Shown here: positions 1 through 64,000 of the stretch, one piece after another
Layout: each line of letters opens with the position of its first letter
Numbering within the stretch: the first letter of the stretch is position 1
Assembly: GCA_015060905.1 (NCBI GenBank)
Contig: SUXQ01000001.1
Coordinates: 221,256-285,255, forward strand
Origin: Bacteroidales bacterium
GTDB lineage: Bacteria > Bacteroidota > Bacteroidia > Bacteroidales > Bacteroidaceae
Direction: 5' to 3'
DNA length: 64,000 bases
Notes under the pieces: generated by a model
The model's input: only the letters and a program-made list of their open reading frames with translations
The model's database searches: none
Told to the model about the DNA's origin: nothing
Position numbers and translations under genes: made by a program

Positions 1-1
1 T

Positions 2-442
2 TATTTTGCTTTTGGTGAAAATATGAAAAGTATCTGTGAAGAGGCTTTTAGCGATTGCAATAATTTGACAATGCTTATTAGTAATGCAAAAACACCTCCA
101 GTTTGTGCTGCGCAGGCTTTGGATGATATAAATAAATGGAATTGTATTCTGTATGTGCCTTCCGAAAGCATGACAAGTTACCAATCTGCCAATCAATGGA
201 AAGATTTCTTCTTTATCAGTGAAATTACAACAGGTATAGAGGATGTCGAATCAACTTATGAAATAAATGTGTCGGATAATGGTGTTGTTTTAGAGGGATG
301 TGAGGGTAAATCTGTTACCATATACACCACCGCCGGTGCAGTTGTAGAGAAAATCGACAGCTACGCAGGCAAGGAGATTACTCTCGACAAGGGTGTTTAC
401 ATTGTTCGTGTAGGAAACAAGACAATGAAAATAAGGTTGTAA
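2..442 (+). CDS. BspA-like leucine-rich-repeat surface protein, C-terminal part (5' end outside window)
   Basis: The reading frame is open from the first bases of the window, so the gene starts upstream. What remains is one last LRR_5 repeat (ICEEAFSDCNNLTMLI), a short linker and a C-terminal beta-sandwich-like tail. The tail ends in GVYIVRVGNKTMKIRL, which resembles the type A C-terminal sorting domain of the type IX secretion system. BspA-like proteins are surface adhesins of Bacteroidota. This stretch is almost identical to the gene end at 16826-17267: one A/G difference, at 371 versus 17196, changes Lys to Glu. A Rho-independent terminator follows. The family call is firm. The secretion route is an inference from the tail alone. 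Confidence 0.85.
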   Translation, partial: YFAFGENMKSICEEAFSDCNNLTMLISNAKTPPVCAAQALDDINKWNCILYVPSESMTSYQSANQWKDFFFISEITTGIEDVESTYEINVSDNGVVLEGCEGKSVTIYTTAGAVVEKIDSYAGKEITLDKGVYIVRVGNKTMKIRL

Positions 443-463
443 GCCAACCTACATAGCCCCACA

Positions 464-504
464 AAATCCAGCCTACCCATGCAAAGGGTAAGCTGGATTT
501 TTTT
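464..504 (+). terminator. Rho-independent terminator of the BspA-like gene, copy A
   Basis: A 15-bp stem begins AAATCCAGCCTACCC and has one mismatch (A at 491). The 7-nt loop ATGCAAA (479-485) and a T run follow. Copy B has the reverse-complement loop. Confidence 0.85.
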
Positions 505-598
505 GTTCCACAAATTCATGGGAATAATTTGTTTGGTAGTGTGATTATCACTATTTTTGCTATGTAAGATAAATAATCCGTTGAATAAAAATCATACT

Positions 599-1114
599 AT
601 GAAAAAGTTCTTTTCTTTCTGTTTGCATTATGCAACAATGGCGTTGTTGCTGTTTGTGGCGGGCTGTTCATCCTCGACAACAGAGGTGGGTACAAAAATA
701 GCAGCTCTTGATGACGCTACGAAGGAAGCCAACGACAACAATGCCGCTATTCAGAAAGGACTTAATGCTGCAGCCCTAAGTGCAGACAACATCCTCACAA
801 GAATATGTGCAGCCATTGTTAAGGCTGAGAATACCCCAGTCAAGGCAAAACTTGACGATGAGAGCATCCAGCAACTTAATGTTCTCCATGACCAATGGAT
901 GGAACAGGAGAAACAAATACTTGCCGACCATATCATACAACAGGAATCACTTTGGCATAAGCAGAGTCACAGACTGACGGACATTGTGAGGAATAACGAA
1001 GGTGTTTGGCTCTCACAACATTTGTTCTACATCGTCGGTTCCCTTTCCCTCTTGTCAATCATAACAATTGTGTTGGAGATTGCCTTCTATGTGTATTTTA
1101 ACTGGATAACATAA
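599..1114 (+). CDS. Small lipoprotein with C-terminal membrane segment, unknown function
   Basis: This is a 171-residue protein. The ATG at 599 is preferred over an upstream TTG because it begins directly with a lipoprotein signal peptide (MKKFFSF, hydrophobic core, lipobox VAGC). The body, residues about 25-125, is rich in Ala, Asp, Glu and Gln and looks helical or coiled-coil. One hydrophobic segment (about 140-168) lies near the C-terminus, so the protein may be held at both ends. I do not recognise a family. It sits alone between the BspA-like gene end and the convergent mannan operon, inside the segment framed by the direct repeats. Confidence 0.75.
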   Translation: MKKFFSFCLHYATMALLLFVAGCSSSTTEVGTKIAALDDATKEANDNNAAIQKGLNAAALSADNILTRICAAIVKAENTPVKAKLDDESIQQLNVLHDQWMEQEKQILADHIIQQESLWHKQSHRLTDIVRNNEGVWLSQHLFYIVGSLSLLSIITIVLEIAFYVYFNWIT

Positions 1115-1164
1115 AATGGTAACATAAATACAGAGAACCGTTTCAACTTAGAGATGAAGAAAAA

Positions 1165-2574
1165 TTATGGACGGGCTTCTTTTAGTTGTCGGCTGATGTC
1201 TGTCATGCGTTCAGCTGTCAAAGGATAAAAGTGACAGGTAAGAATGGCAATGAGAGCTACGGTGGCGGGGATGAAGGACATCAGGTAGCGGAGACAGAGA
1301 AGGGCGGACTCGGGCTGGGTGATGAGGGCTTGGGCTGTCAACTGTTCATCGGTACGCGGTACGTAGCCACAGGCAGAGAGGAGCCATAGAACAGCAGCAC
1401 CGCCAATGGCACCACCAAACTTCTGCGCCATCGAACTGGAAGAGAAAATGAGGCCTGTTGAGGCTGTCTTGTAACGCAATTCGGCGTAGTCGCTGACGTC
1501 AGCATACATCGACCAGACAAGAGGCGACATCATACCCGTGAGGATGCTAATGAGGACTTGGAAAAGAAGCATGAGCCAGAAACCTGTGGGCGAAACAGGG
1601 ATGAAAAAGAAGGCGACACTCAACACCAAGAGGACGGCATTTACGGCCATGAACAGCGACTTCTTGCCAAGGCGACGAGCAAGGGGAACGGTACAAGCCA
1701 CGCCCACCATGTTCGAGACTTCGCCAACGCTAAGGAAAAGTCCCGCATAGAAGAGAATTGATAATTGATAATTGACAATTGATAATTTGAGAACCCTGTC
1801 AAAGCCGATAATGTCGGCAAAGTAATAGGCGACTGTGGCTCCTCGGACGGTACAAAAGAGATTAAAACAGAGGGCAGCAGCGATGAGTAGCCACCACGGA
1901 CGGTTGGAAAGGAGTGAACGAAAGTCTTTGCCTATGCTGACGGTGGAGACGGTTTTCAGCCGCTCACGTGTGAGGGCAAAAGTGAGCAGGAAGAGCACGA
2001 AGCATGCGGCAGCAATGACCATCATGGCGTATTGCCATGCGAGAGAGGTGGACCCACCTCCTGCCTTAAAGAAATTCACCAGCGGTTCCCATGCTGCCAA
2101 AGCGACAAATGAGCCACCATAGGCAAAGAACATACGGAAGGAGGAAAAGACGGTCTTCTCCTGCGAGTCGTCGGTCATCACTCCCAGCATAGCTCCGTAT
2201 GGCACATTGATGGCCGTGTAGATGGTCATCATGAGGATGTAGGTGACATAGGCATAGATGAGTTTGGCAACATACGACCAATCTGGTGTGGTGAACAGCA
2301 GGATGCCCGCGATGCTGAACAGTGGTGCCACCCAGAGCAGATAGGGCCGGTACTTCCCCCAGCGGGTCTGTGTGCGGTCTGCAATAATGCCCATCATGGG
2401 GTCGCTGACGGCATCCCAGATGCGGGTGACGAGTACCAACACGCCTGCATCTACAAGGCTCAGTCCAAAGACATTGGAGTAGAAGAAAGGCAGATAGTAA
2501 GAGAACACCTTCCAAAACATCGACGATGACATATCGCCGAAGCCGTAACCAATTTTTTCACTTATGGGTGCCAT
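1165..2574 (-). CDS. GPH-family sodium/sugar symporter, probably for mannobiose or mannosyl-oligosaccharides
   Basis: This 469-residue inner-membrane carrier has about 12 hydrophobic segments. The N-terminus ([16 protein letters not shown]) and the loop [16 protein letters not shown] are hallmarks of the glycoside-pentoside-hexuronide symporter family. It is the last gene of the mannan operon, and its start overlaps the GH130 gene by 17 nt. Next to an epimerase and a mannosylglucose phosphorylase, it matches the Bacteroides mannobiose pathway, in which a symporter brings the disaccharide into the cytoplasm. An oddity is a 7-nt tandem repeat at 1759-1786 that encodes about residues 264-272 (KLSIVNYQL). 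It looks like an in-frame insertion between two membrane segments and could change the frame by slippage. The substrate is inferred from context only. Confidence 0.85.
1759..1786. repeat. Heptamer tandem repeat (TGATAAT x4) inside the symporter gene
   Basis: There are four consecutive 7-nt units: TGATAAT, TGATAAT, TGACAAT, TGATAAT, with degenerate partial units on both sides. Seven is not a multiple of three, so gain or loss of one unit would shift the frame of the symporter gene. Confidence 0.85.
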
Positions 2575-3724
2575 GATTCTTGCGGATGAGTTGCTTGATA
2601 GTTTCTACGCTTGCTCTTGTCGTCAGTCCGTCCTCGGGCGTGTTCATGCAATAGTCAATGAGGCGGTCGAGGGAACTGACAGCCACATGGAGGCGGGTGT
2701 CGGCAGTGGCATAATAGATGAGGACGCGACCGTCATCGTCGAGGATCCAGCCATTGGAGAAGGCCACGTTCATCACATCGCCCACGTATTCCTCTCCCTC
2801 GGGTACCAAGAACCAGCCGCCAGGTTGGGCTATCACACGTGTGGGGTCATCGAGGGCCGTCATATACATATATAATACATAGCGCAGTCCGTCGGCAGTG
2901 CCGCGCACCCCATGAGCCAGATGCAGCCAGCCTTTCTGTGTCTTCAGCGGTGCCGGTCCTTCTCCATTCTTCACCTCCTGGATGGTGTGATAGTGCCGAG
3001 GATTGATGATGATTTCCTCCTTGACCTCTGCATGTGTGATGTCTTCCACCAGTGCCCAACCAATGCCTCCACCACTGCCGGTGTCTATGAATCCATCCTG
3101 GGGGCGGGTGTAGAAAGCATACTTGCCATCTACGAACTCAGGATGAAGCACAACATTGCGTTGCTGGCTACGGCTTTTGAGGTCAGGCAGACGTTCCCAG
3201 TCCTTGAGGTCTTTCGTGCGAGCAATGGCGGCAGTTGCTGTGGCGGCACTGAGATTGCCGGGCAGTGAGTCGTCGTGACGCTCGGCACAGAACACGCCGT
3301 ATATCCAACCGTCCTCATGCTCCGTCAGGCGCATATCATATATATTGGTGGCGGGGATGAGGTCTTCGGGCATCGTGATGGGTTCGTCCCAAAAGCGGAA
3401 GTTGTCGATGCCATTAGGACTCTCGGCCATAGCAAAAAAACTCTTGCGGTCTGCACCTTCTATACGACATACCAACAGATAGCGTCCTTCCAGCTTGATG
3501 GCACCGGCATTCAGCACGGCATTCATCATGATGCGCTGCATCAGATAGGGGTTGTCCTTTTCCGAGAAATCATAGCGCCATTCCAAAGGCGTATGCTCGG
3601 CTGTCAGTATGGGATGCTGATAGCGTTCGTAGATACCGTTTCCCCACTCCTTGGGTTCATTCTTCATCGCAAGCAACGCTTCGTGTCGTTCGAACAGATG
3701 CTTCTTTCGTAATTCGTAAGTCAT
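2558..3724 (-). CDS. GH130 4-O-beta-D-mannosyl-D-glucose phosphorylase
   Basis: This 388-residue cytoplasmic protein has no signal peptide. It carries the GH130 five-bladed propeller signatures, including [15 protein letters not shown] with the predicted general acid Asp130 (Asp131 in the Bacteroides fragilis enzyme). It phosphorolyses Man-beta-1,4-Glc, made by the operon's epimerase from mannobiose, to mannose 1-phosphate and glucose. Length and order of motifs fit the GH130_1 group that contains B. fragilis mannosylglucose phosphorylase. A mannooligosaccharide phosphorylase is the alternative, but the neighbouring epimerase argues for mannosylglucose. The 3' end overlaps the symporter start by 17 nt, which suggests coupled translation. 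Confidence 0.92.
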
Positions 3725-3743
3725 TATAAAGCAAAGTTATGTT

Positions 3744-5927
3744 TCAGTTTTCAATAAAAAACACACGGCTGGCATATTCCTCTCGAAGGGGGACTTCAAG
3801 ACCAACTTCCATGAGAAAGCGACCAGTAAACCTTTTGCCTGAGAGCGAACAGGGTTTCTGGCCTACATGCACGTTTTTCTCTGTTAGGGTGTATGTTGCA
3901 TCGGGATTGAGTCCAGCTAATCGGATGCGAGGAAGCGGCTGGTCGTAGTAGTTGTCAATCTTATATACGAAAAAAACACCTTGGCGGCAAACATCGTCGA
4001 CATACATCAGCGAGGAAACGCCCTTGCGGTCGTATGGTGAGATGAGACGATAGAGATCGCCTGTCTGCACGACCTGCCGCAACTGTTTGTAGTCGGCCAT
4101 ACAGGTTGATGTCTGCTGACGCTCCTCGTCAGTCATATCCTTAGGCTGCAATTCAATGCCGAGACGCCCGGACATGGCAACATCGCAGCGGAACTTGATA
4201 GGGATGACCCTGCCGCCTGTGTTCCAATAGGGGCAATGATTGATGTGACACGCCATTGCATTGGCAGGGAAGAAGAGCGAAGTGCCCCATTGGATGAAGA
4301 CGCGCTGCAGGGCGTCGGTGTTGTCAGAAGTCCAGAACTCGTCGAAATAAGGCAGCAAGCCGTAGTTGGCGCGTCCACCGCCCGATGCACAATCCTGAAT
4401 CACGATGTCAGGGTATTTGTCACGGATGCGCTGCAGCGTCTTGAGCAGACCAAGGTGGTAATCGACGTAAAGGTTCTGCTGACGGTTCATGGGCAGATAG
4501 AGCGAGCCGAAGTTTTGGATGGAGGCATTGGCATCCCACTTGATATATGCTATCTCTGGATTTTGGGTGAGCAGGTCGTCAACAATCTTGAACACGAAGT
4601 CCTGTACCTCGGGATTAGTCATGTCGAGCACCAGCTGCGTGCCTCCTCGTCCCAGTTTCAGTTCCCGTCCTTTTGTCTGCAAAACCCATTCGGGATGACG
4701 CTCATAGAGTTCGCTTTTTGTGTTCACCATCTCCGGTTCTATCCAAATGCCGAACTTGATGCCCCGTTCACGGGCAGCCTTTGTCAATACGCCGAGTCCT
4801 CCCGGCAGCTTGTTCTTATCTACGACCCAATCGCCCAGACTGGAGGTGTCATCCTTACGTGGATACTTGTCGCCAAACCATCCGTCGTCCATTACGAAGA
4901 GTTCACCGCCGAACTTGCTGATATCGTCCATCATGGCAATCATGCGGGTCTCGTCGATGTCGAAATAGAGTCCTTCCCACGAATTCAGTAGGATGTCGCC
5001 TGTCTTCATCCCTCTGTGCAGCATTCCTTCAGTACGTGCCCAGCGGTGGAAGTTACGGCTGGCTCCGCTCAAGCCTTCATTTGAGAAGGTGAGGGCAAGA
5101 TGCGGCGTCTCGAACTTCTGTTTCGGGTCGAGGACGTATTCGCTGGATTGGGGGTCGATACCGGCATAGAAGTGGTGCTCCTTATGTGAGATGGTATTGA
5201 AGCGGAGTTCGAAGTTACCGCTCCAGCATAGGGCTGCACCTATGATGCGACCACTATTCTCCTGTGGCTGCCCGTCGAGGGAAATCATCACTTCGGGTGC
5301 ATCGAGATGAGCATTTCGCGTTCCGTCGGTATTGCGGATGGTTTTCACGCCGCCAGTCAACGGCTCCGACGTCGGTTCCGCCTCTGCCGCCCAATTGCCA
5401 TGCATGTGGGTTATCCATACGTTCCCCTGGCGCAGTACAAGATGTCCCGAATCGTAACGCTTCAGGGTGATGGCCTTCTTTTCTGCGTTCACTATTTCCG
5501 TCCACGTCTCGATGATGTCTACCCGGTCGTATGCCTTGTAGAACACCTTAACCGTGACAGGTTGCAATTTGTCTTGCATCGTGAAAATGTGAGTCTTTGA
5601 AGCAGACTCTGCCTTCACCTCATAATCCTCTACTTTCAACTCCAGATTCAAATCCCCGTCGGCATGAAGTACCTGCAGGGCTGGCAGCTGTACCATATCC
5701 ACCGTACCAAAGGCAGGCAAGGCAGACGAGTTGAGGTCGGCGCCAGCATCGCGCAATTCTTGTAAACTGGTAACACGCGGGCCATAGTAGGCCATGCGGA
5801 GGTCTTGCCCCTCTCGGGCGTGCAGAATAAGCATGGTGTTCGGAGTTTCTATGCTCACGTCGCCACTCCAAGCAGCGGCACTCAATGTTCCCATTAATGG
5901 GAGCAGAAGCAGAAATAACCTTTTCAT
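3744..5927 (-). CDS. GH36 alpha-galactosidase, secreted
   Basis: This 727-residue protein has an N-terminal signal peptide (MKRLFLLLLPLMGTLSAAAW) without a lipobox, so it is probably periplasmic. It has the GH36 order of domains: N-terminal beta-supersandwich (about 25-300), catalytic barrel with WIEPEMVN, IKWDAN (nucleophile Asp465) and CASGGGR...WTSDNTD (acid/base region 534-538), then a C-terminal beta domain. It would remove alpha-1,6-galactose side chains from galactomannan or galactoglucomannan fragments. It lies 12 nt after the GH59-GH26 gene and 19 nt before the GH130 gene, well inside the operon. The family is certain. The exact substrate is inferred. Confidence 0.93.
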   Translation of the reverse strand: MKRLFLLLLPLMGTLSAAAWSGDVSIETPNTMLILHAREGQDLRMAYYGPRVTSLQELRDAGADLNSSALPAFGTVDMVQLPALQVLHADGDLNLELKVEDYEVKAESASKTHIFTMQDKLQPVTVKVFYKAYDRVDIIETWTEIVNAEKKAITLKRYDSGHLVLRQGNVWITHMHGNWAAEAEPTSEPLTGGVKTIRNTDGTRNAHLDAPEVMISLDGQPQENSGRIIGAALCWSGNFELRFNTISHKEHHFYAGIDPQSSEYVLDPKQKFETPHLALTFSNEGLSGASRNFHRWARTEGMLHRGMKTGDILLNSWEGLYFDIDETRMIAMMDDISKFGGELFVMDDGWFGDKYPRKDDTSSLGDWVVDKNKLPGGLGVLTKAARERGIKFGIWIEPEMVNTKSELYERHPEWVLQTKGRELKLGRGGTQLVLDMTNPEVQDFVFKIVDDLLTQNPEIAYIKWDANASIQNFGSLYLPMNRQQNLYVDYHLGLLKTLQRIRDKYPDIVIQDCASGGGRANYGLLPYFDEFWTSDNTDALQRVFIQWGTSLFFPANAMACHINHCPYWNTGGRVIPIKFRCDVAMSGRLGIELQPKDMTDEERQQTSTCMADYKQLRQVVQTGDLYRLISPYDRKGVSSLMYVDDVCRQGVFFVYKIDNYYDQPLPRIRLAGLNPDATYTLTEKNVHVGQKPCSLSGKRFTGRFLMEVGLEVPLREEYASRVFFIEN

Positions 5928-5939
5928 ATTGCTATTTGC

Positions 5940-8900
5940 TTATTTTATTGTTTCAATGTCTTTAAGCATGAGAATCCTCTTGTCCTCGACCATCTTGCGG
6001 AAGTCGGGAGCATCCTTGGTCGATGGTGCAGGGGCAAAGTACTGATGGTGGTCGGCGTTGCGCCAGACAAGGAAGTAGCAGAGGGGATACTTCTCGATTT
6101 GCGGTTTCAACACGCGTGTCCACCAAGTTGGGTCGGGAAGATTCTGATAACCACATTCCGTGAGGGCGACAAGGCGTCCTCTCTTCTTGGCAAACTCGCA
6201 GAGCATGGTGAGGTCTTTGCCCAGCGTACTGATGAAGGCATTCTCATCATTGGATTGCTGATAAGCATCAAGGCCGATGATGTCCACGCGATCATCGCCT
6301 GGATAGGAATCCATGTCATCGTCTTTCATACCGTAATTAGGACTCCAGCTCCATACGATGTTCGTCAAGCCGTCGGCCAGCAGTTTATCCTGCAGGCAGT
6401 TCCACAGTGCCTTGTATTCTTGGGCGGTACAAAGGCCCTTGCCCCACCAGAACCAACCGCCGCTGTTCTCATGCCAGGGACGGAAGATAAAAGGAAAGGG
6501 ATGGCCTTGTTCGTCTTTCAACGACTGGAGGAAAGTGGAGAGGTGCTGCATCCACGTTTGGAACTTTTGATGCTGGCTGCCGCCTGGCAGGATACTGCGA
6601 ACTGTGTTGGCATCCTTGTTGTCCCATGCCGTGCCTCCTGTCAGCGGGTTGCGCGGATGCCAGGAGATAGTAGCGATGCCACCGCGACGCACATGTGCCA
6701 GCAACTCTTCTCGGATTCGAGCGAAGGGTACGCTGTCCAGACTCTTGACATCGCCCATCTCGATGCCACCAAGTTCAAAGCCCATCACGGCGGGGTAGTC
6801 GCCGCAAGTCGCCAATACGTCGGAATGTCCTCCAGAAGCAGAGCGGTCGTTCCAACCGAGACCATAGAAAGGATCGTCCTGATGTCCGAACATGATACCA
6901 CGGGTGTTGAGGCGTTGCAGACGTTGGAGCAGCATTTCACGACCTATATTGTGCGAGCTCACCGGGTAAAGCGGCTGTATCGCAGAAACTTTGGTTTGCG
7001 TGGCCTTTGTGCGGCCGATGGGCACTATCTTCAAGTTATCAAAATATGGAGTAGAGACGCGGCGCTCTTTCAAAAGAGCTATCAAGCCTGCCATGCCCTT
7101 GCCGTAGTGATCCGATGTGGCCTTAACCACTTCGACTCCATCGACGTAGCCCAAGATGCGGTCGCCCTCGAAACGAAGCCTGAGGTTGTGCCATTGCAGA
7201 GCCGTTATGCCGCTTACTTCTTTCTCGTCCAGCGTGTATTCGCCGCCAACCTCTACGTCCTTTCGGGCGAGGATGATGGCTTGCTGTTCCTTGTCGCCAA
7301 TGAGTTCTTTCTTGTCGAGCTTTCCGCAGGTGAGGATGAGCGTTACCTTCCCTTTATCGTCCATCTTCAGATAGTAACCCTTGGCCCAGATGCCGTAACC
7401 GGAACCCACGTCACAGAGGCGACCCATTACGCCGGCCTCGTCGCCGGGATTCAGATATACGTCGGCACTGACTTCGTAGTCCTGCCAGTCGGCATCGCCC
7501 AGGATGGTGTAGTGGTGCCATTCGGGTGCCCAGCTGAGAGTGTGGGAACCGACGATTTGGCGGATGCATTTGGCGGATGAGTTTGCAAGTGAATGAGTTG
7601 AGGGCTGCTTCACCAGTTCGAAGCATCCTATCAGGTCTGCCAGATAGTGAGGCAGATAGCCCCACTCGGAGGGATTTTTGTACTGCTCGAAGTCGTCCTC
7701 GTAGGGGATGGGGAAGGGTTGAGAGGCTGGGATATCGGCAAATGTCCCTTTCTGCTGCCCCGTCACCGTGGAGAGAGAATAGACGGCATCGGGCTTCAAG
7801 GTGATGGAGAAACTACAACCCTTGGGAGTGATGTCCTTCAAGCGCACGAATTGTTGCAGCGAGTCGCTATACCATACGCAGAGTTTGCCTGTGGCAAGTC
7901 CGTCGGTCACCTCTATCTTAATCTTCTGTGCTTTCTTCGCCCCCTTCGTCTCGGCAATGATGCTGTAGTCGCCCGTCTGCGGGTCGCGCATGGTCACCAT
8001 GGAACCTCCACCAGGCAGATTTAGACAACCATCGTCGATGTATCGCCAGCCCACACGAGTAAACTGGCCGTAGTGCGCGTAGCCCCACAGCGCCTCGCGG
8101 ACGTAATAGTGCCCGCTCCACGGCTCCTGAGCAAGGAGCATCGGTGGTTCCTTGCTATAAGGCTCCAACGGATATGTAGCACCGATGTCATACCAGTTGA
8201 CAACCTTGGTTGCTCCACTGATGATGTAGTTCATATTGAAGCATTTCACGATGGAGATGAGGCAATCGAAACCAGGGAGATACACGTGGTCTTCGCTGTT
8301 CCAAATGGGCTTGCCCATGTCTTCTGCCATCTTGCGTTGCTCTGGGGTAAGTTGTATTTCGCTGAACGTGTGGGCACAAACGGCGTCGAGCGCATCCCTA
8401 AGTTCCGAGTCCTCCTGCATTCGCTTGAGAAAGTCCATCTTCTGACCGCCCCAGTTACCGAAGCCATGTAGCTTTACGTCGCGAAAACCACGTTCGTTCA
8501 TGGCTCTGCGCAGATGCTTGGCGAAGTCGGCGTTCCATCCCTTCTCGTTGTGACAGCCTAAAGCATCCAGTTCCAGACCGTGCACCTCACGCAGTCCCTG
8601 AAGCCAATCCACATAGTAATCCACCATATTGTCTGACCAATAATTGCCCACCCAGGCAGGGGCACTCCACGAAGTAGCGTCAAGGGTAAGAGCCGGATTA
8701 CGCCGTTTCACCTCCTGCATCACCCACCACATATAGCCACGCAGGTAGTTGTGGTCGCCCTGATTGTGGCTATGGGAGGGCATCGAACCCTGCGTACTGT
8801 TGCCGTCACCCGGCACTTCGACAAGGATCGTGCTGACGCTGGCTCCAAACATAGGCTTATAGACCATGTCCATGATCTGTGAGCGCTGAGGCTCAGGATA

Positions 8901-9059
8901 ATCCTTCAATAATACAGAAGTGGCACCACCACCATTCACAGCTCCAATGCCGTCGAATTGCTTGCCTTTGGCGTTGGCGCTCAACTTAATGGTCTGAGCC
9001 TTAGCGCCACCAAATAAAAGGCTCAATATTGCTCCAATTAGTAGATATCTTCTTGTCAT
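5940..9059 (-). CDS. GH59 beta-galactosidase fused to GH26 beta-mannanase, secreted
   Basis: This 1039-residue protein has a signal peptide (residues 1-21, cleavage near AKA-Q). Residues about 30-440 carry the GH59 (galactocerebrosidase-type) barrel: FDGIGAVNGGGATS near the start, LGCHNEKGW with predicted acid/base Glu172, PIWNSEDH with nucleophile Glu256, and LLAQEPWSGHYYV. These align well with mammalian GALC (Glu182 and Glu258 in mouse). Residues about 450-680 form the lectin-like (LamG) domain that ends GH59 proteins. Residues about 690-1035 are a complete GH26 mannanase: RPWHENSGGWFWWG with acid/base Glu864 and ALTECGY with nucleophile Glu968. The start overlaps the upstream GH26 stop by 4 nt. 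An exo-beta-galactosidase tied to an endo-mannanase suggests a mannan with beta-Gal-capped side chains. I know of no characterised enzyme with this pairing. Confidence 0.9.
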   Translation of the reverse strand: MTRRYLLIGAILSLLFGGAKAQTIKLSANAKGKQFDGIGAVNGGGATSVLLKDYPEPQRSQIMDMVYKPMFGASVSTILVEVPGDGNSTQGSMPSHSHNQGDHNYLRGYMWWVMQEVKRRNPALTLDATSWSAPAWVGNYWSDNMVDYYVDWLQGLREVHGLELDALGCHNEKGWNADFAKHLRRAMNERGFRDVKLHGFGNWGGQKMDFLKRMQEDSELRDALDAVCAHTFSEIQLTPEQRKMAEDMGKPIWNSEDHVYLPGFDCLISIVKCFNMNYIISGATKVVNWYDIGATYPLEPYSKEPPMLLAQEPWSGHYYVREALWGYAHYGQFTRVGWRYIDDGCLNLPGGGSMVTMRDPQTGDYSIIAETKGAKKAQKIKIEVTDGLATGKLCVWYSDSLQQFVRLKDITPKGCSFSITLKPDAVYSLSTVTGQQKGTFADIPASQPFPIPYEDDFEQYKNPSEWGYLPHYLADLIGCFELVKQPSTHSLANSSAKCIRQIVGSHTLSWAPEWHHYTILGDADWQDYEVSADVYLNPGDEAGVMGRLCDVGSGYGIWAKGYYLKMDDKGKVTLILTCGKLDKKELIGDKEQQAIILARKDVEVGGEYTLDEKEVSGITALQWHNLRLRFEGDRILGYVDGVEVVKATSDHYGKGMAGLIALLKERRVSTPYFDNLKIVPIGRTKATQTKVSAIQPLYPVSSHNIGREMLLQRLQRLNTRGIMFGHQDDPFYGLGWNDRSASGGHSDVLATCGDYPAVMGFELGGIEMGDVKSLDSVPFARIREELLAHVRRGGIATISWHPRNPLTGGTAWDNKDANTVRSILPGGSQHQKFQTWMQHLSTFLQSLKDEQGHPFPFIFRPWHENSGGWFWWGKGLCTAQEYKALWNCLQDKLLADGLTNIVWSWSPNYGMKDDDMDSYPGDDRVDIIGLDAYQQSNDENAFISTLGKDLTMLCEFAKKRGRLVALTECGYQNLPDPTWWTRVLKPQIEKYPLCYFLVWRNADHHQYFAPAPSTKDAPDFRKMVEDKRILMLKDIETIK

Positions 9060-10237
9060 TTTCTTATATATTTCTTTCCATTCTTAATAAAGATTCCACG
9101 TCGGCCCTCCGTCCATGGGCGTCCTAAAAGGTCATAGCTGCCGAATGGCGCAAATGTTTGCTCAGCCCGAACAGTTTTTATACTTGTTTGCAATTTCTGT
9201 TTGAAGTCTTCACGCGAGAGGACATAGTCGTTGGAGAAGGCCTCTGTCCACCATGCTGCATTGCAGTTGCTGTGGTCGGTACTTTGGAAGTCATTGCTAT
9301 TAGGATTGTTGGTTCGTCCGTAGTCGTACCACGGCATGAAAAAGAGCCATTTAGCTCCTGCTCTCCATTGAGCGCTGATTTTAGGAACATTGCCGCACTC
9401 GGTGAGTGCCACCAGCTTGTCGGGAGAGGAATCCTTAAGAAATTTATAACAGGTGCGATAAATATTCGAAGCACTGTTGTTGTTATAAACATCAATGCTG
9501 ACAATATCTACATACTCGTCGCCCGGATACCACTTGTAGCCTTCACTGTAAGGCTTGTTCCATGCCGCTGCCTGCGTCCACACCCAAATAAGGTTGTTGA
9601 GTCCGGCTTCTTGAAAACGCTGATACATTACGCGCCACAATTCATTGCACGCCTCAGCATCGCGCCCCCACCAGAACCATTGGCCGCCTGCCTCATGCAG
9701 CGGACGCCACAACACAGGAATCTTGCGCTGTTTGAGCAGTTTCAGGTATGAGATAATCGTGTCGATGTCCTTCATCATCAACTTATATTCGTCGGACTCA
9801 GGTTCAAATATCTTTCGGACGTCAAAAGTTGTCCTGTCATCTTCATTACCCCAATAGAAAGAATACTCCCCATTCTTGTTTGCAGGTACGTTCCAGTGCC
9901 ACATGATGGCCACAACACCTCCCTGGCGATGCCAGTTATAGACCTCTGTGACGTTAGTGTAGTCAATCCACTCGCCTTTCTTTGAGAAAGGATGGTGGAT
10001 GTAGTCGAAACAATTCAGTGCCGGCCATTTGCCCGTGTGCTGATGCACCCACTTTGCCTCATTGATATTCCAGTTGACGTTGGCCATCGTGCCGGAGAGC
10101 GTCTTCACGCCTTCAATGTCTTTCAGACACTGCAGTAACGCCTCTGCCTCTGCCGATAGCTGGCTGGAATCCTGTGCTGAAATGCCACCCACAAAGAACA
10201 GCATCAGCAGTATAAGCATAAATCTTTGGTATCTCAT
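9056..10237 (-). CDS. GH26 endo-beta-1,4-mannanase or mannobiohydrolase, secreted
   Basis: This 393-residue protein has a signal peptide ending in GGISA-Q. The GH26 catalytic barrel covers about residues 30-350, with WRPLHEAGGQWFWWG (acid/base Glu182) and VALTECGN (nucleophile Glu280), plus the Trp-rich subsite motifs WHWNVP and YPGDEYVD. The C-terminal 30 residues (SYDLLGRPW...GIFIKNGKKYIRK) look like the end of a Bacteroidota C-terminal sorting domain. GH26 enzymes of this operon type release mannobiose from beta-1,4-mannan, which feeds the epimerase-phosphorylase route. It follows the GH26-CE7 gene by 13 nt and overlaps the GH59-GH26 start by 4 nt. Endo versus exo action cannot be told from the sequence. 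Confidence 0.92.
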   Translation of the reverse strand: MRYQRFMLILLMLFFVGGISAQDSSQLSAEAEALLQCLKDIEGVKTLSGTMANVNWNINEAKWVHQHTGKWPALNCFDYIHHPFSKKGEWIDYTNVTEVYNWHRQGGVVAIMWHWNVPANKNGEYSFYWGNEDDRTTFDVRKIFEPESDEYKLMMKDIDTIISYLKLLKQRKIPVLWRPLHEAGGQWFWWGRDAEACNELWRVMYQRFQEAGLNNLIWVWTQAAAWNKPYSEGYKWYPGDEYVDIVSIDVYNNNSASNIYRTCYKFLKDSSPDKLVALTECGNVPKISAQWRAGAKWLFFMPWYDYGRTNNPNSNDFQSTDHSNCNAAWWTEAFSNDYVLSREDFKQKLQTSIKTVRAEQTFAPFGSYDLLGRPWTEGRRGIFIKNGKKYIRK

Positions 10238-10250
10238 AGTTCGATGATGT

Positions 10251-12524
10251 TTATTTCAGATAATCATTGATGAACGCTTCACGGGGACGAAGGTAGTGCT
10301 CTTCCCATTGGGGACGGAGGATTCCCGAGGGCCAAGCATGGGTACGGTAGGGCACGCAGTTGATAGTCTTCTTGCCCTTTGCGTTGTTGAGAGATGACCA
10401 TACGGCCGAAGGTGGGCAAGTGGTATCAATAAGGCCTATCTCGCAGTAGATTTCTGCCTGCGAATGCCGAATGAGTTGTGCACCATCGAAATAAGGCAGC
10501 GTAGCATCGAGCTGTGCCATGGTGAGGTTAGGGTGGTTCTCGATAGGCTGGGGCCACCCGCTGCGGCGTCCCTTGCGCGCACCGCCCAGATCCTGCATTG
10601 CAGGCACGTTGAGCACCACACAGCTAACGCGCGAGTCGAGTCCAGCCGCCGCCACAGCCTGTCCGCCACCCTGGCTTTCACCAATAACCAGAATGCGGCG
10701 GCCGTCCCATTCGGGCTGATGTGTCATATATTCTATGGCACGCAATAGGCGCAAGTACATACCGCGGAAGTAATAGGTCTCTCGGTCGGCAGCATTGTGT
10801 TCATAGTAATTGTGTAAGAGCCCATCTTCGAGCATTTTATAATAATCGTCCGACTGGCCGTTCATCATCCCATGTGCGTTGATGTCAAGGCTGAGAGCGC
10901 CATTGCCTAAAGCTGCATTGTGTACACACTCCCATTCTGAACAGCGACACCAATTGCCGCTGACGCCTGCAGCACGACAAAGAATGATGATAGGCAGGGA
11001 TTTCTTTTTTGCGTTGACAGGTTTAGCCACATATGCTCGTACAGGTGCAGGGCCGAGGCAGTTGATTTCCAAATCCTGACAGGTGTATTTGCCCTTATAC
11101 TGCTCCGGCACATCCAATGTCATCGTCTTTACCTGCATGGGCAATGCCTTGAGTTGTTTTTTTAAGTTGTTCCAATAGGACATTAAATCTGCGGGTTCTT
11201 CGTAGCCAGAACGAAAGCCTTCGGGGTCCACCACATAGCCGATTGCTTCGGGCTTGCCTGTGCGTTCCTGCACCTGCACGCTGACGGCGCAAGTGCTGTC
11301 CAGTGCCTGCTCCAGAACGATAAATTCTGCTGTATCAGGCAGCAAGCGGAACTCGCGGCATACCTTATTATTATATGACACACGCACGAGGATGGAGTCC
11401 ATAGGCACGGGATCTGCGTGGCAGGTAACTACAGCCAGCTCACCTTTCTCGTAGATTCCGCTTTCCTTGTTGATGCCGAGGCGGTAGGTTCCTGCGCGAT
11501 TGACCTCATCTCGGGTCAGTATTAGTCTCTCGTTGAGGAATTGTCGCCAGAAGGCATCATCGTTTTGCTGGCTGAAGACGAAGGGGGTAGTCCATGGTGC
11601 CACAAAGAGCCAACGGGCATTGTCCTTCTCCATTGCCTCGGCACTTGGAACGCAATCGCATTCCGACAAAGCGAGCATCTTTGAGGGATATTTGTTGCGC
11701 AAGAGATCGAACTGCTGCTTGAACGAACCATGTTGCGAGGGCGCATGGTACTGGTCGCGTGCCACGATATCAACATATTCGTCACCAGGATACCAGTCGT
11801 CATCATCCAGTTCCGATGTCCAGATATAGATAAGGTTATGTACACCATGTTCCATCAGATAACGTTGGGTGTAAAGGTAAAGCTGTTTGAAAGCCTCAGG
11901 CCCATCGTTACCCCACCAGAACCAGGCCTTGCCGCCTCGGTTGATATTGCCTGCTGCTTCATGGAAGGGTCGCCAAAGGATGGGTATTCCCTGTCTCTGG
12001 TAATGAAGAAAGTAGCTGACGATGGTGTCCAGGTTTTCATTGATGATGCGGTGTTCAGGAGTGCCGGCCTGAACAGCTCTACGTGGTGAGAAGAGCGTAC
12101 CAGGACGACCTTGGGAACCCGTGGGGGAGTAGAAGGCAAAGCCCTCCTTAGCTGACAGGTCGGCAGCTATGGGTACACTCCAGTGCCAGATAAATCCCAC
12201 GATACCACCAGCATCGTGCCAAGCCTTGGCCGTAGGCCCCATATAATTGAGGTTACGCTGGCGAAAGTGTTGGAAGTCGAAGATATTGATGGCGGGATAC
12301 TTGCCTGTACGCTCATAGATGCCATCAGCATCCATTGTGTTATAGTCCCATCGTGCCTGACAGCCCGAGAGTACCTGCTTGCCCCACACTTTATCACGCA
12401 AATAACGATAAAGTTGCCGCGTTGGCCCTGTAGCCTCGCTGTCAACGGGTAACTTGGGGATCTGGTCTTGTGCGATACAGGAGAACGCAACAAAAAGAAA
12501 GAGAGGAAGGATGAGGCGCTTCAT
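10251..12524 (-). CDS. GH26 beta-mannanase fused to CE7-like acetyl esterase, secreted
   Basis: This is a 757-residue protein. I place the start at ATG 12524, because it opens with a signal peptide (MKRLILPLFLFVAFSCIAQ) and lies one base after the CE1 stop. The frame stays open upstream inside the CE1 gene, but that extension has no meaning. Residues about 25-340 are GH26, with RPFHEA (acid/base Glu189) and LALSECD (nucleophile Glu288). Residues about 345-425 form a linker beta domain. Residues about 435-757 form an alpha/beta-hydrolase of the CE7/AXE1 type, with GESQGG (Ser617), GLIDTTCPP (Asp700) and YRTHAWP (His729) as the triad. A mannanase joined to a deacetylase fits acetylated glucomannan or galactoglucomannan. 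The CE7 assignment rests on motif spacing and is slightly less sure than GH26. Confidence 0.88.
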   Translation of the reverse strand: MKRLILPLFLFVAFSCIAQDQIPKLPVDSEATGPTRQLYRYLRDKVWGKQVLSGCQARWDYNTMDADGIYERTGKYPAINIFDFQHFRQRNLNYMGPTAKAWHDAGGIVGFIWHWSVPIAADLSAKEGFAFYSPTGSQGRPGTLFSPRRAVQAGTPEHRIINENLDTIVSYFLHYQRQGIPILWRPFHEAAGNINRGGKAWFWWGNDGPEAFKQLYLYTQRYLMEHGVHNLIYIWTSELDDDDWYPGDEYVDIVARDQYHAPSQHGSFKQQFDLLRNKYPSKMLALSECDCVPSAEAMEKDNARWLFVAPWTTPFVFSQQNDDAFWRQFLNERLILTRDEVNRAGTYRLGINKESGIYEKGELAVVTCHADPVPMDSILVRVSYNNKVCREFRLLPDTAEFIVLEQALDSTCAVSVQVQERTGKPEAIGYVVDPEGFRSGYEEPADLMSYWNNLKKQLKALPMQVKTMTLDVPEQYKGKYTCQDLEINCLGPAPVRAYVAKPVNAKKKSLPIIILCRAAGVSGNWCRCSEWECVHNAALGNGALSLDINAHGMMNGQSDDYYKMLEDGLLHNYYEHNAADRETYYFRGMYLRLLRAIEYMTHQPEWDGRRILVIGESQGGGQAVAAAGLDSRVSCVVLNVPAMQDLGGARKGRRSGWPQPIENHPNLTMAQLDATLPYFDGAQLIRHSQAEIYCEIGLIDTTCPPSAVWSSLNNAKGKKTINCVPYRTHAWPSGILRPQWEEHYLRPREAFINDYLK

Positions 12525-12525
12525 G

Positions 12526-13602
12526 TCATTTAAACAGTCTAGGTGCAAAGTCATGTAGGTCGTAGTGCCATACGTGCCAGCTGTGACCACCAGGTGTGTC
12601 GCTGTATTCGTATTTGATGCCAGCCTCATCGAAGCATTTAAGCATCTGCTGGCAGTTCTCGTAGGCAATGTCGCTTTTCCCTCCCATGGTAAAACGGAGA
12701 ATTTTGGCTGTCTTGTTGAGTGTGGAAGCAATTTCGCAGAGCCTTTGCGTTTTGGCTTGGCGGTCGGCATCGTTTGAACGGAACCAACCGGAACTCATCA
12801 CGTTAATGTAGCCAAAGAGGTCGGGATGCGCCATGAAGCAATTAAGAGTCTCAAGTCCTCCCATAGAGAGTCCGGCCAAAGCGGTGTTTTTGGAGCCTGT
12901 TTTTATGCGATACTGCTCGGCTACACGTGGCATAATATCTACTACAAGTTCGTCAACAAACTTCTCTGTATCCATCCCGCCATGAGGCATTACCACAATC
13001 ATCGGGGCTATCTTGCCCTCTGCATAGAGATTGTCAAGAATGTTGTCAGCACAACCCACAGAGGTCCAAGAAGCATCATTATCGCCACCGCCATGAATGA
13101 GGTAAAGAACGGGCAGTGACTTCTTAGCCGCTTTTCCTGCAGGCATCCATACATGCATACTGCGAGTGGTGCCGGTGGTGGAGGATTTATATGATAATTG
13201 TGACACGGGACCATGAGGTACGTCGCGCTGTGCCCAAAAGATGTCCTCGCCGTTCGTAATCATGGCTACAGGTGTAATTTCAGAATATAATCGGTAGCGG
13301 GGATCAATGACCCGTACGCCATCCACAACAAAATGATAGCGGTAAGCATCTGTAGCCACGTGTGGAACTACTGCTGTCCAAATGCCGTCGGCATCCTTGG
13401 TGAACAGAGCATTGAGTCCTGAGAAGTCGCCGCCAAGTGTTACTTTCTCAGCCTTGGGAGCATAGATGCGGAAGGTGGTAGAACCGTCAGCGTTGGTAAC
13501 AATGGATGTAAGCGTGTCGGCAGGCGTAACATTTCTGCGCCATTGTGCATTTACCATAAGTGTGGCTGTCACAAAAAGGAGTAGGAGAATCTGTCTTTTC
13601 AT
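12526..13602 (-). CDS. CE1-type esterase with N-terminal CBM48-like domain, secreted
   Basis: This 358-residue protein starts at ATG 13602, chosen because the signal peptide MKRQILLLLFVTATLMVNAQ begins there. A longer frame from 13641 adds 13 residues without a plausible signal. Residues about 25-125 form an early-set/CBM48-like beta-sandwich (TTFRIYAPKAEKVTLGGDF). Residues about 140-358 are the esterase D/CE1 alpha/beta-hydrolase, with LIHGGGDND, GLSMGGLETL (nucleophile Ser) and GGHSWHVWH (His). Relatives are feruloyl or acetyl esterases on plant hemicellulose. In this operon, removal of acetyl groups from mannan is the most likely role. The gene ends 1 nt before the GH26-CE7 start. Confidence 0.87.
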   Translation of the reverse strand: MKRQILLLLFVTATLMVNAQWRRNVTPADTLTSIVTNADGSTTFRIYAPKAEKVTLGGDFSGLNALFTKDADGIWTAVVPHVATDAYRYHFVVDGVRVIDPRYRLYSEITPVAMITNGEDIFWAQRDVPHGPVSQLSYKSSTTGTTRSMHVWMPAGKAAKKSLPVLYLIHGGGDNDASWTSVGCADNILDNLYAEGKIAPMIVVMPHGGMDTEKFVDELVVDIMPRVAEQYRIKTGSKNTALAGLSMGGLETLNCFMAHPDLFGYINVMSSGWFRSNDADRQAKTQRLCEIASTLNKTAKILRFTMGGKSDIAYENCQQMLKCFDEAGIKYEYSDTPGGHSWHVWHYDLHDFAPRLFK

Positions 13603-13638
13603 TGTCGTATATGTTTTAGTATTAATAAAAATACGCTG

Positions 13639-13646
13639 CAAAGATA
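13639..13646 (-). promoter_or_regulatory. Possible -7 element between the AraC gene and the CE1 gene
   Basis: The minus strand reads TATCTTTG, a perfect TAnnTTTG, 36 nt before the esterase start in a 99-nt gap that is the largest within the operon. No clear -33 box is seen. It may be an internal promoter under control of the AraC protein. Confidence 0.4.
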
Positions 13647-13701
13647 CGTGCTATTGTTGAGATTGACTGACTCTTTCTTAACCATTGATGGCACAGCCCT
13701 T

Positions 13702-14601
13702 CTATATGATGATTTTTTTCTTGTTGTAATTCTCGCGGAACTCTGTAGGGGTACATCCTTTATGTTTGCGGAACAGACGATTGAAATTAGAAAGCGTTTT
13801 GAAGCCGGAGTCATAACATATTTCAGCAGCCGTCATTGTGGTATCTATCAGCATTCGTGAAGCAAAGCCCAGGCGAATCTCGATGATATAGTCCGACAAC
13901 GTGCGGCCTGTACGCTGATGGAAGAAGCGGGAAAAGCCTACAGGTGTCATCCCTACCAACTCTGCAATCTGTTCAAGCCGCACTTCTTCGCGGAAATGAC
14001 TCGCTATGTACTGCTGTACTTTATTGACGCGACGGTTCTCACTGCTTGCCTTGATGCGTGCAAACGAGGAGCTGGACAGGGTGCGGCTGTCGTCGGCCAG
14101 CGACAGGTCGTAAAGCAGTTCAAGGAAGCTCAGCACCGCATGGAAGCCGTGCCCGTGACATGTCAATTCGTCCAATCTCCTATATATCCTCATAATGGTG
14201 AGCCCCGAAAAAGCGAGGCCCAGGCGGGCACGTTCCAGCATCTGACGGATGGAATGGAACTGACTCTTATTGAGCAGACTCTCGGGCAGTATGTCGGAGG
14301 TGAACTGTATGGTAATCTCTCTGATGTCCTTACTACGGCATTCCCCCTGTTCCCATACGTGTTCCAGATTGGGACTAGCAATGAGAACCAGATCATACTC
14401 CCCAATCGTCTCACAGTTATCCCCCACCGTTCGACGCACTCCCGCAGCGCCTGCGATGAAATTAAGCTCGAATTCGGGATGGTTGTGTATGGGGAAGTCG
14501 AACGATGACTTGTGGCGGTCGGCCAAGTAGAAGCAGTCGCTGTCGGACAGCGGTGTGATTTCTCTCATCACAGTTGCTGTAGTGGAGTCTTGTTGAGTCA
14601 T
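13702..14601 (-). CDS. AraC-family transcriptional regulator of the mannan operon
   Basis: This 299-residue protein has no membrane segment. The N-terminal cupin-like sensor (about 20-150) contains the HNHPEFELNFI motif typical of AraC sugar sensors. The C-terminal double helix-turn-helix (about 195-295) contains LEQIAELVGMTPVGFSRFF and AAEICYDSGFKTLSNFNRLF. It lies 22 nt after the epimerase gene and 99 nt before the first esterase gene, inside the operon. A role as activator responding to a manno-oligosaccharide is inferred from position. It is not a hybrid two-component system, which is the more common regulator of large Bacteroides glycan loci. Confidence 0.88.
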   Translation of the reverse strand: MTQQDSTTATVMREITPLSDSDCFYLADRHKSSFDFPIHNHPEFELNFIAGAAGVRRTVGDNCETIGEYDLVLIASPNLEHVWEQGECRSKDIREITIQFTSDILPESLLNKSQFHSIRQMLERARLGLAFSGLTIMRIYRRLDELTCHGHGFHAVLSFLELLYDLSLADDSRTLSSSSFARIKASSENRRVNKVQQYIASHFREEVRLEQIAELVGMTPVGFSRFFHQRTGRTLSDYIIEIRLGFASRMLIDTTMTAAEICYDSGFKTLSNFNRLFRKHKGCTPTEFRENYNKKKIII

Positions 14602-14623
14602 AACGATTATGTGTTTTTATGTA

Positions 14624-15880
14624 TCAGAGCATTGTTCCTATGCGCTCTATGAGTTCCAGGCACATGCGGCCATTGTGGTATGGGCATTTCCAGAAGCCGG
14701 CATGGTCATCGTCGAAGTTCACACTGCCATCCTCGTGAATGCTCCAGTACCATTCGCCATGCTCGTAGTCGATGAGTCGGTCCTTGATGTAGCGCCACAA
14801 TCGTAATGCCTTATCCAATGCCTTCTCATCGCCAAAATGCTGATAGAGATTGAAGAACCCCACGACGGCCTCTGCCTGCACCCACCAGTGTCGGTTGCGG
14901 TCGAAGTACGAGCCGTCGGGCTCTCCTTCATAAATCATGGAGCCGTCGGGCTGCAGCCCCTTCTCGCTCGCTAATGCCACCTCTCTTACCATAGGCTCTA
15001 CCTTATTTAATAATGCTTTGTCTCCAAGCACAAGCGTAGCCTCGTGCAAGAGCCATGAACATTCTATGTCGTGGCCGTAGCTTTCGGTTGTGCTGCGGCG
15101 CGTCCAATCCATATCGAAGAAGAGGTCGAGGTGATGTGTCTTGGGGTTAAGAATGTGATTGATGAAAAAGGAAACCAAACGCCCGACTGCCGCTGAGACC
15201 TTTCTGGCATGCTCGCTTTCCGGGTCAGTTTCTTGTAGCAGACGAAGCAAGTTGGTGTATGGTTCAATGATATGCAAATGCGTGTTCTGGCTCTTCGGAT
15301 AGTTCTCGTCCTTGGCGGAGAGACGCATGTCCGCGATGGGTTGCCAGTCGTGCGTATAGGCTTCGATATAGCCCCCGTAGTCGTCGTCCCAGGCGTGACG
15401 CTCAATGATGTCGAAGAGATGGACGGCCATCTGCAAAGCCTCCTCGTCACCTGTCGCTCGGACGTATTCCGAAAAGCCGTAAAGCATGAAGCCCTGAGCG
15501 TAAAACTGCTTCTTGGTGTCAAGCGGCTGTCCGTCTGCTGTGACGCTCCAAAACGTACCGCCATGCTCCCTGTCCATGAAATTTGCCAGGATATAATCCT
15601 TAGTCAACCGGGCCGCCTCAAGACAAGCATCGTCATGAAGCAGACGGTAGGCTGCACTGAAGGTCCAAAGCAAGCGGGCATAGAGGATGGCACCGCGTGG
15701 GGCATCCTCTTCTATCAGGCCTTTTCCCGTCATCCGCCCATACCAGCCGCCCCGTTTTGTGTCAAGCATATTGCTGAGCCAAAACGGCAGGATGTTTTGT
15801 GTAAGACATTCGTGAACTTCACGGCATAGAGTGCGCAATAATATCTCATTTGAAAGAAAAAGGTGTCTCTTTGCAGGCAT
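14624..15880 (-). CDS. Mannobiose 2-epimerase (AGE/cellobiose 2-epimerase family)
   Basis: This 418-residue cytoplasmic protein has the (alpha/alpha)6-barrel signatures of the N-acylglucosamine/cellobiose 2-epimerase family. They include TESYGHDIECSWLL with predicted catalytic His270, HWWVQAEAVVGF, and KCPYHNGRMC with His402; these match the catalytic histidines of cellobiose 2-epimerase. It converts Man-beta-1,4-Man to Man-beta-1,4-Glc for the GH130 enzyme. It is the first gene of the operon. The start follows an AT-rich region, and no other ATG in frame is plausible upstream. Mannobiose rather than cellobiose as substrate is inferred from the mannanase-rich operon. Confidence 0.92.
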   Translation of the reverse strand: MPAKRHLFLSNEILLRTLCREVHECLTQNILPFWLSNMLDTKRGGWYGRMTGKGLIEEDAPRGAILYARLLWTFSAAYRLLHDDACLEAARLTKDYILANFMDREHGGTFWSVTADGQPLDTKKQFYAQGFMLYGFSEYVRATGDEEALQMAVHLFDIIERHAWDDDYGGYIEAYTHDWQPIADMRLSAKDENYPKSQNTHLHIIEPYTNLLRLLQETDPESEHARKVSAAVGRLVSFFINHILNPKTHHLDLFFDMDWTRRSTTESYGHDIECSWLLHEATLVLGDKALLNKVEPMVREVALASEKGLQPDGSMIYEGEPDGSYFDRNRHWWVQAEAVVGFFNLYQHFGDEKALDKALRLWRYIKDRLIDYEHGEWYWSIHEDGSVNFDDDHAGFWKCPYHNGRMCLELIERIGTML

Positions 15881-16203
15881 AGTTATACGATTTTTTTATT
15901 TCACGTTACAAAAATATGAATAAAAGATGCAGAAAGAGCATTCCAAACATGAATAATTACATTATTTGCTCATCATTTGCTAAAAAAAGCTCATCTCTGT
16001 TACTAACATACACAATACGAGGCGGCTTTTCTTTGAAAAGGAATAGTGTAATTTATAATTTTCAAAAGTTGTGTTTTTGACTTTCTAATGTTTTAATATT
16101 TTTATTGTCCTAAAAATAGTTAAAAACGTTAAATTTTTGTCATTTTTATCCTCCATAGAATCCGTGCTGTCACTTTTCTACCGTTTCAATCAAAACAAGC
16201 TGA
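15881..16203. other. AT-rich intergenic region upstream of the mannan operon
   Basis: About 320 nt hold no gene. On the minus strand, TATTTTTG at 15916-15909 fits the TAnnTTTG -7 element and would give a leader of about 25 nt for the epimerase gene. A well-placed -33 box is not clear. Several A and T runs are present, but no hairpin or repeat stands out. The BspA-like gene remnant on the plus strand begins at its end without a visible start or signal peptide. Confidence 0.5.
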
Positions 16204-16533
16204 CTAACAACAAGTTGCAAATACGCTGAATGCAGAGGCCTTACAAGTGTAAATATTCCCAACAGTGTTACTTTGTTGGGTGATAATTGTTTTAATAGTT
16301 GCTCTTCGCTTGAGAATGCGGTAATAGGTGATGGTGTAAAGGAAATAAATAACTATACATTTAATAACTGCTTTTCGCTGACCGATGTAAAAATAGGAAA
16401 AAGTGTTACATCTGTGGGTGAATATGCTTTTAATAATTGCGCCAAACTACTTTCAATTAAAATTCCTCAAGCAACAAAGGCAATAAAAAATTATGCTTTC
16501 GATGGATGCAATGGACTAAAAAACTTATTGTAG
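16204..16533 (+). pseudogene. BspA-like LRR gene remnant, 5'-truncated and frameshifted
   Basis: The frame is open from 16204 and encodes LRR_5 repeats (GLTSVNIPNSVT, FNSCSSLENAVIGDGV, FNNCAKLLSIKIP). It has no ATG start and no signal peptide, since a stop lies at 16201. It ends at a stop at 16531-16533. The LRR protein continues in the next frame at 16506-17267. Adding one A to the A run at 16517-16522 would rejoin the parts as ...GLKKLIVEDRT. So this is a decayed or broken gene, unless the A run is a sequencing error or is used for slippage. Confidence 0.7.
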
Positions 16534-17267
16534 AAGATAGAACAACGGCTTTGGAATTAGGCTCAAACGGCTCGTCGCCACTTTTCGTGGATTGTTCGTT
16601 GGATTCTGTATATATTGGTGGTGAAATAAAATACAAGACTTCAAGTAGTTACGGCTATTCTCCATTCTATAGAAATACATCGCTTAGGAGTGTCGTAATA
16701 ACAAATGCAGAAACAACTATTTATGACAATGAATTTTATGGTTGCACTAATTTAAAGAATGTCTCATTAGGCGATGGTGTTTCTTCAATTGGCAAATGGG
16801 CTTTCAGTGGTTGCAATAATCTCGATTATTTTGCTTTTGGTGAAAATATGAAAAGTATCTGTGAAGAGGCTTTTAGCGATTGCAATAATTTGACAATGCT
16901 TATTAGTAATGCAAAAACACCTCCAGTTTGTGCTGCGCAGGCTTTGGATGATATAAATAAATGGAATTGTATTCTGTATGTGCCTTCCGAAAGCATGACA
17001 AGTTACCAATCTGCCAATCAATGGAAAGATTTCTTCTTTATCAGTGAAATTACAACAGGTATAGAGGATGTCGAATCAACTTATGAAATAAATGTGTCGG
17101 ATAATGGTGTTGTTTTAGAGGGATGTGAGGGTAAATCTGTTACCATATACACCACCGCCGGTGCAGTTGTAGAGAAAATCGACAGCTACGCAGGCGAGGA
17201 GATTACTCTCGACAAGGGTGTTTACATTGTTCGTGTAGGAAACAAGACAATGAAAATAAGGTTGTAA
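16506..17267 (+). CDS. BspA-like leucine-rich-repeat protein, 3' portion
   Basis: The 253 codons hold about four to five LRR_5 units (for example NTSLRSVVITNAETTIYDNEFYG and CTNLKNVSLGDGVSSIGKWAF without a break between them), then the C-terminal tail ending in GVYIVRVGNKTMKIRL. The ATG at 16506 is merely the first in this frame. The true N-terminus is the upstream remnant joined through the A-run frameshift, so as it stands the product lacks a signal peptide and is probably not functional. The last 442 nt repeat the gene end at the start of the window with a single difference. Codon use is AT-rich, unlike the mannan operon next door. Confidence 0.7.
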   Translation: MQWTKKLIVEDRTTALELGSNGSSPLFVDCSLDSVYIGGEIKYKTSSSYGYSPFYRNTSLRSVVITNAETTIYDNEFYGCTNLKNVSLGDGVSSIGKWAFSGCNNLDYFAFGENMKSICEEAFSDCNNLTMLISNAKTPPVCAAQALDDINKWNCILYVPSESMTSYQSANQWKDFFFISEITTGIEDVESTYEINVSDNGVVLEGCEGKSVTIYTTAGAVVEKIDSYAGEEITLDKGVYIVRVGNKTMKIRL

Positions 17268-17327
17268 GCCAACCTACATAGCCCCACAAATCCAGCCTAC
17301 CCTTTGCATGGGTAGGCTGGATTTTTT
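16826..17327 (+). repeat. Direct repeat, copy B (BspA-like 3' end plus terminator)
   Basis: This matches 1-504 with an offset of 16825 in the coding part. Together the copies frame a 16.8-kb segment that holds the small lipoprotein gene, the whole mannan operon and the truncated BspA-like gene. Confidence 0.9.
17288..17327 (+). terminator. Rho-independent terminator, copy B
   Basis: A perfect 15-bp stem (AAATCCAGCCTACCC and complement) has a 7-nt loop TTTGCAT (17303-17309) and a T run. The loop is the exact reverse complement of the loop in copy A. Confidence 0.88.
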
Positions 17328-17415
17328 CTCTCTGCCTTTGAGTTTTTTATATAGCTCGACCAAAATACAGCCATCGGCTATGCCATGTGGCACGATGTAA
17401 TAAAACGATTTATAG

Positions 17416-17447
17416 TTTGCCGTTGTCGGCAAAAACTACTATATTTG
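17416..17447 (+). promoter_or_regulatory. Promoter of the Fic gene
   Basis: TTTG at 17416-17419, a 20-nt spacer and TATATTTG at 17440-17447 match the Bacteroidota housekeeping sigma consensus (TTTG-N19/21-TAnnTTTG). The start codon lies 40 nt downstream. Confidence 0.75.
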
Positions 17448-17487
17448 CACAGAAAATCATTCTAAAACTTACCGATAGCCGCATAGT

Positions 17488-18375
17488 ATGAGTTATATTT
17501 CAGTTACAGAGTTTGCCAAGAAATATGGCATTTCGGAGCGCACAGCGCGTAATTATTGCTTCCTTGGAAAGATTGAAGGTGCTATCCTTGTGGGTAAGAC
17601 TTGGAACATTCCTGCTGATGCGGAGTTGCCTGGCAGAAAACCTCGCCTGCGCAAGGCGATGCCGCTGCTCGTTGCTCTCCGCCAACAAAAGGAGGCAAAA
17701 CTTAAAGGTGGCATATATCACAAGACGCAGATTGACCTTACCTACAACTCCAACCATATCGAGGGTAGCCGCCTAACGCACGCCCAGACACGCTACATCT
17801 TCGAGACCAATACCATCGGTGTTGAGAGCGAGAGTATCCGTGTGGATGATATCATCGAAACAACTAATCACTTCCGCTGCATTGACCTTATTATTGACCG
17901 AGCAGAGGAACGCATGACCGAGGGTCTTATTAAAGAGCTACATTTGATACTCAAGATGGGCACTTCGGATAGTCGAAAAGATTGGTTTGTTGTGGGCGAC
18001 TACAAGCGACTGCCAAACGAAGTGGGTGGCAACGAGACTACCGCGCCCGAAGATGTGCATCGTGAGATGAAGGCTCTCTTTAAAGAGTACAACAGTAAGA
18101 AGCAGAAGTCTTTTGAGGATATTATCGATCTACATCAGCGTTTCGAGTCGATACACCCATTCCAGGATGGCAATGGCCGTGTTGGTCGCCTTGTGATGTT
18201 CAAGGAGTGTTTGGCGAATGGTTATGTGCCGTTTATCATTACAGAGGAGCTTAAAATGTTCTACTATCGTGGCCTTAGAGAGTGGAACAGCGTGCGAGGA
18301 TATCTTCTCGACACTTGTCTTGCTGCACAAGATAACTACAAGGCAATGCTCGATTACTTCAAGATTAAGTATTAG
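17488..18375 (+). CDS. Class II Fic-domain AMPylase with N-terminal HTH
   Basis: This 295-residue protein starts with a helix-turn-helix-like segment (about 5-45, ISVTEFAKKYGISERTARNY). The Fic fold follows, with the complete catalytic motif HPFQDGNGR (His223 to Arg231). An N-terminal inhibitory motif S-x-x-x-E-G is present at 88-93 (SNHIEG), so this is an autoinhibited class II Fic protein in which Glu92 would block ATP binding. Such proteins transfer AMP to a protein target. The target here is unknown. The HTH may mean DNA binding or autoregulation. It has its own promoter and no obvious antitoxin partner, and it stands alone between the repeat-framed mannan locus and the rnc region. Confidence 0.88.
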   Translation: MSYISVTEFAKKYGISERTARNYCFLGKIEGAILVGKTWNIPADAELPGRKPRLRKAMPLLVALRQQKEAKLKGGIYHKTQIDLTYNSNHIEGSRLTHAQTRYIFETNTIGVESESIRVDDIIETTNHFRCIDLIIDRAEERMTEGLIKELHLILKMGTSDSRKDWFVVGDYKRLPNEVGGNETTAPEDVHREMKALFKEYNSKKQKSFEDIIDLHQRFESIHPFQDGNGRVGRLVMFKECLANGYVPFIITEELKMFYYRGLREWNSVRGYLLDTCLAAQDNYKAMLDYFKIKY

Positions 18376-18779
18376 GTTTACTATTAAGATATATCTAAAC
18401 CAAATCTGTTTGGAATTTACATACAAATTCCCATCGTCGCTTTGGTCGGTAGGGATTATTGTTTTTGGGGATACAAATGCTATATGTTTTTAAGATTTAT
18501 ACAATAATATCATCTGTTGACATTATACTACACGATGATATCATAACAAAGTGAAGAAATGTAAATGTCGGAGAACGCGCGTCGAGGCTTCTCCACCTTT
18601 GAATTTTAGGTGTCAGTCGAGCTGTAAAATACCACGATATACGGTAAGTTGAAACGCTTGAAAAAGATTCTGCTGCGCGGTAAATTATAGTCGTCGAGGG
18701 TTGCTTTTTGTATATACGTGTGCGCATCGTTCGCAGCGTGGCAGTTGCCGATGATACGTTTATCGAGGGCGAGTGTCGT
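18376..18779. other. 404-nt intergenic region without a recognisable gene
   Basis: The AT-rich first part has an 8-bp inverted repeat (ATATCATC at 18507, GATGATAT at 18534) that could form a weak hairpin. The rest has mixed composition. A 76-codon minus-strand frame at 18497-18727 has no recognisable features. In related genomes other genes follow rnc, so this may be a deletion scar, but nothing in it can be identified. Confidence 0.4.
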
Positions 18780-19553
18780 CTATGCTCCCTCTCCCGAAAA
18801 TTCCGTTAATAGCTCCTTTGTGTCGATGTTTTTCAGTCGCTCCAATGCCTCTTTTGCAGCGCGTTGCTGGCTCTCGCGTTTAGAAAATCCTGCGCCTGTT
18901 CCGAATAGTTTGTCGCAAACGTAAACCTCGCTTGCAAAGAATTGCCCGTCTGCGTCGTTTCTCTCTTCTACGAGTCGGAACTCTATTCCTATTTTGTGCT
19001 TTTGTGAAAATTCTATCAGGCTGCTTTTGAAATTGGCGTCCGAATAGATGATTTTTTTTATATCAACTACTCTGCCAAAGACTCTGCTTAATAGGAATTG
19101 TTTGCATTTTTCGTAACCGCGGTCCACATATATTGCACCAACGAAGGCTTCGAAGGCGTTGCCGTTAATGTGGCTGTTGTGCTGTCGGCCGGTGTTGTGT
19201 GACACGACAAGTTTGTCGAGCCCAAGCTTTATGGCTACGCTGTTCAGTGTTTCGCGGCATACGAGTCGGCTACGAGATTTTGTGAGGAATCCTTCGCGCT
19301 CTTTCTTGTAACGCGAATATAGAATGTCCGAGACTACTGCGTCGATGATGGCGTCACCCAAAAATTCGAGACGTTCGTTGCACATGAAATTTTTTTTGTG
19401 CGAATGTGACGTATGCGAACTGTGTGTGAGGGCCGTTTGATAGGGCCGTAAGTCTCGTGGCAAAAATCCAAGAATATGGTATAAAATACGATAAGTCTCC
19501 TTATCCTTGCGACGGAAAAGGAGACTCAGTTCGTTGTATAGTTTTTGTAACAC
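18780..19553 (-). CDS. rnc: Ribonuclease III
   Basis: RNase III processes rRNA and other double-stranded RNA. The signature NERLEFLGDAIIDAVV (metal-binding Glu and Asp) and the motif NAFEAFVGAIYVDRGY define the catalytic domain. A dsRNA-binding domain ends in GFSKRESQQRAAKEALERL. I place the start at GTG 19553, 8 nt after the fabF stop, because the product (VLQKLYNELSLLFRRKD) then begins where Bacteroidales homologues begin. An in-frame ATG at 19628 would overlap fabF by 68 nt and add 25 residues with no family counterpart. The gene is last in the acpP-fabF-rnc cluster. Confidence 0.9.
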   Translation of the reverse strand: MLQKLYNELSLLFRRKDKETYRILYHILGFLPRDLRPYQTALTHSSHTSHSHKKNFMCNERLEFLGDAIIDAVVSDILYSRYKKEREGFLTKSRSRLVCRETLNSVAIKLGLDKLVVSHNTGRQHNSHINGNAFEAFVGAIYVDRGYEKCKQFLLSRVFGRVVDIKKIIYSDANFKSSLIEFSQKHKIGIEFRLVEERNDADGQFFASEVYVCDKLFGTGAGFSKRESQQRAAKEALERLKNIDTKELLTEFSGEGA

Positions 19554-19560
19554 CTGTATA

Positions 19561-20817
19561 TCAGATTTTTTTAAATGCAATACTTGTGTTGTGTCCGCCG
19601 AATCCGAATGTGTTTGAGATTGCAGCATTTACAACTCTTTCTTGTGCCTTGTTGAAGGTAAAGTTCAAGTTGTAGTCAATCTTTTCATCCTCATCGCCAT
19701 CGGCGTGATTGATAGTAGGAGGTACAATGTCGTTCTTTACGCTGAGCACTGTAAGTACTGCCTCAAGTGCTCCTGCACCGCCAAGCAGGTGGCCTGTCAT
19801 TGACTTTGTAGAACTTATGTTCAACTTGTACGCATGCTCGCCAAAGACTGTCTTTATGGCTGATACTTCGGCAATGTCGCCGGCGTATGTTGATGTTCCG
19901 TGTGTGTTTATGTAGTCGATATCTTCGGGTTTAAGGCCGGCCTCTTCAATAGCATACTGCATAACTTTTGCTGCTCCCTCGCCATTGGGTAGGGGGGCTG
20001 TCATGTGGTAAGCGTCGGCCGAAAGACCTGTACCTGCAATTTCGGCATAAATTTTTGCACCGCGTGCAACTGCATGCTCATACTCCTCGAGCACAAGACA
20101 TGCGCCACCTTCGCCAATTACAAAACCGTCGCGGCTCTTGCTGAAAGGACGAGACGCGCCCTGCGCATCGTCGTTTCTTGTAGAGAGGGCGTGCATAGAA
20201 TTAAAACCGCCGACACCTACATAGCATACTGCAGCCTCGGCACCTCCGGCAAGCATAATATCTGCTCGTCCCAAACGTATCTGGTCGAAGGCATCGATTA
20301 TGGCATTTGACGAAGAAGCACAAGCTGATGTTGTTACATAATTGGGGCCTTTAAGACCGTATCTTATTGACAACATTCCGGCTGTCATGTCGGTAATCAT
20401 CTTTGTAATAAGGAAGGGGGTGAAACGGGGGCCATTGTCCTTGTTAAGAACAAATGTACCGAATTCCTCTTCGAATGAAGTTAGTCCGCCTACACCTTCG
20501 CCAAAGATTACACCGAAACGGTCAAGGTTTACTTTCTCTAAATCCACGGCGCAATCGTTCATCGCCTCTACTGCGGCGGCAATGCCGTAATGTGAGTGCA
20601 GACCAACCTTGCGTACCTCTTTTTTATCCAAATAAGCAGTTGCGTCGAAATTCTTTATCTCACATGCAAAGTGAGTTTTGAACAACGACGCATCAAAGTG
20701 GGTAATAGGACCGGCACCGCTTACACCTGCTTTCGCATTCTCCCACAATGTGGGAATATCGTTGCCGATAGGCGAAACAGCACCAAGACCTGTTACTACA
20801 ACTCTTCTAAGTTTCAT
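19561..20817 (-). CDS. fabF: Beta-ketoacyl-ACP synthase II
   Basis: This 418-residue condensing enzyme of fatty acid elongation has the Cys-His-His triad: TTSACASSS (Cys166), NTHGTST (His306) and STKSMTGHLLGGAGALE (His343). Length is normal. It follows acpP by 39 nt and precedes rnc, the usual Bacteroidales order. Confidence 0.97.
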   Translation of the reverse strand: MKLRRVVVTGLGAVSPIGNDIPTLWENAKAGVSGAGPITHFDASLFKTHFACEIKNFDATAYLDKKEVRKVGLHSHYGIAAAVEAMNDCAVDLEKVNLDRFGVIFGEGVGGLTSFEEEFGTFVLNKDNGPRFTPFLITKMITDMTAGMLSIRYGLKGPNYVTTSACASSSNAIIDAFDQIRLGRADIMLAGGAEAAVCYVGVGGFNSMHALSTRNDDAQGASRPFSKSRDGFVIGEGGACLVLEEYEHAVARGAKIYAEIAGTGLSADAYHMTAPLPNGEGAAKVMQYAIEEAGLKPEDIDYINTHGTSTYAGDIAEVSAIKTVFGEHAYKLNISSTKSMTGHLLGGAGALEAVLTVLSVKNDIVPPTINHADGDEDEKIDYNLNFTFNKAQERVVNAAISNTFGFGGHNTSIAFKKI

Positions 20818-20856
20818 TACGAAACGTAAGAATTAGACAAAAAGTATAAAGAAGGA

Positions 20857-21099
20857 TTACTTCTTAGCAACCTCTTCCTCTACAAATTTGATAGCATCAC
20901 CTACTGTAGAGATTTTCTCTGCGAGGTCGTCGGGGATAGAGATACCAAACTCGTCCTCAATCTCCATGATAAGCTCTACTGTATCCAAAGAATCGGCACC
21001 GAGGTCGTTTGTGAAGCTTGCCTCCATTGTTACCTCTGACTCTGCTACTCCAAATTTCTCAACGATAATGCTTTTTACTCTTGATTCAATTTCTGACAT
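20857..21099 (-). CDS. acpP: Acyl carrier protein
   Basis: This acidic 80-residue protein has the phosphopantetheine attachment motif GADSLDTVE (Ser37). The start is ATG 21099. The open frame continues to 21195, but the extra 32 residues would lie inside the promoter. It carries growing acyl chains for FabF. Confidence 0.97.
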
Positions 21100-21131
21100 A
21101 GTTGTATGTATTTTGGTTAGTTTATGCGATA

Positions 21132-21163
21132 CAAAAGTAGAATAAAAATCCCAATCTGCCAAA
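21132..21163 (-). promoter_or_regulatory. Promoter of acpP-fabF-rnc
   Basis: The minus strand reads TTTG (21163-21160), a 20-nt spacer, then TACTTTTG (21139-21132), a full match to TTTG-N20-TAnnTTTG. It lies 32 nt before the acpP start. Confidence 0.75.
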
Positions 21164-21241
21164 AAAACTACGAAAAAAGCGTATTTTTGTTGCACATTTT
21201 TGCTTTTTTGCGCAAATTAAGACGTAAATAATAGTTCTTGT

Positions 21242-22285
21242 CTATGAAATTTCAATTTTATAGGCCGATGGCTCGCGTCGGAATTTATAATTGTTTCTTA
21301 ATGCCTCGAATGTCTGAGGGTTATTTTTCAGTGGCTCAGTGTCGTGCATGGGGTTGTAAATTTCGATAAGAGCTTCGCCCTCGGTCGGGGCTTTTATGGT
21401 CGGTTGCGAGGGTGCCGGCAGCGTGGCCAACGGCAGTTTGCCTTTGTATTCTGTATAATCGGCAAATTTCTTAAGCACTATATTGGTGGCATTCAGTTTT
21501 CCCTCGGCCGAGTAACCGGCAATGTGGGGGGTGGCAATGAAAGAGACGTCCAATAGTTCGCGGTTAATGTCTGGCTCGCCCTCCCAAACGTCAATCACAA
21601 TGTCGGCTATTTTACCATTTTTATAGGCCGACAGCAGGGCTTCATTGTCGGCAACGGGGCCGCGCGACGCATTTATGAAAAGGGGCATGCGTTGCAGCGA
21701 ATCGAAAAAATTCTTTCCGGCAAGGTGGTAGCTTGGAAACTCACCGTCGCGTGTCAGCGTGGGGTGGAAGGTTATAATGTCGCTTTCGGCGGCAATCTGC
21801 TGCAACGACACGAATCCTCGCTCGCCGGCTGCTTCGCGTGGGGGGTCGTTCAATAGCACGCTCATTCCTGCCGATTGCGCCCACGAAGCTATGCGTGAGC
21901 CGATGGCACCGACGCCTACCACTCCCAAAGTAAGCTCTTTGGGCGAGCGGTTGCACTTGCGGCACCAAAGATACACAGCCGACTGCACATATTGCAACAC
22001 TCCTCCCGCATTGCACGCGGGGGCACTCGTCCAGAATATGCCACGGCTGCGACAATAAGCATCGTCAATGTGGTCGTAACCAATGGTGGCTGTGCCTATG
22101 AAACGCACATTGCTTCCCTCGAGAAGGTCTGCGTTGCAAAAAGTGCGTGTGCGCACAAACAGCGCACCTGCATCTTTAACATCAGCCGCACAAATTTCGC
22201 CTCCGGGCTTTGCAACGACCTTGTGTCCCATTGCCGTAAGCGCATCGGCAAGATAGGGTATCTTTTCATCCATCACAATCTTCAT
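21242..22285 (-). CDS. pdxB: Erythronate-4-phosphate dehydrogenase
   Basis: This 347-residue enzyme of the D-2-hydroxyacid dehydrogenase superfamily oxidises 4-phosphoerythronate in pyridoxal phosphate synthesis. It shows the NAD-binding GVVGVGAIGSRIA, the catalytic Arg in NASRGPV, Glu in VWEGEPD and His in TPHIAGYS. The C-terminal dimerisation region of PdxB (about 270-347) is present. It is transcribed alone. TATCTTTG at 22377-22370 is a likely -7 element, back to back with the promoter of the divergent DUF4254 gene. Confidence 0.92.
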   Translation of the reverse strand: MKIVMDEKIPYLADALTAMGHKVVAKPGGEICAADVKDAGALFVRTRTFCNADLLEGSNVRFIGTATIGYDHIDDAYCRSRGIFWTSAPACNAGGVLQYVQSAVYLWCRKCNRSPKELTLGVVGVGAIGSRIASWAQSAGMSVLLNDPPREAAGERGFVSLQQIAAESDIITFHPTLTRDGEFPSYHLAGKNFFDSLQRMPLFINASRGPVADNEALLSAYKNGKIADIVIDVWEGEPDINRELLDVSFIATPHIAGYSAEGKLNATNIVLKKFADYTEYKGKLPLATLPAPSQPTIKAPTEGEALIEIYNPMHDTEPLKNNPQTFEALRNNYKFRREPSAYKIEIS

Positions 22286-22395
22286 GGTGCTCAGTATTTT
22301 ATAAAGGCGTTTACGCTCAAAAAACAGGTAAAATCCTCAAAATCCATAAATAAATTACAAAAATCAGGACAAAGATAATTAGTTTTTGATATTTT

Positions 22396-22427
22396 TTTGC
22401 CAAACTCGCAAACTTTACTTAGTTTTG
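22396..22427 (+). promoter_or_regulatory. Promoter of the DUF4254-GT9 pair
   Basis: TTTG at 22396-22399, a 20-nt spacer and TAGTTTTG at 22420-22427 match the Bacteroidota consensus. The start codon is 41 nt downstream. Confidence 0.75.
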
Positions 22428-22468
22428 TATAATATTAGAGTATAAACAACCAAAAACAAGTTTAATCT

Positions 22469-23065
22469 ATGAAAACATTCACACAATTAAGCTGGCCGAT
22501 ATTCAACGAGGCTATTCTCGATTATCATAAGACTGACAATGTAGATACACCCATACAGAATCCCTATCCTGTTAAAAGCATCGAATACTATCTTTACCTT
22601 AAATGCTGGATAGACACTGTGCAGTGGCACTTCGAGGATATTATTCGCGACCCTGAAATTGACCCGGCCGAGGCTCTTACGTTGAAACGCCGCATCGACA
22701 AGTCCAATCAGGACCGTACAGACCTTGTGGAACTTATCGACAGCTACTTCCTCGACGTAAACAAAGATGTTACCCCCGCAGCCGACGCAAAAATAAACAC
22801 TGAAAGTCCTGCGTGGGCAATCGACCGTTACTCTATCCTTGCGCTCAAAATATACCACATGCAGGAAGAGGTTAATCGTGGCAACCGGCAGTGCGAGGCA
22901 AAATTGGCAATACTCTTGGAGCAGAAAAAAGACCTTACAACTGCCATCGACGAACTTCTTGCAGACATTGCCGCTGGACGCAAATACATGAAAGTGTATC
23001 GTCAGATGAAAATGTACAATGACCCTTCACTCAACCCCGTGCTTTATGGTGCAGGAAAAAAGTAA
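22469..23065 (+). CDS. DUF4254 protein
   Basis: This 198-residue soluble protein belongs to a Bacteroidota family of unknown function (DUF4254). It is predicted all-helical, with a charged central part (TLKRRIDKSNQDRTDLVELID). It overlaps the GT9 glycosyltransferase gene by 20 nt. The pair is often found together, so a supporting role in lipopolysaccharide core synthesis is reasonable but unproven. No catalytic motif is visible. Confidence 0.85.
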   Translation: MKTFTQLSWPIFNEAILDYHKTDNVDTPIQNPYPVKSIEYYLYLKCWIDTVQWHFEDIIRDPEIDPAEALTLKRRIDKSNQDRTDLVELIDSYFLDVNKDVTPAADAKINTESPAWAIDRYSILALKIYHMQEEVNRGNRQCEAKLAILLEQKKDLTTAIDELLADIAAGRKYMKVYRQMKMYNDPSLNPVLYGAGKK

Positions 23066-24095
23066 AAAAAGCCCCGAAACAATACTAATCACACGATTTT
23101 CGGCCGTTGGCGACATTGCAATGACAATACCGTTGCTATACTCGCTTGCCGATGCGTACCCCGAAAAGAGGTTCGTCTTTGTCAGCCGCGAGCGATTCGG
23201 GCAGTTTCTTGTAAATGCTCCGAAAAACCTGCTGTTCGAGGGGGTGGACCTTAATAAATACAAAGGCCTCGGCGGGCTTTACAATCTTAAAAAAAGGTTG
23301 ATGGCTCACAAGCCCGATGCAATAGCCGACCTTCACAATGTATTGCGCACAAAGATTCTGCGGCTTTACCTTAAGCTGAGTGGGGTAAAATGTGCGGCAC
23401 AAGATAAAGGTCGCGCCGAAAAGAAACGCCTCACCCGTCACAAGAATAAAGATACCCGCCAACTGAAAAGCACATTCGAGCGTTACCGCGAGGTATTTGT
23501 GAAGTTGGGCCTTGAATTTACCCCTAATTTCGTTTCGCTTTTCGGCGACGGAAAGGGCGACCTTTCAACCTTGCAGTTGCCACAGAAGGGCGGTGAGCAG
23601 TGGATAGGAGTAGCACCTTTCGCGCGTCACGGCGGGAAAATATACCCTGTGGAGCGTCTCGAAAAGGTAATTGCCGGGCTTGCGGCAACTCCCGGGCTGC
23701 GAATCTTTTGCTTCGGCAACGGAAAAGAGGAGCAGGCGATTGTCGATAAATGGTGCGCGCGTTACAAGAATGTAGAGTCGTTCATCGGGAAAAGCGATTT
23801 TTGTGGCGAGCTTACGCTCATCAGCAATCTTGAACTTATGGTGAGCATGGACTCGGCGAATATGCACATAGCTTCGCTTGTAAATACTCCGGTCGTCTCC
23901 ATCTGGGGCGCAACCTCTCCGCTTGCCGGATTCCTCGGATGGCGCCAGCAGGTGAGCGATTGTGTGCAACTACCGCTCGAATGTCGCCCCTGCTCAATAT
24001 TCGGTAACAAACCCTGTATCTATGGCGATTATCGTTGCATGCATATAGAGCCGCAGGTGATTGTTGATAGAATCTTGAAAAAATTGGGACGATAA
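23046..24095 (+). CDS. GT9-family glycosyltransferase (LPS heptosyltransferase-like)
   Basis: This 349-residue cytoplasmic enzyme is of the ADP-heptose:LPS heptosyltransferase family. The N-terminal ILITRFSAVGDIAMTIPLLYSL and the C-terminal SMDSANMHIASLVNTPVVS plus IWGATSP are the family signatures of a GT-B fold. I chose ATG 23046, which overlaps the DUF4254 end by 20 nt. An earlier in-frame start at 23019 gives residues without homology. The sugar transferred is not known. Bacteroidota use such enzymes for lipid A-linked core sugars. Confidence 0.9.
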   Translation: MVQEKSKKSPETILITRFSAVGDIAMTIPLLYSLADAYPEKRFVFVSRERFGQFLVNAPKNLLFEGVDLNKYKGLGGLYNLKKRLMAHKPDAIADLHNVLRTKILRLYLKLSGVKCAAQDKGRAEKKRLTRHKNKDTRQLKSTFERYREVFVKLGLEFTPNFVSLFGDGKGDLSTLQLPQKGGEQWIGVAPFARHGGKIYPVERLEKVIAGLAATPGLRIFCFGNGKEEQAIVDKWCARYKNVESFIGKSDFCGELTLISNLELMVSMDSANMHIASLVNTPVVSIWGATSPLAGFLGWRQQVSDCVQLPLECRPCSIFGNKPCIYGDYRCMHIEPQVIVDRILKKLGR

Positions 24096-24107
24096 ATATT
24101 GTACCTT

Positions 24108-24159
24108 ACATATACAAGAAGAGGGCGTGTCAATTGACACGCCCTCTTCTTGTATATGT
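24108..24159. terminator. Bidirectional terminator: 52-bp perfect palindrome
   Basis: The two 26-nt halves are exact reverse complements, centred at CAA|TTG (24131-24136). It lies between the convergent GT9 and GH97 genes and can terminate both. Confidence 0.85.
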
Positions 24160-24165
24160 TGTTTA

Positions 24166-26109
24166 TTATTTGATTACTGCTGCAAAGCCACCGTTGCGTG
24201 CCATCTTTATGTGCAGTTTAGTGCCTTTTTCTACCGAAACTTTCTCCTGACGATAGTCCATTGCCATGCGGTTGGCATTAACGCCATCCACGAAAGAGGT
24301 CATCTGCAAGTTCTTGCCTTCGGGAAGAATGTCAAGTGTTACGTCAAGTTCACGCTGTTTGTCGTTGGTAATTCCGCCGATGAACCACTTGTCGCCTCTG
24401 CGCTTAGCCATTACAATATACTGTCCGGCCTCTGCTGCAAGCACGCGAGTCTCGTCCCAGTTTACAGGAACGCTTGTGATAAAGTCGCGGCAGTCGGGCC
24501 ACTCGTCGTAACGACAAGGATTATCCATAAGCATCTGCAAATGGCTCTCGTAGAGGACAAATGCAGCCAAATTGTGAACCTTTGTTCCTACGCCCGAGCA
24601 GAAAGGACGGTTGCCATGGTGATATTCAGGCTGATAACAAATCATAGAGCCGGGGGTAAAGTCCATGGGACCTACTGCGCCGCGAATGAAAGGAATCCAA
24701 ATGCTGTTGCTGGGACGGCAGCCACCATTATATTCCATTCCGCGTACAGCCTCGTAAGTCAATACGTTGGGGTAACGGTACTCCAATCCGCTGGGGTGGA
24801 AAGCTCCGTGGAAGTCTATCATTATATGATGCTCGGCAGCCTCTTTAGCCACGCGGTCATAAAAATCGATCATCCATTGGTCCTGACGGTCCATAAAGTC
24901 GATTTTTGTTCCAACAATGCCCCACTCTTCAAACTTTTCGAAGAGGCCCATATTATGCTCAACAGTGAGCCATGGTAACCACACCCAGATACCTACATTC
25001 TTAGACTTTGCGTAACGTATAAGTTCGGGAAGGTTTACTTTGGGGTTTGTACGATAGGGGTCGCGAGTATCAAGAGCCCAACCCTCGTCCATTAATATAT
25101 AAGGTATTTTGTTGTTTGAGGCAAAATCTACAAAATACTTATAAGTCTCGAGGTTAATGCCACCTACGAAGGTAACATCGGGGCCATAAGGAATACCATT
25201 GAGCCAGTCCCAGCAAGTTTGTCCGGGCTTAATCCAGCTTGTGTCCTCAATCTGGCATTTCTGTGCCAGACGCATGGGCATTGTATTTTCTGCCAAACGA
25301 CCATCCTCTTGAGTGATAAGCATGTAACGCCAGGGGAATGTGCGTTTACCGCTTGTCTTTGCTATATAATCGGCCTCTTTAATGATACGATGGCTGCGGT
25401 CGCCATGGTCCTCATACTCTATCGGAGTCTTAGGCTGGATGGCCGAAAGGCTGTTGTCGGCGTTTCCTTTCAAGAAAAGTCCCGGGTAGCTGCAAAGGTC
25501 AAATTCGCTAATCAGAATCTTCTGATTCTCGCCCATTATAAGTACGGGAAGCTCACTCATTCTATCTTTGGCTTTCCACTCGTTGCTCTTTACAACTGAG
25601 TAATTCTCCTCGCAACCGGTCTTGAATCCGCCTGCCTGTTGAAGCACAAGGTTGCAGTTGGTTGCCAATTGGAATTTTGTATTTTCCTGCATTATTTCAA
25701 TGTCGCCGGGGAGTGATGTTCGCATGCGGAAGGCAACGCCGTCGTTGTAAATGCGAAAATCTACTCCGTAGCCACCTTTCATGTCCAGTGTAAGCAATGT
25801 GTAGTTATTTTCTACCTCGCTGAATTTCAAGGGGAACAGCGGTGTTACAGTCTCTTTGATGGTGCGAACTTTCTTTTTCTTAAGCACCGGCTTTTCGCCT
25901 AATGTCTTGTCGCGCAACTGCATGCCGATGACACTTTGCTTAAGCAGTGTTTCATTGTGGCTTACTACGTCATAATAAATGCGGTCCGAGAGTGTTACGT
26001 TTACGCTTGTTTGTCCGTCGGGACTTGTGGCGGTAATCACTTTCTGTGCGTATCCCGAGAGGCAGAGTACTGCCATCAGGATAAGTGAAAAAAATCTTGT
26101 AGCTTTCAT
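24166..26109 (-). CDS. GH97 glycoside hydrolase, retaining (alpha-galactosidase-like), secreted
   Basis: This 647-residue protein has a signal peptide (MKATRFFSLILMAVLCLSGYAQ). The N-terminal GH97 beta-supersandwich covers about 23-280. The catalytic barrel holds WDWLNG, YILMDEGWA, VGTKIDFMDRQDQ (Asp404) and TYEAVRGMEY (Glu453). The Asp in TKIDF matches the nucleophile of the retaining branch typified by B. thetaiotaomicron BtGH97b, an alpha-galactosidase. The inverting SusB branch uses glutamates instead. The gene is preceded by a textbook Shine-Dalgarno, which is unusual here. A strong hairpin separates it from the upstream operon, so it has its own promoter. Alpha-galactosidase is likely but not certain. 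Confidence 0.88.
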   Translation of the reverse strand: MKATRFFSLILMAVLCLSGYAQKVITATSPDGQTSVNVTLSDRIYYDVVSHNETLLKQSVIGMQLRDKTLGEKPVLKKKKVRTIKETVTPLFPLKFSEVENNYTLLTLDMKGGYGVDFRIYNDGVAFRMRTSLPGDIEIMQENTKFQLATNCNLVLQQAGGFKTGCEENYSVVKSNEWKAKDRMSELPVLIMGENQKILISEFDLCSYPGLFLKGNADNSLSAIQPKTPIEYEDHGDRSHRIIKEADYIAKTSGKRTFPWRYMLITQEDGRLAENTMPMRLAQKCQIEDTSWIKPGQTCWDWLNGIPYGPDVTFVGGINLETYKYFVDFASNNKIPYILMDEGWALDTRDPYRTNPKVNLPELIRYAKSKNVGIWVWLPWLTVEHNMGLFEKFEEWGIVGTKIDFMDRQDQWMIDFYDRVAKEAAEHHIMIDFHGAFHPSGLEYRYPNVLTYEAVRGMEYNGGCRPSNSIWIPFIRGAVGPMDFTPGSMICYQPEYHHGNRPFCSGVGTKVHNLAAFVLYESHLQMLMDNPCRYDEWPDCRDFITSVPVNWDETRVLAAEAGQYIVMAKRRGDKWFIGGITNDKQRELDVTLDILPEGKNLQMTSFVDGVNANRMAMDYRQEKVSVEKGTKLHIKMARNGGFAAVIK

Positions 26110-26117
26110 TTGGAATA

Positions 26118-26125
26118 ACCTCCTT
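26118..26125 (-). promoter_or_regulatory. Strong Shine-Dalgarno of the GH97 gene
   Basis: The minus strand reads AAGGAGGT, 8 nt before the ATG. Most genes in this window lack any such site, as is usual in Bacteroidota. Confidence 0.75.
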
Positions 26126-26151
26126 TTTTATTAGTGTTTATAAATAAATTG

Positions 26152-26193
26152 CGAAAGTAGGTTGTATTTGTGTTATAAATGCAAAATTATAAC
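26152..26193 (-). promoter_or_regulatory. Possible promoter and operator of the GH97 gene
   Basis: The minus strand reads TACTTTCG (26159-26152), one mismatch to TAnnTTTG, with TTTTGC 22 nt upstream. The -33 region lies inside an inverted repeat GTTATAA-N8-TTATAAC (26172-26193) that could bind a dimeric regulator. Confidence 0.35.
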
Positions 26194-26271
26194 TTTTTTC
26201 TATAATTACAATCTTATTACTAAGAATTTTGGGCTATTCCTCTATTTTTATTGTCAGATTGTTAATGATAG

Positions 26272-26311
26272 ATTAATCAGGGTGTGCTTTTGTAAGCACA
26301 CCCTGATTAAT
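26272..26311 (-). terminator. Terminator of the GH140-propeller operon
   Basis: A perfect 18-bp stem (ATTAATCAGGGTGTGCTT and complement) with a 4-nt loop lies 48 nt after the propeller stop codon. It separates this operon from the GH97 gene. Confidence 0.8.
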
Positions 26312-26359
26312 AATAAATAGCACGGTAAAATAGTGTCTAAAAGCGGTGGCGCTTTTCGG

Positions 26360-28507
26360 CTATTTTTTCATTTTGTAAACAAGAACTTTTGCAAAAGCAT
26401 TTTCTTCGTTCATTATTATATATGTTCCGTCGGATGTACGATGGGCATTAATGCAATAGTTAAAATCCGACCAACCACTCTGATTATGTACCGACGCATC
26501 GGGTCGTAATTCGCAATATTTCTCTCCACTGTTTCTGTCGTATACGTGGATGATTCCTTCGCGGGCAAGGGCTACGAAGATAAAATCTCCCTCTACACAA
26601 AATGCCTTAGCGTTAGTATGATGCTTGGTCGAGCTATCTTCGTAGTGAAAAGGTATAAAAATGCGCATGTTTGCCGGGGTACGTTCCTCGCAAACATTCT
26701 TTAGATAGTTGCTGCATTTTACAATAGTGCTTCCCATGCACCACCATGTGTCTCCTTTGTCGGGTCGTTCTTCGGAGAATCCGCACACGAACATTTCGTC
26801 ATTTTCAGCGTCGTACCATACTCTTTTCACTCCGTTGCATCCTTGCGGCAGCGGCAATAGTTTCGCTGCGTCGTATTGCGGAATTCCCTCTTTGTTCACT
26901 CCTTTCATATTCCAGAAAAATATACCCTGCTCGCGGGTGCCGCGCCATATATTACCGTTTGCGTCGACAAAAAAGCTCATGCTGAAGGGATTAATTTCGT
27001 CAATATTGTGCCATTCATTTTCGTCTCTTTTGCCGTTGCCATCGTTGTCTGTCCAGAAACGTAATTTTCTTTTCCCGGGGTCGCCGTTGTTGGCAAACAG
27101 GAAAGGAATAGCAACGTAGCCATGTTTCTTTTCATCGAAACGGTAGCCGGCTATCATTCCTCCGTACATATCCGAAACGAACAAGAAAGAGTGTCCTTCT
27201 ATTGTACGTTTCCAACAAGAAGTGATAAAGGCTCCACCTTCGGTAAGTACACGCTCATCGTCGGGGAAGGTGAAAGGGTCGGCTGTGTAAGCAACAACCT
27301 TGTCCATTCTTCCGCCTACAATGTTATAATCAATTTTGTGAATCTTTTCGGGTGTATACATGTGTTGCAGATTCTGACGGTCAATGTCTGCTGTTGCGGT
27401 GAAAATCAGTCCTTCGGTTTTCCACAGTCGCTTTTTTGTGCGTTCATTATAGGCTTCGAGTTCTGCACCTCGTCCGCCGCTGACTGCGGTGTTACACACG
27501 TATATATTCCCTTTGGAGTCGACTCCTGCACCCGCCGGACCTGTGAATCTCGATTCTCCAACCTCGCCTTTCTTGTATTTCTTTGTGGCAGAAAATACGC
27601 CGCCTTTCTGTCCGAAACTGCCCGATAGTTTGGGCTTTTTGTAAATATTGTCGTAGATAAGTACGTTAAGGTCTTTGCCTCGGTTGGGCAACAGCAGGCG
27701 GTTTTTATAAATGTCTATTGAAAAAGAGAGAGCTTTTACATTTTGGGGAATAATAATTTCTTGGGGTAGCAGTTTCCCGTCGGTTGCATTCATGCGGATA
27801 ATCTTCTCCTTTTGCATCATCCATAATCCTCCGTGATTGTCGGCGTATAGGACTCCCGCTGCTCCGTCGAGTGGGTAACCTCCGACAAAGTTCATATTCT
27901 CGGTGTTGTAAATTTTTATGGAGTCGGGCTGATTCTTCTCTTTTATTCCTGTGACGGCAACATATAGCCTATTGCCGTTTATGGCAAGCCCTTTGAGGGT
28001 GCGTGGCTTTTCTTTGCAGACAATAAGCATGTCTCCTCTGTATCCGTATCCGCCGGCAAAGGGGGCTCCTTGTCCCGATGAACGATGGTAACGACGAACG
28101 GTCTTCCATTCTATTGTCTCGTCACAAGGTGGAAACTGTGGCAGGTTATTTTCGTTGAGTCTGTTGTTCCCGCCGTCGCAACCATGCTGTGTAAGCAGTT
28201 GGTAAACATAATTGTCGTCAAGCACCACCGACAGGCACGAAAAACGTCCCCATCCGCCTGTACCCGAACCTTCGGGGCGGCTTATAAGTTTGCCATCTTT
28301 AAAGACACCTACATTTGTGCCTCCTTCGTCCCAATTGCAGATTGTTGCCACTGTCCCATCGGGGTGAACATACATGTTCAGCATGTCGTGGGGCACGTGC
28401 GTTTCCTCCCAACCGCCGTCGTTGGCTATCCACGAAACATTGTACTCTTGTGCTTGCACCGATAATGTCAGTATCGACAAAATGGTTATATTGCGGAATA
28501 GTTTCAT
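26360..28507 (-). CDS. Secreted beta-propeller protein, unknown function
   Basis: This 715-residue protein has a signal peptide (MKLFRNITILSILTLSVQAQ). The rest is a run of beta-propeller-like blades with NHL/SMP-30-type phrases (TGPAGAGVDSKGNIYVCNT, LKGLAINGNRLYVAVTG, FFVDANGNIWRGT). A calcium-binding loop of EF-hand/dockerin form (DNDGNGKRDENE) lies near residue 500. It is the third gene of an operon with two GH140-like enzymes (gap 9 nt). I do not recognise a CAZy family. It could be a sugar-binding partner, a lyase with propeller fold, or an unassigned hydrolase. No catalytic residues can be named. Confidence 0.75.
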   Translation of the reverse strand: MKLFRNITILSILTLSVQAQEYNVSWIANDGGWEETHVPHDMLNMYVHPDGTVATICNWDEGGTNVGVFKDGKLISRPEGSGTGGWGRFSCLSVVLDDNYVYQLLTQHGCDGGNNRLNENNLPQFPPCDETIEWKTVRRYHRSSGQGAPFAGGYGYRGDMLIVCKEKPRTLKGLAINGNRLYVAVTGIKEKNQPDSIKIYNTENMNFVGGYPLDGAAGVLYADNHGGLWMMQKEKIIRMNATDGKLLPQEIIIPQNVKALSFSIDIYKNRLLLPNRGKDLNVLIYDNIYKKPKLSGSFGQKGGVFSATKKYKKGEVGESRFTGPAGAGVDSKGNIYVCNTAVSGGRGAELEAYNERTKKRLWKTEGLIFTATADIDRQNLQHMYTPEKIHKIDYNIVGGRMDKVVAYTADPFTFPDDERVLTEGGAFITSCWKRTIEGHSFLFVSDMYGGMIAGYRFDEKKHGYVAIPFLFANNGDPGKRKLRFWTDNDGNGKRDENEWHNIDEINPFSMSFFVDANGNIWRGTREQGIFFWNMKGVNKEGIPQYDAAKLLPLPQGCNGVKRVWYDAENDEMFVCGFSEERPDKGDTWWCMGSTIVKCSNYLKNVCEERTPANMRIFIPFHYEDSSTKHHTNAKAFCVEGDFIFVALAREGIIHVYDRNSGEKYCELRPDASVHNQSGWSDFNYCINAHRTSDGTYIIMNEENAFAKVLVYKMKK

Positions 28508-28516
28508 GCTTGTTTT

Positions 28517-29920
28517 TTATTTATACGCCTTTCCCGGTGCGGGATATTTTTTTGCAGCGTTGTCAATTACAAGCACCCAATCGAGTGCTTCGCCATCGGT
28601 CGGTGGGGTAAATGTTCGTGGCGTGCCGTTGTTTGTGAATGTTCCTATTTTTTTTGCCTTGCCTGTGCGCGGAGAGTACCACCATGCGACGATTTTTTCG
28701 CCTTTCAGCATTTTTGTGTTTACAGAAAATGTGCGGCCGAGTGGGGCGTACACCATTGCGTATGTGCCGTCTGTGTCCATCGTTGCGGCGAAGCGGTAGC
28801 GTCCCGCGCCGGGGACTGATGACCACACTTCATCCTGGACTATAAATTCCGGCGCGGGGACGCGTGAAAAGTATGGGCGCGACTCAATCAATCGTTTAAG
28901 GTACACCGCCTGTCCGGCCGCAGGGCGATCAAGTGCTTCGTGCCACGACATTAGCGGCCTGTTTATGGGGCCTTTCTTTTCGTCGTACATTTGCCACACT
29001 GAGTGGTGCCCGTATGTGACGCCTGCCGAGCCGTAAAATGCGCTCCAGTAGAGGGTGCGGCGCACGTCCCACGAGCATGAATGTCCTTCGTTGTCGGGGT
29101 TAAATTCAAGCGGATGGTCCTCGTATAGCGGCTCAAGCTCTATGATGGGCTTTGTGGGTGTACGGCGAAAATCGTCCAGAATCCGAATATTGGAATTGTA
29201 ACGTTGGTTGTGTCCGCTTTGTCGGCCGTTGAAAGAGAGCCATTCATCATTATGGAACCATTTTGAGGATGTTTGCCACCCTGTCGGATGGAAGGTTATA
29301 AGATTCTCCTTGTCCACGCTGCGTATGCCACGAGCCATCGCCCTGATAATCTCTTGCTTGTCGCGGGCGTCGGGGTTGCGGTCGCCACCGAGTATCCAGA
29401 TGACATTATACTTCGAGTAGCGATGGGCTATCCATCGGCCATACTCCTCGGCATTTCTATTGTTAAATATGGGATTGTTGTCGTTCCACCAGCGTCCCCA
29501 TGTGGGTAAAAGCCCCACGTGAAGTCCCATTTTATTGGCGTTGCTTACTATAAAGTCCACGTGGTCCCAATAGTCGTCTGTTGCGCCGGGCTTACAGTCG
29601 GGCTTTGCAGGGTTGCGGTCGATGAGCGGGCGCTGCCCGTAAGCGTTAGGGACGTCCACTCCATCAACCTCGGCAAGTGCAACTGCTTGAATAACATTGA
29701 ATCCCTTCTCTGCGCGATTTTTCAGGTAGTGAAGGGCCTCTTCGCGGTCGAGGCGATGAAAAAGTTCCCACGCTGTGTCGCCTAAATAGAAGAAGGGCTT
29801 GCCATCTATAGTTTGCAGATAGTGACCGTTGTCAGACACTTGCAGACGTGGAAGGCTTTGAGCATCCACGCATGATAAGCTCAAAAAAGCTACCATTGTT
29901 AAGAAAATAATACGTTTCAT
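28517..29920 (-). CDS. GH140-like (DUF4038) glycosidase, secreted, copy 2
   Basis: This 467-residue protein has a signal peptide ending in SCVDA-Q. A DUF4038 TIM barrel (about 30-360) contains YLGDTAWELFHRLDREEA, WILGGDRNPD (candidate acid/base Asp180) and IIELEPLYE (candidate nucleophile Glu261 or Glu263). A C-terminal beta domain (about 370-460) is of the 'putative collagen-binding' type found in GH140. The characterised GH140 enzyme is the B. thetaiotaomicron apiosidase of rhamnogalacturonan II, so hydrolysis of an apiosyl or similar furanosyl/rhamnosyl linkage is possible. It is clearly paralogous to the gene 7 nt upstream. Family likely, substrate open. Confidence 0.82.
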   Translation of the reverse strand: MKRIIFLTMVAFLSLSCVDAQSLPRLQVSDNGHYLQTIDGKPFFYLGDTAWELFHRLDREEALHYLKNRAEKGFNVIQAVALAEVDGVDVPNAYGQRPLIDRNPAKPDCKPGATDDYWDHVDFIVSNANKMGLHVGLLPTWGRWWNDNNPIFNNRNAEEYGRWIAHRYSKYNVIWILGGDRNPDARDKQEIIRAMARGIRSVDKENLITFHPTGWQTSSKWFHNDEWLSFNGRQSGHNQRYNSNIRILDDFRRTPTKPIIELEPLYEDHPLEFNPDNEGHSCSWDVRRTLYWSAFYGSAGVTYGHHSVWQMYDEKKGPINRPLMSWHEALDRPAAGQAVYLKRLIESRPYFSRVPAPEFIVQDEVWSSVPGAGRYRFAATMDTDGTYAMVYAPLGRTFSVNTKMLKGEKIVAWWYSPRTGKAKKIGTFTNNGTPRTFTPPTDGEALDWVLVIDNAAKKYPAPGKAYK

Positions 29921-29927
29921 AGTCTTA

Positions 29928-31349
29928 CTATTTTAAGTTTCTTGTTTTTTTATTCGGTGCAGGATATTTTTTCGTAGCGTCATCCACTATAAGCACCCAA
30001 TCTTTTACAATATCGGGAGTAGGGGGTGTAAATCTTATACTCTTTTTGTTATTATTTATCTTGCCTATTTTTTGCACTTTGCCTGTCTTTGGGTCGAGCC
30101 ACCATGCTTTTAATTTTTGAGCCTTCAGCAGGCTGCCTTTGATGGAGAAACTACGTCCGCCGGGATTATAGACCATTGCGTAAGAGCCTTCATCGTCCAT
30201 GAGGGCAGCAATGTGGCGGATGCCCTTGCCGGGCACAAGCGTATCTTCTTCTACAAGTAGTTCCGGGGCGGGACGGCGCGAAAAGAATGGGCGGGAATAT
30301 AAAAGGTTTTTAAGCAAGGGGATGTCTGTTCCTGCACCTGCCTCGACAGTTTGCCGCCAAGTGGCAGTGGGGCTGTATTTTGGTGCGAAGCCATTCTTTG
30401 GGTCGTACATTTGCCATATGTGGTTATGTCCGTAAGCGACTCCGCAAGCACCGTAAAATGCTGCCCAATATATTGAACGGCGGGCATTGTCGGCGGTAGA
30501 ATAGCCCCCTGCTTCGGCATCATACTCTTTTAGTGTGACCTCGTACAATGGCTCAATGTCGGCCACGGGCTTTGCGGGCGAAAGTAGGTAATTTTCGTAT
30601 GTCTTAATATGTGAATTATACTCTTTTTGGTGTCCGCTCTGTCGGGAATTGAAGTCCAGCCAATTATCCTTATGGAACCACGTTGCCGAGCTTTGCCATC
30701 CGGCAGGATGGTAGGTGATAAGGTTGCGGTTGTCTGTTTTTCTTATAGCTTCGGCCATTGAGCGTATAATTGCTTGTTTGGAATAATCTTTGGGGTTGCG
30801 GTCGCCGCCTAGTATCCATATAATGTTGTATTTACCGTATCTTTTGGCCACGTAACTGCCATATGCCGCTGCACTTTGCTTGTCGAAAAAGGAATTTTCG
30901 TCGTTCCAATAGTGCCCCCATGTGGGTAAAAGTGCTACGTAAAGTCCCATACGGTTAGCTTGCGAAATAATATATTCCACGTGGTCCCAATAGTCGTTAT
31001 TTTCACCCTCTTCTGTTGCAAGCAAGGTGGGGTTGTTCTCTTTGAAAGGCCTGTCGCCATAAGCATTGGGGGTATTAAGACCGTCAAATTCGGATAGTAC
31101 CACTGTTTGTATAACATTGAATCCCTGTGCCTGACGCAGCTTAAGGTACGTGTCGGCTTCTTCTCTGTCGAGCCTGTGAATAAGTTCCCATGCAGTGTCG
31201 GCAAGGTAAAAGAAGGGCTTTCCGTCGGCAGTCTGCAAATGGTGCCCGTCGGGCGACACCTTCAGGCGCGGAAGGTCCTGCGCAGCGAGTGGCGCAGCGC
31301 AGAAAATGAACGCTGCCATAAACACAGTAAATAATAAAATTCGTTTCAT
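29928..31349 (-). CDS. GH140-like (DUF4038) glycosidase, secreted, copy 1
   Basis: This 473-residue protein has the same design as its downstream neighbour: signal peptide (ending near APLAAQ), DUF4038 barrel with YLADTAWELIHRLDREEAD, WILGGDRNPK and DIEPLYE, and the C-terminal beta domain ending in DWVLIVDDATKKYPAP. The two copies keep the same motif order and spacing but differ at many positions, so the duplication is old and the specificities may differ. It is the first gene of the operon behind a regulated promoter shared divergently with the GntR regulator. Confidence 0.82.
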   Translation of the reverse strand: MKRILLFTVFMAAFIFCAAPLAAQDLPRLKVSPDGHHLQTADGKPFFYLADTAWELIHRLDREEADTYLKLRQAQGFNVIQTVVLSEFDGLNTPNAYGDRPFKENNPTLLATEEGENNDYWDHVEYIISQANRMGLYVALLPTWGHYWNDENSFFDKQSAAAYGSYVAKRYGKYNIIWILGGDRNPKDYSKQAIIRSMAEAIRKTDNRNLITYHPAGWQSSATWFHKDNWLDFNSRQSGHQKEYNSHIKTYENYLLSPAKPVADIEPLYEVTLKEYDAEAGGYSTADNARRSIYWAAFYGACGVAYGHNHIWQMYDPKNGFAPKYSPTATWRQTVEAGAGTDIPLLKNLLYSRPFFSRRPAPELLVEEDTLVPGKGIRHIAALMDDEGSYAMVYNPGGRSFSIKGSLLKAQKLKAWWLDPKTGKVQKIGKINNNKKSIRFTPPTPDIVKDWVLIVDDATKKYPAPNKKTRNLK

Positions 31350-31378
31350 AAATGGCGAATATTATGATGTATTACGCG

Positions 31379-31434
31379 CAACTGTTATGTACTGTTGTGC
31401 TGCAAATATATACGCTAATAATATAAAAGCAAAA
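31379..31434 (-). promoter_or_regulatory. Promoter and operator of the GH140-propeller operon
   Basis: The minus strand reads TTTTG (31434-31430), a 19-nt spacer and TATATTTG (31410-31403). The -7 element runs straight into CAGCACAACAGTACATAAC, the operator-like sequence also found, as a mirror image, at 31477-31499. A protein bound there would cover the transcription start. Confidence 0.65.
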
Positions 31435-31472
31435 TATTTTTTCAAAAAAAATGTTTTTCATATAAATTTTCT

Positions 31473-31500
31473 TACTTTTGCAGCATAACAGTGCATAACG
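31473..31500 (+). promoter_or_regulatory. Promoter -7 element and operator of the GntR regulator gene
   Basis: TACTTTTG at 31473-31480 fits TAnnTTTG. It is followed at once by CAGCATAACAGTGCATAAC, which differs from the divergent copy at only two positions. This suggests negative autoregulation. No good -33 box is seen. Confidence 0.6.
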
Positions 31501-31519
31501 AATCGTTATTAAGGAAAAA

Positions 31520-32524
31520 ATGGACTTTAAAGTAAACGAAAATTCTTCAAGTACAATATACAGCCAGCTTGCCGAGTTTATAACAGACGCCATATGTGTC
31601 GATAAAATAAAGATTGGCGACCGTCTGCTGTCGGTAAACGAGGCTTGTCGTGAATATAATGTGTCGCGCGACACGGTGCTTGCTGCATATAAACTATTAC
31701 AGGAGCAAGGTATAATAAATTCAATACCGGGGAAGGGGTTTTTTGTCATCAGCAAGAGCAATGCAGATAATATGCGTGTATATGTGCTCTTCGATGCGAT
31801 GAACCAATACAAAGAGACCCTTTATCGTTCGCTGTTGGAAAACCTTGGTGACAAATACGAAATAAGCATTGCGTTCCACTACTACAATGCAGAACTTTTC
31901 GATACGCTTGTGAGTAACGCAAAAGGCAAGTTTGACTATTACATTTTAATGCCCCACTTTAAAGAGAATGTTACGCCTACTATAGAAAAAATACCCGCAG
32001 GCAGACTACTTCTGCTTGACGCATTCCCGTCGAACTACACAGACAACTGCGCAGCCGTATATCAGAATTTTTATTCTGACTCGTACGAAGGGCTGAGGTC
32101 TATAATCGAAAAACTGCGCAAATACGAAGCTCTACACATCGTCTACAACGATAAATTTCAATATATGCCGTCAGGATACATTGAGGGGGCTTACCGTTTT
32201 TCGGGAGAATTTAAGTTTCCCGTATATGTAGAGCCGGGTTTTGAAATGGATAATATATGTCCTAAACATTGTTACATGGCAGTCTCGGAACGCGACCTTG
32301 CTGCAATAATAAAAAGTATAACAGCAAAAGGACTGAATATTGGTAAAGATGTTGGACTAATGAGCCTCGATGATACACCGCTAAAAGAGGTACTCATCGG
32401 CGGAATAACCACGCTTACGACAGATTTTGAACTGATGGGGCGTACAGCAGCCACTCTTATAAAAAGTGGAGAAAGGCGACGTATCGCAAACCCGTGGAGA
32501 CTGCTCGATAGAGGAAGCCTATAA
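31520..32524 (+). CDS. GntR-family regulator with LacI-type sugar-binding domain
   Basis: This 334-residue protein has an N-terminal GntR winged helix (about 10-78, with LLSVNEACREYNVSRDTVLAAY and PGKGFFV). The C-terminal periplasmic-binding-protein-like sensor (about 85-320) has DVGLMSLDDTPLKEVL and ITTLTTDF, as in LacI relatives. The design is that of Bacteroides FucR and Bacillus AraR, which are repressors released by a sugar. It is divergent from the GH140 operon, and two matching operator-like sites lie between them. It most likely represses both itself and the GH140 genes until an inducing sugar appears. The inducer is unknown. Confidence 0.88.
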   Translation: MDFKVNENSSSTIYSQLAEFITDAICVDKIKIGDRLLSVNEACREYNVSRDTVLAAYKLLQEQGIINSIPGKGFFVISKSNADNMRVYVLFDAMNQYKETLYRSLLENLGDKYEISIAFHYYNAELFDTLVSNAKGKFDYYILMPHFKENVTPTIEKIPAGRLLLLDAFPSNYTDNCAAVYQNFYSDSYEGLRSIIEKLRKYEALHIVYNDKFQYMPSGYIEGAYRFSGEFKFPVYVEPGFEMDNICPKHCYMAVSERDLAAIIKSITAKGLNIGKDVGLMSLDDTPLKEVLIGGITTLTTDFELMGRTAATLIKSGERRRIANPWRLLDRGSL

Positions 32525-32574
32525 TTAAATGATAGGGCAACCATTTGCTTTTTTTGGTTGCCCTATCATTTAAT
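32524..32574. terminator. Bidirectional terminator after the GntR gene
   Basis: A perfect 20-bp stem (ATTAAATGATAGGGCAACCA and complement) has an 11-nt loop with T run. It lies between the convergent regulator and GH27 genes. Confidence 0.85.
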
Positions 32575-32630
32575 CTGTTTACAAGCTCTCTTTCAATTCT
32601 TAGGATACTTGCGAAGAGAGGCTTCCACTG

Positions 32631-34871
32631 TTAGAAACTTACTTTAAGATATCTGCATCCATGCAATGGAATAGTGCAGTTAAGTTCGTCGGACGAGAGA
32701 TCTTTCTGACGCCACACGTCACGAACGACCTTAGCAGGTTTTTCGGCAGGGATAAGAGCCTTCATGTCTACCTTATGATCCTTTTCGCCTACGTTAAAGA
32801 TACCTACTGCTATGCTACCGTCTGCCAATGGGCGGCTCCATACCTCGATGTCACCTTCTTTCAGTACACGGTCGGCCTGCTTTCCCATCATATCCTGATT
32901 GATGGCGTTCACCTCGTTGTTACATAGAAGTTTTACTGTGAAGTCGTCCATCTGTGCAATGTCGCATCCGATAAGCATGTTCGAGGCGAGGAGTGTCCAC
33001 AATGTGATGTGGCTATACTGCTCGTCGGGGGTCAAGCGGCTCTCGCGGAGTTCTCCTCTTCCCCAGCCAACCTTGCCTACTACCAGCATATCTGGGTCGT
33101 TCCAGTGACCTACGGATGAGTATTGTGATTTGCCCACCTGCAGGCGGAAACCTACATTATACACAATCTTCCAATTATCCTCGATGTCCGGAGCTGTGCG
33201 CCAGCTGTCGCCGTCGCAATATAGTCCCCATAGGTGTACCTGTGTGCCTCCCAATGGGCCGAGGCTGTAGAATATATCGCGGGGTTGCTGACGCAAGTAT
33301 TGCTGCATGAGCAGGTAGGGACGTATGCAGCTTGCGAATCCCCAATCGTTGTTCTTGTGACGCTCATTCTCGTAGCTGCACCAGTCATATTTGAGGTAGT
33401 CTACACCCCACTCGTTGTACTTCTCGGCATCCTCTTTTTCGTATCCGAGGCTTCCCAAATAGCCACCACAGGTGGTTGCTCCGGGCGAACTGTATATGCC
33501 GAACTTCAATCCGCGTTCGTGCAGCCAGTCGATAAGTCCTTTCATCGAGGGGAATTTTTCGTTTGCCTCGATTGTTCCGTCGGGGTTGCGCTTATCTGCT
33601 TCCCATCCGTCGTCGATGTTTATGTAGTTGTATCCATGGTCGGCCAAGCCCTTGTCGATGAGTGCCTGAGCCGAGGCGATGACCTTCTCTTGCGATATGC
33701 TCAGTCCCCAGCAGTTCCATGAGTTCCATCCCATAGGAGGGGTCTGACCTATCATGTCGGCACCCACTTTCAGTGTAAAATCTTGAGAAACTTTTCCCTT
33801 TGCATTTTCGGCTGTTACCGTAAAGGTCAGGTTGCCGGCCTTTTCTATTTTTCCACTTAATACTCCGTCGCTTTCTGTTAGTTGCAACCCTTCGGGTAGG
33901 TTGCTGCATGTAAATTTCATGGGACGCTCACCGGTTACTGCAAAGCGGTAAATGACAGGTGACCCCGGGCGTACGCCAAATACCGGAGCATTGTTAAAAC
34001 GAGGAGTGGCCGGGGTGGCAGGTGTCAGAACGTATTTCAGTTGCTTGTTCTCTATGAGCACCTTTCCTGTCTTGTCATCAGTGTATGTTACTGACATGTG
34101 ATACATTTTATCCATGCTGTAGGGCACAGAAACGATTGCCGGCTTGTTGCGTTTGATTTTAAGCTTTTTGGTTATGGATTTTTCCGTAGCTCCTGTCTCG
34201 CGGTCGGTGATGTTGATTTCCAATTTTCCGCTGGTAGACGTTGCGTACTTGTTATTAATTTCTACGTCGTAATGATACTCTCCGACGTTTGTGTCTGTGA
34301 GGCGCATAGAGAGACCATCAGCTGCTTTTGGGCAGAATATATTCAATGGGTTGTTGTATAAACCTCCCGAGTTACCTCTGTTATAAACGCGTATGGCCAC
34401 TACATTGTCTTCGTCCCAACGGATGCCGTCTTTTTGGGTATCGACAGCGTAGTTGCGTTCAAGTTTCCATGCAGATAAATAGCCTGCTTTGTTTGTCGGC
34501 ATAAGACCGGTAGAGCCAATGAGCTTGCCGTTCAGATAGCATTCATCGACATCATCTGCTTTGGGGATGTTGAATATGACAACATTTTGTTGGTCGGCAC
34601 TATTCAATAGGCTTTTGGGGATATTTACATGGATGCGGTACCATGCGTATGCATTGGCGTTTGTGGGGAAGCCTTGTTCGTTCCAGTACTTCGTAACGTC
34701 AATCTCGCTCCATGAGGAATCGTCTATTTCGGGATTAGCCCAATTTGCATCGTCGCCTTGCTTGAAGAGGGCCTTGCTGACGCTTATTTTTTCGGTTGCA
34801 AGGTTGCTGTCCTGTGCATTTACCTGCAACCACATTAAGGCTAATAGTGCAACAAAAAATAGCTTTTTCAT
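32631..34871 (-). CDS. GH27 alpha-galactosidase with N-terminal accessory domains, secreted
   Basis: This is a 746-residue protein. After a signal peptide (MKKLFFVALLALMWLQVNAQ) come a jelly-roll domain like those of GH2/sialate esterases (about 25-185), an Ig-like domain (about 190-285), a putative cadherin/He_PIG domain (about 290-370) and the GH27 barrel from PPMGWNSWNCWG. The nucleophile is Asp496 in YLKYDWC, and the acid/base is Asp562 in GDSWRTAPDIEDNW. A C-terminal beta domain ends the protein. It removes terminal alpha-galactose, or beta-arabinopyranose in some members. It stands alone downstream of the GntR gene in convergent orientation. Family certain, substrate open. Confidence 0.92.
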   Translation of the reverse strand: MKKLFFVALLALMWLQVNAQDSNLATEKISVSKALFKQGDDANWANPEIDDSSWSEIDVTKYWNEQGFPTNANAYAWYRIHVNIPKSLLNSADQQNVVIFNIPKADDVDECYLNGKLIGSTGLMPTNKAGYLSAWKLERNYAVDTQKDGIRWDEDNVVAIRVYNRGNSGGLYNNPLNIFCPKAADGLSMRLTDTNVGEYHYDVEINNKYATSTSGKLEINITDRETGATEKSITKKLKIKRNKPAIVSVPYSMDKMYHMSVTYTDDKTGKVLIENKQLKYVLTPATPATPRFNNAPVFGVRPGSPVIYRFAVTGERPMKFTCSNLPEGLQLTESDGVLSGKIEKAGNLTFTVTAENAKGKVSQDFTLKVGADMIGQTPPMGWNSWNCWGLSISQEKVIASAQALIDKGLADHGYNYINIDDGWEADKRNPDGTIEANEKFPSMKGLIDWLHERGLKFGIYSSPGATTCGGYLGSLGYEKEDAEKYNEWGVDYLKYDWCSYENERHKNNDWGFASCIRPYLLMQQYLRQQPRDIFYSLGPLGGTQVHLWGLYCDGDSWRTAPDIEDNWKIVYNVGFRLQVGKSQYSSVGHWNDPDMLVVGKVGWGRGELRESRLTPDEQYSHITLWTLLASNMLIGCDIAQMDDFTVKLLCNNEVNAINQDMMGKQADRVLKEGDIEVWSRPLADGSIAVGIFNVGEKDHKVDMKALIPAEKPAKVVRDVWRQKDLSSDELNCTIPLHGCRYLKVSF

Positions 34872-34887
34872 GTTTTTTATTTTGGGC

Positions 34888-34916
34888 CCCTGATGGTTAA
34901 TGTTTGGGCATCAGGG
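34888..34916 (-). promoter_or_regulatory. Small hairpin in the leader of the GH27 gene
   Basis: An 8-bp stem (CCCTGATG and complement) with a 13-nt loop lies 17-45 nt before the start codon. TATCTTCG at 34972-34965, one mismatch to TAnnTTTG, is a possible -7 element further upstream. Function unknown. Confidence 0.35.
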
Positions 34917-35108
34917 AGCAGTCGGGGCTCGTTAATAACTACTGCTGATGCGACTTTGTCTTTGCGAAGATATTGAAAATTTTCATAAAAAAACTATAAT
35001 TAAACTATTTCTGTAGCCGAAAAGTGATTAATTACGCGATGCCGGGTCATGTGAAGTTTTATTTTTTTATTCTGATGAAGGTGTGGTGATTGTGGTTGTG
35101 TGAATGAA

Positions 35109-35144
35109 AAGGTCCGGACTAAAATTGTTTTTAATCCGGACCTT
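35109..35144 (-). terminator. Terminator of the DUF3109 gene
   Basis: A 10-bp perfect stem (AAGGTCCGGA and complement) lies 4 nt after the stop, with an A/T-rich loop and T-rich flank. Confidence 0.7.
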
Positions 35145-35147
35145 GTA

Positions 35148-35729
35148 TTATATATATTTCTGAGCCTTAAGCTCTTCGGCAACGGTAAGAAGCTCGTCGT
35201 ACCACTCTTGCCCGAACCGTTCGATGAAGGGCTGCTTAAGAAATTCGTACACACGAATGCCCTCGCGTCGCCCCTTTACTACTGCATGGCGACAGACATC
35301 CCATTTGTGAAAATTTACGGACGTAAGATTGCCAACCTTGCCCAGTCGCGCCGGGTAGAGGTAGCAGGATATTGGCTTGCGCCAATGGAAACGTCCTTCG
35401 TTGAAAGCCTTCTCTACAAGGCATAGTGTGCAACCCTTGCTGTCGCGTGTGGCAAAGACGCAATCTTTACCGTTTACGATAGAGGTTACAAGGTCGCCGT
35501 CGGGGTCGTTGTAAACAACGCCCTGCTCGGCAACAACGGCACGTGCCTCGCCTGTCATTTCGCTCTCGACTACCGGGAGTGCCTCTTCGAGCTTTTCAAC
35601 CTCGTCGAGTGCCACCGGAGCTCCGGCCTCGCCCTCGACGCAGCAGATGCCTTTGCAGTGTGCCGGGTCGCAGCAGAAATATTCGGTGAATATGGAGAAA
35701 GAGACGATTGTGTCGCCTATCTGTACCAT
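35148..35729 (-). CDS. DUF3109 cysteine-rich protein
   Basis: This 193-residue soluble protein of a Bacteroidota family of unknown function has many cysteines in metal-site-like spacing: CCDPAHCKGICC near the N-terminus, CTLC around residue 100, plus single Cys in SCYLYP and VCRH. The pattern resembles YkgJ-type zinc or iron-sulfur proteins. It is transcribed alone, between gpmI and the second glycan locus, with terminators on both sides. Confidence 0.82.
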   Translation of the reverse strand: MVQIGDTIVSFSIFTEYFCCDPAHCKGICCVEGEAGAPVALDEVEKLEEALPVVESEMTGEARAVVAEQGVVYNDPDGDLVTSIVNGKDCVFATRDSKGCTLCLVEKAFNEGRFHWRKPISCYLYPARLGKVGNLTSVNFHKWDVCRHAVVKGRREGIRVYEFLKQPFIERFGQEWYDELLTVAEELKAQKYI

Positions 35730-35768
35730 TTTTTCTGGATTCTTTTAATTACTAATCAACGGCTTTTG

Positions 35769-35807
35769 TTCAATTTAGGCCCAACAAGTTGTTGGGCCTA
35801 AATTGAA
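35769..35807 (-). terminator. Terminator of gpmI
   Basis: A near-perfect palindrome with a 19-bp stem around AATTTAGGCCCAACAA and a single central base lies 4 nt after the gpmI stop. Confidence 0.8.
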
Positions 35808-35810
35808 ATT

Positions 35811-37310
35811 TTAGATGAGCGGAGTACCTGTCATGTCCGCAGGTGCTTCCAATCCCATGATTTTAAGGATAGAGGGCGCAACGTCTGCCAAAATACCATC
35901 TTTCACTGTCGCATCCTTCTTGTCTGTTACATATACACAGGGTACGGGGTTCAACGAGTGAGCGGTGTTGGGTGAGCCGTCTGCGTTTACTGCGTTGTCG
36001 GCGTTACCGTGGTCGGCAATGATGATAGAGTCGTAACCGTGAGCCTTAGCAGCTTCAATAACATCCTTGACGCATGCATCCACTGCAACAACTGCCTTTT
36101 CTATTGCTTCGTAAACACCAGTGTGACCAACCATGTCTCCGTTTGCGAAGTTCACAACGATAAAGTCGTACTTCTCAGTGGCGATAGCCTCGACGAGCTT
36201 GTCTTTGACCTCGTACGCGCTCATCTCGGGCTGCAGGTCGTAGGTCGCAACTTTGGGTGAGGGGACAAGTATGCGGTCCTCATTGTCGTAAGGAGTCTCG
36301 CGACCGCCGTTGAAGAAGAATGTAACGTGAGCATACTTCTCGGTCTCGGCAATGTGCAACTGTTTCAAGCCCTGCTTCGCAACAAATTCGCCAAGAGTAT
36401 TCTCGACATTCTCTTTGTCGAAAAGGATGTGTACGCCCACGAATTTTGCATCGTAGGGGGTCATGCAGTAGTACTGCAATCCGGGGATGGTCTTCATGCC
36501 TGCCTCGGGCATGTCCTCCTGTGTAAGAACTATTGTAAGTTCCTTTGCGCGGTCGTTGCGATAGTTGAAGAAGATAACTGCATCGCCCTCGCCGATGCGA
36601 GCATCGTATGCTGTGTTCACGATGGGCTTGATGAACTCGTCTGTAACACCCTCGGCGTATGACTCCTCGACAGCTGTAACCATGTTGTCGGCTTTTTTGC
36701 CCTCGCCATCAACAAGAAGGTCATAGGCAATCTTTACGCGCTCCCATCGTTTGTCGCGGTCCATTGCGTAGTAACGGCCTATGATGGTTGCAACCTTCAT
36801 ATTGCTTTTTACCATCTCCTCAATGAAGCCGGCACCGCTTTTGGGGTCTGTGTCGCGACCGTCCATAAAGCAGTGAACGTAAGTCTCGGCAACGCCCTCG
36901 TCTACAGCCATCTTGTACATAGCGTTAAGATGCTCGAGCGAGCTGTGCACGCCACCATCCGATGCAAGGCCCATAAAGTGAAGTTTCTTGCCATTCTCTT
37001 TTGCGTAGCGAACAGCAGAAACAAGTTCGGGATTCTGACGGATAGTGCCGTCGGCAATGGCGCGGTTGATTTTCAAAAGGTCCTGATAAACTACGCGTCC
37101 GCCACCGATGTTAAGGTGACCAACCTCGCTGTTACCCATCTGTCCTGCGGGAAGGCCTACATTCTCGCCGCTCGCCTGCAATTGCGAGTGGGGGTAGTTC
37201 TGCATAAGATAATCCCAATAGGGTGTGGGAGTGTTGAAAATAACATCACCTTTACCGTTGTTACCGAGGCCCCAGCCATCCAAAATAACCAAAAGAGCTT
37301 TCTTTGTCAT
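35811..37310 (-). CDS. gpmI: 2,3-bisphosphoglycerate-independent phosphoglycerate mutase
   Basis: This 499-residue glycolytic enzyme interconverts 3- and 2-phosphoglycerate with a two-manganese site. The phospho-acceptor is Ser61 in [16 protein letters not shown]. The metal ligands lie in ILDGWG near the start and in IIADHGNAD and GMDG-like motifs near the end ([11 protein letters not shown]). Length is normal. It is transcribed alone. Confidence 0.96.
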
Positions 37311-37476
37311 AAGTGTATAATTTTATAATTCGGGTTTTCACATAATTCAGTGCGAAGATACAAAAAAAGTATCATTTTTTCGGTTGTTTCAAACATAAAC
37401 ATGCAAACAATGATTAAATATTGTAAACGTGGCACATAAATTTGCAAAAAAGAGGGTCTGTCGGTTAAAAAAACTC

Positions 37477-37484
37477 TATCTTTG
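37477..37484 (+). promoter_or_regulatory. -7 element very close to the Nudix start codon
   Basis: TATCTTTG is a full TAnnTTTG match only 6 nt before the ATG at 37491. Transcription would begin at or next to the start codon, giving a leaderless or nearly leaderless mRNA. No clear -33 box is seen. Confidence 0.5.
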
Positions 37485-37490
37485 CAGATT

Positions 37491-38033
37491 ATGAGTCATC
37501 CATTGGATATATTTGGTTACTGTCCTGTTTGTGGCAAAGAGGGTTTTACGATAAACAACGTAAAGTCGAAGAGGTGCGACGGTTGCGGGTTTGTGCTGTA
37601 TTTCAACGCAATTTCGGCAACGGTTGCTGTGATAATGAACGACAAAGAGGAAATATTGGTTGCGCGACGGGCAAAAGAGCCGGCAAAGGGTACTTTGGAC
37701 CTGCCGGGGGGCTTTGCCGATAGTATGGAGACGGCCGAAGAGGCTGTCGCGCGTGAGGTGCTCGAAGAGAGCGGCATGCGCGTGACAGGGGTAAAATACC
37801 TCTTTTCGCTACCAAACAAATATATCTATTCGGGCTTCGAAGAGCACACGCTTGACATGTTCTTCTTGTGCAGGACCGAGCCGGGCGACACTCCCGTAGC
37901 CAATGATGATGTTAAAGAGCTTGAATGGATACCTTTGGACGACCTTGACCCTGAACTATTCGGGCTGCAATCTATACGCAAGGGTGTAGAACTTTTAAAA
38001 GAGATGAAAAACGAGATAAAAAATAATATATGA
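37491..38033 (+). CDS. Nudix hydrolase with N-terminal zinc ribbon
   Basis: This 180-residue protein starts at ATG 37491. A TTG 9 nt earlier lies within the -7 element and is unlikely. Residues about 10-35 form a four-cysteine zinc ribbon (CPVCGKE...CDGCGF). The Nudix box GGFADSMETAEEAVAREVLE with ESGM follows at about 75-97. The domain order resembles NudC-like NAD or nucleotide-sugar pyrophosphatases, though the protein is shorter. The stop overlaps the start of the TPR gene by 4 nt, which suggests one operon. The substrate cannot be predicted. Confidence 0.88.
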   Translation: MSHPLDIFGYCPVCGKEGFTINNVKSKRCDGCGFVLYFNAISATVAVIMNDKEEILVARRAKEPAKGTLDLPGGFADSMETAEEAVAREVLEESGMRVTGVKYLFSLPNKYIYSGFEEHTLDMFFLCRTEPGDTPVANDDVKELEWIPLDDLDPELFGLQSIRKGVELLKEMKNEIKNNI

Positions 38034-41000
38034 AAAAGACACTTATTCTACTAATGCTCTCGGGCTTGGGCTTTACGGCGCAAGCAACCGATGGCCTTAC
38101 CTCGGAAAATCAGTCGGCACTGATAAAGGAGTGTACCCGTCTGCATGATGGCAGAAACTACAAGACTGCACTCGCATTGCTCGATAAAATAGACGAAAAA
38201 GAACTAAATAGTCGGCAGCAGCAAGAGGTTGCTTATCTGAAGGCGACAACCACATTTGCCATCGACCATAAAGAGGGACGCGGGCTTATTTTGCAATTCT
38301 TGGAAAAGTACCCCGAGAGTGCGAAGCGCGAGATTCTGTCGGCTCTTGTGGCCGAGTCGTACTATTTTTCGCACGACTTTGAAAAATCCGTAGAGTGGTT
38401 CGGCAAGGCCGACCTTTACCGCCTCGAAGCTGACGAGCGTGACCGCGCCGACCTCTATAAAGCTCTTGCGCTGCAAGAGTGCGGACAGACTCAGCAGGCA
38501 ACAGCTATTCTCAGCCGTTTGCGTCAGACAAGCAAGCAGTATAGTAGCGACGCAGTCTTTTATCTTGCAACGATAGACTACTACGACGACCGTCTCGACA
38601 GCGCATACGATGGCTTCAAGGCAGTGGAATTGAGCGACAAATACCATCTTGACGTTCCCTATTATCTTGCCTCGATATATATTAAAAAAGGAGAGTATGT
38701 CCGCGCCGAGAAACTTGCCCGCATGTTCCTTCAGGACAATGGCAGCCTGCCTCAGGCACTGCCCATGCAGCAGGCATTGGGAGCCTCTCTCTTCGGGCAA
38801 AAAAAATACAACGAGGCTATTGCTCCGTTGCAGAAATATATCACAGAGTATAATAACCCCCAGCGTATAGCATACTATCAGTTGGGAATGAGCTATTTTC
38901 AGACGGGACGCTACAAAGATGCCATTGCTCCGCTTGATAAATCCACCGGAGCGTCGGATGCAATCACACAAAATGCCTATCTGCATTTGGGTATAATACA
39001 GTTGAACGCCAAAGACGTAACAAAGGCACGTCTCGCCTTTGAACAGGCTGCAAACATGAACTACGACAGCCGCATCCGCGAAGAGGCACTCTACAACTAC
39101 GCACTGTGCATACACCAGACACGCTACTCGCCCTTTGCCGAGAGTGTTACGGTCTTTGAGCGTTTCCTCAATGAATACCCCAATTCTCCACACGCCACAC
39201 AGGTGAGCCAATATCTTGTCGAGGTATATATGAACACCCGCAACTACGACGTTGCGTTGCGCTCGATAGAAAAGATACACAAACCCTCGCGTGCCATACT
39301 CGAGGCGAAACAAAAAGTACTCTATCGTCTGGGAGTGCAGGCCTTTATCGACAAAGACCTTAAAGGCTCCATAAACTATATGAACCGTTCGATAGAACTT
39401 TCATCGTACAACAAACAGACATACAACGACGCCCTCTATTGGCGCGGCGAGGCATACTACGCACTCGGCGACTATGCTTCGGCAGCCGACAGCTACAAAG
39501 CAGCCGTCGCAAACAGCGGCAGCAACAGCACAAATGCACTCTACGGATTGGGCTACACATGTTTCCAGACAGAGAAATACGGCGAAGCAATGACACACTT
39601 CAACCGCTATCTGCAACAAGCACCGGCAAGCGACCGAGCATTGCGCTCCGATGCTTACAACCGCATAGGCGACTGCCACTTCTATAATAGGTCGTATGCA
39701 ACAGCCGAACAATATTATCGCAAGGCTGCCGAGACTGATAATTCCTACGGCGATTACGCCCTCTATCGCAGTGCTATCACGCAAGGCCTCGGTAAAAACT
39801 ATGCAGGCAAGGTAGAGACACTCAACCGTCTGATAAATAATTTCCCGCAAAGCGCGTATGCCGAACAGGCATACTACGAAATGGGACGCGCTTATGTAGA
39901 GCAGGAAAAGAACGAACAGGCAGTAGCGACCTTCGACGAACTTTTGAGAAAATACCCCAAAAGCTCTCTTGCCCGTAAGGCAGCAACAGAGACTGCAATG
40001 ATATATAATCAGACGGGTAACAACGAAAAAGCAATTTCGGCATATAAGAAAATAATTGCCACATACCCGCAGAGCGAAGAGGCGCAGATTGCAGCGCAGG
40101 ACCTTAAAAACCTTTATGTGGACATGGGCAAGGTGGACGAATTTGCCGAATTTGCTGCAAATACTCCCGGAATGCGTGCAATAGAGAGCAGCGAGCGTGA
40201 CACACTCACATACGTCGCAGCCGAAAAGGTTTACAGTCGCGGAGACATTGCACAGGCAAAAAATGCTTTTCAGAAATATCTGCAAGGCTACCCTCAGGGT
40301 TCGTTCACACTCGATGCACACTACTATTTGGGAATAATATTCTACAATGAGCAAGCACCGGCCGATGCACAGCTGCACTTTGGAAAAGTAATTGCCTTCC
40401 CTGATAATAAATACAGCGAGGATGCAATGGCGCTCTCTTCCGAAATTTACTACAAGGCAGGCAGTTACCGCGAGGCAATGAACCTATACAAGCAACTGAT
40501 TGTAAAGACCGGCAACAACGAGCGTCGTCAGGCGTGTCGCATGAATCTGCTGCGTTGCGCATACAATCTTAACGAAGGCAACGAGGTGATGAATGTGACC
40601 GATGAACTGCTCACGGCAGGCAATCTGTCGCCCGAATGGACAAGGGAAATATACTACGACCGCGCAAAGACCCTCATACGCACAAACAGAGCCAACGACG
40701 CGGTTGCCGACCTTAAAAAACTCTCTTCGGACACACGTACGCAGCAGGGTGCCGAGGCAAAATATCTGCTCGCGCAAATATATTTCGATAATAAAAAATA
40801 CGAAGATTGCGAAAAAGAGGTGCTAAACTATATAGAGGTAAGTACCCCACATGCATATTGGCTTGCACGCAGTTTCGTACTTCTGTCCGACCTTTACATT
40901 ATCCTCGACCGTAAGATGGAGGCCAAACAGTATCTGCTGTCATTGCAAAATAACTACAGTGGCGACGATGACATTGCCGGACGCATAAAAGAACGTCTCG

Positions 41001-41047
41001 ACAAACTTGCAGCCGAAGAGAATAATACAGTTACACAACAACAATAA
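38030..41047 (+). CDS. Large TPR-repeat periplasmic protein
   Basis: This 1005-residue protein has a signal peptide (MKKTLILLMLSGLGFTAQA). Almost all the rest is tetratricopeptide repeats (for example YYQLGMSYFQTGRYKDAIAPL, YWRGEAYYALGDYASAADSY, YYEMGRAYVEQEKNEQAVATF separated along the chain). TPR arrays hold protein complexes together. It begins inside the Nudix stop and is followed after 14 nt by an outer-membrane barrel protein, so the two probably work as a pair at the outer membrane, as a scaffold or assembly factor. I recognise the architecture but no named function. Confidence 0.85.
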   Translation: MKKTLILLMLSGLGFTAQATDGLTSENQSALIKECTRLHDGRNYKTALALLDKIDEKELNSRQQQEVAYLKATTTFAIDHKEGRGLILQFLEKYPESAKREILSALVAESYYFSHDFEKSVEWFGKADLYRLEADERDRADLYKALALQECGQTQQATAILSRLRQTSKQYSSDAVFYLATIDYYDDRLDSAYDGFKAVELSDKYHLDVPYYLASIYIKKGEYVRAEKLARMFLQDNGSLPQALPMQQALGASLFGQKKYNEAIAPLQKYITEYNNPQRIAYYQLGMSYFQTGRYKDAIAPLDKSTGASDAITQNAYLHLGIIQLNAKDVTKARLAFEQAANMNYDSRIREEALYNYALCIHQTRYSPFAESVTVFERFLNEYPNSPHATQVSQYLVEVYMNTRNYDVALRSIEKIHKPSRAILEAKQKVLYRLGVQAFIDKDLKGSINYMNRSIELSSYNKQTYNDALYWRGEAYYALGDYASAADSYKAAVANSGSNSTNALYGLGYTCFQTEKYGEAMTHFNRYLQQAPASDRALRSDAYNRIGDCHFYNRSYATAEQYYRKAAETDNSYGDYALYRSAITQGLGKNYAGKVETLNRLINNFPQSAYAEQAYYEMGRAYVEQEKNEQAVATFDELLRKYPKSSLARKAATETAMIYNQTGNNEKAISAYKKIIATYPQSEEAQIAAQDLKNLYVDMGKVDEFAEFAANTPGMRAIESSERDTLTYVAAEKVYSRGDIAQAKNAFQKYLQGYPQGSFTLDAHYYLGIIFYNEQAPADAQLHFGKVIAFPDNKYSEDAMALSSEIYYKAGSYREAMNLYKQLIVKTGNNERRQACRMNLLRCAYNLNEGNEVMNVTDELLTAGNLSPEWTREIYYDRAKTLIRTNRANDAVADLKKLSSDTRTQQGAEAKYLLAQIYFDNKKYEDCEKEVLNYIEVSTPHAYWLARSFVLLSDLYIILDRKMEAKQYLLSLQNNYSGDDDIAGRIKERLDKLAAEENNTVTQQQ

Positions 41048-41061
41048 TAATACTTTCCAAT

Positions 41062-42717
41062 ATGAAAAGGACAATAATATCAGCCTTTGTGGCACTGTTT
41101 GCGGCAACAACCTTTGCTCAGACAGACTCACTGAATGCCGTAGTAAAAGTAGAGAACGACTACAATCCTATAATTGTAAAAGCTGTGAAACAGAGTTTTA
41201 CTCCGCAGATAGAAATGCCCACCGACAATACCCCTCTGGACTTGGTATTTTCACGCTCGGCGACCCCATTCGAGCGATTCGTAAGCAACCGCGACCTTAG
41301 CAATCTGTTGCCCGAACAAGAGTCTGTGTACAATGGTTACGCCCGCTTAGGATACGGCAACTACAATAATGTGGATGCAAAATTGGGCTACCGATTGGAT
41401 GTTGGTGCTAATGACGTTATAAACCTTTACGCATCATTGGCAGGATTCAACGGCAATATTGATGGGCTAAATACCGGCGATTGGAAATCTCGTTTCTACG
41501 ACACATGGCTGACAGCCGACTATACCCACCGCTTCAGATACCTGTCGTTTACCATTTTGGGAGGGGTAAATGACAATGTGTTCAACTACCAGCCATCCGG
41601 AATTGTCCCCACTACAGGCATTGACAAGCAGCATAATAATGATGCTCGTCTGATGGCTCGTATAAAGTCTAATCTCGCAGGCCCTGTTTCGTACAATGCG
41701 AATGTTGGCTACCAACTGCACACGCGCAAATACTCATTGGCGGTAAAAGAGCGCATAAGTGAAAATCAGTTTACAGCCGGTGGTGAATTTGCTCTTGAAT
41801 TTGACAACGAGCAGCTTCGCGGCTTTGGAATTGCAGCGACATTCGACGCATTCACATACAATGATGCTCTTAAGCCTAAGTTCGCCGAGTATAAATTTGA
41901 CGACTATATTTCCGTGCGCGTAAACCCCTTTATGGATTTTCGCTTCGATGCATGGAAACTGCGTCTGGGCGTGCATGCTGATGTACTTACAGCCAACGGC
42001 AAAAAGATTGCAGTTGCTCCCGATATTAAATTCGAAGCCCCTTTGAACGAAAATATCAATTTGTATGCAAACGCTACGGGCGGCAACCGGCTTAATACAT
42101 TTGCCTCGCTCAACGAACTGTCGCCATATTGGAACTACGGCGAAGCTAGTAAACAACTGACACCTACATATAAGGTCTTTGACATTGAGACAGGCCTGCG
42201 CATGGGCTACGAGCCGCTTGCCATACATCTTTTCATGGGCTACGATTATACAAAATACAACCTTTTGCCCACAGTGTCGCTTGTCACTCCTTTGCTTATA
42301 TACACAGACTTTGCGCAGGATGATACACGTAAATACTATATAGGTGGAAAAGTCAGTTACGACTACAGCGGTTGGTTGAATGTTACGGCTGATGCACGTT
42401 ACAACAAATGGAACTGCGACGGTGCCGACGACCTTCTTCTTTTCACCCCCATGATCGAGGCAAATGCAAAGGCTCGCGCACGCCTTTACGATGGACTTTA
42501 CTTTGGAATGGGCTATAATTTTGCCCGTTACACAAAGGGTGACAATGGACGCATAGAGAATATGAATAACTTGAATGCGAACATCAGCTATAAATTCCAC
42601 AAACAATTTAATGCGTACATTCAGGCCGACAATCTGCTGAACAAAAAATATTTCAGCTATGCGGGCTACTATGCAAAAGGAATAAATTTCCTTGCCGGAG
42701 TAGAGTATAATTTCTAA
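41062..42717 (+). CDS. Outer-membrane beta-barrel protein, TonB-receptor-like, no plug
   Basis: This 551-residue protein has a signal peptide (MKRTIISAFVALFAATTFAQ). A short N-terminal stretch (VVKVENDYNPIIVKAVKQSF) is followed by many amphipathic beta strands with aromatic ends (YARLGYGNYNNVDAKLGYRLD, YNFARYTKGDNG). The final strand ends in Phe (GVEYNF), as in outer-membrane barrels. The NLLNKKYFSYAGYYAKGINF stretch resembles the end of TonB-dependent receptors, but there is no plug domain. The partner is probably the TPR protein encoded 14 nt upstream. Cargo or function unknown. Confidence 0.8.
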   Translation: MKRTIISAFVALFAATTFAQTDSLNAVVKVENDYNPIIVKAVKQSFTPQIEMPTDNTPLDLVFSRSATPFERFVSNRDLSNLLPEQESVYNGYARLGYGNYNNVDAKLGYRLDVGANDVINLYASLAGFNGNIDGLNTGDWKSRFYDTWLTADYTHRFRYLSFTILGGVNDNVFNYQPSGIVPTTGIDKQHNNDARLMARIKSNLAGPVSYNANVGYQLHTRKYSLAVKERISENQFTAGGEFALEFDNEQLRGFGIAATFDAFTYNDALKPKFAEYKFDDYISVRVNPFMDFRFDAWKLRLGVHADVLTANGKKIAVAPDIKFEAPLNENINLYANATGGNRLNTFASLNELSPYWNYGEASKQLTPTYKVFDIETGLRMGYEPLAIHLFMGYDYTKYNLLPTVSLVTPLLIYTDFAQDDTRKYYIGGKVSYDYSGWLNVTADARYNKWNCDGADDLLLFTPMIEANAKARARLYDGLYFGMGYNFARYTKGDNGRIENMNNLNANISYKFHKQFNAYIQADNLLNKKYFSYAGYYAKGINFLAGVEYNF

Positions 42718-42758
42718 AAACACACACATTATATAACTAACTTTAAATTAATCTAAGT

Positions 42759-43997
42759 ATGAGAAAAATCTTTTCATTTATTGCAGCATCGGCTCTTGTG
42801 GCAGGAATGCTGACATCTTGCCAGGGTGTACAGCCTAACACCCTTACCGAGGCCGAGAAAGCCGAAGGTTGGCAGCTTCTTTTCGATGGCCAGACACTTG
42901 ACGGCTGGCGCAGCTACAACCGCGACACTCTTGCAGGCGGTTGGCACGTAGTTGATGGTTGTATCCAGGCTTCGGGCGAGGGTAGCGACGGTCACGGCTA
43001 CATTGTTACAGACAAGAAATTTGCAAACTTCGAGCTTGTGTGGGATTGGAAACTTACAAACGGCGGTAACAGCGGTATGCTCTATCACGTTGTTGAGCGT
43101 CCCCAGTTCAGTGTGCCTTATGTAACAGCACCCGAGTATCAGCTTATCGACGTCGAGGGTTGGGAACAGAAAAACGCACCTGCCAAATTGGAAGATTGGC
43201 AGAAGATAGGCGTGGACTATGCAATGCACCTTCCCGACTATAGCAAGATGCACATCAATCCCGTTGGTGAATGGAACTCTTCTAAGATCGTATTTGACAA
43301 TGGTCACGTAGAGCATTGGCTCAACGGCGAGAAAATCGTGGAGTTCGAGGCATGGACAGACGATTGGTTCGTAAGAAAGGCCAGCGGTAAATGGACAATG
43401 GCACCCGAGTATGGATTGTGCAACACAGGTCTCCTCTGTTTGCAGGACCATGGCGACCCCGCTTCTTTCCGCAATATTAAGATTAAGGAGCTTCCTGCAA
43501 AAGAGCGTCCCGCAGTGGCAATGTTCAACGGCAAAGACCTTGCCGGATGGGATACATTCGGTAATATTAAGGCGTCGGTAGATGGCGAGGGTAACCTTGT
43601 TGTCGAGAATGGTGACGAAAAGACCGAGGCTTGCATCGCTACACGCAACTATCTTTACGACTTTGACTTTTCAGTGGATGTTAAGAGCGAGGGTGAGGAT
43701 TGTGCACCCCTCTGGTTCCACGCATTTGTTCCCAAGAAAGGTAAAGAGTGGGGCGAAATTGCCGGTTGGAAATTTGAGATTCCCGAGGATAAACTCTCTT
43801 TGTTGAAGAAGGACGATTGGAATACTTTCCGTATCACAGTGAAAGAGGGTAAAGTAAATACCTTTGTCAATGGCGAGGCTGTTGCTGAATTTACTGACGA
43901 GGCTCTTAATACTGTTCCCGGCCGTATCTTGATGCAGGTTAAAGAGGGTGCCGAGACAAAAATGCTCTACAAGAACTTCAAAATTGCAAACATCTAA
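42759..43997 (+). CDS. Lipoprotein with two DUF1080 (3-keto-disaccharide hydrolase-like) domains
   Basis: This 412-residue lipoprotein has signal peptide and lipobox MLTSC (Cys21). It has two concanavalin-like DUF1080 domains: about 38-245 (GWQLLFDGQTLDGWRSYN, VWDWKLTNGGNSGMLYHV) and about 255-410 (VAMFNGKDLAGWDTFG). The first has the conserved residues of the family. The second is shorter and diverged and may only bind sugar. Characterised DUF1080 members hydrolyse 3-ketoglycosides made by sugar dehydrogenases. No Gfo/Idh dehydrogenase gene is adjacent here. It may be co-transcribed with the barrel gene 41 nt upstream. Confidence 0.82.
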   Translation: MRKIFSFIAASALVAGMLTSCQGVQPNTLTEAEKAEGWQLLFDGQTLDGWRSYNRDTLAGGWHVVDGCIQASGEGSDGHGYIVTDKKFANFELVWDWKLTNGGNSGMLYHVVERPQFSVPYVTAPEYQLIDVEGWEQKNAPAKLEDWQKIGVDYAMHLPDYSKMHINPVGEWNSSKIVFDNGHVEHWLNGEKIVEFEAWTDDWFVRKASGKWTMAPEYGLCNTGLLCLQDHGDPASFRNIKIKELPAKERPAVAMFNGKDLAGWDTFGNIKASVDGEGNLVVENGDEKTEACIATRNYLYDFDFSVDVKSEGEDCAPLWFHAFVPKKGKEWGEIAGWKFEIPEDKLSLLKKDDWNTFRITVKEGKVNTFVNGEAVAEFTDEALNTVPGRILMQVKEGAETKMLYKNFKIANI

Positions 43998-44011
43998 CAG
44001 GTGCTTATTTC

Positions 44012-44051
44012 CCACAAAAAAGTCTCGCTTCAAAGCGAGACTTTTTTTGTG
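44012..44051 (+). terminator. Terminator of the DUF1080 gene
   Basis: A strong stem (AAGTCTCGCTT and complement, extended by A/T pairs) is followed by a 7-T run just after the stop. Confidence 0.85.
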
Positions 44052-44146
44052 GCTGTTTGTGACGGCTGCATTTAACGTGCGCTCGAAATAATTCAAATGT
44101 TTCTGTAAAGCAAATTATTCCTCAATTTGTATTAAACTTACACACA

Positions 44147-44186
44147 AAAAGAGAGGCTGTCGGATACATTCGACAGCCTCTCTTTT
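44147..44186 (-). terminator. Terminator of pnp
   Basis: A perfect 16-bp stem (AAAAGAGAGGCTGTCG and complement) with an 8-nt loop lies 15 nt after the pnp stop, ending in a T run on the minus strand. Confidence 0.82.
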
Positions 44187-44200
44187 ATGTATAACAATTC

Positions 44201-46369
44201 TTACGCTTCGTTGCAGGGACGACGGGGACGACGCTCGCGCTCCACGTAACCATCGGGCTTTTCGAGAAGCACACGACGAGAAAGTTTGAATTTTCCGGTC
44301 TTTGGATCAATATCAAGGAGCTTAACCTGAATCTTGTCACCCTCGGCAATTCCGGCTTCCTCTATTGTCTCGAAACGCTTCCAATCAATCTCGGAAATAT
44401 GCAAAAGACCATCCTTCCCGGGCATAAACTCTACGAATGCACCGTAAGGCATTACGCTGCGAACAATACCCTCGTAAACCTCTCCGGCCTCGGGAATTGC
44501 AACAATAGCCTTGATTTTTGACATTGCAGCCTCGATGCTTGCTGCGTTTGTTGCAGCAATTTCGATGATACCCTCGCCATCAACCTCCTCGATAGAGATT
44601 GTAGCACCTGTCTCTTCCTGCATGCCCTGAATGATTTTTCCACCCGGGCCGATAACTGCGCCGATAAACTCTTTGGGTATACGCATAGTCTCGATGCGGG
44701 GAGCATGAGGCTTCATTTCTGCGCGAGGCTCGGCGATGCACTCTGTGATTTTTCCGAGGATGTGCATACGTCCCTCACGAGCCTGGTTCAACGCCTTTTC
44801 GAGAATCTCGAACGAAAGACCGTCTACCTTAATATCCATCTGTGTAGCGGTAATTCCATCAACGGTACCTGTCACTTTGAAGTCCATGTCTCCAAGGTGG
44901 TCCTCGTCGCCCAGAATGTCGCTGAGGACAGCATATTTCTCTTCACCGGCATTTTTGATAAGTCCCATCGCAATACCCGACACAGGCTTCTGAATCTTCA
45001 CACCCGCATCCATAAGAGCAAGAGTACCTGCGCAAACAGTAGCCATTGAAGATGAACCGTTCGACTCGAGAATGTCCGATACTACGCGCACGCAGTAGGG
45101 ATAATCGGCGGGAACCATATTTTTAAGAGCGCGGCAAGCAAGGTTACCGTGACCAATTTCACGACGACCAACGCCACGCTGGGGACGAGCCTCACCTGTT
45201 GAGAAGGGGGGGAAGTTGTAGTGCAGCAAGAAACGGTCGGTACCCTGTGTCATTACATCGTCGATAATCTTCTCGTCGCGTTTCGTGCCCAAAGTAACAG
45301 AAGTCAGCGACTGAGTCTCGCCACGAGTAAAGATGGCCGAGCCGTGAGGGCCGGGAAGATAACCAACCTCGCACCAGATGGGACGAATCTCGGTAGTCTT
45401 ACGACCGTCGAGACGCTTACCCTCGTCGAGAATGCAACGGCGCATAGCCTCTTTCTCAACATCATGATAGTAGCGGTCGATGAGTGCGCCTATCTCCTCA
45501 AGTTCCTCCTCTGTATACTGCGCCTTGAATTCCTCTTTAATAGCATCGAAAGCCTCGGCACGCTGATGTTTGTCGCGGTTGCCGCTTGCAGCAATTTCGT
45601 AAGCCTTTGCATAGCAAGCCTCGTGAACTTTTGCGCGAAGCTCTTCGTCATTAACCTCGTGGCAATATTCACGTTTAACAGTCTTTCCAACCTCTTCCAT
45701 AAGCTCCATCTGAGCCTTGCAATGTACCTTGATAGCCTCGTGAGCCACTTTCATCGCCTCGAGAAGGTCATTCTCGGAAACCTCTTTCATCTCTCCCTCG
45801 ACCATCATTATATTGTCGTATGTGGCAGCAACCATAATGTCCATGTCTGCATTCTCAAGCTGAGCAAATGTGGGGTTCACCACAAACTCGCCGTTGATGC
45901 GCGCAACGCGTACCTCGGAAATAGGGCCTCCGAAAGGAATATCTGACACAGCAAGAGCCGCCGACGCTGCAAGGCCTGCAAGAGCATCGGGCATGTCCAC
46001 GCCATCAGCAGAATAAAGGATTATGTTTACATAAACCTCAGCATGGTAATTATCAGGGAACAACGGACGCAATGCACGGTCTACCAAACGGCAGGTCAAT
46101 ATCTCATAGTCCGAAGCTTTACCCTCGCGTTTTGTGAAACCGCCGGGATAACGTCCGAAAGCGGCATATTTCTCTTTATACTCTACCTGTAAAGGCATAA
46201 AATCTGTTCCGGGGACTGCATCTTTGGCAGCACACACCGTTGCCAGCAACATTGTGTTTCCCAAACGCAACATCACTGAGCCGTCAGCCTGCTTCGCAAG
46301 TTTGCCGGTCTCCAAAGTGATGACACGTCCATCGGGCAATGTCACATTCTTTGTAACAACATTCATCAT
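44201..46369 (-). CDS. pnp: Polyribonucleotide nucleotidyltransferase
   Basis: This 722-residue 3'-5' phosphorolytic exoribonuclease of the RNA degradosome type has two RNase PH domains. The second carries the active-site region around [19 protein letters not shown] domain ([20 protein letters not shown]) and an S1 domain ([20 protein letters not shown]) follow. Full length with an Arg-rich tail. It is transcribed alone. TATCTTTG at 46411-46404 is a likely -7 element about 35 nt upstream. Confidence 0.96.
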
Positions 46370-46403
46370 TATTAAATTTTTCTTTATTCCCTAAATTATC
46401 TCG

Positions 46404-46441
46404 CAAAGATATATAAAATTCGACACTTTCCACTATCTTTG
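46404..46441. promoter_or_regulatory. Divergent -7 elements of pnp and the TlpA-like gene
   Basis: TATCTTTG occurs on the minus strand at 46411-46404 (for pnp) and on the plus strand at 46434-46441 (for the TlpA-like gene). The two promoters are back to back. The -33 boxes are not clear. Confidence 0.5.
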
Positions 46442-46473
46442 CCGACACATTTTAAGAAACTATCGAAAAATCC

Positions 46474-47634
46474 ATGAAAAATATCATTACAGCCATATTA
46501 ACAGGCATTGTCATACTCTTTACGGCGTGCGACGAATCGCCCAAATTCACCATTAAAGGAGAAATTTCCGAAGGTAACGGCAAAAGCATATATCTGTCGC
46601 ATGTGGGGGTCGAAAAAAACAGTCTTATAGACTCCGTAAAAATAAAGAGCGACGGCAAATTCGAGTTTAACCGACCGCGTCCCGAAAGTTACGATTTTTA
46701 CCGTCTGCAATTAGATAAAAAAGGCCGCGCAATAACCATTGCCGTCGATAGCACCGAGTGTATCAATATAACCATCGACGGCAAAAAGTTTGCCGACAGC
46801 TATATTGTAGAAGGCTCCGAGGAGAGCCGCAAGATACAAGAAATATCGGCACTGCGCACAGCCCTCGAAAAGCAAATTGGCTATTTTATTAAAGACAGCA
46901 GCCTGACTCCGGACAGCATACGCAAGGCAATATACAATATTACCAAAGAGTTTAAAGAGAATATCTTCAAACAATATATAATGCCCGCGCCCGACAAGGC
47001 AAGCGCATACTACGCACTGTTCCTGAAAACGAACGGAATGCATCTTTTCAACCCTAACGCCAACAGGTTCGACAGCAAATGCTTCGCAGCAGTTGCAACG
47101 GCTCTGAACAACAGATACCCCGAGTCGGCGCGAGCAAAAAACCTATACAGCATAGCAGTGAAAGGCATGCAAAGTACACGCCCTGTGATTCCCGACACCA
47201 TCGATGCAAAAGAGGCGGAACTATCGACGACCGGAATATTCGACATTAAACTGCCCAACATCAACGGCGACAGCATAAGCCTTTCATCTTTGAAGGGCAA
47301 GGTAGTGCTTCTCGATTTTATCACATACAGCAACACACGCACAAGCGAGCATACAATCTATCTGCGCGAACTATACACAAAATACAAAGAGCAAGGGCTC
47401 GAAATTTATCAAGTATCATTCGACGCAGACACACACTTCTGGAAGACCTCGGCCGACAAATTGCCGTGGATATGTGTGCTCGACGGCCACAGCATATTAT
47501 CGGGCAACGCACTGCTTTACAAGGTAGACAAACTCCCGTCATACTTTCTCATAAACAGAGCCAACGAAATAGTAATGCGCGACGAACAGATAAAAGACCT
47601 GCCCGTCGAAATAGAAAAGCTGCTCAAAGAATAG
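46474..47634 (+). CDS. TlpA-like thioredoxin-fold lipoprotein without CXXC
   Basis: This 386-residue lipoprotein (lipobox LFTAC, Cys19) has an N-terminal DUF4369 domain (about 27-120, FTIKGEISEGNGKSIYLSHV), a helical middle (about 125-240) and a C-terminal AhpC/TSA-thioredoxin fold (about 250-386, IFDIKLPNINGDSISLSSLKG, KGKVVLLDFITYSNTRTSEH). The place where TlpA proteins have WCxxC reads TYSNTRTSEH, so both redox cysteines are missing. The cis-Pro loop (KLPSYFLIN) is kept. The protein probably binds something rather than acting as a disulfide reductase. Confidence 0.85.
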   Translation: MKNIITAILTGIVILFTACDESPKFTIKGEISEGNGKSIYLSHVGVEKNSLIDSVKIKSDGKFEFNRPRPESYDFYRLQLDKKGRAITIAVDSTECINITIDGKKFADSYIVEGSEESRKIQEISALRTALEKQIGYFIKDSSLTPDSIRKAIYNITKEFKENIFKQYIMPAPDKASAYYALFLKTNGMHLFNPNANRFDSKCFAAVATALNNRYPESARAKNLYSIAVKGMQSTRPVIPDTIDAKEAELSTTGIFDIKLPNINGDSISLSSLKGKVVLLDFITYSNTRTSEHTIYLRELYTKYKEQGLEIYQVSFDADTHFWKTSADKLPWICVLDGHSILSGNALLYKVDKLPSYFLINRANEIVMRDEQIKDLPVEIEKLLKE

Positions 47635-47680
47635 CAAAAACACAAAAACCATTAATTAAGGAAAAATTTTCGCAAAATAG

Positions 47681-47711
47681 TTGCAAGTTGAATTTAAAGT
47701 TACTACATTTG
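47681..47711 (+). promoter_or_regulatory. Promoter of greA
   Basis: TTG at 47681-47683, a 20-nt spacer and TACATTTG at 47704-47711 match the Bacteroidota consensus. The leader of about 80 nt contains an 11-bp hairpin with G-T pairs (47734-47761). Confidence 0.7.
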
Positions 47712-47796
47712 CAACACTGAGAAAGAGATATATGGGTTCCGGCAAGCAGTTGTCGGAATCCATTGTTTTACTAATTTTTATATAGAGTATAAGATA

Positions 47797-48258
47797 ATGA
47801 CCTACATGTCTGAAGAGGGCTACAAAAAATTGTTAGCCGATTTAAAAGAGCTGGAAGGCAAACGCCCCGAGATTGTACGCCAGATAGCCGAAGCGCGCGA
47901 TAAAGGAGACCTTTCGGAGAATGCCGAATACGATGCAGCTAAAGAGGCGCAAGGATTGCTCGAAATGAAGATTAACGAGCTGAAGATGATTATCGCAGAT
48001 GCAAAAATCATAGATACAAGCAAGCTAAGCACCGACAGCGTTCAAGTGCTTACCAAAGTAGAGCTTAAGAACGTAAAGACAGGTGCCACAATGACATACT
48101 GCATCGTGCCCGAGAGTGAAGCTAACCTGCGCGAGAGTAAAATTTCAATCAACACCCCCATTGCAAAAGGTCTTTTGGGCAAGAAGGTGGGTGAGACTGC
48201 CGAAATTACAATCCCTCAGGGTAAAATATACCTTGAAATTATAAACATTTCAATCTGA
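47797..48258 (+). CDS. greA: Transcription elongation factor GreA
   Basis: This 153-residue protein has the N-terminal coiled coil with the acidic tip (EARDKGDLSENAEYDAAKEA) that enters the RNA polymerase secondary channel, and the C-terminal FKBP-like domain ending in GKIYLEIINI. It rescues backtracked polymerase by transcript cleavage. The stop codon shares one base with the start of the HIT gene. Confidence 0.96.
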   Translation: MTYMSEEGYKKLLADLKELEGKRPEIVRQIAEARDKGDLSENAEYDAAKEAQGLLEMKINELKMIIADAKIIDTSKLSTDSVQVLTKVELKNVKTGATMTYCIVPESEANLRESKISINTPIAKGLLGKKVGETAEITIPQGKIYLEIINISI

Positions 48259-48662
48259 TGGCAACGATATTCAGCAAAATAGTCGCAGGGGAAATACCGA
48301 GCTACAAAGTAGCCGAGAGTGATAAATTCTACGCATTCCTCGACATTAACCCCCTCGCAAAAGGTCACACGTTGGTAATACCCAAGCGCGAGGTAGACTA
48401 TTTCTTCGACCTTACCGACGAAGAGATAGGCGAAATGCAGATATTTGCCAAGCAGGTAGCCGAGGCGATAAAAAAAGCATTCCCCTGCATAAAAGTTGGG
48501 CAAGCAGTGTTAGGGCTCGAAGTTCCGCACGCCCACATACATCTTGTACCCATGCAATCGGAGAGAGACATGCTCTTCACCAATCCCAAACTGAAACTAA
48601 CAGCCGAAGAGTTTGCCGAAATTGCAGAAAAAATAAACAAAGAGATAGTGTGTCGTAATTAA
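48258..48662 (+). CDS. HIT-family nucleotide hydrolase
   Basis: This 134-residue protein has the histidine triad EVPHAHIHLVPM (His-x-His-x-His) and the N-terminal ATIFSKIVAGEIPSYKV typical of Hint/HinT-like phosphoramidases. It is translationally coupled to greA (TGATG overlap). The physiological substrate is unknown, as for most HinT proteins. Confidence 0.93.
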   Translation: MATIFSKIVAGEIPSYKVAESDKFYAFLDINPLAKGHTLVIPKREVDYFFDLTDEEIGEMQIFAKQVAEAIKKAFPCIKVGQAVLGLEVPHAHIHLVPMQSERDMLFTNPKLKLTAEEFAEIAEKINKEIVCRN

Positions 48663-48720
48663 AAGTTACGGCACACTGCCTTATTGCCCTCCCCCATTTT
48701 TACAAATAAAAAATACCACT

Positions 48721-50058
48721 ATGCGAACAGAAATTTCAAACGTAACAATCGTAAACGAAGGCAAAAAAGCCATAGGCTCGGTAGTTATAAACGGAACAAA
48801 AATTGTTGAAATATGCATCGATGGTAAAAAACCTTGTCGCAAGAGCGACGAAGTGATAGACGGCAGCGGCATGTACCTGCTCCCCGGAGTAATAGACGAC
48901 CACGTACATTTTCGTGAGCCGGGACTTACACACAAGGCAAACATTCTCTCCGAGACACGGGCCGCAGCAGCCGGCGGAGTAACATCCTTCATGGAAATGC
49001 CGAACACCCGCCCGGCAACAACCACAATATCTGCGCTACACGACAAATATCATCGTGCAGCAAAAGAGAGTCGCATAAACTACTCATTCTACTTTGGCGC
49101 AACAAACAACAACAGCCATCTGTTCGAAAAACTGAACCCACACAGAGTCTGCGGAATAAAACTCTTCATGGGGTCGAGCACAGGCAATATGCTTGTAGAT
49201 GATACAGAAGGGCTGAACCTCGTATTTTCGCGTGCCAATATGCCTATAGCCGTGCACTGTGAAGATACAGACATTATAAACGCCAATATCCAAAAATATA
49301 AAGAGAAATACGGCGAAAATATTGACGTAAAATATCACCCGCTCATACGCAGCGAAGAGGCCTGCTACAAATCCCTTCAAAAAGCAGTAGCCCTTGCCGA
49401 GAAACACAACAAACAACTGCACATTCTGCACATAAGCACAGCACGCGAGCTTGAGCTATTATCAGACAAGCCGTTGAGTGAAAAGAAAATAACAGCCGAG
49501 GTAACCCCTGCCCACCTTATATTCTGCGATAAAGATTACGAAAAGAAAGGTGCACATATAAAATGCAACCCCGCCATAAAGACACAGGCCGACAGAGACG
49601 CCCTGCGCGAGGCTCTGCGCAACGGCAAGATAGACCTTATAGGCACCGACCACGCACCCCATCTGCCCGAAGAAAAAACCGGCGGAGCACTAAAAGCAAC
49701 CTCGGGAATGCCCTCCATGCAATTCACCCTGCCCGCAATGCTGCGAATGGTCGATGAAGGGATATTTACCATCGAGCAGATTGTCGAAAAAATGTGCCAC
49801 GCTCCGGCCGACTACTTTAAAATAGACAAGCGCGGATACATAAGAAAAAATTATTACGCCGACCTTGTACTTGTCGCCCCCGACAAAGAGTGGACAGTCG
49901 AAAAGAAAGATATTCTAAGCATCTGCGGCTGGAGCCCATTCGAGGGTGAGACATTCAAATGGAAAGTGTGCCGCACATGGGTAAACGGAGAATGTGTCTA
50001 CAACAACGGCAAAATAGATGACAACGTACACGGAAAAGCTTTAAAATTCCAAAGATAA
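48721..50058 (+). CDS. pyrC: Dihydroorotase (class I)
   Basis: This 445-residue amidohydrolase of pyrimidine synthesis closes carbamoyl-aspartate to dihydroorotate. It has the metal site HVHFREPG (His61, His63), the carboxylated Lys147 in GIKLFMGSS, the later His ligands in AVHCED and LHILHIS, and the Asp in GTDHAPH. Class I length with the HFREPG signature distinguishes it from allantoinase, though that family is close. It lies 58 nt after the HIT gene and 14 nt before the MetH activation-domain gene. Confidence 0.93.
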   Translation: MRTEISNVTIVNEGKKAIGSVVINGTKIVEICIDGKKPCRKSDEVIDGSGMYLLPGVIDDHVHFREPGLTHKANILSETRAAAAGGVTSFMEMPNTRPATTTISALHDKYHRAAKESRINYSFYFGATNNNSHLFEKLNPHRVCGIKLFMGSSTGNMLVDDTEGLNLVFSRANMPIAVHCEDTDIINANIQKYKEKYGENIDVKYHPLIRSEEACYKSLQKAVALAEKHNKQLHILHISTARELELLSDKPLSEKKITAEVTPAHLIFCDKDYEKKGAHIKCNPAIKTQADRDALREALRNGKIDLIGTDHAPHLPEEKTGGALKATSGMPSMQFTLPAMLRMVDEGIFTIEQIVEKMCHAPADYFKIDKRGYIRKNYYADLVLVAPDKEWTVEKKDILSICGWSPFEGETFKWKVCRTWVNGECVYNNGKIDDNVHGKALKFQR

Positions 50059-50072
50059 AAACAGTTTTTCGA

Positions 50073-50879
50073 ATGAGCATAGCACACTTCTGTTACGAGC
50101 CTGCGCAATTGTTTCCATACATCGATTGGAGCTACTTTTTTCACGCATGGGGAATAAAGCCCGGCGAACAACAGACAAGCGAAGCTACACAACTGAAGAA
50201 CGATGCAATAGCCATACTCCGCAGCATGAACAACGAAAAAGTATACGCGCTTTTTCGTCTGTGCAACGCACGCAGCGATGGCGATAATCTGTTGCTCGAT
50301 GGCGAGACGTTCCCACTGCTGCGTCAACAACACACCCGCAGCGACAGCCCTAATCTGTGCCTCAGCGACTATGTATCACCCATAAAAGACCACGTAGGCC
50401 TGTTCGCAACAAGCATGACCGAGAATTTCGAGACTGCATACTGCAACGACCCTTACCTGCACATGCTTACACAAACACTAGCCGACAGACTGACTGAGGC
50501 AGCAGCCTCGCTTCTGCACAGCAACGTCCGCACCCGGAAAGAACTGTGGGGATACGCGCCCGACGAAAAATTCACCCCTCAGGAACTAAACAGCGAACCA
50601 TACGCAGGAATACGCCCCGCCGTCGGCTACCCGTCGCTTCCCGATCAGACAATAATCTTCATCATAGACAAGTTACTCGACCTTTCACAAATAGGAATTA
50701 CGCTGACGAGCAACGGAGCCATGCACCCCCACTCATCCGTATGCGGACTGATGTTCGCCCACCCCGCCGCGCAATATTTCAACATTGGAAAAATAAGCGA
50801 CGAGCAACTGCATGATTACGCCCGCCGACGCAACATTCCGGCCGAAAAGATAAAAAAATTCTTAAGCAAAAATCTCTGA
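50073..50879 (+). CDS. Stand-alone methionine synthase activation domain
   Basis: This 268-residue protein matches the C-terminal (AdoMet-binding, reactivation) domain of cobalamin-dependent MetH. It has EYxxx-like SDRLTEAAASLLH, GIRPAVGYPSLPDQT and the final SSVCGLMFAHPAAQYFNIGKI. In most bacteria this is the last domain of a ~1200-residue enzyme. Here it is a separate gene directly after pyrC, so the MetH core should be encoded elsewhere. It would reactivate oxidised cob(II)alamin by reductive methylation. Domain identity is firm. Confidence 0.87.
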   Translation: MSIAHFCYEPAQLFPYIDWSYFFHAWGIKPGEQQTSEATQLKNDAIAILRSMNNEKVYALFRLCNARSDGDNLLLDGETFPLLRQQHTRSDSPNLCLSDYVSPIKDHVGLFATSMTENFETAYCNDPYLHMLTQTLADRLTEAAASLLHSNVRTRKELWGYAPDEKFTPQELNSEPYAGIRPAVGYPSLPDQTIIFIIDKLLDLSQIGITLTSNGAMHPHSSVCGLMFAHPAAQYFNIGKISDEQLHDYARRRNIPAEKIKKFLSKNL

Positions 50880-50971
50880 AAGACAATTTCTCACGGGTAA
50901 CGACAAAGGCACTTTTCCGCACGGCAGAAGAAAAACGGCCGAAAAAGCGAAAATTTTTACAACAAAAAGCT

Positions 50972-50979
50972 TATATTTG
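50972..50979 (+). promoter_or_regulatory. -7 element of plsC
   Basis: TATATTTG, a full TAnnTTTG match, lies 39 nt before the start. The -33 box is not clear. Confidence 0.5.
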
Positions 50980-51018
50980 CATATTGAACAGTGCAAATAA
51001 TAATAAAAAAGCATTAAC

Positions 51019-51747
51019 ATGAGAAAAATTTTACGACCTTTTTACATTCTGTATCAAATAATAATCGCCTATCCATTGGCAGGAATCGCCACTATGCTTA
51101 CAGGTATAAGCGTCAGTCTCTTCGGCAGATATATCCCCATAAAAGGCGGCGACTATTGGCCGGCCGTAATATGGTCGAAATTCATGGTGCGCATATTTCT
51201 GCTACCGATGAAAGTAGAAGGCCGAGAAAATCTCGACCCGAACAAGAATTATATCTTCATTGCCAACCATCAGGGCGCATGGGACATCTTTGTGATGTTC
51301 GGCTACTTAGGACGTAACTACAAATGGATGATGAAGGAATCGTTGCGCAAGATGCCTTTTATAGGAAAAGCCTGCCACGACACAGGGCACATCTTTGTTA
51401 ATCGCGAATCGCCCCAAAAAGAGATTTTCGTAAAGGCTATAAGGACTTTGAAAAAAGGAACAGCAATGGGTATTTTTGCCGAAGGTACACGCACGCGCAA
51501 CGGACGTTTGGGCAGATTCAAGAAAGGTGCGTTTGCAATTGCAGACATGACACAGTTAGAGGTTGTTCCTTTAGCCATAGAGGGCTCATACAACCTATTG
51601 CCTCCAAAGGCAAAATTCATGAATTGGACTCCGCTGAAACTTACTATTCTTAAGCCCATAAAACCCATAGGAAAAGGTAAAGAGAATGTAGAGTATTTAA
51701 TGACAGAGTCGCGTGCGGCCATTGCAAAGGCTCTTGGTGAGGAGTAA
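51019..51747 (+). CDS. plsC: 1-acyl-sn-glycerol-3-phosphate acyltransferase
   Basis: This 242-residue membrane-bound enzyme of phospholipid synthesis adds the second acyl chain to give phosphatidic acid. The HX4D motif is NHQGAWD (His84, Asp89) and the phosphate-binding motif is AEGTRTRNG (Glu155 to Arg158). The N-terminal hydrophobic segment (about 8-35) anchors it. The family is shared with other lysophospholipid acyltransferases, so acyl donor and acceptor are inferred. Confidence 0.92.
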   Translation: MRKILRPFYILYQIIIAYPLAGIATMLTGISVSLFGRYIPIKGGDYWPAVIWSKFMVRIFLLPMKVEGRENLDPNKNYIFIANHQGAWDIFVMFGYLGRNYKWMMKESLRKMPFIGKACHDTGHIFVNRESPQKEIFVKAIRTLKKGTAMGIFAEGTRTRNGRLGRFKKGAFAIADMTQLEVVPLAIEGSYNLLPPKAKFMNWTPLKLTILKPIKPIGKGKENVEYLMTESRAAIAKALGEE

Positions 51748-51768
51748 ATACTCAAAATGCAGAGCAAA

Positions 51769-51815
51769 CATATAAACAACGAGTGTCAGCGAAGCTGACA
51801 CTCGTTGTTTATATG
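51769..51815. terminator. Bidirectional terminator between plsC and the PorE-like gene
   Basis: A perfect 22-bp stem (starting CATATAAACAACGAG) has a 3-nt loop GAA. It lies between convergent genes. Confidence 0.85.
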
Positions 51816-51827
51816 ATTACACATTAT

Positions 51828-53816
51828 TTATTCGTAAAGTTTGTAAGTAGTTCGCAGCACCTGAAACTCTGTGCGTCTGTTCAACTGATGGCAAATTTCC
51901 TGCTCCTCTTCGCCGGAGAGTGCGTTTATAAACTGTTCGTTAAGTACGTCATTCTCTTTTAGGAAAGGATACTTTTCGGTAAGTTTCTTAAGAACAGTCT
52001 TTGGGCGGCTCTCGCCGTAACCTTTGGCGGTCAGTCGCTCGGCCTCAATTCCATGCTCTATAAGGTAATTTACCACAGCCTCGGCTCTTTTTTGCGACAG
52101 TTTCTCGTTGTATTTGTCGCTGCCCCTAAAGTCGCAGTGCGCACTAAGCTCTATGGTTACGTTGGGGTTATTCTCCAGCAGTTTTACAAGCTCGTCAAGC
52201 GAAGCTGTCGACTCGGGCGTAAGAGTGGCCTTTGCAAATTCATAAAAAATATTGTCTATAAGCACCGGACGGGTAATAGGGGCAAGCTCGAAATTGCGCG
52301 AGTATTCTACTTTACCTGTCTGCTCGGTGGTCTTTAGCTCTTGCATGGCGTTCAGATAGCCTTTGCATGTACCCAACAGCACATACTCCACTCCCGGTGT
52401 TACGCGCACCGAGAATGAACCGTCGTTCATCACTCCTATGCTGTTTTTCGAGCCGTCGTTACCTATCATGTGAATAATTCCTTTTGGTAGCTCGTAGCCA
52501 TCTTTCTCGTAGAGCCATCCGCTGAGAATATGTACGGTTTCGGGTAGGTAGAATGAATATATGTGGTCCCACCCGCGAGCATCGTTTCTGTTCGACGAAA
52601 AATATCCTCGGTACAAATTGGGGGCAAATGTAATTCCAAAGTCGTCGGCGTTGGAGTTTACCGGCGCCATCATATTGTTTATTTGGTAGGTGCTGTCATT
52701 AACCTGTGAGGCGCAGAAAATGTCGAGCCCTCCCATTCCCGGGTAGCCGTTCGACGAAAAGTACAGTTCGTTGTTGGGGCCGAAGGCGGGGAACATTTCG
52801 TTGCCCTCGGTGTTTATCTGTTCGCCCGCATTTTCCAAAATTCCTGCCTTATATTGGTTGCCGCCAATGTAGAATCGCCAAATGTCGAATCCTCCCATGC
52901 CTCCTGCCATGTCCGAGGCAAAATACAGCCATTCGCCGTCGGGCGACACTGCCGGATGGGCGTACGAGCATAGTGTGTCCGAGGATATTTTTATAGGCTC
53001 GGGCTTGCCCCATGCAGCATCTTTGCGCGCGCTGCGGTAGATGGCCGCGAAACGTGGAAACTGTTCGTCGGTGACGCAGCGTGTGAAGTACATTGTCTTT
53101 CCGTCGGGGGTAAAGGCGCATGCTCCATCTTCGTAGGCACTGTTTGTTTCGCCTTGTATAAGTTCTACTTTCTGCCATTTTCCTTTGTCGTTGCGTTTGG
53201 TAAGGAAAAGGTCGGCGCATTTTTGTCCTGTAACGCCGCTAATGTCTGTGCCGGTGGCCTCTTTGCGGGTAGAGGTTGTTACTATCATTGTCGTGTCGCT
53301 GCCTACGTACATTGGGCAGTAGTCGCTGCGCAGACCGTTAAGTTCGTCGGCTTTCTTTACAATGTATCTTGAAGGGTTTTTCTTCCACTCGGCCGATTGA
53401 CGCGCTGTTTGCAGGCCCACTTGTGCAAGTTTGTCATCGGCGGCTATTGTAAGGTACGTTTCGTAATTTTCAATGGCCTCTTTATAGTTGCCGTTAATGA
53501 GCAGGGCTTCGGCAAGGTGTCTGTGGGCGAGGCTGTCGGGGTATTTGTAGCGTATGGCATTTTTGTAGCTGCCCATTGCTCGGGCGGCGTTGTTTGTCTT
53601 GCGGTAACATTCGGCCATTTTCCACGCAATTACTCCGCGCTTGGGCTTGTCTTTGGCGCTTGTCTTGCGGTAGGCTTTTTTATATTGTTTGGCCGCTTCG
53701 ACATATTCGTATATTGCATAGTACTGGTCTCCTTTTCTTATGGCTTTGTCGGTGCTGCACGAGAAAAGGAGTGTCGCTGCTATAAACAGGTATAATATGT
53801 GTATGCTGTGTCTCAT
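51828..53816 (-). CDS. PorE-like lipoprotein: TPR, beta-propeller, CRD and OmpA domains
   Basis: This is a 662-residue lipoprotein. I chose ATG 53816 because the signal and lipobox (LLFSC, Cys20) begin there. Domains in order: TPR helices (about 25-130), PD40/WD40 propeller (about 150-430, with DGEWLYFASDMAGGMGGFDI and NELYFSSNGYPGMGGLDIF), a carboxypeptidase-regulatory-like domain (about 440-510) and an OmpA peptidoglycan-binding domain (about 530-650, IELSAHCDFRGSDKYNEKLS). This is the exact domain order of PorE, a peptidoglycan-anchored part of the type IX secretion system. Similar proteins with other roles exist, so the link to secretion is a hypothesis. Confidence 0.87.
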   Translation of the reverse strand: MRHSIHILYLFIAATLLFSCSTDKAIRKGDQYYAIYEYVEAAKQYKKAYRKTSAKDKPKRGVIAWKMAECYRKTNNAARAMGSYKNAIRYKYPDSLAHRHLAEALLINGNYKEAIENYETYLTIAADDKLAQVGLQTARQSAEWKKNPSRYIVKKADELNGLRSDYCPMYVGSDTTMIVTTSTRKEATGTDISGVTGQKCADLFLTKRNDKGKWQKVELIQGETNSAYEDGACAFTPDGKTMYFTRCVTDEQFPRFAAIYRSARKDAAWGKPEPIKISSDTLCSYAHPAVSPDGEWLYFASDMAGGMGGFDIWRFYIGGNQYKAGILENAGEQINTEGNEMFPAFGPNNELYFSSNGYPGMGGLDIFCASQVNDSTYQINNMMAPVNSNADDFGITFAPNLYRGYFSSNRNDARGWDHIYSFYLPETVHILSGWLYEKDGYELPKGIIHMIGNDGSKNSIGVMNDGSFSVRVTPGVEYVLLGTCKGYLNAMQELKTTEQTGKVEYSRNFELAPITRPVLIDNIFYEFAKATLTPESTASLDELVKLLENNPNVTIELSAHCDFRGSDKYNEKLSQKRAEAVVNYLIEHGIEAERLTAKGYGESRPKTVLKKLTEKYPFLKENDVLNEQFINALSGEEEQEICHQLNRRTEFQVLRTTYKLYE

Positions 53817-53930
53817 TATAATTAATAACTGATAAATGGCCATTTTATTATATAATTGTGAATATTTCGCTTGTTTTTTATACTTTTGTATAAGATAGGA
53901 TGCGTCTCGGTATAATAATATTCAAATAAA

Positions 53931-53964
53931 TTTGATATTCTACTCTCGACTTTCACTATCTTTG
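53931..53964 (+). promoter_or_regulatory. Promoter of the single-domain DUF1080 gene
   Basis: TTTG at 53931-53934, a 22-nt spacer and TATCTTTG at 53957-53964 fit the consensus, with a slightly long spacer. The start codon is 40 nt downstream. Confidence 0.6.
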
Positions 53965-54004
53965 TATAAGAATAGAGAATATTTAAACAAAAAACAAAAT
54001 AAAT

Positions 54005-54625
54005 ATGAAGGCAAAATTATTTTTAATGCTTGCGACAGTAGCATTGTTGTGTGCCGGTTGCTGCAACAGCAAAAAGACCGAGTTGTTCAATGGACGCGAC
54101 CTGACAGGTTGGGTGGGTTATGTTGATGATGCGACGGATATTCCCGCCGATGTTGTCTATACTGTGAACGATGGTAAAATTTGTATAGCAGGCACTCCTT
54201 TCGGCTATCTGCGCACCGAGAAAAAGTATGGCGACTACACTTTGCACGTCGAGTGGCGCTGGGTGGGCGAGGGTACCAACAGCGGACTTTTCCAGCGTGT
54301 GCAGGATGGTGACAAACTGTGGTGTACGGCTATCGAGTGTCAGTTGTGCAGCGGCAAGGCCGGCGACTTTGTGATGCTGGGAGGTGCCAAGATAAAAGAG
54401 GTTGAGTGTGTGGGCGAGTATCCGGTGAAAGACCGTGCGGGCGATTACGAGAACCCGGTGGGCGAGTGGAACAGTGCAGATATTGTCTGCAAGGGCAACA
54501 GCATCAAGGTGATGATAAACGGTAAGGTGCAGAACGAGTGTACTTGCGAGTTTGTCGATGGTTACATTGCCTTGCAGAGTGAGGGTGGTCCCATTGAGTT
54601 TCGCAATATTTATATTACCGAATAA
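54005..54625 (+). CDS. DUF1080 lipoprotein (3-keto-disaccharide hydrolase-like)
   Basis: This 206-residue lipoprotein (lipobox LLCAGC) has one DUF1080 domain: LFNGRDLTGWVGYVDD, VEWRWVGEGTNSGLFQRV, AIECQLCSGKAGDFVMLGGA and EYPVKDRAGDYENPVGEWN. It is a distant relative of the two-domain protein at 42759-43997. Family members act on 3-ketoglycosides at the cell surface or in the periplasm. It stands alone with its own promoter and terminator. Hydrolase activity is inferred from family. Confidence 0.84.
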   Translation: MKAKLFLMLATVALLCAGCCNSKKTELFNGRDLTGWVGYVDDATDIPADVVYTVNDGKICIAGTPFGYLRTEKKYGDYTLHVEWRWVGEGTNSGLFQRVQDGDKLWCTAIECQLCSGKAGDFVMLGGAKIKEVECVGEYPVKDRAGDYENPVGEWNSADIVCKGNSIKVMINGKVQNECTCEFVDGYIALQSEGGPIEFRNIYITE

Positions 54626-54642
54626 TCTTTTATAGAAAAAAG

Positions 54643-54682
54643 AGACAGGGTGCTACGAGAATAGATTCGTAGCACCCTGTCT
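54643..54682. terminator. Bidirectional terminator after the DUF1080 gene
   Basis: A perfect 16-bp stem (AGACAGGGTGCTACGA and complement) with an 8-nt loop lies between convergent genes. Confidence 0.82.
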
Positions 54683-54685
54683 GCA

Positions 54686-55066
54686 TTAATTAACCTTATT
54701 TATGCTGTCCGGTCGTCGCTCGAATAGCTGACGATAGAAATACTCCATAAACTCCACGCTGTGAACAAAAGCTGTGTAAAGTACTATTGCGCATACGGCT
54801 AAAGGTATAAACGTGTCGCTATTCGGAATTTTGTCACTGTATATCATGTCTAACAGCTCCTTTATTGCCAGCAAAATATCGAAGTAATATAAATATGCAA
54901 GAGTAGCAACTATGCCCCAAATTACCACATTACCCAATATGAGCCATATTAGCTTTGTGCCGCGCGAGGGTAGCCGTTGTTGCGTGTCGCAAACAAAGGC
55001 CTCATTTGGTTGTACCCGATAAATATTTTCGAGTGCCTTTTTAAGTTCCTTGTCATTATGTTTCAT
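54686..55066 (-). CDS. Small membrane protein downstream of an ECF sigma factor
   Basis: This 126-residue protein starts at ATG 55066, overlapping the sigma gene end by 11 nt. A start at 55075 is also possible. A soluble N-terminus (about 1-40) is followed by two hydrophobic segments (about 42-68 and 84-105). Small membrane proteins encoded right after an ECF sigma factor are often its anti-sigma factor. No known anti-sigma domain is visible, so this role is only suggested by position and topology. Confidence 0.7.
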   Translation of the reverse strand: MKHNDKELKKALENIYRVQPNEAFVCDTQQRLPSRGTKLIWLILGNVVIWGIVATLAYLYYFDILLAIKELLDMIYSDKIPNSDTFIPLAVCAIVLYTAFVHSVEFMEYFYRQLFERRPDSINKVN

Positions 55067-55613
55067 AATCGTCACTATTTAGAAGCGCCTGCCGCAGATG
55101 TTTTCGCCCACGCGAGAGGTGCGACTTTATGGTGCCTTGTTTATAACCGGTGATTTTCTCAATATCTTTTATGGATAGTTCTTCGAGGTAAAAAAGCGTA
55201 ATACAGTTACGTTCGGCCTCGGCGAGCGAAGCTACTGCCTTGCGCAGCCCCTCTGTCCTATCATCGTTCGGTGGCGGCTCGTCGGGCACGCTGCCAACTG
55301 CGTCGGCGATTGCAGCATCGTCCAATGATAGATGATTTTTCGCGTGTGACAGATGGTTGCACCACGTTGTATAGGCTATGCGGTAGAGCCACGTAGAGAA
55401 TGAGCTTAGCATCTTGAATCCGTTCATTCCTTGCCACGCGCGTATAAAGGCTGTCTGTGCAAGGTCGTCGCTCAAGGCTCTGTCGCCGTTGGTAAGCACA
55501 AGAAAGTAGCGACGCACACGACAATGATACCTCTGCATCAGTTTGCCAAAGGCCTGCTTATCGTTAAGAAGAACAACTTGAGAAATCCACAATATTTCGT
55601 TTGAACGATTCAT
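55056..55613 (-). CDS. ECF-type RNA polymerase sigma factor
   Basis: This 185-residue protein has sigma region 2 (DLAQTAFIRAWQGMNGFKML, FSTWLYRIAYTTWCNHLSH) and region 4 (LAEAERNCITLFYLEELSIK, GYKQGTIKSHLSRGRKHLRQ). It belongs to the large Bacteroidota group of extracytoplasmic-function sigma factors. A possible membrane anti-sigma protein is encoded in overlap downstream, and a DUF6249-like membrane protein lies 19 nt upstream on the same strand. The signal sensed is unknown. Confidence 0.93.
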   Translation of the reverse strand: MNRSNEILWISQVVLLNDKQAFGKLMQRYHCRVRRYFLVLTNGDRALSDDLAQTAFIRAWQGMNGFKMLSSFSTWLYRIAYTTWCNHLSHAKNHLSLDDAAIADAVGSVPDEPPPNDDRTEGLRKAVASLAEAERNCITLFYLEELSIKDIEKITGYKQGTIKSHLSRGRKHLRQALLNSDDYET

Positions 55614-55632
55614 TTTTGCGGATTTTTATAGG

Positions 55633-56214
55633 TTATTTCTTTTCTCGTCTGTCCAATAATAAACGTATAAGCAATCGCATCAATCCAAAGAAAAAGATTA
55701 TTGCTCCAAGACCAATCCAAGCATCTTCTTCTATAAATAGTCCAAGAAGAAAGACACCTATACCGATTCCTACAAATGTTGCGTCAAAAATATACGGCTT
55801 GCGTTTTTTAATATTGTTGTTTGCGGTGAATAGTTCAATAACTTCCGCAGATGGCAGTGCGGCTGTATCTTTTTCCAATAGGCGGTTCAAATTATCGTAA
55901 CTCATTCTTTGGTTGCGGCTGTGCGCCCTCAGCAGCATGAATACAATCAATAGTATCGACACTGCGATTAATACGGAAATAAATAAAGGTGTAAAGAAAT
56001 GATCATTATAAATGCCTCTACATACATTTATATTTGCATCGTTGGCTTTCTCGGCATATGCTATCATACGATAGAGTGCATCTTGTCGCACACTGTCAGG
56101 TAAACTGCTTAAAATAGTTTCATTAACTTCAATTTCACTCTTTGCAACGTTGCAGCCGGTTATCAGCAGGGTAAAAACTCCTCCGAAGAGGAACAATTTA
56201 AAGAATCTTTTCAT
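55633..56214 (-). CDS. Membrane lipoprotein, DUF6249-like
   Basis: This 193-residue protein has a lipobox (LLITGC, Cys21). One hydrophobic segment (about 75-95) is followed by a charged loop, then two closely spaced segments (about 147-187) ending in an Arg/Lys-rich tail. The C-terminal half resembles DUF6249 proteins found near ECF sigma genes in Bacteroidota. It precedes the sigma gene by 19 nt in the same direction and may belong to its operon. Confidence 0.72.
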   Translation of the reverse strand: MKRFFKLFLFGGVFTLLITGCNVAKSEIEVNETILSSLPDSVRQDALYRMIAYAEKANDANINVCRGIYNDHFFTPLFISVLIAVSILLIVFMLLRAHSRNQRMSYDNLNRLLEKDTAALPSAEVIELFTANNNIKKRKPYIFDATFVGIGIGVFLLGLFIEEDAWIGLGAIIFFFGLMRLLIRLLLDRREKK

Positions 56215-56287
56215 AGTTTTTTATATTTTTTGGTTATTCTGACTGTTAGACAATGCGAGTTTCAAAAAGGTTGCAAAAAAATGAAAA

Positions 56288-56322
56288 AATAATTCGATAG
56301 GCTACCGACCTACCGAATTATT
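56288..56322 (-). terminator. Hairpin at the 3' end of topB
   Basis: A 14-bp stem with one mismatch (AATAATTCGATAGG against its near complement) overlaps the last codons of topB. It is a plausible terminator, though the T run is short. Confidence 0.5.
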
Positions 56323-58088
56323 GTTGAATTTTCTCTTAACACCGAATTTACAACCTCTATGAGCATTTCCTTAAGCTCGGCGATAAATTGTTTCGCCTCG
56401 TAATTTTTTCGTTCAATGTCGCGCAGCTTTTTCTCCCACTGTCCCGTAAGCTCGGCACTTTTCAGAAGCTCGTTGCGTATGAGGCTCACAAGTTCAACGC
56501 CTGTGTCGGTGGCTATTATATTTTTCTTTTCGTTGCGTATGTAGTTGCGCTTGAAAAGGGTCTTTATAATTTCGGCGCGGGTCGAGGGGCGTCCAATGCC
56601 ATTCTCTTTCATAAGGTCGCGCAGTTCCTCATCCTCGACGCTCTTGCCGGCTGTTTCCATTGCTCGCAGCAGGGTAGCCTCGGTGTAAGGCTTGGGCGGC
56701 TGTGTCATTTTTTCGGCAAGGTCGGGGGTGTGCGGTCCACTTTCGCCTTTTACAAAGGCGGGCATAAGCTCGTTCTTTTCCTCTTTGTCGCTGTCGGCAG
56801 GCTCCCCGGCAAATACCACGCGCCATCCGGGGTCGGTTATCTGCTTGCCTGTAGCCTTGAACTGCACTCCGCCACTCTCGCCCAGCACTGTTGTTGTGCA
56901 GAATTTGCACTCGGGGTAGAAGATGGCGATAAAGTGTGTGGCGACAAGGTTGTATACTCTTTTCTCATTCTCGGTGAGTGCCTGCGGATGCACGCCTGTG
57001 GGGATTATCGCATGGTGGTCGGTGACCTTCTTGTTGTCAAAAACCTTTTTCGACTTTACAAGGGGCTTGCCCATGAGCGGGGCTATCAGCGACGCATAGT
57101 CGCGCATGCCTTTCAGTATATTTTCGCATTTTGGGTAAATATCTTCGCTCAGATAGGTTGTATCGACACGCGGATAGGTAGTGTATTTTTTCTCGTACAG
57201 CGACTGTATAGTCTGCAGTGTAACGTCGGACGTCATTCCATACTTTTTGTTGCAATCGACCTGTAACGAGGTTAGGTCGTACAGGCGGGGCGGAAGTTCG
57301 TTGCCTTTTTTTGCGCTGACGTCCGTCACAGTGAACGGCTCGCCCGAGATTTTTTGCAGTGCTTCTTCGGCCTTCTCCTTTTTCTCGAATTTTCCCTCGG
57401 TGACGCTGAATGTAACTTCGCGGTATTTTGTCTTTAGCTCCCAATAGGGCTTGGGAACGAAATTTTTAATCTCATTCTGTCTTTTCACGATGAGTGCAAG
57501 GGTGGGGGTCTGTACGCGTCCTATCGACAGCACCTGCTTGTTGGCTGCATATTTAAGCGTGTACAGACGTGTGGCGTTCATTCCCAGCAGCCAATCGCCT
57601 ATTGCTCGGCACAGTCCCGCCTCGTACAGCGACTTATACTCCGATTGGTCTTTCAGCGTGGCAAATCCCTCTTTAATGGCCTCCTCGGTAAGCGAGGATA
57701 CCCATAGTCGTTTGACGGGGCATTTTGCTTGTGCTTTTTGCATTATCCAGCGTTGTATAAGCTCTCCCTCTTGCCCGGCGTCACCGCAGTTGATGATGCT
57801 GTCGGCTCCTTCTATCAGTTTTTTTATTATGTTGAACTGTCGCTCTTTGCTGCGTTCGCCCATCAATTTAATGCCGAACTTCGGGGGTATCATGGGCAGG
57901 CTGCCGAGGCTCCAACGTTGCCACATTTCTGTGTAGTCGTGTGGCTCTTTAAGCGTGCACAAGTGCCCCAACGCCCACGTTACTTGGTAGCCGTTACCTT
58001 CGAAAAATCCGTCGCGCGGGGCTGATGCTCCAAGAACTTTTGCGATGCTCTCGGCGACGGATTTTTTTTCTGCTATACATACTATCAT
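56310..58088 (-). CDS. topB: DNA topoisomerase III
   Basis: This 592-residue type IA topoisomerase has a TOPRIM domain at the N-terminus (IAEKKSVAESIAKVLG, acidic cluster in NCGDAGQEGELI) and the catalytic Tyr305 in TTYPRVDTTYLSEDI. The decatenation-type region ends in GRPSTRAEIIKTLFKRNYI. Zinc fingers at the C-terminus are absent, and the protein is shorter than the ~650-700 residues of many TopB proteins. Bacteroidota carry both chromosomal and conjugative-element copies. Nothing around suggests an element here, so this is probably the chromosomal one. It lies 6 nt after mutB. Confidence 0.93.
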   Translation of the reverse strand: MIVCIAEKKSVAESIAKVLGASAPRDGFFEGNGYQVTWALGHLCTLKEPHDYTEMWQRWSLGSLPMIPPKFGIKLMGERSKERQFNIIKKLIEGADSIINCGDAGQEGELIQRWIMQKAQAKCPVKRLWVSSLTEEAIKEGFATLKDQSEYKSLYEAGLCRAIGDWLLGMNATRLYTLKYAANKQVLSIGRVQTPTLALIVKRQNEIKNFVPKPYWELKTKYREVTFSVTEGKFEKKEKAEEALQKISGEPFTVTDVSAKKGNELPPRLYDLTSLQVDCNKKYGMTSDVTLQTIQSLYEKKYTTYPRVDTTYLSEDIYPKCENILKGMRDYASLIAPLMGKPLVKSKKVFDNKKVTDHHAIIPTGVHPQALTENEKRVYNLVATHFIAIFYPECKFCTTTVLGESGGVQFKATGKQITDPGWRVVFAGEPADSDKEEKNELMPAFVKGESGPHTPDLAEKMTQPPKPYTEATLLRAMETAGKSVEDEELRDLMKENGIGRPSTRAEIIKTLFKRNYIRNEKKNIIATDTGVELVSLIRNELLKSAELTGQWEKKLRDIERKNYEAKQFIAELKEMLIEVVNSVLRENSTIIR

Positions 58089-58094
58089 TCTCTG

Positions 58095-60233
58095 TTACTC
58101 CTCTCGTCCCAATAATACTTGCATAAGTTCGCACGCAGCTTTTGTTACGCTGGTGCCGGGGCCGAAGATGGCAATTACGCCTGCACGATAGAGAAAATCG
58201 TAGTCCTGGGCGGGGATTACTCCTCCGGCAAAGACCAGAATATCCTCGCGTCCCAGCTTTTTAAGCTCGTCGATGAGCTGCGGGATAAGTGTCTTGTGAC
58301 CTGCGGCAAGCGACGATACTCCAATGGCGTGTACGTCATTCTCGATGGCGTCTTTTGCAACCTCGGACGGTGTTTGGAACAACATTCCCATATCTACGTC
58401 AAAGCCGCAGTCGGCGTATCCTGTTGCTACGACTTTTGCGCCTCGGTCGTGTCCATCCTGACCCATTTTGGCTATCATCACTCGGGGGCGTCGGCCCTCC
58501 AATTTTGCAAATTCCTCTGTCAGGGCGCAGGCTTTTGCGAAGCTCTCGTCCTGTTTACTCTCTGCCGAATACACTCCTGATATTGTTCTTATTACTGCTT
58601 TGTAACGTCCTGCTACTTTTTCGCAGGCGTCTGAAATTTCTCCTAATGTAGCTCTTACCCTTGCTGCTTCCACTGCAAACTCCAGCAGATTGCCCTTGCC
58701 GCTGCGTGCACATTCGGTGAGCTTGTCGAGTGCTGCTTTTACCTCCTCTTCGTTGCGGCTCTCTTTGTTGCGTGCGAGTGCCTCGAGCTGTTGTTGCAGC
58801 ACGGCTGTGTTGTCTATCTCAAGAATGTCGATGGGCTCCTCTTTTTCGAGGCAGTAGGCGTTTGTGCCGACAATCATCTGCGAGCCATTGTCTATGCGCG
58901 CCTGTGTACGCGCGGCAGCCTCCTCTATCCTCATTTTGGGAATGCCGGTCTCTATGGCTTTTGCCATTCCTCCGAGCTCTTCGACCTCTTCTATCAGTTT
59001 CCATGCCTTTTCGGCAATCTCTTTGGTGAGGCTCTCTACGTAATATGAACCGCCCCACGGGTCAATCTCTTTACAAACGTTTGTCTCCTCCTGTATGTAT
59101 ATTTGTGTGTTGCGGGCGATGCGTGCCGAAAAGTCTGTGGGCAGGGCTATTGCCTCGTCAAGCGCGTTTGTGTGCAGCGATTGTGTGTGCCCCATTGCTG
59201 CGGCCATTGCTTCGACGCAGGTGCGGCCTATATTGTTGTAGGGGTCCTGCTCGGTGAGCGACCATCCTGACGTTTGGCAGTGTGTGCGCAGTGCCATCGA
59301 TTTTGGATTTTTGGGGTTGAACTTTGCAATGATTTTTGCCCACAGCATACGTGCCGCGCGCATCTTTGCAATTTCCATGAAGGGGTTCATGCCTATTCCC
59401 CAGAAGAATGAGAGTCGCGGTGCAAAGGCGTCAATGTCAATGCCTGCGGCAACGCCGGCTCTCACATATTCGAGTCCGTCGGCGAGTGTGTAGGCAAGCT
59501 CAATGTCGGCTGTTGCGCCGGCCTCTTGCATATGGTAGCCCGAAATTGAGATTGAGTTGAATTTGGGCATATTTTTCGATGTATAGGCAAAAATGTCGCT
59601 GATGATGCGCATTGAGAATGCCGGCGGGTAGATGTAGGTGTTGCGCACCATAAACTCCTTGAGAATATCATTCTGAATGGTTCCCGCAAGTTCTTCGAGC
59701 TTCGCGCCTTGCTCGAGGGCGGTGTTTATGTAGAAGGCAAGCACCGGAAGCACTGCTCCGTTCATGGTCATCGACACTGACATTTTGTTCAGGGGAATGC
59801 CGTCGAACAGTTGTTTCATATTCTCCATGCAACAGATTGATACTCCGGCTTTTCCAACGTCGCCTACCACTCGCTCGTTGTCGGGGTTGTAGCCTCTGTG
59901 TGTGGGAAGGTCGAAGGCTACGGACAGTCCTTTCTGTCCCGAGGCGAGGTTGCGACGATAGAATGCGTTTGACTCCTCGGCGGTGGAGAATCCTGCATAC
60001 TGTCTGATGGTCCAAGGCTTGAAGGCGTACATCATAGAGTAGGGGCCGCGAAGAAAGGGCGGGAGCCCTGCTGCATACTCAAGGTGTTCTATGTTTTTTG
60101 TATCTTCGGCAGTGTATACCTGCTTTATTTTTATATTTTCGGCTGTGTCGAAGGTGTTGTTTGTGCAGTTGTCGGCGGCAGCCTTGCCGTTGTTTGCGGC
60201 GAATATATCTATGTTATTGAAATTCTTTCTCAT
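58095..60233 (-). CDS. mutB: Methylmalonyl-CoA mutase, large subunit
   Basis: This 712-residue catalytic subunit uses adenosylcobalamin to interconvert succinyl-CoA and R-methylmalonyl-CoA in propionate formation. The barrel shows [34 protein letters not shown] and [19 protein letters not shown]. The C-terminal B12 domain holds the base-off motif [10 protein letters not shown] (near residue 595) and later [11 protein letters not shown]. The gene follows mutA by 8 nt. Confidence 0.96.
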
Positions 60234-60241
60234 GGCAGCTT

Positions 60242-62083
60242 CTAAAGTTTTGCGTTAATATCCTTTAAAGTCTCCAATACATTTACGCGTACGTGTATGA
60301 AGTTCTCGATACCTGCGTTTTTAAGCTCTTCGCTGCATGCCGGTGCGCCTGCAACGACGAAAAGTGCTTTCTCTTTGAGCTTCTCGTAGGCGGGGATTGC
60401 ATACTCGGCATATTCGTCGTCGCTCGAGCATATTACCACAATGTCGGCTGAGGCTTTTATGGCGGCTTCTACTCCTTCGTCTACTGTGGAGAATCCCAAA
60501 TTGTCGATAATCTCGTAGCCTGCGACGGCAAAGAAGTTGCTCGAGAATTGTGCTCTTGCCTGACGCATGGCAAGGTTACCGATGGTCAGCATGAATACTT
60601 TTGGGCGTTTGCCGCTGTTCTCGACCTGCATGCGCAGTGCTTCGAAATCCTCGGCAAGGCGTTTGCTTGACAGGATGTTTGCTCCGGGCTCTTCTTTTGT
60701 GTCGCAACTGCATTTTTTTTCGATGGGGCGGTTGCTGCCTGCTGTCTCGTTGAAGTTGGGGTATTGGTTGGTACCCAATAGTATCTCTTTGCGTCGTGCG
60801 GCGGCTGTGCGACGGTTGTTGCCGTCGGTGTTTATACAATTTTGCACAGTGCCGTTGCTTACAGCTTTGCAGAATCCTCCCTCTTCTTCGGTGGCGAGGA
60901 ACAGTTTCCATGCTTCGCCGGCGAGTGTGGCTGTCAGCTTTTCTATAAAATAGGAGCCTGCGGCGGGGTCGGTTACTCGGTCAAGATGACTCTCGTTCTT
61001 TAGAATAAGCTGTTGGTTGCGGGCTATGCGCTCGGCAAAGGCTGTGGGTGTTTCGTACACTGCGTCGAAGGGGGTGACGGTTATTGAGCCTACTCCTGCA
61101 AGTGCTGCGCTCATGGCCTCTGTCTCGCCGCGCAAGATGTTTACGTAGGGGTCGTAAAGTGTCTGGTTGAAGGTTGATGTTACTGCGTGTATTGCCATTT
61201 TGCAATCATCGTCGCTGTTCGGCCCATACTCCTTTACGATATTTGCCCACAGCATGCGGGCTGCGCGTATCTTGGCTATCTCCATGAAGAAATTGCTCGA
61301 TATTCCGAAGTTGAACTTTATCTTTTTTGCTGCGGCCGATGCGGGTATTCCTGCCTCGGTGAGTATGTTCATATATTCGTTTCCCCATGCGAGGGCGTAT
61401 CCTAATTCGTGGATGCTGTATGCTCCGCTGTTGCACAGGGTGGCGGCGTTTACCACAAAGCAGCGATAGTTGGGCAGTGCTGCCGTAAGGTCGGCGAGCT
61501 TTATCATTGTATCGAAGCTGTCGGTTGCTTGTCTGCCTTTTGTTAGTTGTTTCCCTATAGGGTCATACTCTATGCTGCCGTGCAGTTTCTTGAAGTTGAA
61601 ATTACGTTCTTTGTAGTATTCTATCAGCAGTGCTGTGAATTCGTATGCCTTTTTTATGCAGGTTTTAAAGTTAAGCTCGGTATTTTCGGCGTCAATGCCA
61701 TCGAGCATGGTGTTTATGTATGTTGCCGATACAAGGCTGCCTTTTATGGAAAAGCCTAATGATGTACATCCTTTTTCGAGTAGCAATTTTGCTTTTTTGT
61801 TGGCGAGGGTAGCATCGTCCTCTTTTATTTCCTGACGAATGAGCCAATCGTTATCTTGTTTGCATCCGCGTGTAAAGGGAAATACTCCCGGAAGTTCATT
61901 TTTTGTACACTCTGCCACGTCCTCTTTGCGATAGAAGGGTTGCAGGTCGAATCCCTCTGTGGTCTTCCACACGAGTCTCTTTTGAAAATCGGCGCCTTTA
62001 AGGTCTTCCGTTATTTTGTTCATCCACTCTTCCGTTGTTATCGGCGGGAATTCCGAAAATAGTTTTTGTGTATCTTCTGCCAT
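60242..62083 (-). CDS. mutA: Methylmalonyl-CoA mutase, small subunit
   Basis: This 613-residue partner of MutB has the same fold: an N-terminal barrel ([55 protein letters not shown]) and a degenerate C-terminal B12-binding region. That region lacks the DxHxxG motif (it reads [20 protein letters not shown]), as expected for the non-catalytic beta subunit. It is the first gene of the mut pair. Confidence 0.95.
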
Positions 62084-62142
62084 AGATTTTCAAGTTAGTA
62101 TTGTTTATATATTATTTTATTTTTCTTTGTTTATTGTGTAGG

Positions 62143-62631
62143 TCAGCTTAGCTCGATAACCTCAAGATCTTTAAAATCTTTACCGTCAATGGTAAATTTT
62201 ACCAATGTCCGTACTTGTTGCCAACCTTGCTTGCCGGCGGCTCCGGGGTTTATGTGCAGACAGCCTACAATGCCGTCGTACTGTACTTTCAGTATGTGCG
62301 AGTGTCCGCTGATGAATAGTTGCGGACGTTCGCTGTATACTGCCTGACGTATGGATGCGTCGTATCGTCCGGGGTAGCCTCCAATGTGTTTCATTATTAC
62401 GTTGCACTCTTCTATGCGGAAGCGCAGTGTTTCGCTGTATCTTCGGCGCAATATTTCTCCGTCGATGTTGCCGTATACGGCTCGCAGCGGACGGAATTCC
62501 TCTAATTTATCGGCAACCTCGACGCTGCCAATGTCGCCGACGTGCCATATTTCGTCGCAGTCGGCAAAGTGGTGCGTGTAGCGGTCATCCCACAGTCCGT
62601 GTGTGTCAGATAGTATTCCTATGCGTTTCAT
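62143..62631 (-). CDS. YfcE/MJ0936-family metallophosphodiesterase
   Basis: This 162-residue calcineurin-like phosphoesterase has the metal motifs ILSDTHG (Asp, His), HVGDIGSVEV, YGNIDGE (Asn) and ISGHSHI (His). Small members of this family hydrolyse phosphodiesters, but the physiological substrate is unknown. The start overlaps the end of the cytidylate-kinase-like gene by 4 nt. Confidence 0.9.
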   Translation of the reverse strand: MKRIGILSDTHGLWDDRYTHHFADCDEIWHVGDIGSVEVADKLEEFRPLRAVYGNIDGEILRRRYSETLRFRIEECNVIMKHIGGYPGRYDASIRQAVYSERPQLFISGHSHILKVQYDGIVGCLHINPGAAGKQGWQQVRTLVKFTIDGKDFKDLEVIELS

Positions 62632-63248
62632 TTTCTGCTCTCTATGAAACGGTGAATTATTTCCACGCAGCCATCAATGCCCAGGCGCGAGGAGTTTATG
62701 CACAGGTCGTAAGTCTCGGCAACGCCCCACTCTGAATTTGCATAATAGTCGTGGTAGGCTTTACGCATTTTATCACCTTTTGCTGCAATCTCTTTTGCTT
62801 TTGCCTCGCTCACTCCTTCGTGTGCCATTATGCGTTTCACTCTGTCGGCAATGTCTGCGGTGATGAAGATGCTGTGCATGCGTGGGTGGTCGCGCAGTAC
62901 ATATTCGGCGCAGCGGCCAATGATTATGCACGACTCCTTTTCTACCAAATGGCGCATAACCTCGCTCTGAAGTTCAAACAGTCTATCGCCATCAATGCAA
63001 CTGCCTGCTCCTATGGGGTAGGCGCTCATGACTCCTTTCAGAGCAAAAATGCCACGCATGAAAGGATTGCTCTCCTTCTCGTCGGCGTTCTCGAACACTG
63101 TGGCGTCCAAGCCTGTCTCTTGCGCAGCAAGTTCCAACAGTTTCTTGTCGTAGACGGGAATATTTAGACGCTCGGCAAGCTTCTGTGCAATCTCTCTGCC
63201 ACCGCTGCCAAGCTGTCGGCCTATCGAAATTATATATTTTTTCTCCAT
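62628..63248 (-). CDS. Cytidylate-kinase-like family protein
   Basis: This 206-residue protein starts at ATG 63248. A longer frame runs into the MATE gene and is not used. It has a P-loop-like start (ISIGRQLGSGGREIAQKLAE) and the domain PF13189 layout with IIIGRCAEYVLRD, HSIFITADIADRVKRI and the Arg-rich lid. True cytidylate kinase (Cmk) has GPxGSGKGT, which is absent here, so the substrate is uncertain. It is coupled to the phosphodiesterase gene (4-nt overlap) and begins 7 nt after the MATE stop. Confidence 0.86.
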   Translation of the reverse strand: MEKKYIISIGRQLGSGGREIAQKLAERLNIPVYDKKLLELAAQETGLDATVFENADEKESNPFMRGIFALKGVMSAYPIGAGSCIDGDRLFELQSEVMRHLVEKESCIIIGRCAEYVLRDHPRMHSIFITADIADRVKRIMAHEGVSEAKAKEIAAKGDKMRKAYHDYYANSEWGVAETYDLCINSSRLGIDGCVEIIHRFIESRK

Positions 63249-63255
63249 AGTGTAT

Positions 63256-64000
63256 CTAATTCTGCACTTTGTTTGCTGCAAAGGCGGGGTTATTCCAATG
63301 GTTGAATTGTTGCTTAAGTAATATAATTGCCAATATTCCAGAAATAAAATCGGCAATGGGAATGCTGTACCACACGCCATCCTCGCCCATGTAACGGGGC
63401 AGGATAATCAGCAGGGGAATAAGGAACAGTACCTGCCTTGTAAGTGATAGGAATATGGCCTTGTTCACCTTGCCAACGCTTTGAAAAAAGTTGGTGGCTA
63501 CCATTTGTACGCCGGCGAGTATGATGAACATCGAGGATATTCTCATGCCTTTTGAGGCATTGGCGATAAGTGTCGTGTCTGTTGTAAAGGCGCGTGAAAT
63601 AAGTTCGGGAATACCCTCGCACAGTGCGAATCCGGTAAATGTGACGATAACTGCCCACCACATTGTTTGTTTCAGCGTCTCTTTCACTCGTTCGTAGTTG
63701 CGTGCGCCGAAGTTATAACCTACTATGGGTTGCATACCTTGTGTAACGCCCAGCACAACCATTATGAATATGAAAATCACTCGGTTGGCTATTCCGTAAG
63801 AGGCTATGGCCATATCGCCGTTGTCGCCGTACATTCTTAGTCCTTTGTTTATTATTATGACAACAATACAGGCGGCGGCATTTATGAGAAATGGTGATAG
63901 TCCTATTGCCAAAATTCCTTTAACGAAGCGTGCCCGCAGTGCATATATCCCTTTGTGTAGATGCAGAAGTTCGTTGGGGTTGCTCAACAGTCTTAGTTGC
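63256..64000 (-). CDS. MATE-family efflux transporter, C-terminal part (5' end outside window)
   Basis: The frame is open to the edge of the window, so the start lies beyond it. The 248 codons present cover about six membrane segments, with the MATE motifs QGMQPIVGYNFGARNYERVK and ILAGVQMVATNFFQSVGKVN. These cation-driven exporters remove drugs and other toxic compounds. The last TM helix is followed by a short tail. It is first in an apparent operon with the kinase-like and phosphodiesterase genes. The substrate cannot be predicted. Confidence 0.9.
   Translation of the reverse strand, partial: QLRLLSNPNELLHLHKGIYALRARFVKGILAIGLSPFLINAAACIVVIIINKGLRMYGDNGDMAIASYGIANRVIFIFIMVVLGVTQGMQPIVGYNFGARNYERVKETLKQTMWWAVIVTFTGFALCEGIPELISRAFTTDTTLIANASKGMRISSMFIILAGVQMVATNFFQSVGKVNKAIFLSLTRQVLFLIPLLIILPRYMGEDGVWYSIPIADFISGILAIILLKQQFNHWNNPAFAANKVQN

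Follow-up and report, generated by a model that had tools for sequence, protein, structure and literature searches.

The operon and its bimodular enzyme

The window (i.e., the whole 64,000-nucleotide stretch of Bacteroidales DNA analyzed here) carries a nine-gene operon on the minus strand. By decreasing coordinate, it encodes a cellobiose 2-epimerase (14624..15880), an AraC-type regulator recognized by domain search (13702..14601), a CE1-type esterase with a CBM48-like N-terminal domain (12526..13641, likely starting at the ATG at 13602), a GH26-CE7 (AXE1) fusion (10251..12524; the listed open reading frame runs to 12770, with the likely start being the ATG at 12524, just past the CE1 stop), a second GH26 mannanase of 393 aa (9056..10237), the GH59-GH26 enzyme of interest (5940..9059), a GH36 alpha-galactosidase (3744..5927), a GH130 enzyme closest to 4-O-beta-mannosyl-glucose phosphorylase (2558..3724; 3was, 670 bits) and a GPH/MFS sugar transporter (1165..2574). 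Signal peptides were recognized by eye in the second GH26 mannanase and the GH36 enzyme; none was seen in the GH130 enzyme. Direct repeats of 1.1 kb flank the operon on the plus strand, the right copy (16224..17327) being 99.4% identical to the left, which begins ~600 bases before window position 1 and occupies 1..503 inside the window. No tRNA was found within the window, and therefore nothing points to tRNA-gene insertion. A tblastn search gave no plasmid record with one place covering 80% of the query. The idea of a mosaic operon, judged by base composition, was dropped, as the CE1 gene alone stands out.

This gene content—GH26, GH130 of the mannosylglucose type, 2-epimerase, transporter, alpha-galactosidase and esterases—is the set that marks Bacteroidales beta-mannan loci. 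The mannan loci described in parts of the reports on B. ovatus, B. cellulosilyticus and Segatella copri (PMC5217682, PMC13276840, PMC12704710) have in common with it GH26, GH130, a 2-epimerase/isomerase, a transporter, a CE7 esterase and GH36, whether these lie within the locus or are induced from other sites, and GH130, the epimerase and a periplasmic GH26 also fit the route tested in S. copri (PMC12704710). However, the main texts of PMC13276840 and PMC12704710 contain no mention of GH59, nor does the abstract of PMC5217682 name it among the B. ovatus enzymes. The window operon also differs in lacking a SusC/SusD pair, which the PUL label requires and which was absent from the nine operon genes and ten further window genes scanned. 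A GH3 beta-glucosidase (for Glc-Man units) is likewise absent from the window operon; the BLAST map places GH3 in six other loci (L038-L040, L042, L058, L060).

GH59 is best known through one animal lysosomal enzyme, galactocerebrosidase (GALC), the beta-galactosidase of Krabbe disease. In the window, a GH59 module is joined to GH26 in a single ATG-initiated reading frame of 1039 aa, a fusion reported by the first-pass annotation and borne out by Pfam, PDB sequence matches and an AlphaFold2 model (mean pLDDT 75.8, pTM 0.61). Pfam assigns residues 35-332 to the GH59 catalytic domain (E 2.6e-83), 477-547 to GH59_C (E 2.8e-10) and 710-1003 to GH26 (E 1.8e-38), while the PDB search matched residues 28-545 to mouse GALC (281 bits) and 709-1034 to BoMan26A (4zxo, 334 bits). 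A signal peptide (residues 1-21, 8997..9059) was recognized by eye from a hydrophobic stretch followed by AKA/Q, with no lipobox, and the protein appears to be secreted and is probably periplasmic. The GH59 module (residues 22-685, 7005..8996) aligns in the model with mouse GALC residues 25-668 and is thus predicted to include the lectin-like domain alongside the TIM barrel and beta-sandwich of the three-domain GALC fold. A linker (residues 686-702, 6954..7004), placed from the ends of the structure matches and low pLDDT at 692-704, leads to the GH26 module (residues 703-1039, 5943..6953), which aligns with BoMan26A in the model and has the fold and both catalytic glutamates of the BoMan26A/CjMan26C type.

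The catalytic residues are complete in both halves, at exactly the positions first proposed: Glu172 (acid/base) and Glu256 (nucleophile), aligned to GALC E182 and E258, and Glu864 (acid/base) and Glu968 (nucleophile), on the WHE and TE motifs of GH26. The galactose pocket of GALC is also largely retained, with G44, T89, W131, N171 and W289 corresponding to G48, T93, W135, N181 and W291 (numbering mapped via the PDB sequence alignment and checked against passages of PMC4445328). Across an alignment of 67 GH59 rows, eight of them second copies of a contig, T93, W135, N181, E182 and E258 are conserved throughout the rows with a letter at the position (65/67), the G48 equivalent lies among the invariant columns, and W291 is kept in 66 rows, the remaining row being a gap. 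Passages of PMC4445328 trace the galactose specificity of GALC to W291 and describe the lectin-domain residue W524, which is W510 here and in the invariant list, as shaping the pocket. S261 and R380, given in the same source among the residues binding the 3-, 4- and 6-OH of galactose, are V259 and K381 in the window protein and vary in the alignment (V 56/65, I 5/65, S 1/65; K 36/65, R 6/65, another residue 23/65). These are contacts of the animal enzyme and are not known to define the family, yet because they are mostly replaced, sugar recognition may differ from that of GALC. The window protein further differs from mouse and human GALC in being bacterial, secreted, fused to a mannanase and without a lipid context. 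Judged from its sequence, the GH59 module is a putative beta-galactosidase.

The first-pass annotation described the other half as an endo-mannanase. GH26 stands, but "endo" calls for amendment, the module being more like a periplasmic mannobiohydrolase than an ordinary endo-mannanase. Residues 801-809 (HPRNPLTGG) are similar in sequence type to the loop that closes the cleft beyond subsite -2 in BoMan26A and CjMan26C, but the model has pLDDT <50 at 804-813. BoMan26A (4ZXO, Bacteroides ovatus) is periplasmic, releases mannobiose and was proposed to work after degalactosylation; enzymes of its type are sensitive to side chains, and galactoglucomannan is not hydrolyzed by BoMan26A itself (PMC5217682, in part). 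The window module differs from BoMan26A and CjMan26C in sitting fused behind GH59, and its release of mannobiose is predicted.

Recurrence, reshuffling and gene neighborhoods

Besides the window, GH59 and GH26 occur in one frame at 25 loci, four of which are second copies of a contig, leaving 21 distinct contigs (of which L043 and L046 are truncated where their contigs end, and L070 has an in-frame TAG stop inside its GH26 half). Against seven orthologues, dN/dS was 0.03 to 0.22 in 20 of 21 module comparisons, with dS saturated in the remaining one, and the catalytic part of GH59 gave 0.03-0.09. The further contigs and low dN/dS reject chance or an assembly artefact as the origin of the fusion, and decay of one half of the window protein is rejected since all four glutamates are present.

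The GH26 module is joined to GH59 in 22 loci, window included, and related GH26 modules are found behind other partners, namely GH27 (L060, L067 and L122 by Pfam; L048 and L063 by BLAST) and CE7 (L120). In these related Bacteroidales an alpha-galactosidase (67-69% identity for the GH26 modules of L060, L067 and L122) or an acetylesterase (58%) takes the place of GH59. Neither fused set forms one clade—the GH26 modules carrying GH59 (p-AU 1.5e-8) and the fused GH59 modules (p-AU 3.7e-40) both depart from it—and we therefore infer that the modules have been reshuffled. A single origin followed by plain inheritance is rejected by both trees, in which gain and loss are indistinguishable. The branch placing L041 among GH27-linked modules has a support of 94/91 and is not starred in the GH26 tree. 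That tree left out pieces <200 residues, including both L070 pieces, and the GH59 tree left out eight second contig copies, four loci whose state is in doubt (L049, L050, L056, L058), two that are very distant (L064, L119) and two with <350 matched residues (L062, L063); an alternative GH59 tree keeping the doubtful and distant loci gave seven changes. By these comparisons, the GH59-GH26 fusion is one among several shuffled forms.

Strong GH59 genes were found in 32 of 399 genomes and BoMan26A-type GH26 in 88, with most such GH26 loci being without GH59. Of the 32, 18 have GH26 no more than 10 kb from GH59 (0.31 expected), as do 12 of 26 (0.24 expected) when the six fused genomes are removed; these 18 related genomes fall in four of the eight GH59-holding genera, 11 in one genus. 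GH27 lies within 10 kb in 12 of the 32 (at most 0.65 expected; one of the 12, L069, a fragment), GH36 or GH27 is near GH59 in 16 (one a fragment), and 21 have GH26 and/or GH27/GH36 within 10 kb, leaving 11 GH59 genes with neither. Some GH59 loci adjoin xylan-type genes (GH115, GH98, GH43) or GH127, GH115 doing so in L102 and L113. No GH2, GH35 or GH42 substitute was found in 10 proteins scanned, nine from mannan loci without nearby GH59, a sample too small to conclude from.

Branched-mannan processing and its alternatives

The role proposed for GH59 in mannan breakdown, specifically of beta-galactoglucomannan (beta-GGM), is upheld in one part, the association with mannanases and alpha-galactosidases, which extends beyond the window gene; the other part needs narrowing, as, with GH115, GH98, GH43 and GH127 among the neighbors, the family as a whole is unlikely to act on beta-GGM alone. 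That GH59 trims mannan side chains is, in our judgment, a likely explanation, grounded in the fold, the catalytic and galactose-binding residues, the operon, its recurrence, the mannanase and alpha-galactosidase association and the exchange of partners, and favored by GH27 and CE7, the partners that take the place of GH59 elsewhere, being side-group removers. That beta-GGM in particular is the substrate we hold to be somewhat more probable than its contrary, with activity, linkage, order of steps and location all predicted. Against this reading stand the 11 GH59 genes lacking both GH26 and an alpha-galactosidase within 10 kb, the relatedness of the genomes with GH26 nearby, the replaced S261 and R380, the failure of BoMan26A to hydrolyze galactoglucomannan, the missing GH3 in the window operon and the many BoMan26A-type loci without GH59, as does the grass-rich diet of grazing ruminants. 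beta-GGM is likely specific to eudicots (PMC10735049, in part).

Under the beta-GGM model, the GH59 module would act as a retaining exo-beta-galactosidase whose GALC-like pocket holds one terminal beta-D-galactose and is undemanding about the rest, taking off the beta-1,2-galactose that caps alpha-1,6-galactose side chains. With the alpha-galactose exposed, the neighboring GH36 would strip it, and acetyl groups would be taken off by the CE7 and CE1 esterases. The cleared backbone would then be cut into disaccharides by the GH26 module, a candidate mannobiohydrolase hindered by side chains, for uptake and phosphorolysis via the GPH transporter, the cellobiose 2-epimerase and the GH130 phosphorylase. 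The order put forward at first (beta-galactose, alpha-galactose, backbone) fits beta-GGM chemistry and the side-chain sensitivity of BoMan26A-type enzymes (PMC5217682, in part). The reaction proposed here, removal of terminal beta-1,2-galactose, is shared with enzymes of another family, namely the Aspergillus niger GH35 beta-galactosidase used on beta-GGM as a laboratory reagent (PMC9614514) and a B. xylanisolvens GH35 beta-1,2-galactosidase in a cluster with a GH144 beta-1,2-glucanase homologue (PMC11739564).

GH59 might instead trim another terminal residue of mannan or its companions, such as beta-galactose on another sugar or alpha-L-arabinopyranose, which has the shape of beta-galactose minus C6. 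The frequent replacement of S261 and R380 (for their role, passages of PMC4445328) would suit this, as would close relatives beside GH115, GH98, GH43 and GH127, where arabinose-containing substrates are expected; but the specificity tryptophan is kept in all rows save the one gap, and alpha-galactosidases near half of the GH59 genes better suit a beta-Gal-alpha-Gal branch, so that we regard such a residue as unlikely, if worth weighing. Xyloglucan carries beta-galactose on alpha-xylose, and were GH59 to remove its beta-1,2-galactose, the link to the mannanase would reflect joint consumption of the two hemicelluloses. beta-GGM has been called related to xyloglucan (PMC9614514, in part), and GH5_4-type glucanases (in L043 by PDB search, in others by BLAST) or GH31 (L043, L106) accompany GH59 in some loci. 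Yet Pfam found no GH5, GH31 or GH95 in the nine-gene window operon, and GH31 (BLAST, one query) occurs in those two of 66 mapped loci, versus GH36/GH27 in 16 of 32 genomes; xyloglucan is thus an unlikely target.

Leaf galactolipids are abundant in rumen contents, and GALC itself acts on galactolipids, so GH59 could hydrolyze MGDG (or DGDG with an alpha-galactosidase), its mannanase link being incidental. GH59 does occur with GH27 without a mannanase in three loci (L103, L112 and L069, the last with the GH27 fragment), and a defined +1 subsite is absent in GH59 (PMC6637243, in part). We nevertheless consider this very improbable given the repeated fusion or operon sharing with mannanases, acetylesterases and mannoside phosphorylase, and given that Pfam hits in the window operon are carbohydrate families, one regulator and one transporter. 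Least probable is a non-cleaving GH59 part that serves the mannanase as a galactose-binding module: in its favor are the lectin-like domain and the precedent of an inactive GH26 in the mannan locus of S. copri (PMC12704710, in part), but every row with a letter at the positions concerned retains both glutamates and most of the galactose pocket, the catalytic part has a low dN/dS, and stand-alone GH59 genes sit in the same kind of operon.

Implications for the GH59 family

Disaccharide branches of beta-GGM were described around 1997-2001, in kiwifruit and cultured tobacco cells, and in 2022 they were recognized as widespread in eudicots (PMC9614514, in part). In the main text of a 2023 review of enzymes for complex mannans (PMC10492685), beta-galactosidase does not occur, and neither a bacterial enzyme set for beta-GGM caps nor a characterized bacterial GH59 member appears among the literature matches listed (titles and abstract openings). 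A bolder reading, which we offer tentatively and at less than even confidence, is that this is the first dedicated bacterial system for eudicot beta-GGM and that the GALC family, as found in gut Bacteroidales, takes beta-galactosyl caps off the side chains of hemicelluloses in general and is shuffled as a module. If so, one open-ended GH59 pocket would clear the cap blocking alpha-galactosidase on mannan (GH36/GH27 neighbors) and, in other loci such as L102 and L113, the cap blocking alpha-glucuronidase on xylan (GH115 neighbors); GH59 would be shuffled because one exo-enzyme serves several polymers, and here it would be joined to a mannobiohydrolase in the slot filled elsewhere by GH27 or CE7. 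If GH59 does remove beta-GGM caps, plant scientists would gain a specific reagent, animal GALC would have a relative that acts on a polysaccharide, and the GH59 family would gain a part in plant fiber digestion. The gene neighborhoods suggest that this gut-bacterial GH59-GH26 pair strips and cuts branched plant mannans, which would be a new role for GH59.

A mannan utilisation operon and its probable origin

The operon runs on one strand, in order of transcription, from a cellobiose 2-epimerase (14624-15880) through AraC, a CE1-type esterase, GH26-CE7, GH26, the GH59-GH26 fusion (5940-9059), GH36 and GH130 to a GPH transporter (1165-2574). The first-pass annotation had placed a GH36 in one operon with the fusion, and it is indeed the gene transcribed directly after it, on the same strand. 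Nearest relatives of this GH36 are alpha-galactosidases and those of the epimerase are cellobiose 2-epimerases, while the GH130 best matches the 4-O-beta-mannosyl-glucose phosphorylase 3was (670 bits). In Segatella copri, comparable steps by a periplasmic GH26A, an epimerase and a GH130 have been tested (PMC12704710), so GH26, epimerase and GH130 are common to both routes. Three of the four GH26 domains in this genome lie inside the operon. As no SusC/SusD pair occurs among the operon genes, we refer to a mannan utilisation operon rather than a PUL; a GH3 for Glc-Man units is likewise absent from the operon and present in several relatives' loci. Third-position G+C is 0.50 in the CE1 gene (12526-13602) and 0.57–0.64 in the other operon genes.

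A 1.1 kb direct repeat brackets the operon (window 1-503, which is the part of the left copy inside the window, and 16224-17327; 4399-5503 in stretch L131), the copies being 99.4% identical over 1106 aligned bases. It encodes a 253-aa protein that has a T9SS-type tail, and a terminator-like hairpin lies at its end. The operon has 51.9% G+C vs. 46.4% in the rest of the window, and the GH59 surveys gave no same-genus match besides the window's own genome. The operon was probably gained recently. Alternatively, the assembly may have been joined chimerically at the repeat, which would change the host and leave the fusion as it is. A Fic/DOC family protein is encoded just past the right repeat (17488-18375), and a second carbohydrate cluster (24166-34871) comprises GH97, a protein of 715 aa that matches no Pfam family, an apiosidase-like enzyme and a GH27 carrying an Ig-like domain.

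Module exchange and recurrence of GH59 near mannanases

In two stretches from relatives' genomes (L060 and L067; also L048 and L063 by BLAST), GH59 stands as a separate gene within the mannan operon, and the counterpart GH26 module forms the C-terminal part of a fusion with a GH27 alpha-galactosidase. GH27-GH26 also occurs in L122, where the fetched stretch carries no GH59, and CE7-GH26 in L120; in L123 the GH26 partner has no Pfam match. This kind of GH26 thus has as its N-terminal partner an acetylesterase, an alpha-galactosidase or a putative beta-galactosidase (GH59). Those partners whose function is known strip side groups from galactoglucomannan, and this is the strongest argument for GH59 doing likewise. 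A single clade was rejected both for the GH59-bearing GH26 modules (p-AU 1.5e-8; L041, although GH59-bearing, is placed among the GH27-linked modules of the GH26 tree) and for the fused GH59 modules (6 changes, p-AU 3.7e-40); since neither set forms one clade, the GH59 and GH26 modules have been reshuffled. Separately, in L058 (5079-6452) a GH26 domain precedes an AXE1 (CE7) domain of which just the second half is present, the reverse of the order in L120. In the mannan operon of L048, a protein of 1093 aa that matches no Pfam family is encoded between GH59 and CE7 (12085-15366).

A species-genome scan with the whole fusion protein returned 33 loci, by title 32 from Bacteroidales, Bacteroidaceae or Prevotellaceae and one from Pelomonas, with a ruminant forestomach (buffalo, yak, sheep, goat, roe deer) named for 15. 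GH59 and this GH26 type share one frame in 25 of 66 mapped loci (scan loci plus genome fetches), of which four are second copies of a contig, leaving 21 distinct fusion contigs besides the window. One relative (L070, 3533-6667) has an in-frame TAG in its GH26 half; GH36 comes next, then GH130, which runs to the end of the contig.

Because the whole-protein query is biased towards the fusion, the scan was repeated with the GH59 domain alone in 399 genomes of the family. Strong matches (E up to 1e-40) occurred in 32, in six of them as the fusion. GH26 lay within 10 kb of GH59 in 18/32 genomes vs. 0.31 expected from GH26 positions in the same genomes (12/26 vs. 0.24 without the six fused genomes), and GH27 in 12/32 vs. 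at most 0.65, one of these (L069) being a 135-residue fragment. By neighbours, 13 genomes have GH26 plus an alpha-galactosidase, five GH26 alone, three an alpha-galactosidase alone and 11 neither. These counts are not independent events, given kinship among the genomes: 11 of the 18 with GH26 near GH59 belong to one genus. GH59 was found in eight of 30 genera, with the mannan link in four.

GH59 in other settings

Evidence against the proposed mannan role comes from the 11/32 GH59 genes that lie away from both mannanase and alpha-galactosidase. GH59 adjoins a GH115 alpha-glucuronidase in L102 (5957-13659, with GH98) and L113 (10714-14459, with GH43), which suggests a xylan-type context; a GH127 beta-L-arabinofuranosidase directly follows it in two genomes of one genus (L068, 9408-13789; L101, 9281-13573), and GH43 is near it in L065. 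The remaining loci showed no clear carbohydrate enzyme among the subset of neighbours scanned. Outside the family, GH59 lies beside three GH43 in Pelomonas (L061), beside rhamnosidases and sulfatases in L064, and near a SusC/SusD pair in L119. GH59 and GH27 share a strand in L103 (6877-10674), L069 (5187-8078) and L112 (8375-16857), adjacent in the first two and ~5 kb apart in the third, with no mannanase on the stretches fetched.

Other points also weigh against it. Most genomes with this GH26 type have no GH59. BoMan26A, the Bacteroides ovatus mannobiohydrolase, did not cut galactoglucomannan (PMC5217682), and the alternating backbone would yield Glc-Man units, for which the operon has no GH3. 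As beta-galactoglucomannan is likely eudicot-specific (PMC10735049), legumes, forbs and browse would need to be its source.

Active site, proposed order of steps and novelty

In animal galactocerebrosidase (GALC), PMC4445328 assigns contacts with the 3-, 4- and 6-OH to W135, G48, T93, S261 and R380, the C2 side to N181 and E258, the preference for galactose over glucose to W291, and shaping of the pocket to W524 of the lectin domain. All of these are kept in the aligned bacterial GH59 set (W510 being the counterpart of W524 by sequence alignment) except S261 and R380. The GALC site is open and lacks a defined +1 subsite (PMC6637243); a similar site here would suit a trimming enzyme tolerant of the next sugar.

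Bacterial systems for beta-galactoglucomannan or galactoglucomannan did not appear in the titles and abstract openings searched. By the same measure, papers on GH59 together with GH26, mannan, polysaccharide utilization or Prevotella beta-galactosidase were reviews, genome surveys and work on other families, as were the matches listed for GH59 galactosidase characterisation; in two of these papers GH59 occurred in a reference title and in a correlation list.

According to a proposal in PMC5217682, BoMan26A works in the periplasm once galactose has been removed, and for this reason we propose that GH59, as a putative beta-galactosidase of predicted linkage, would act first, GH36 next and GH26 last. 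The enzyme families are already known; the GH59-GH26 architecture and its proposed role do not appear in the literature searched.
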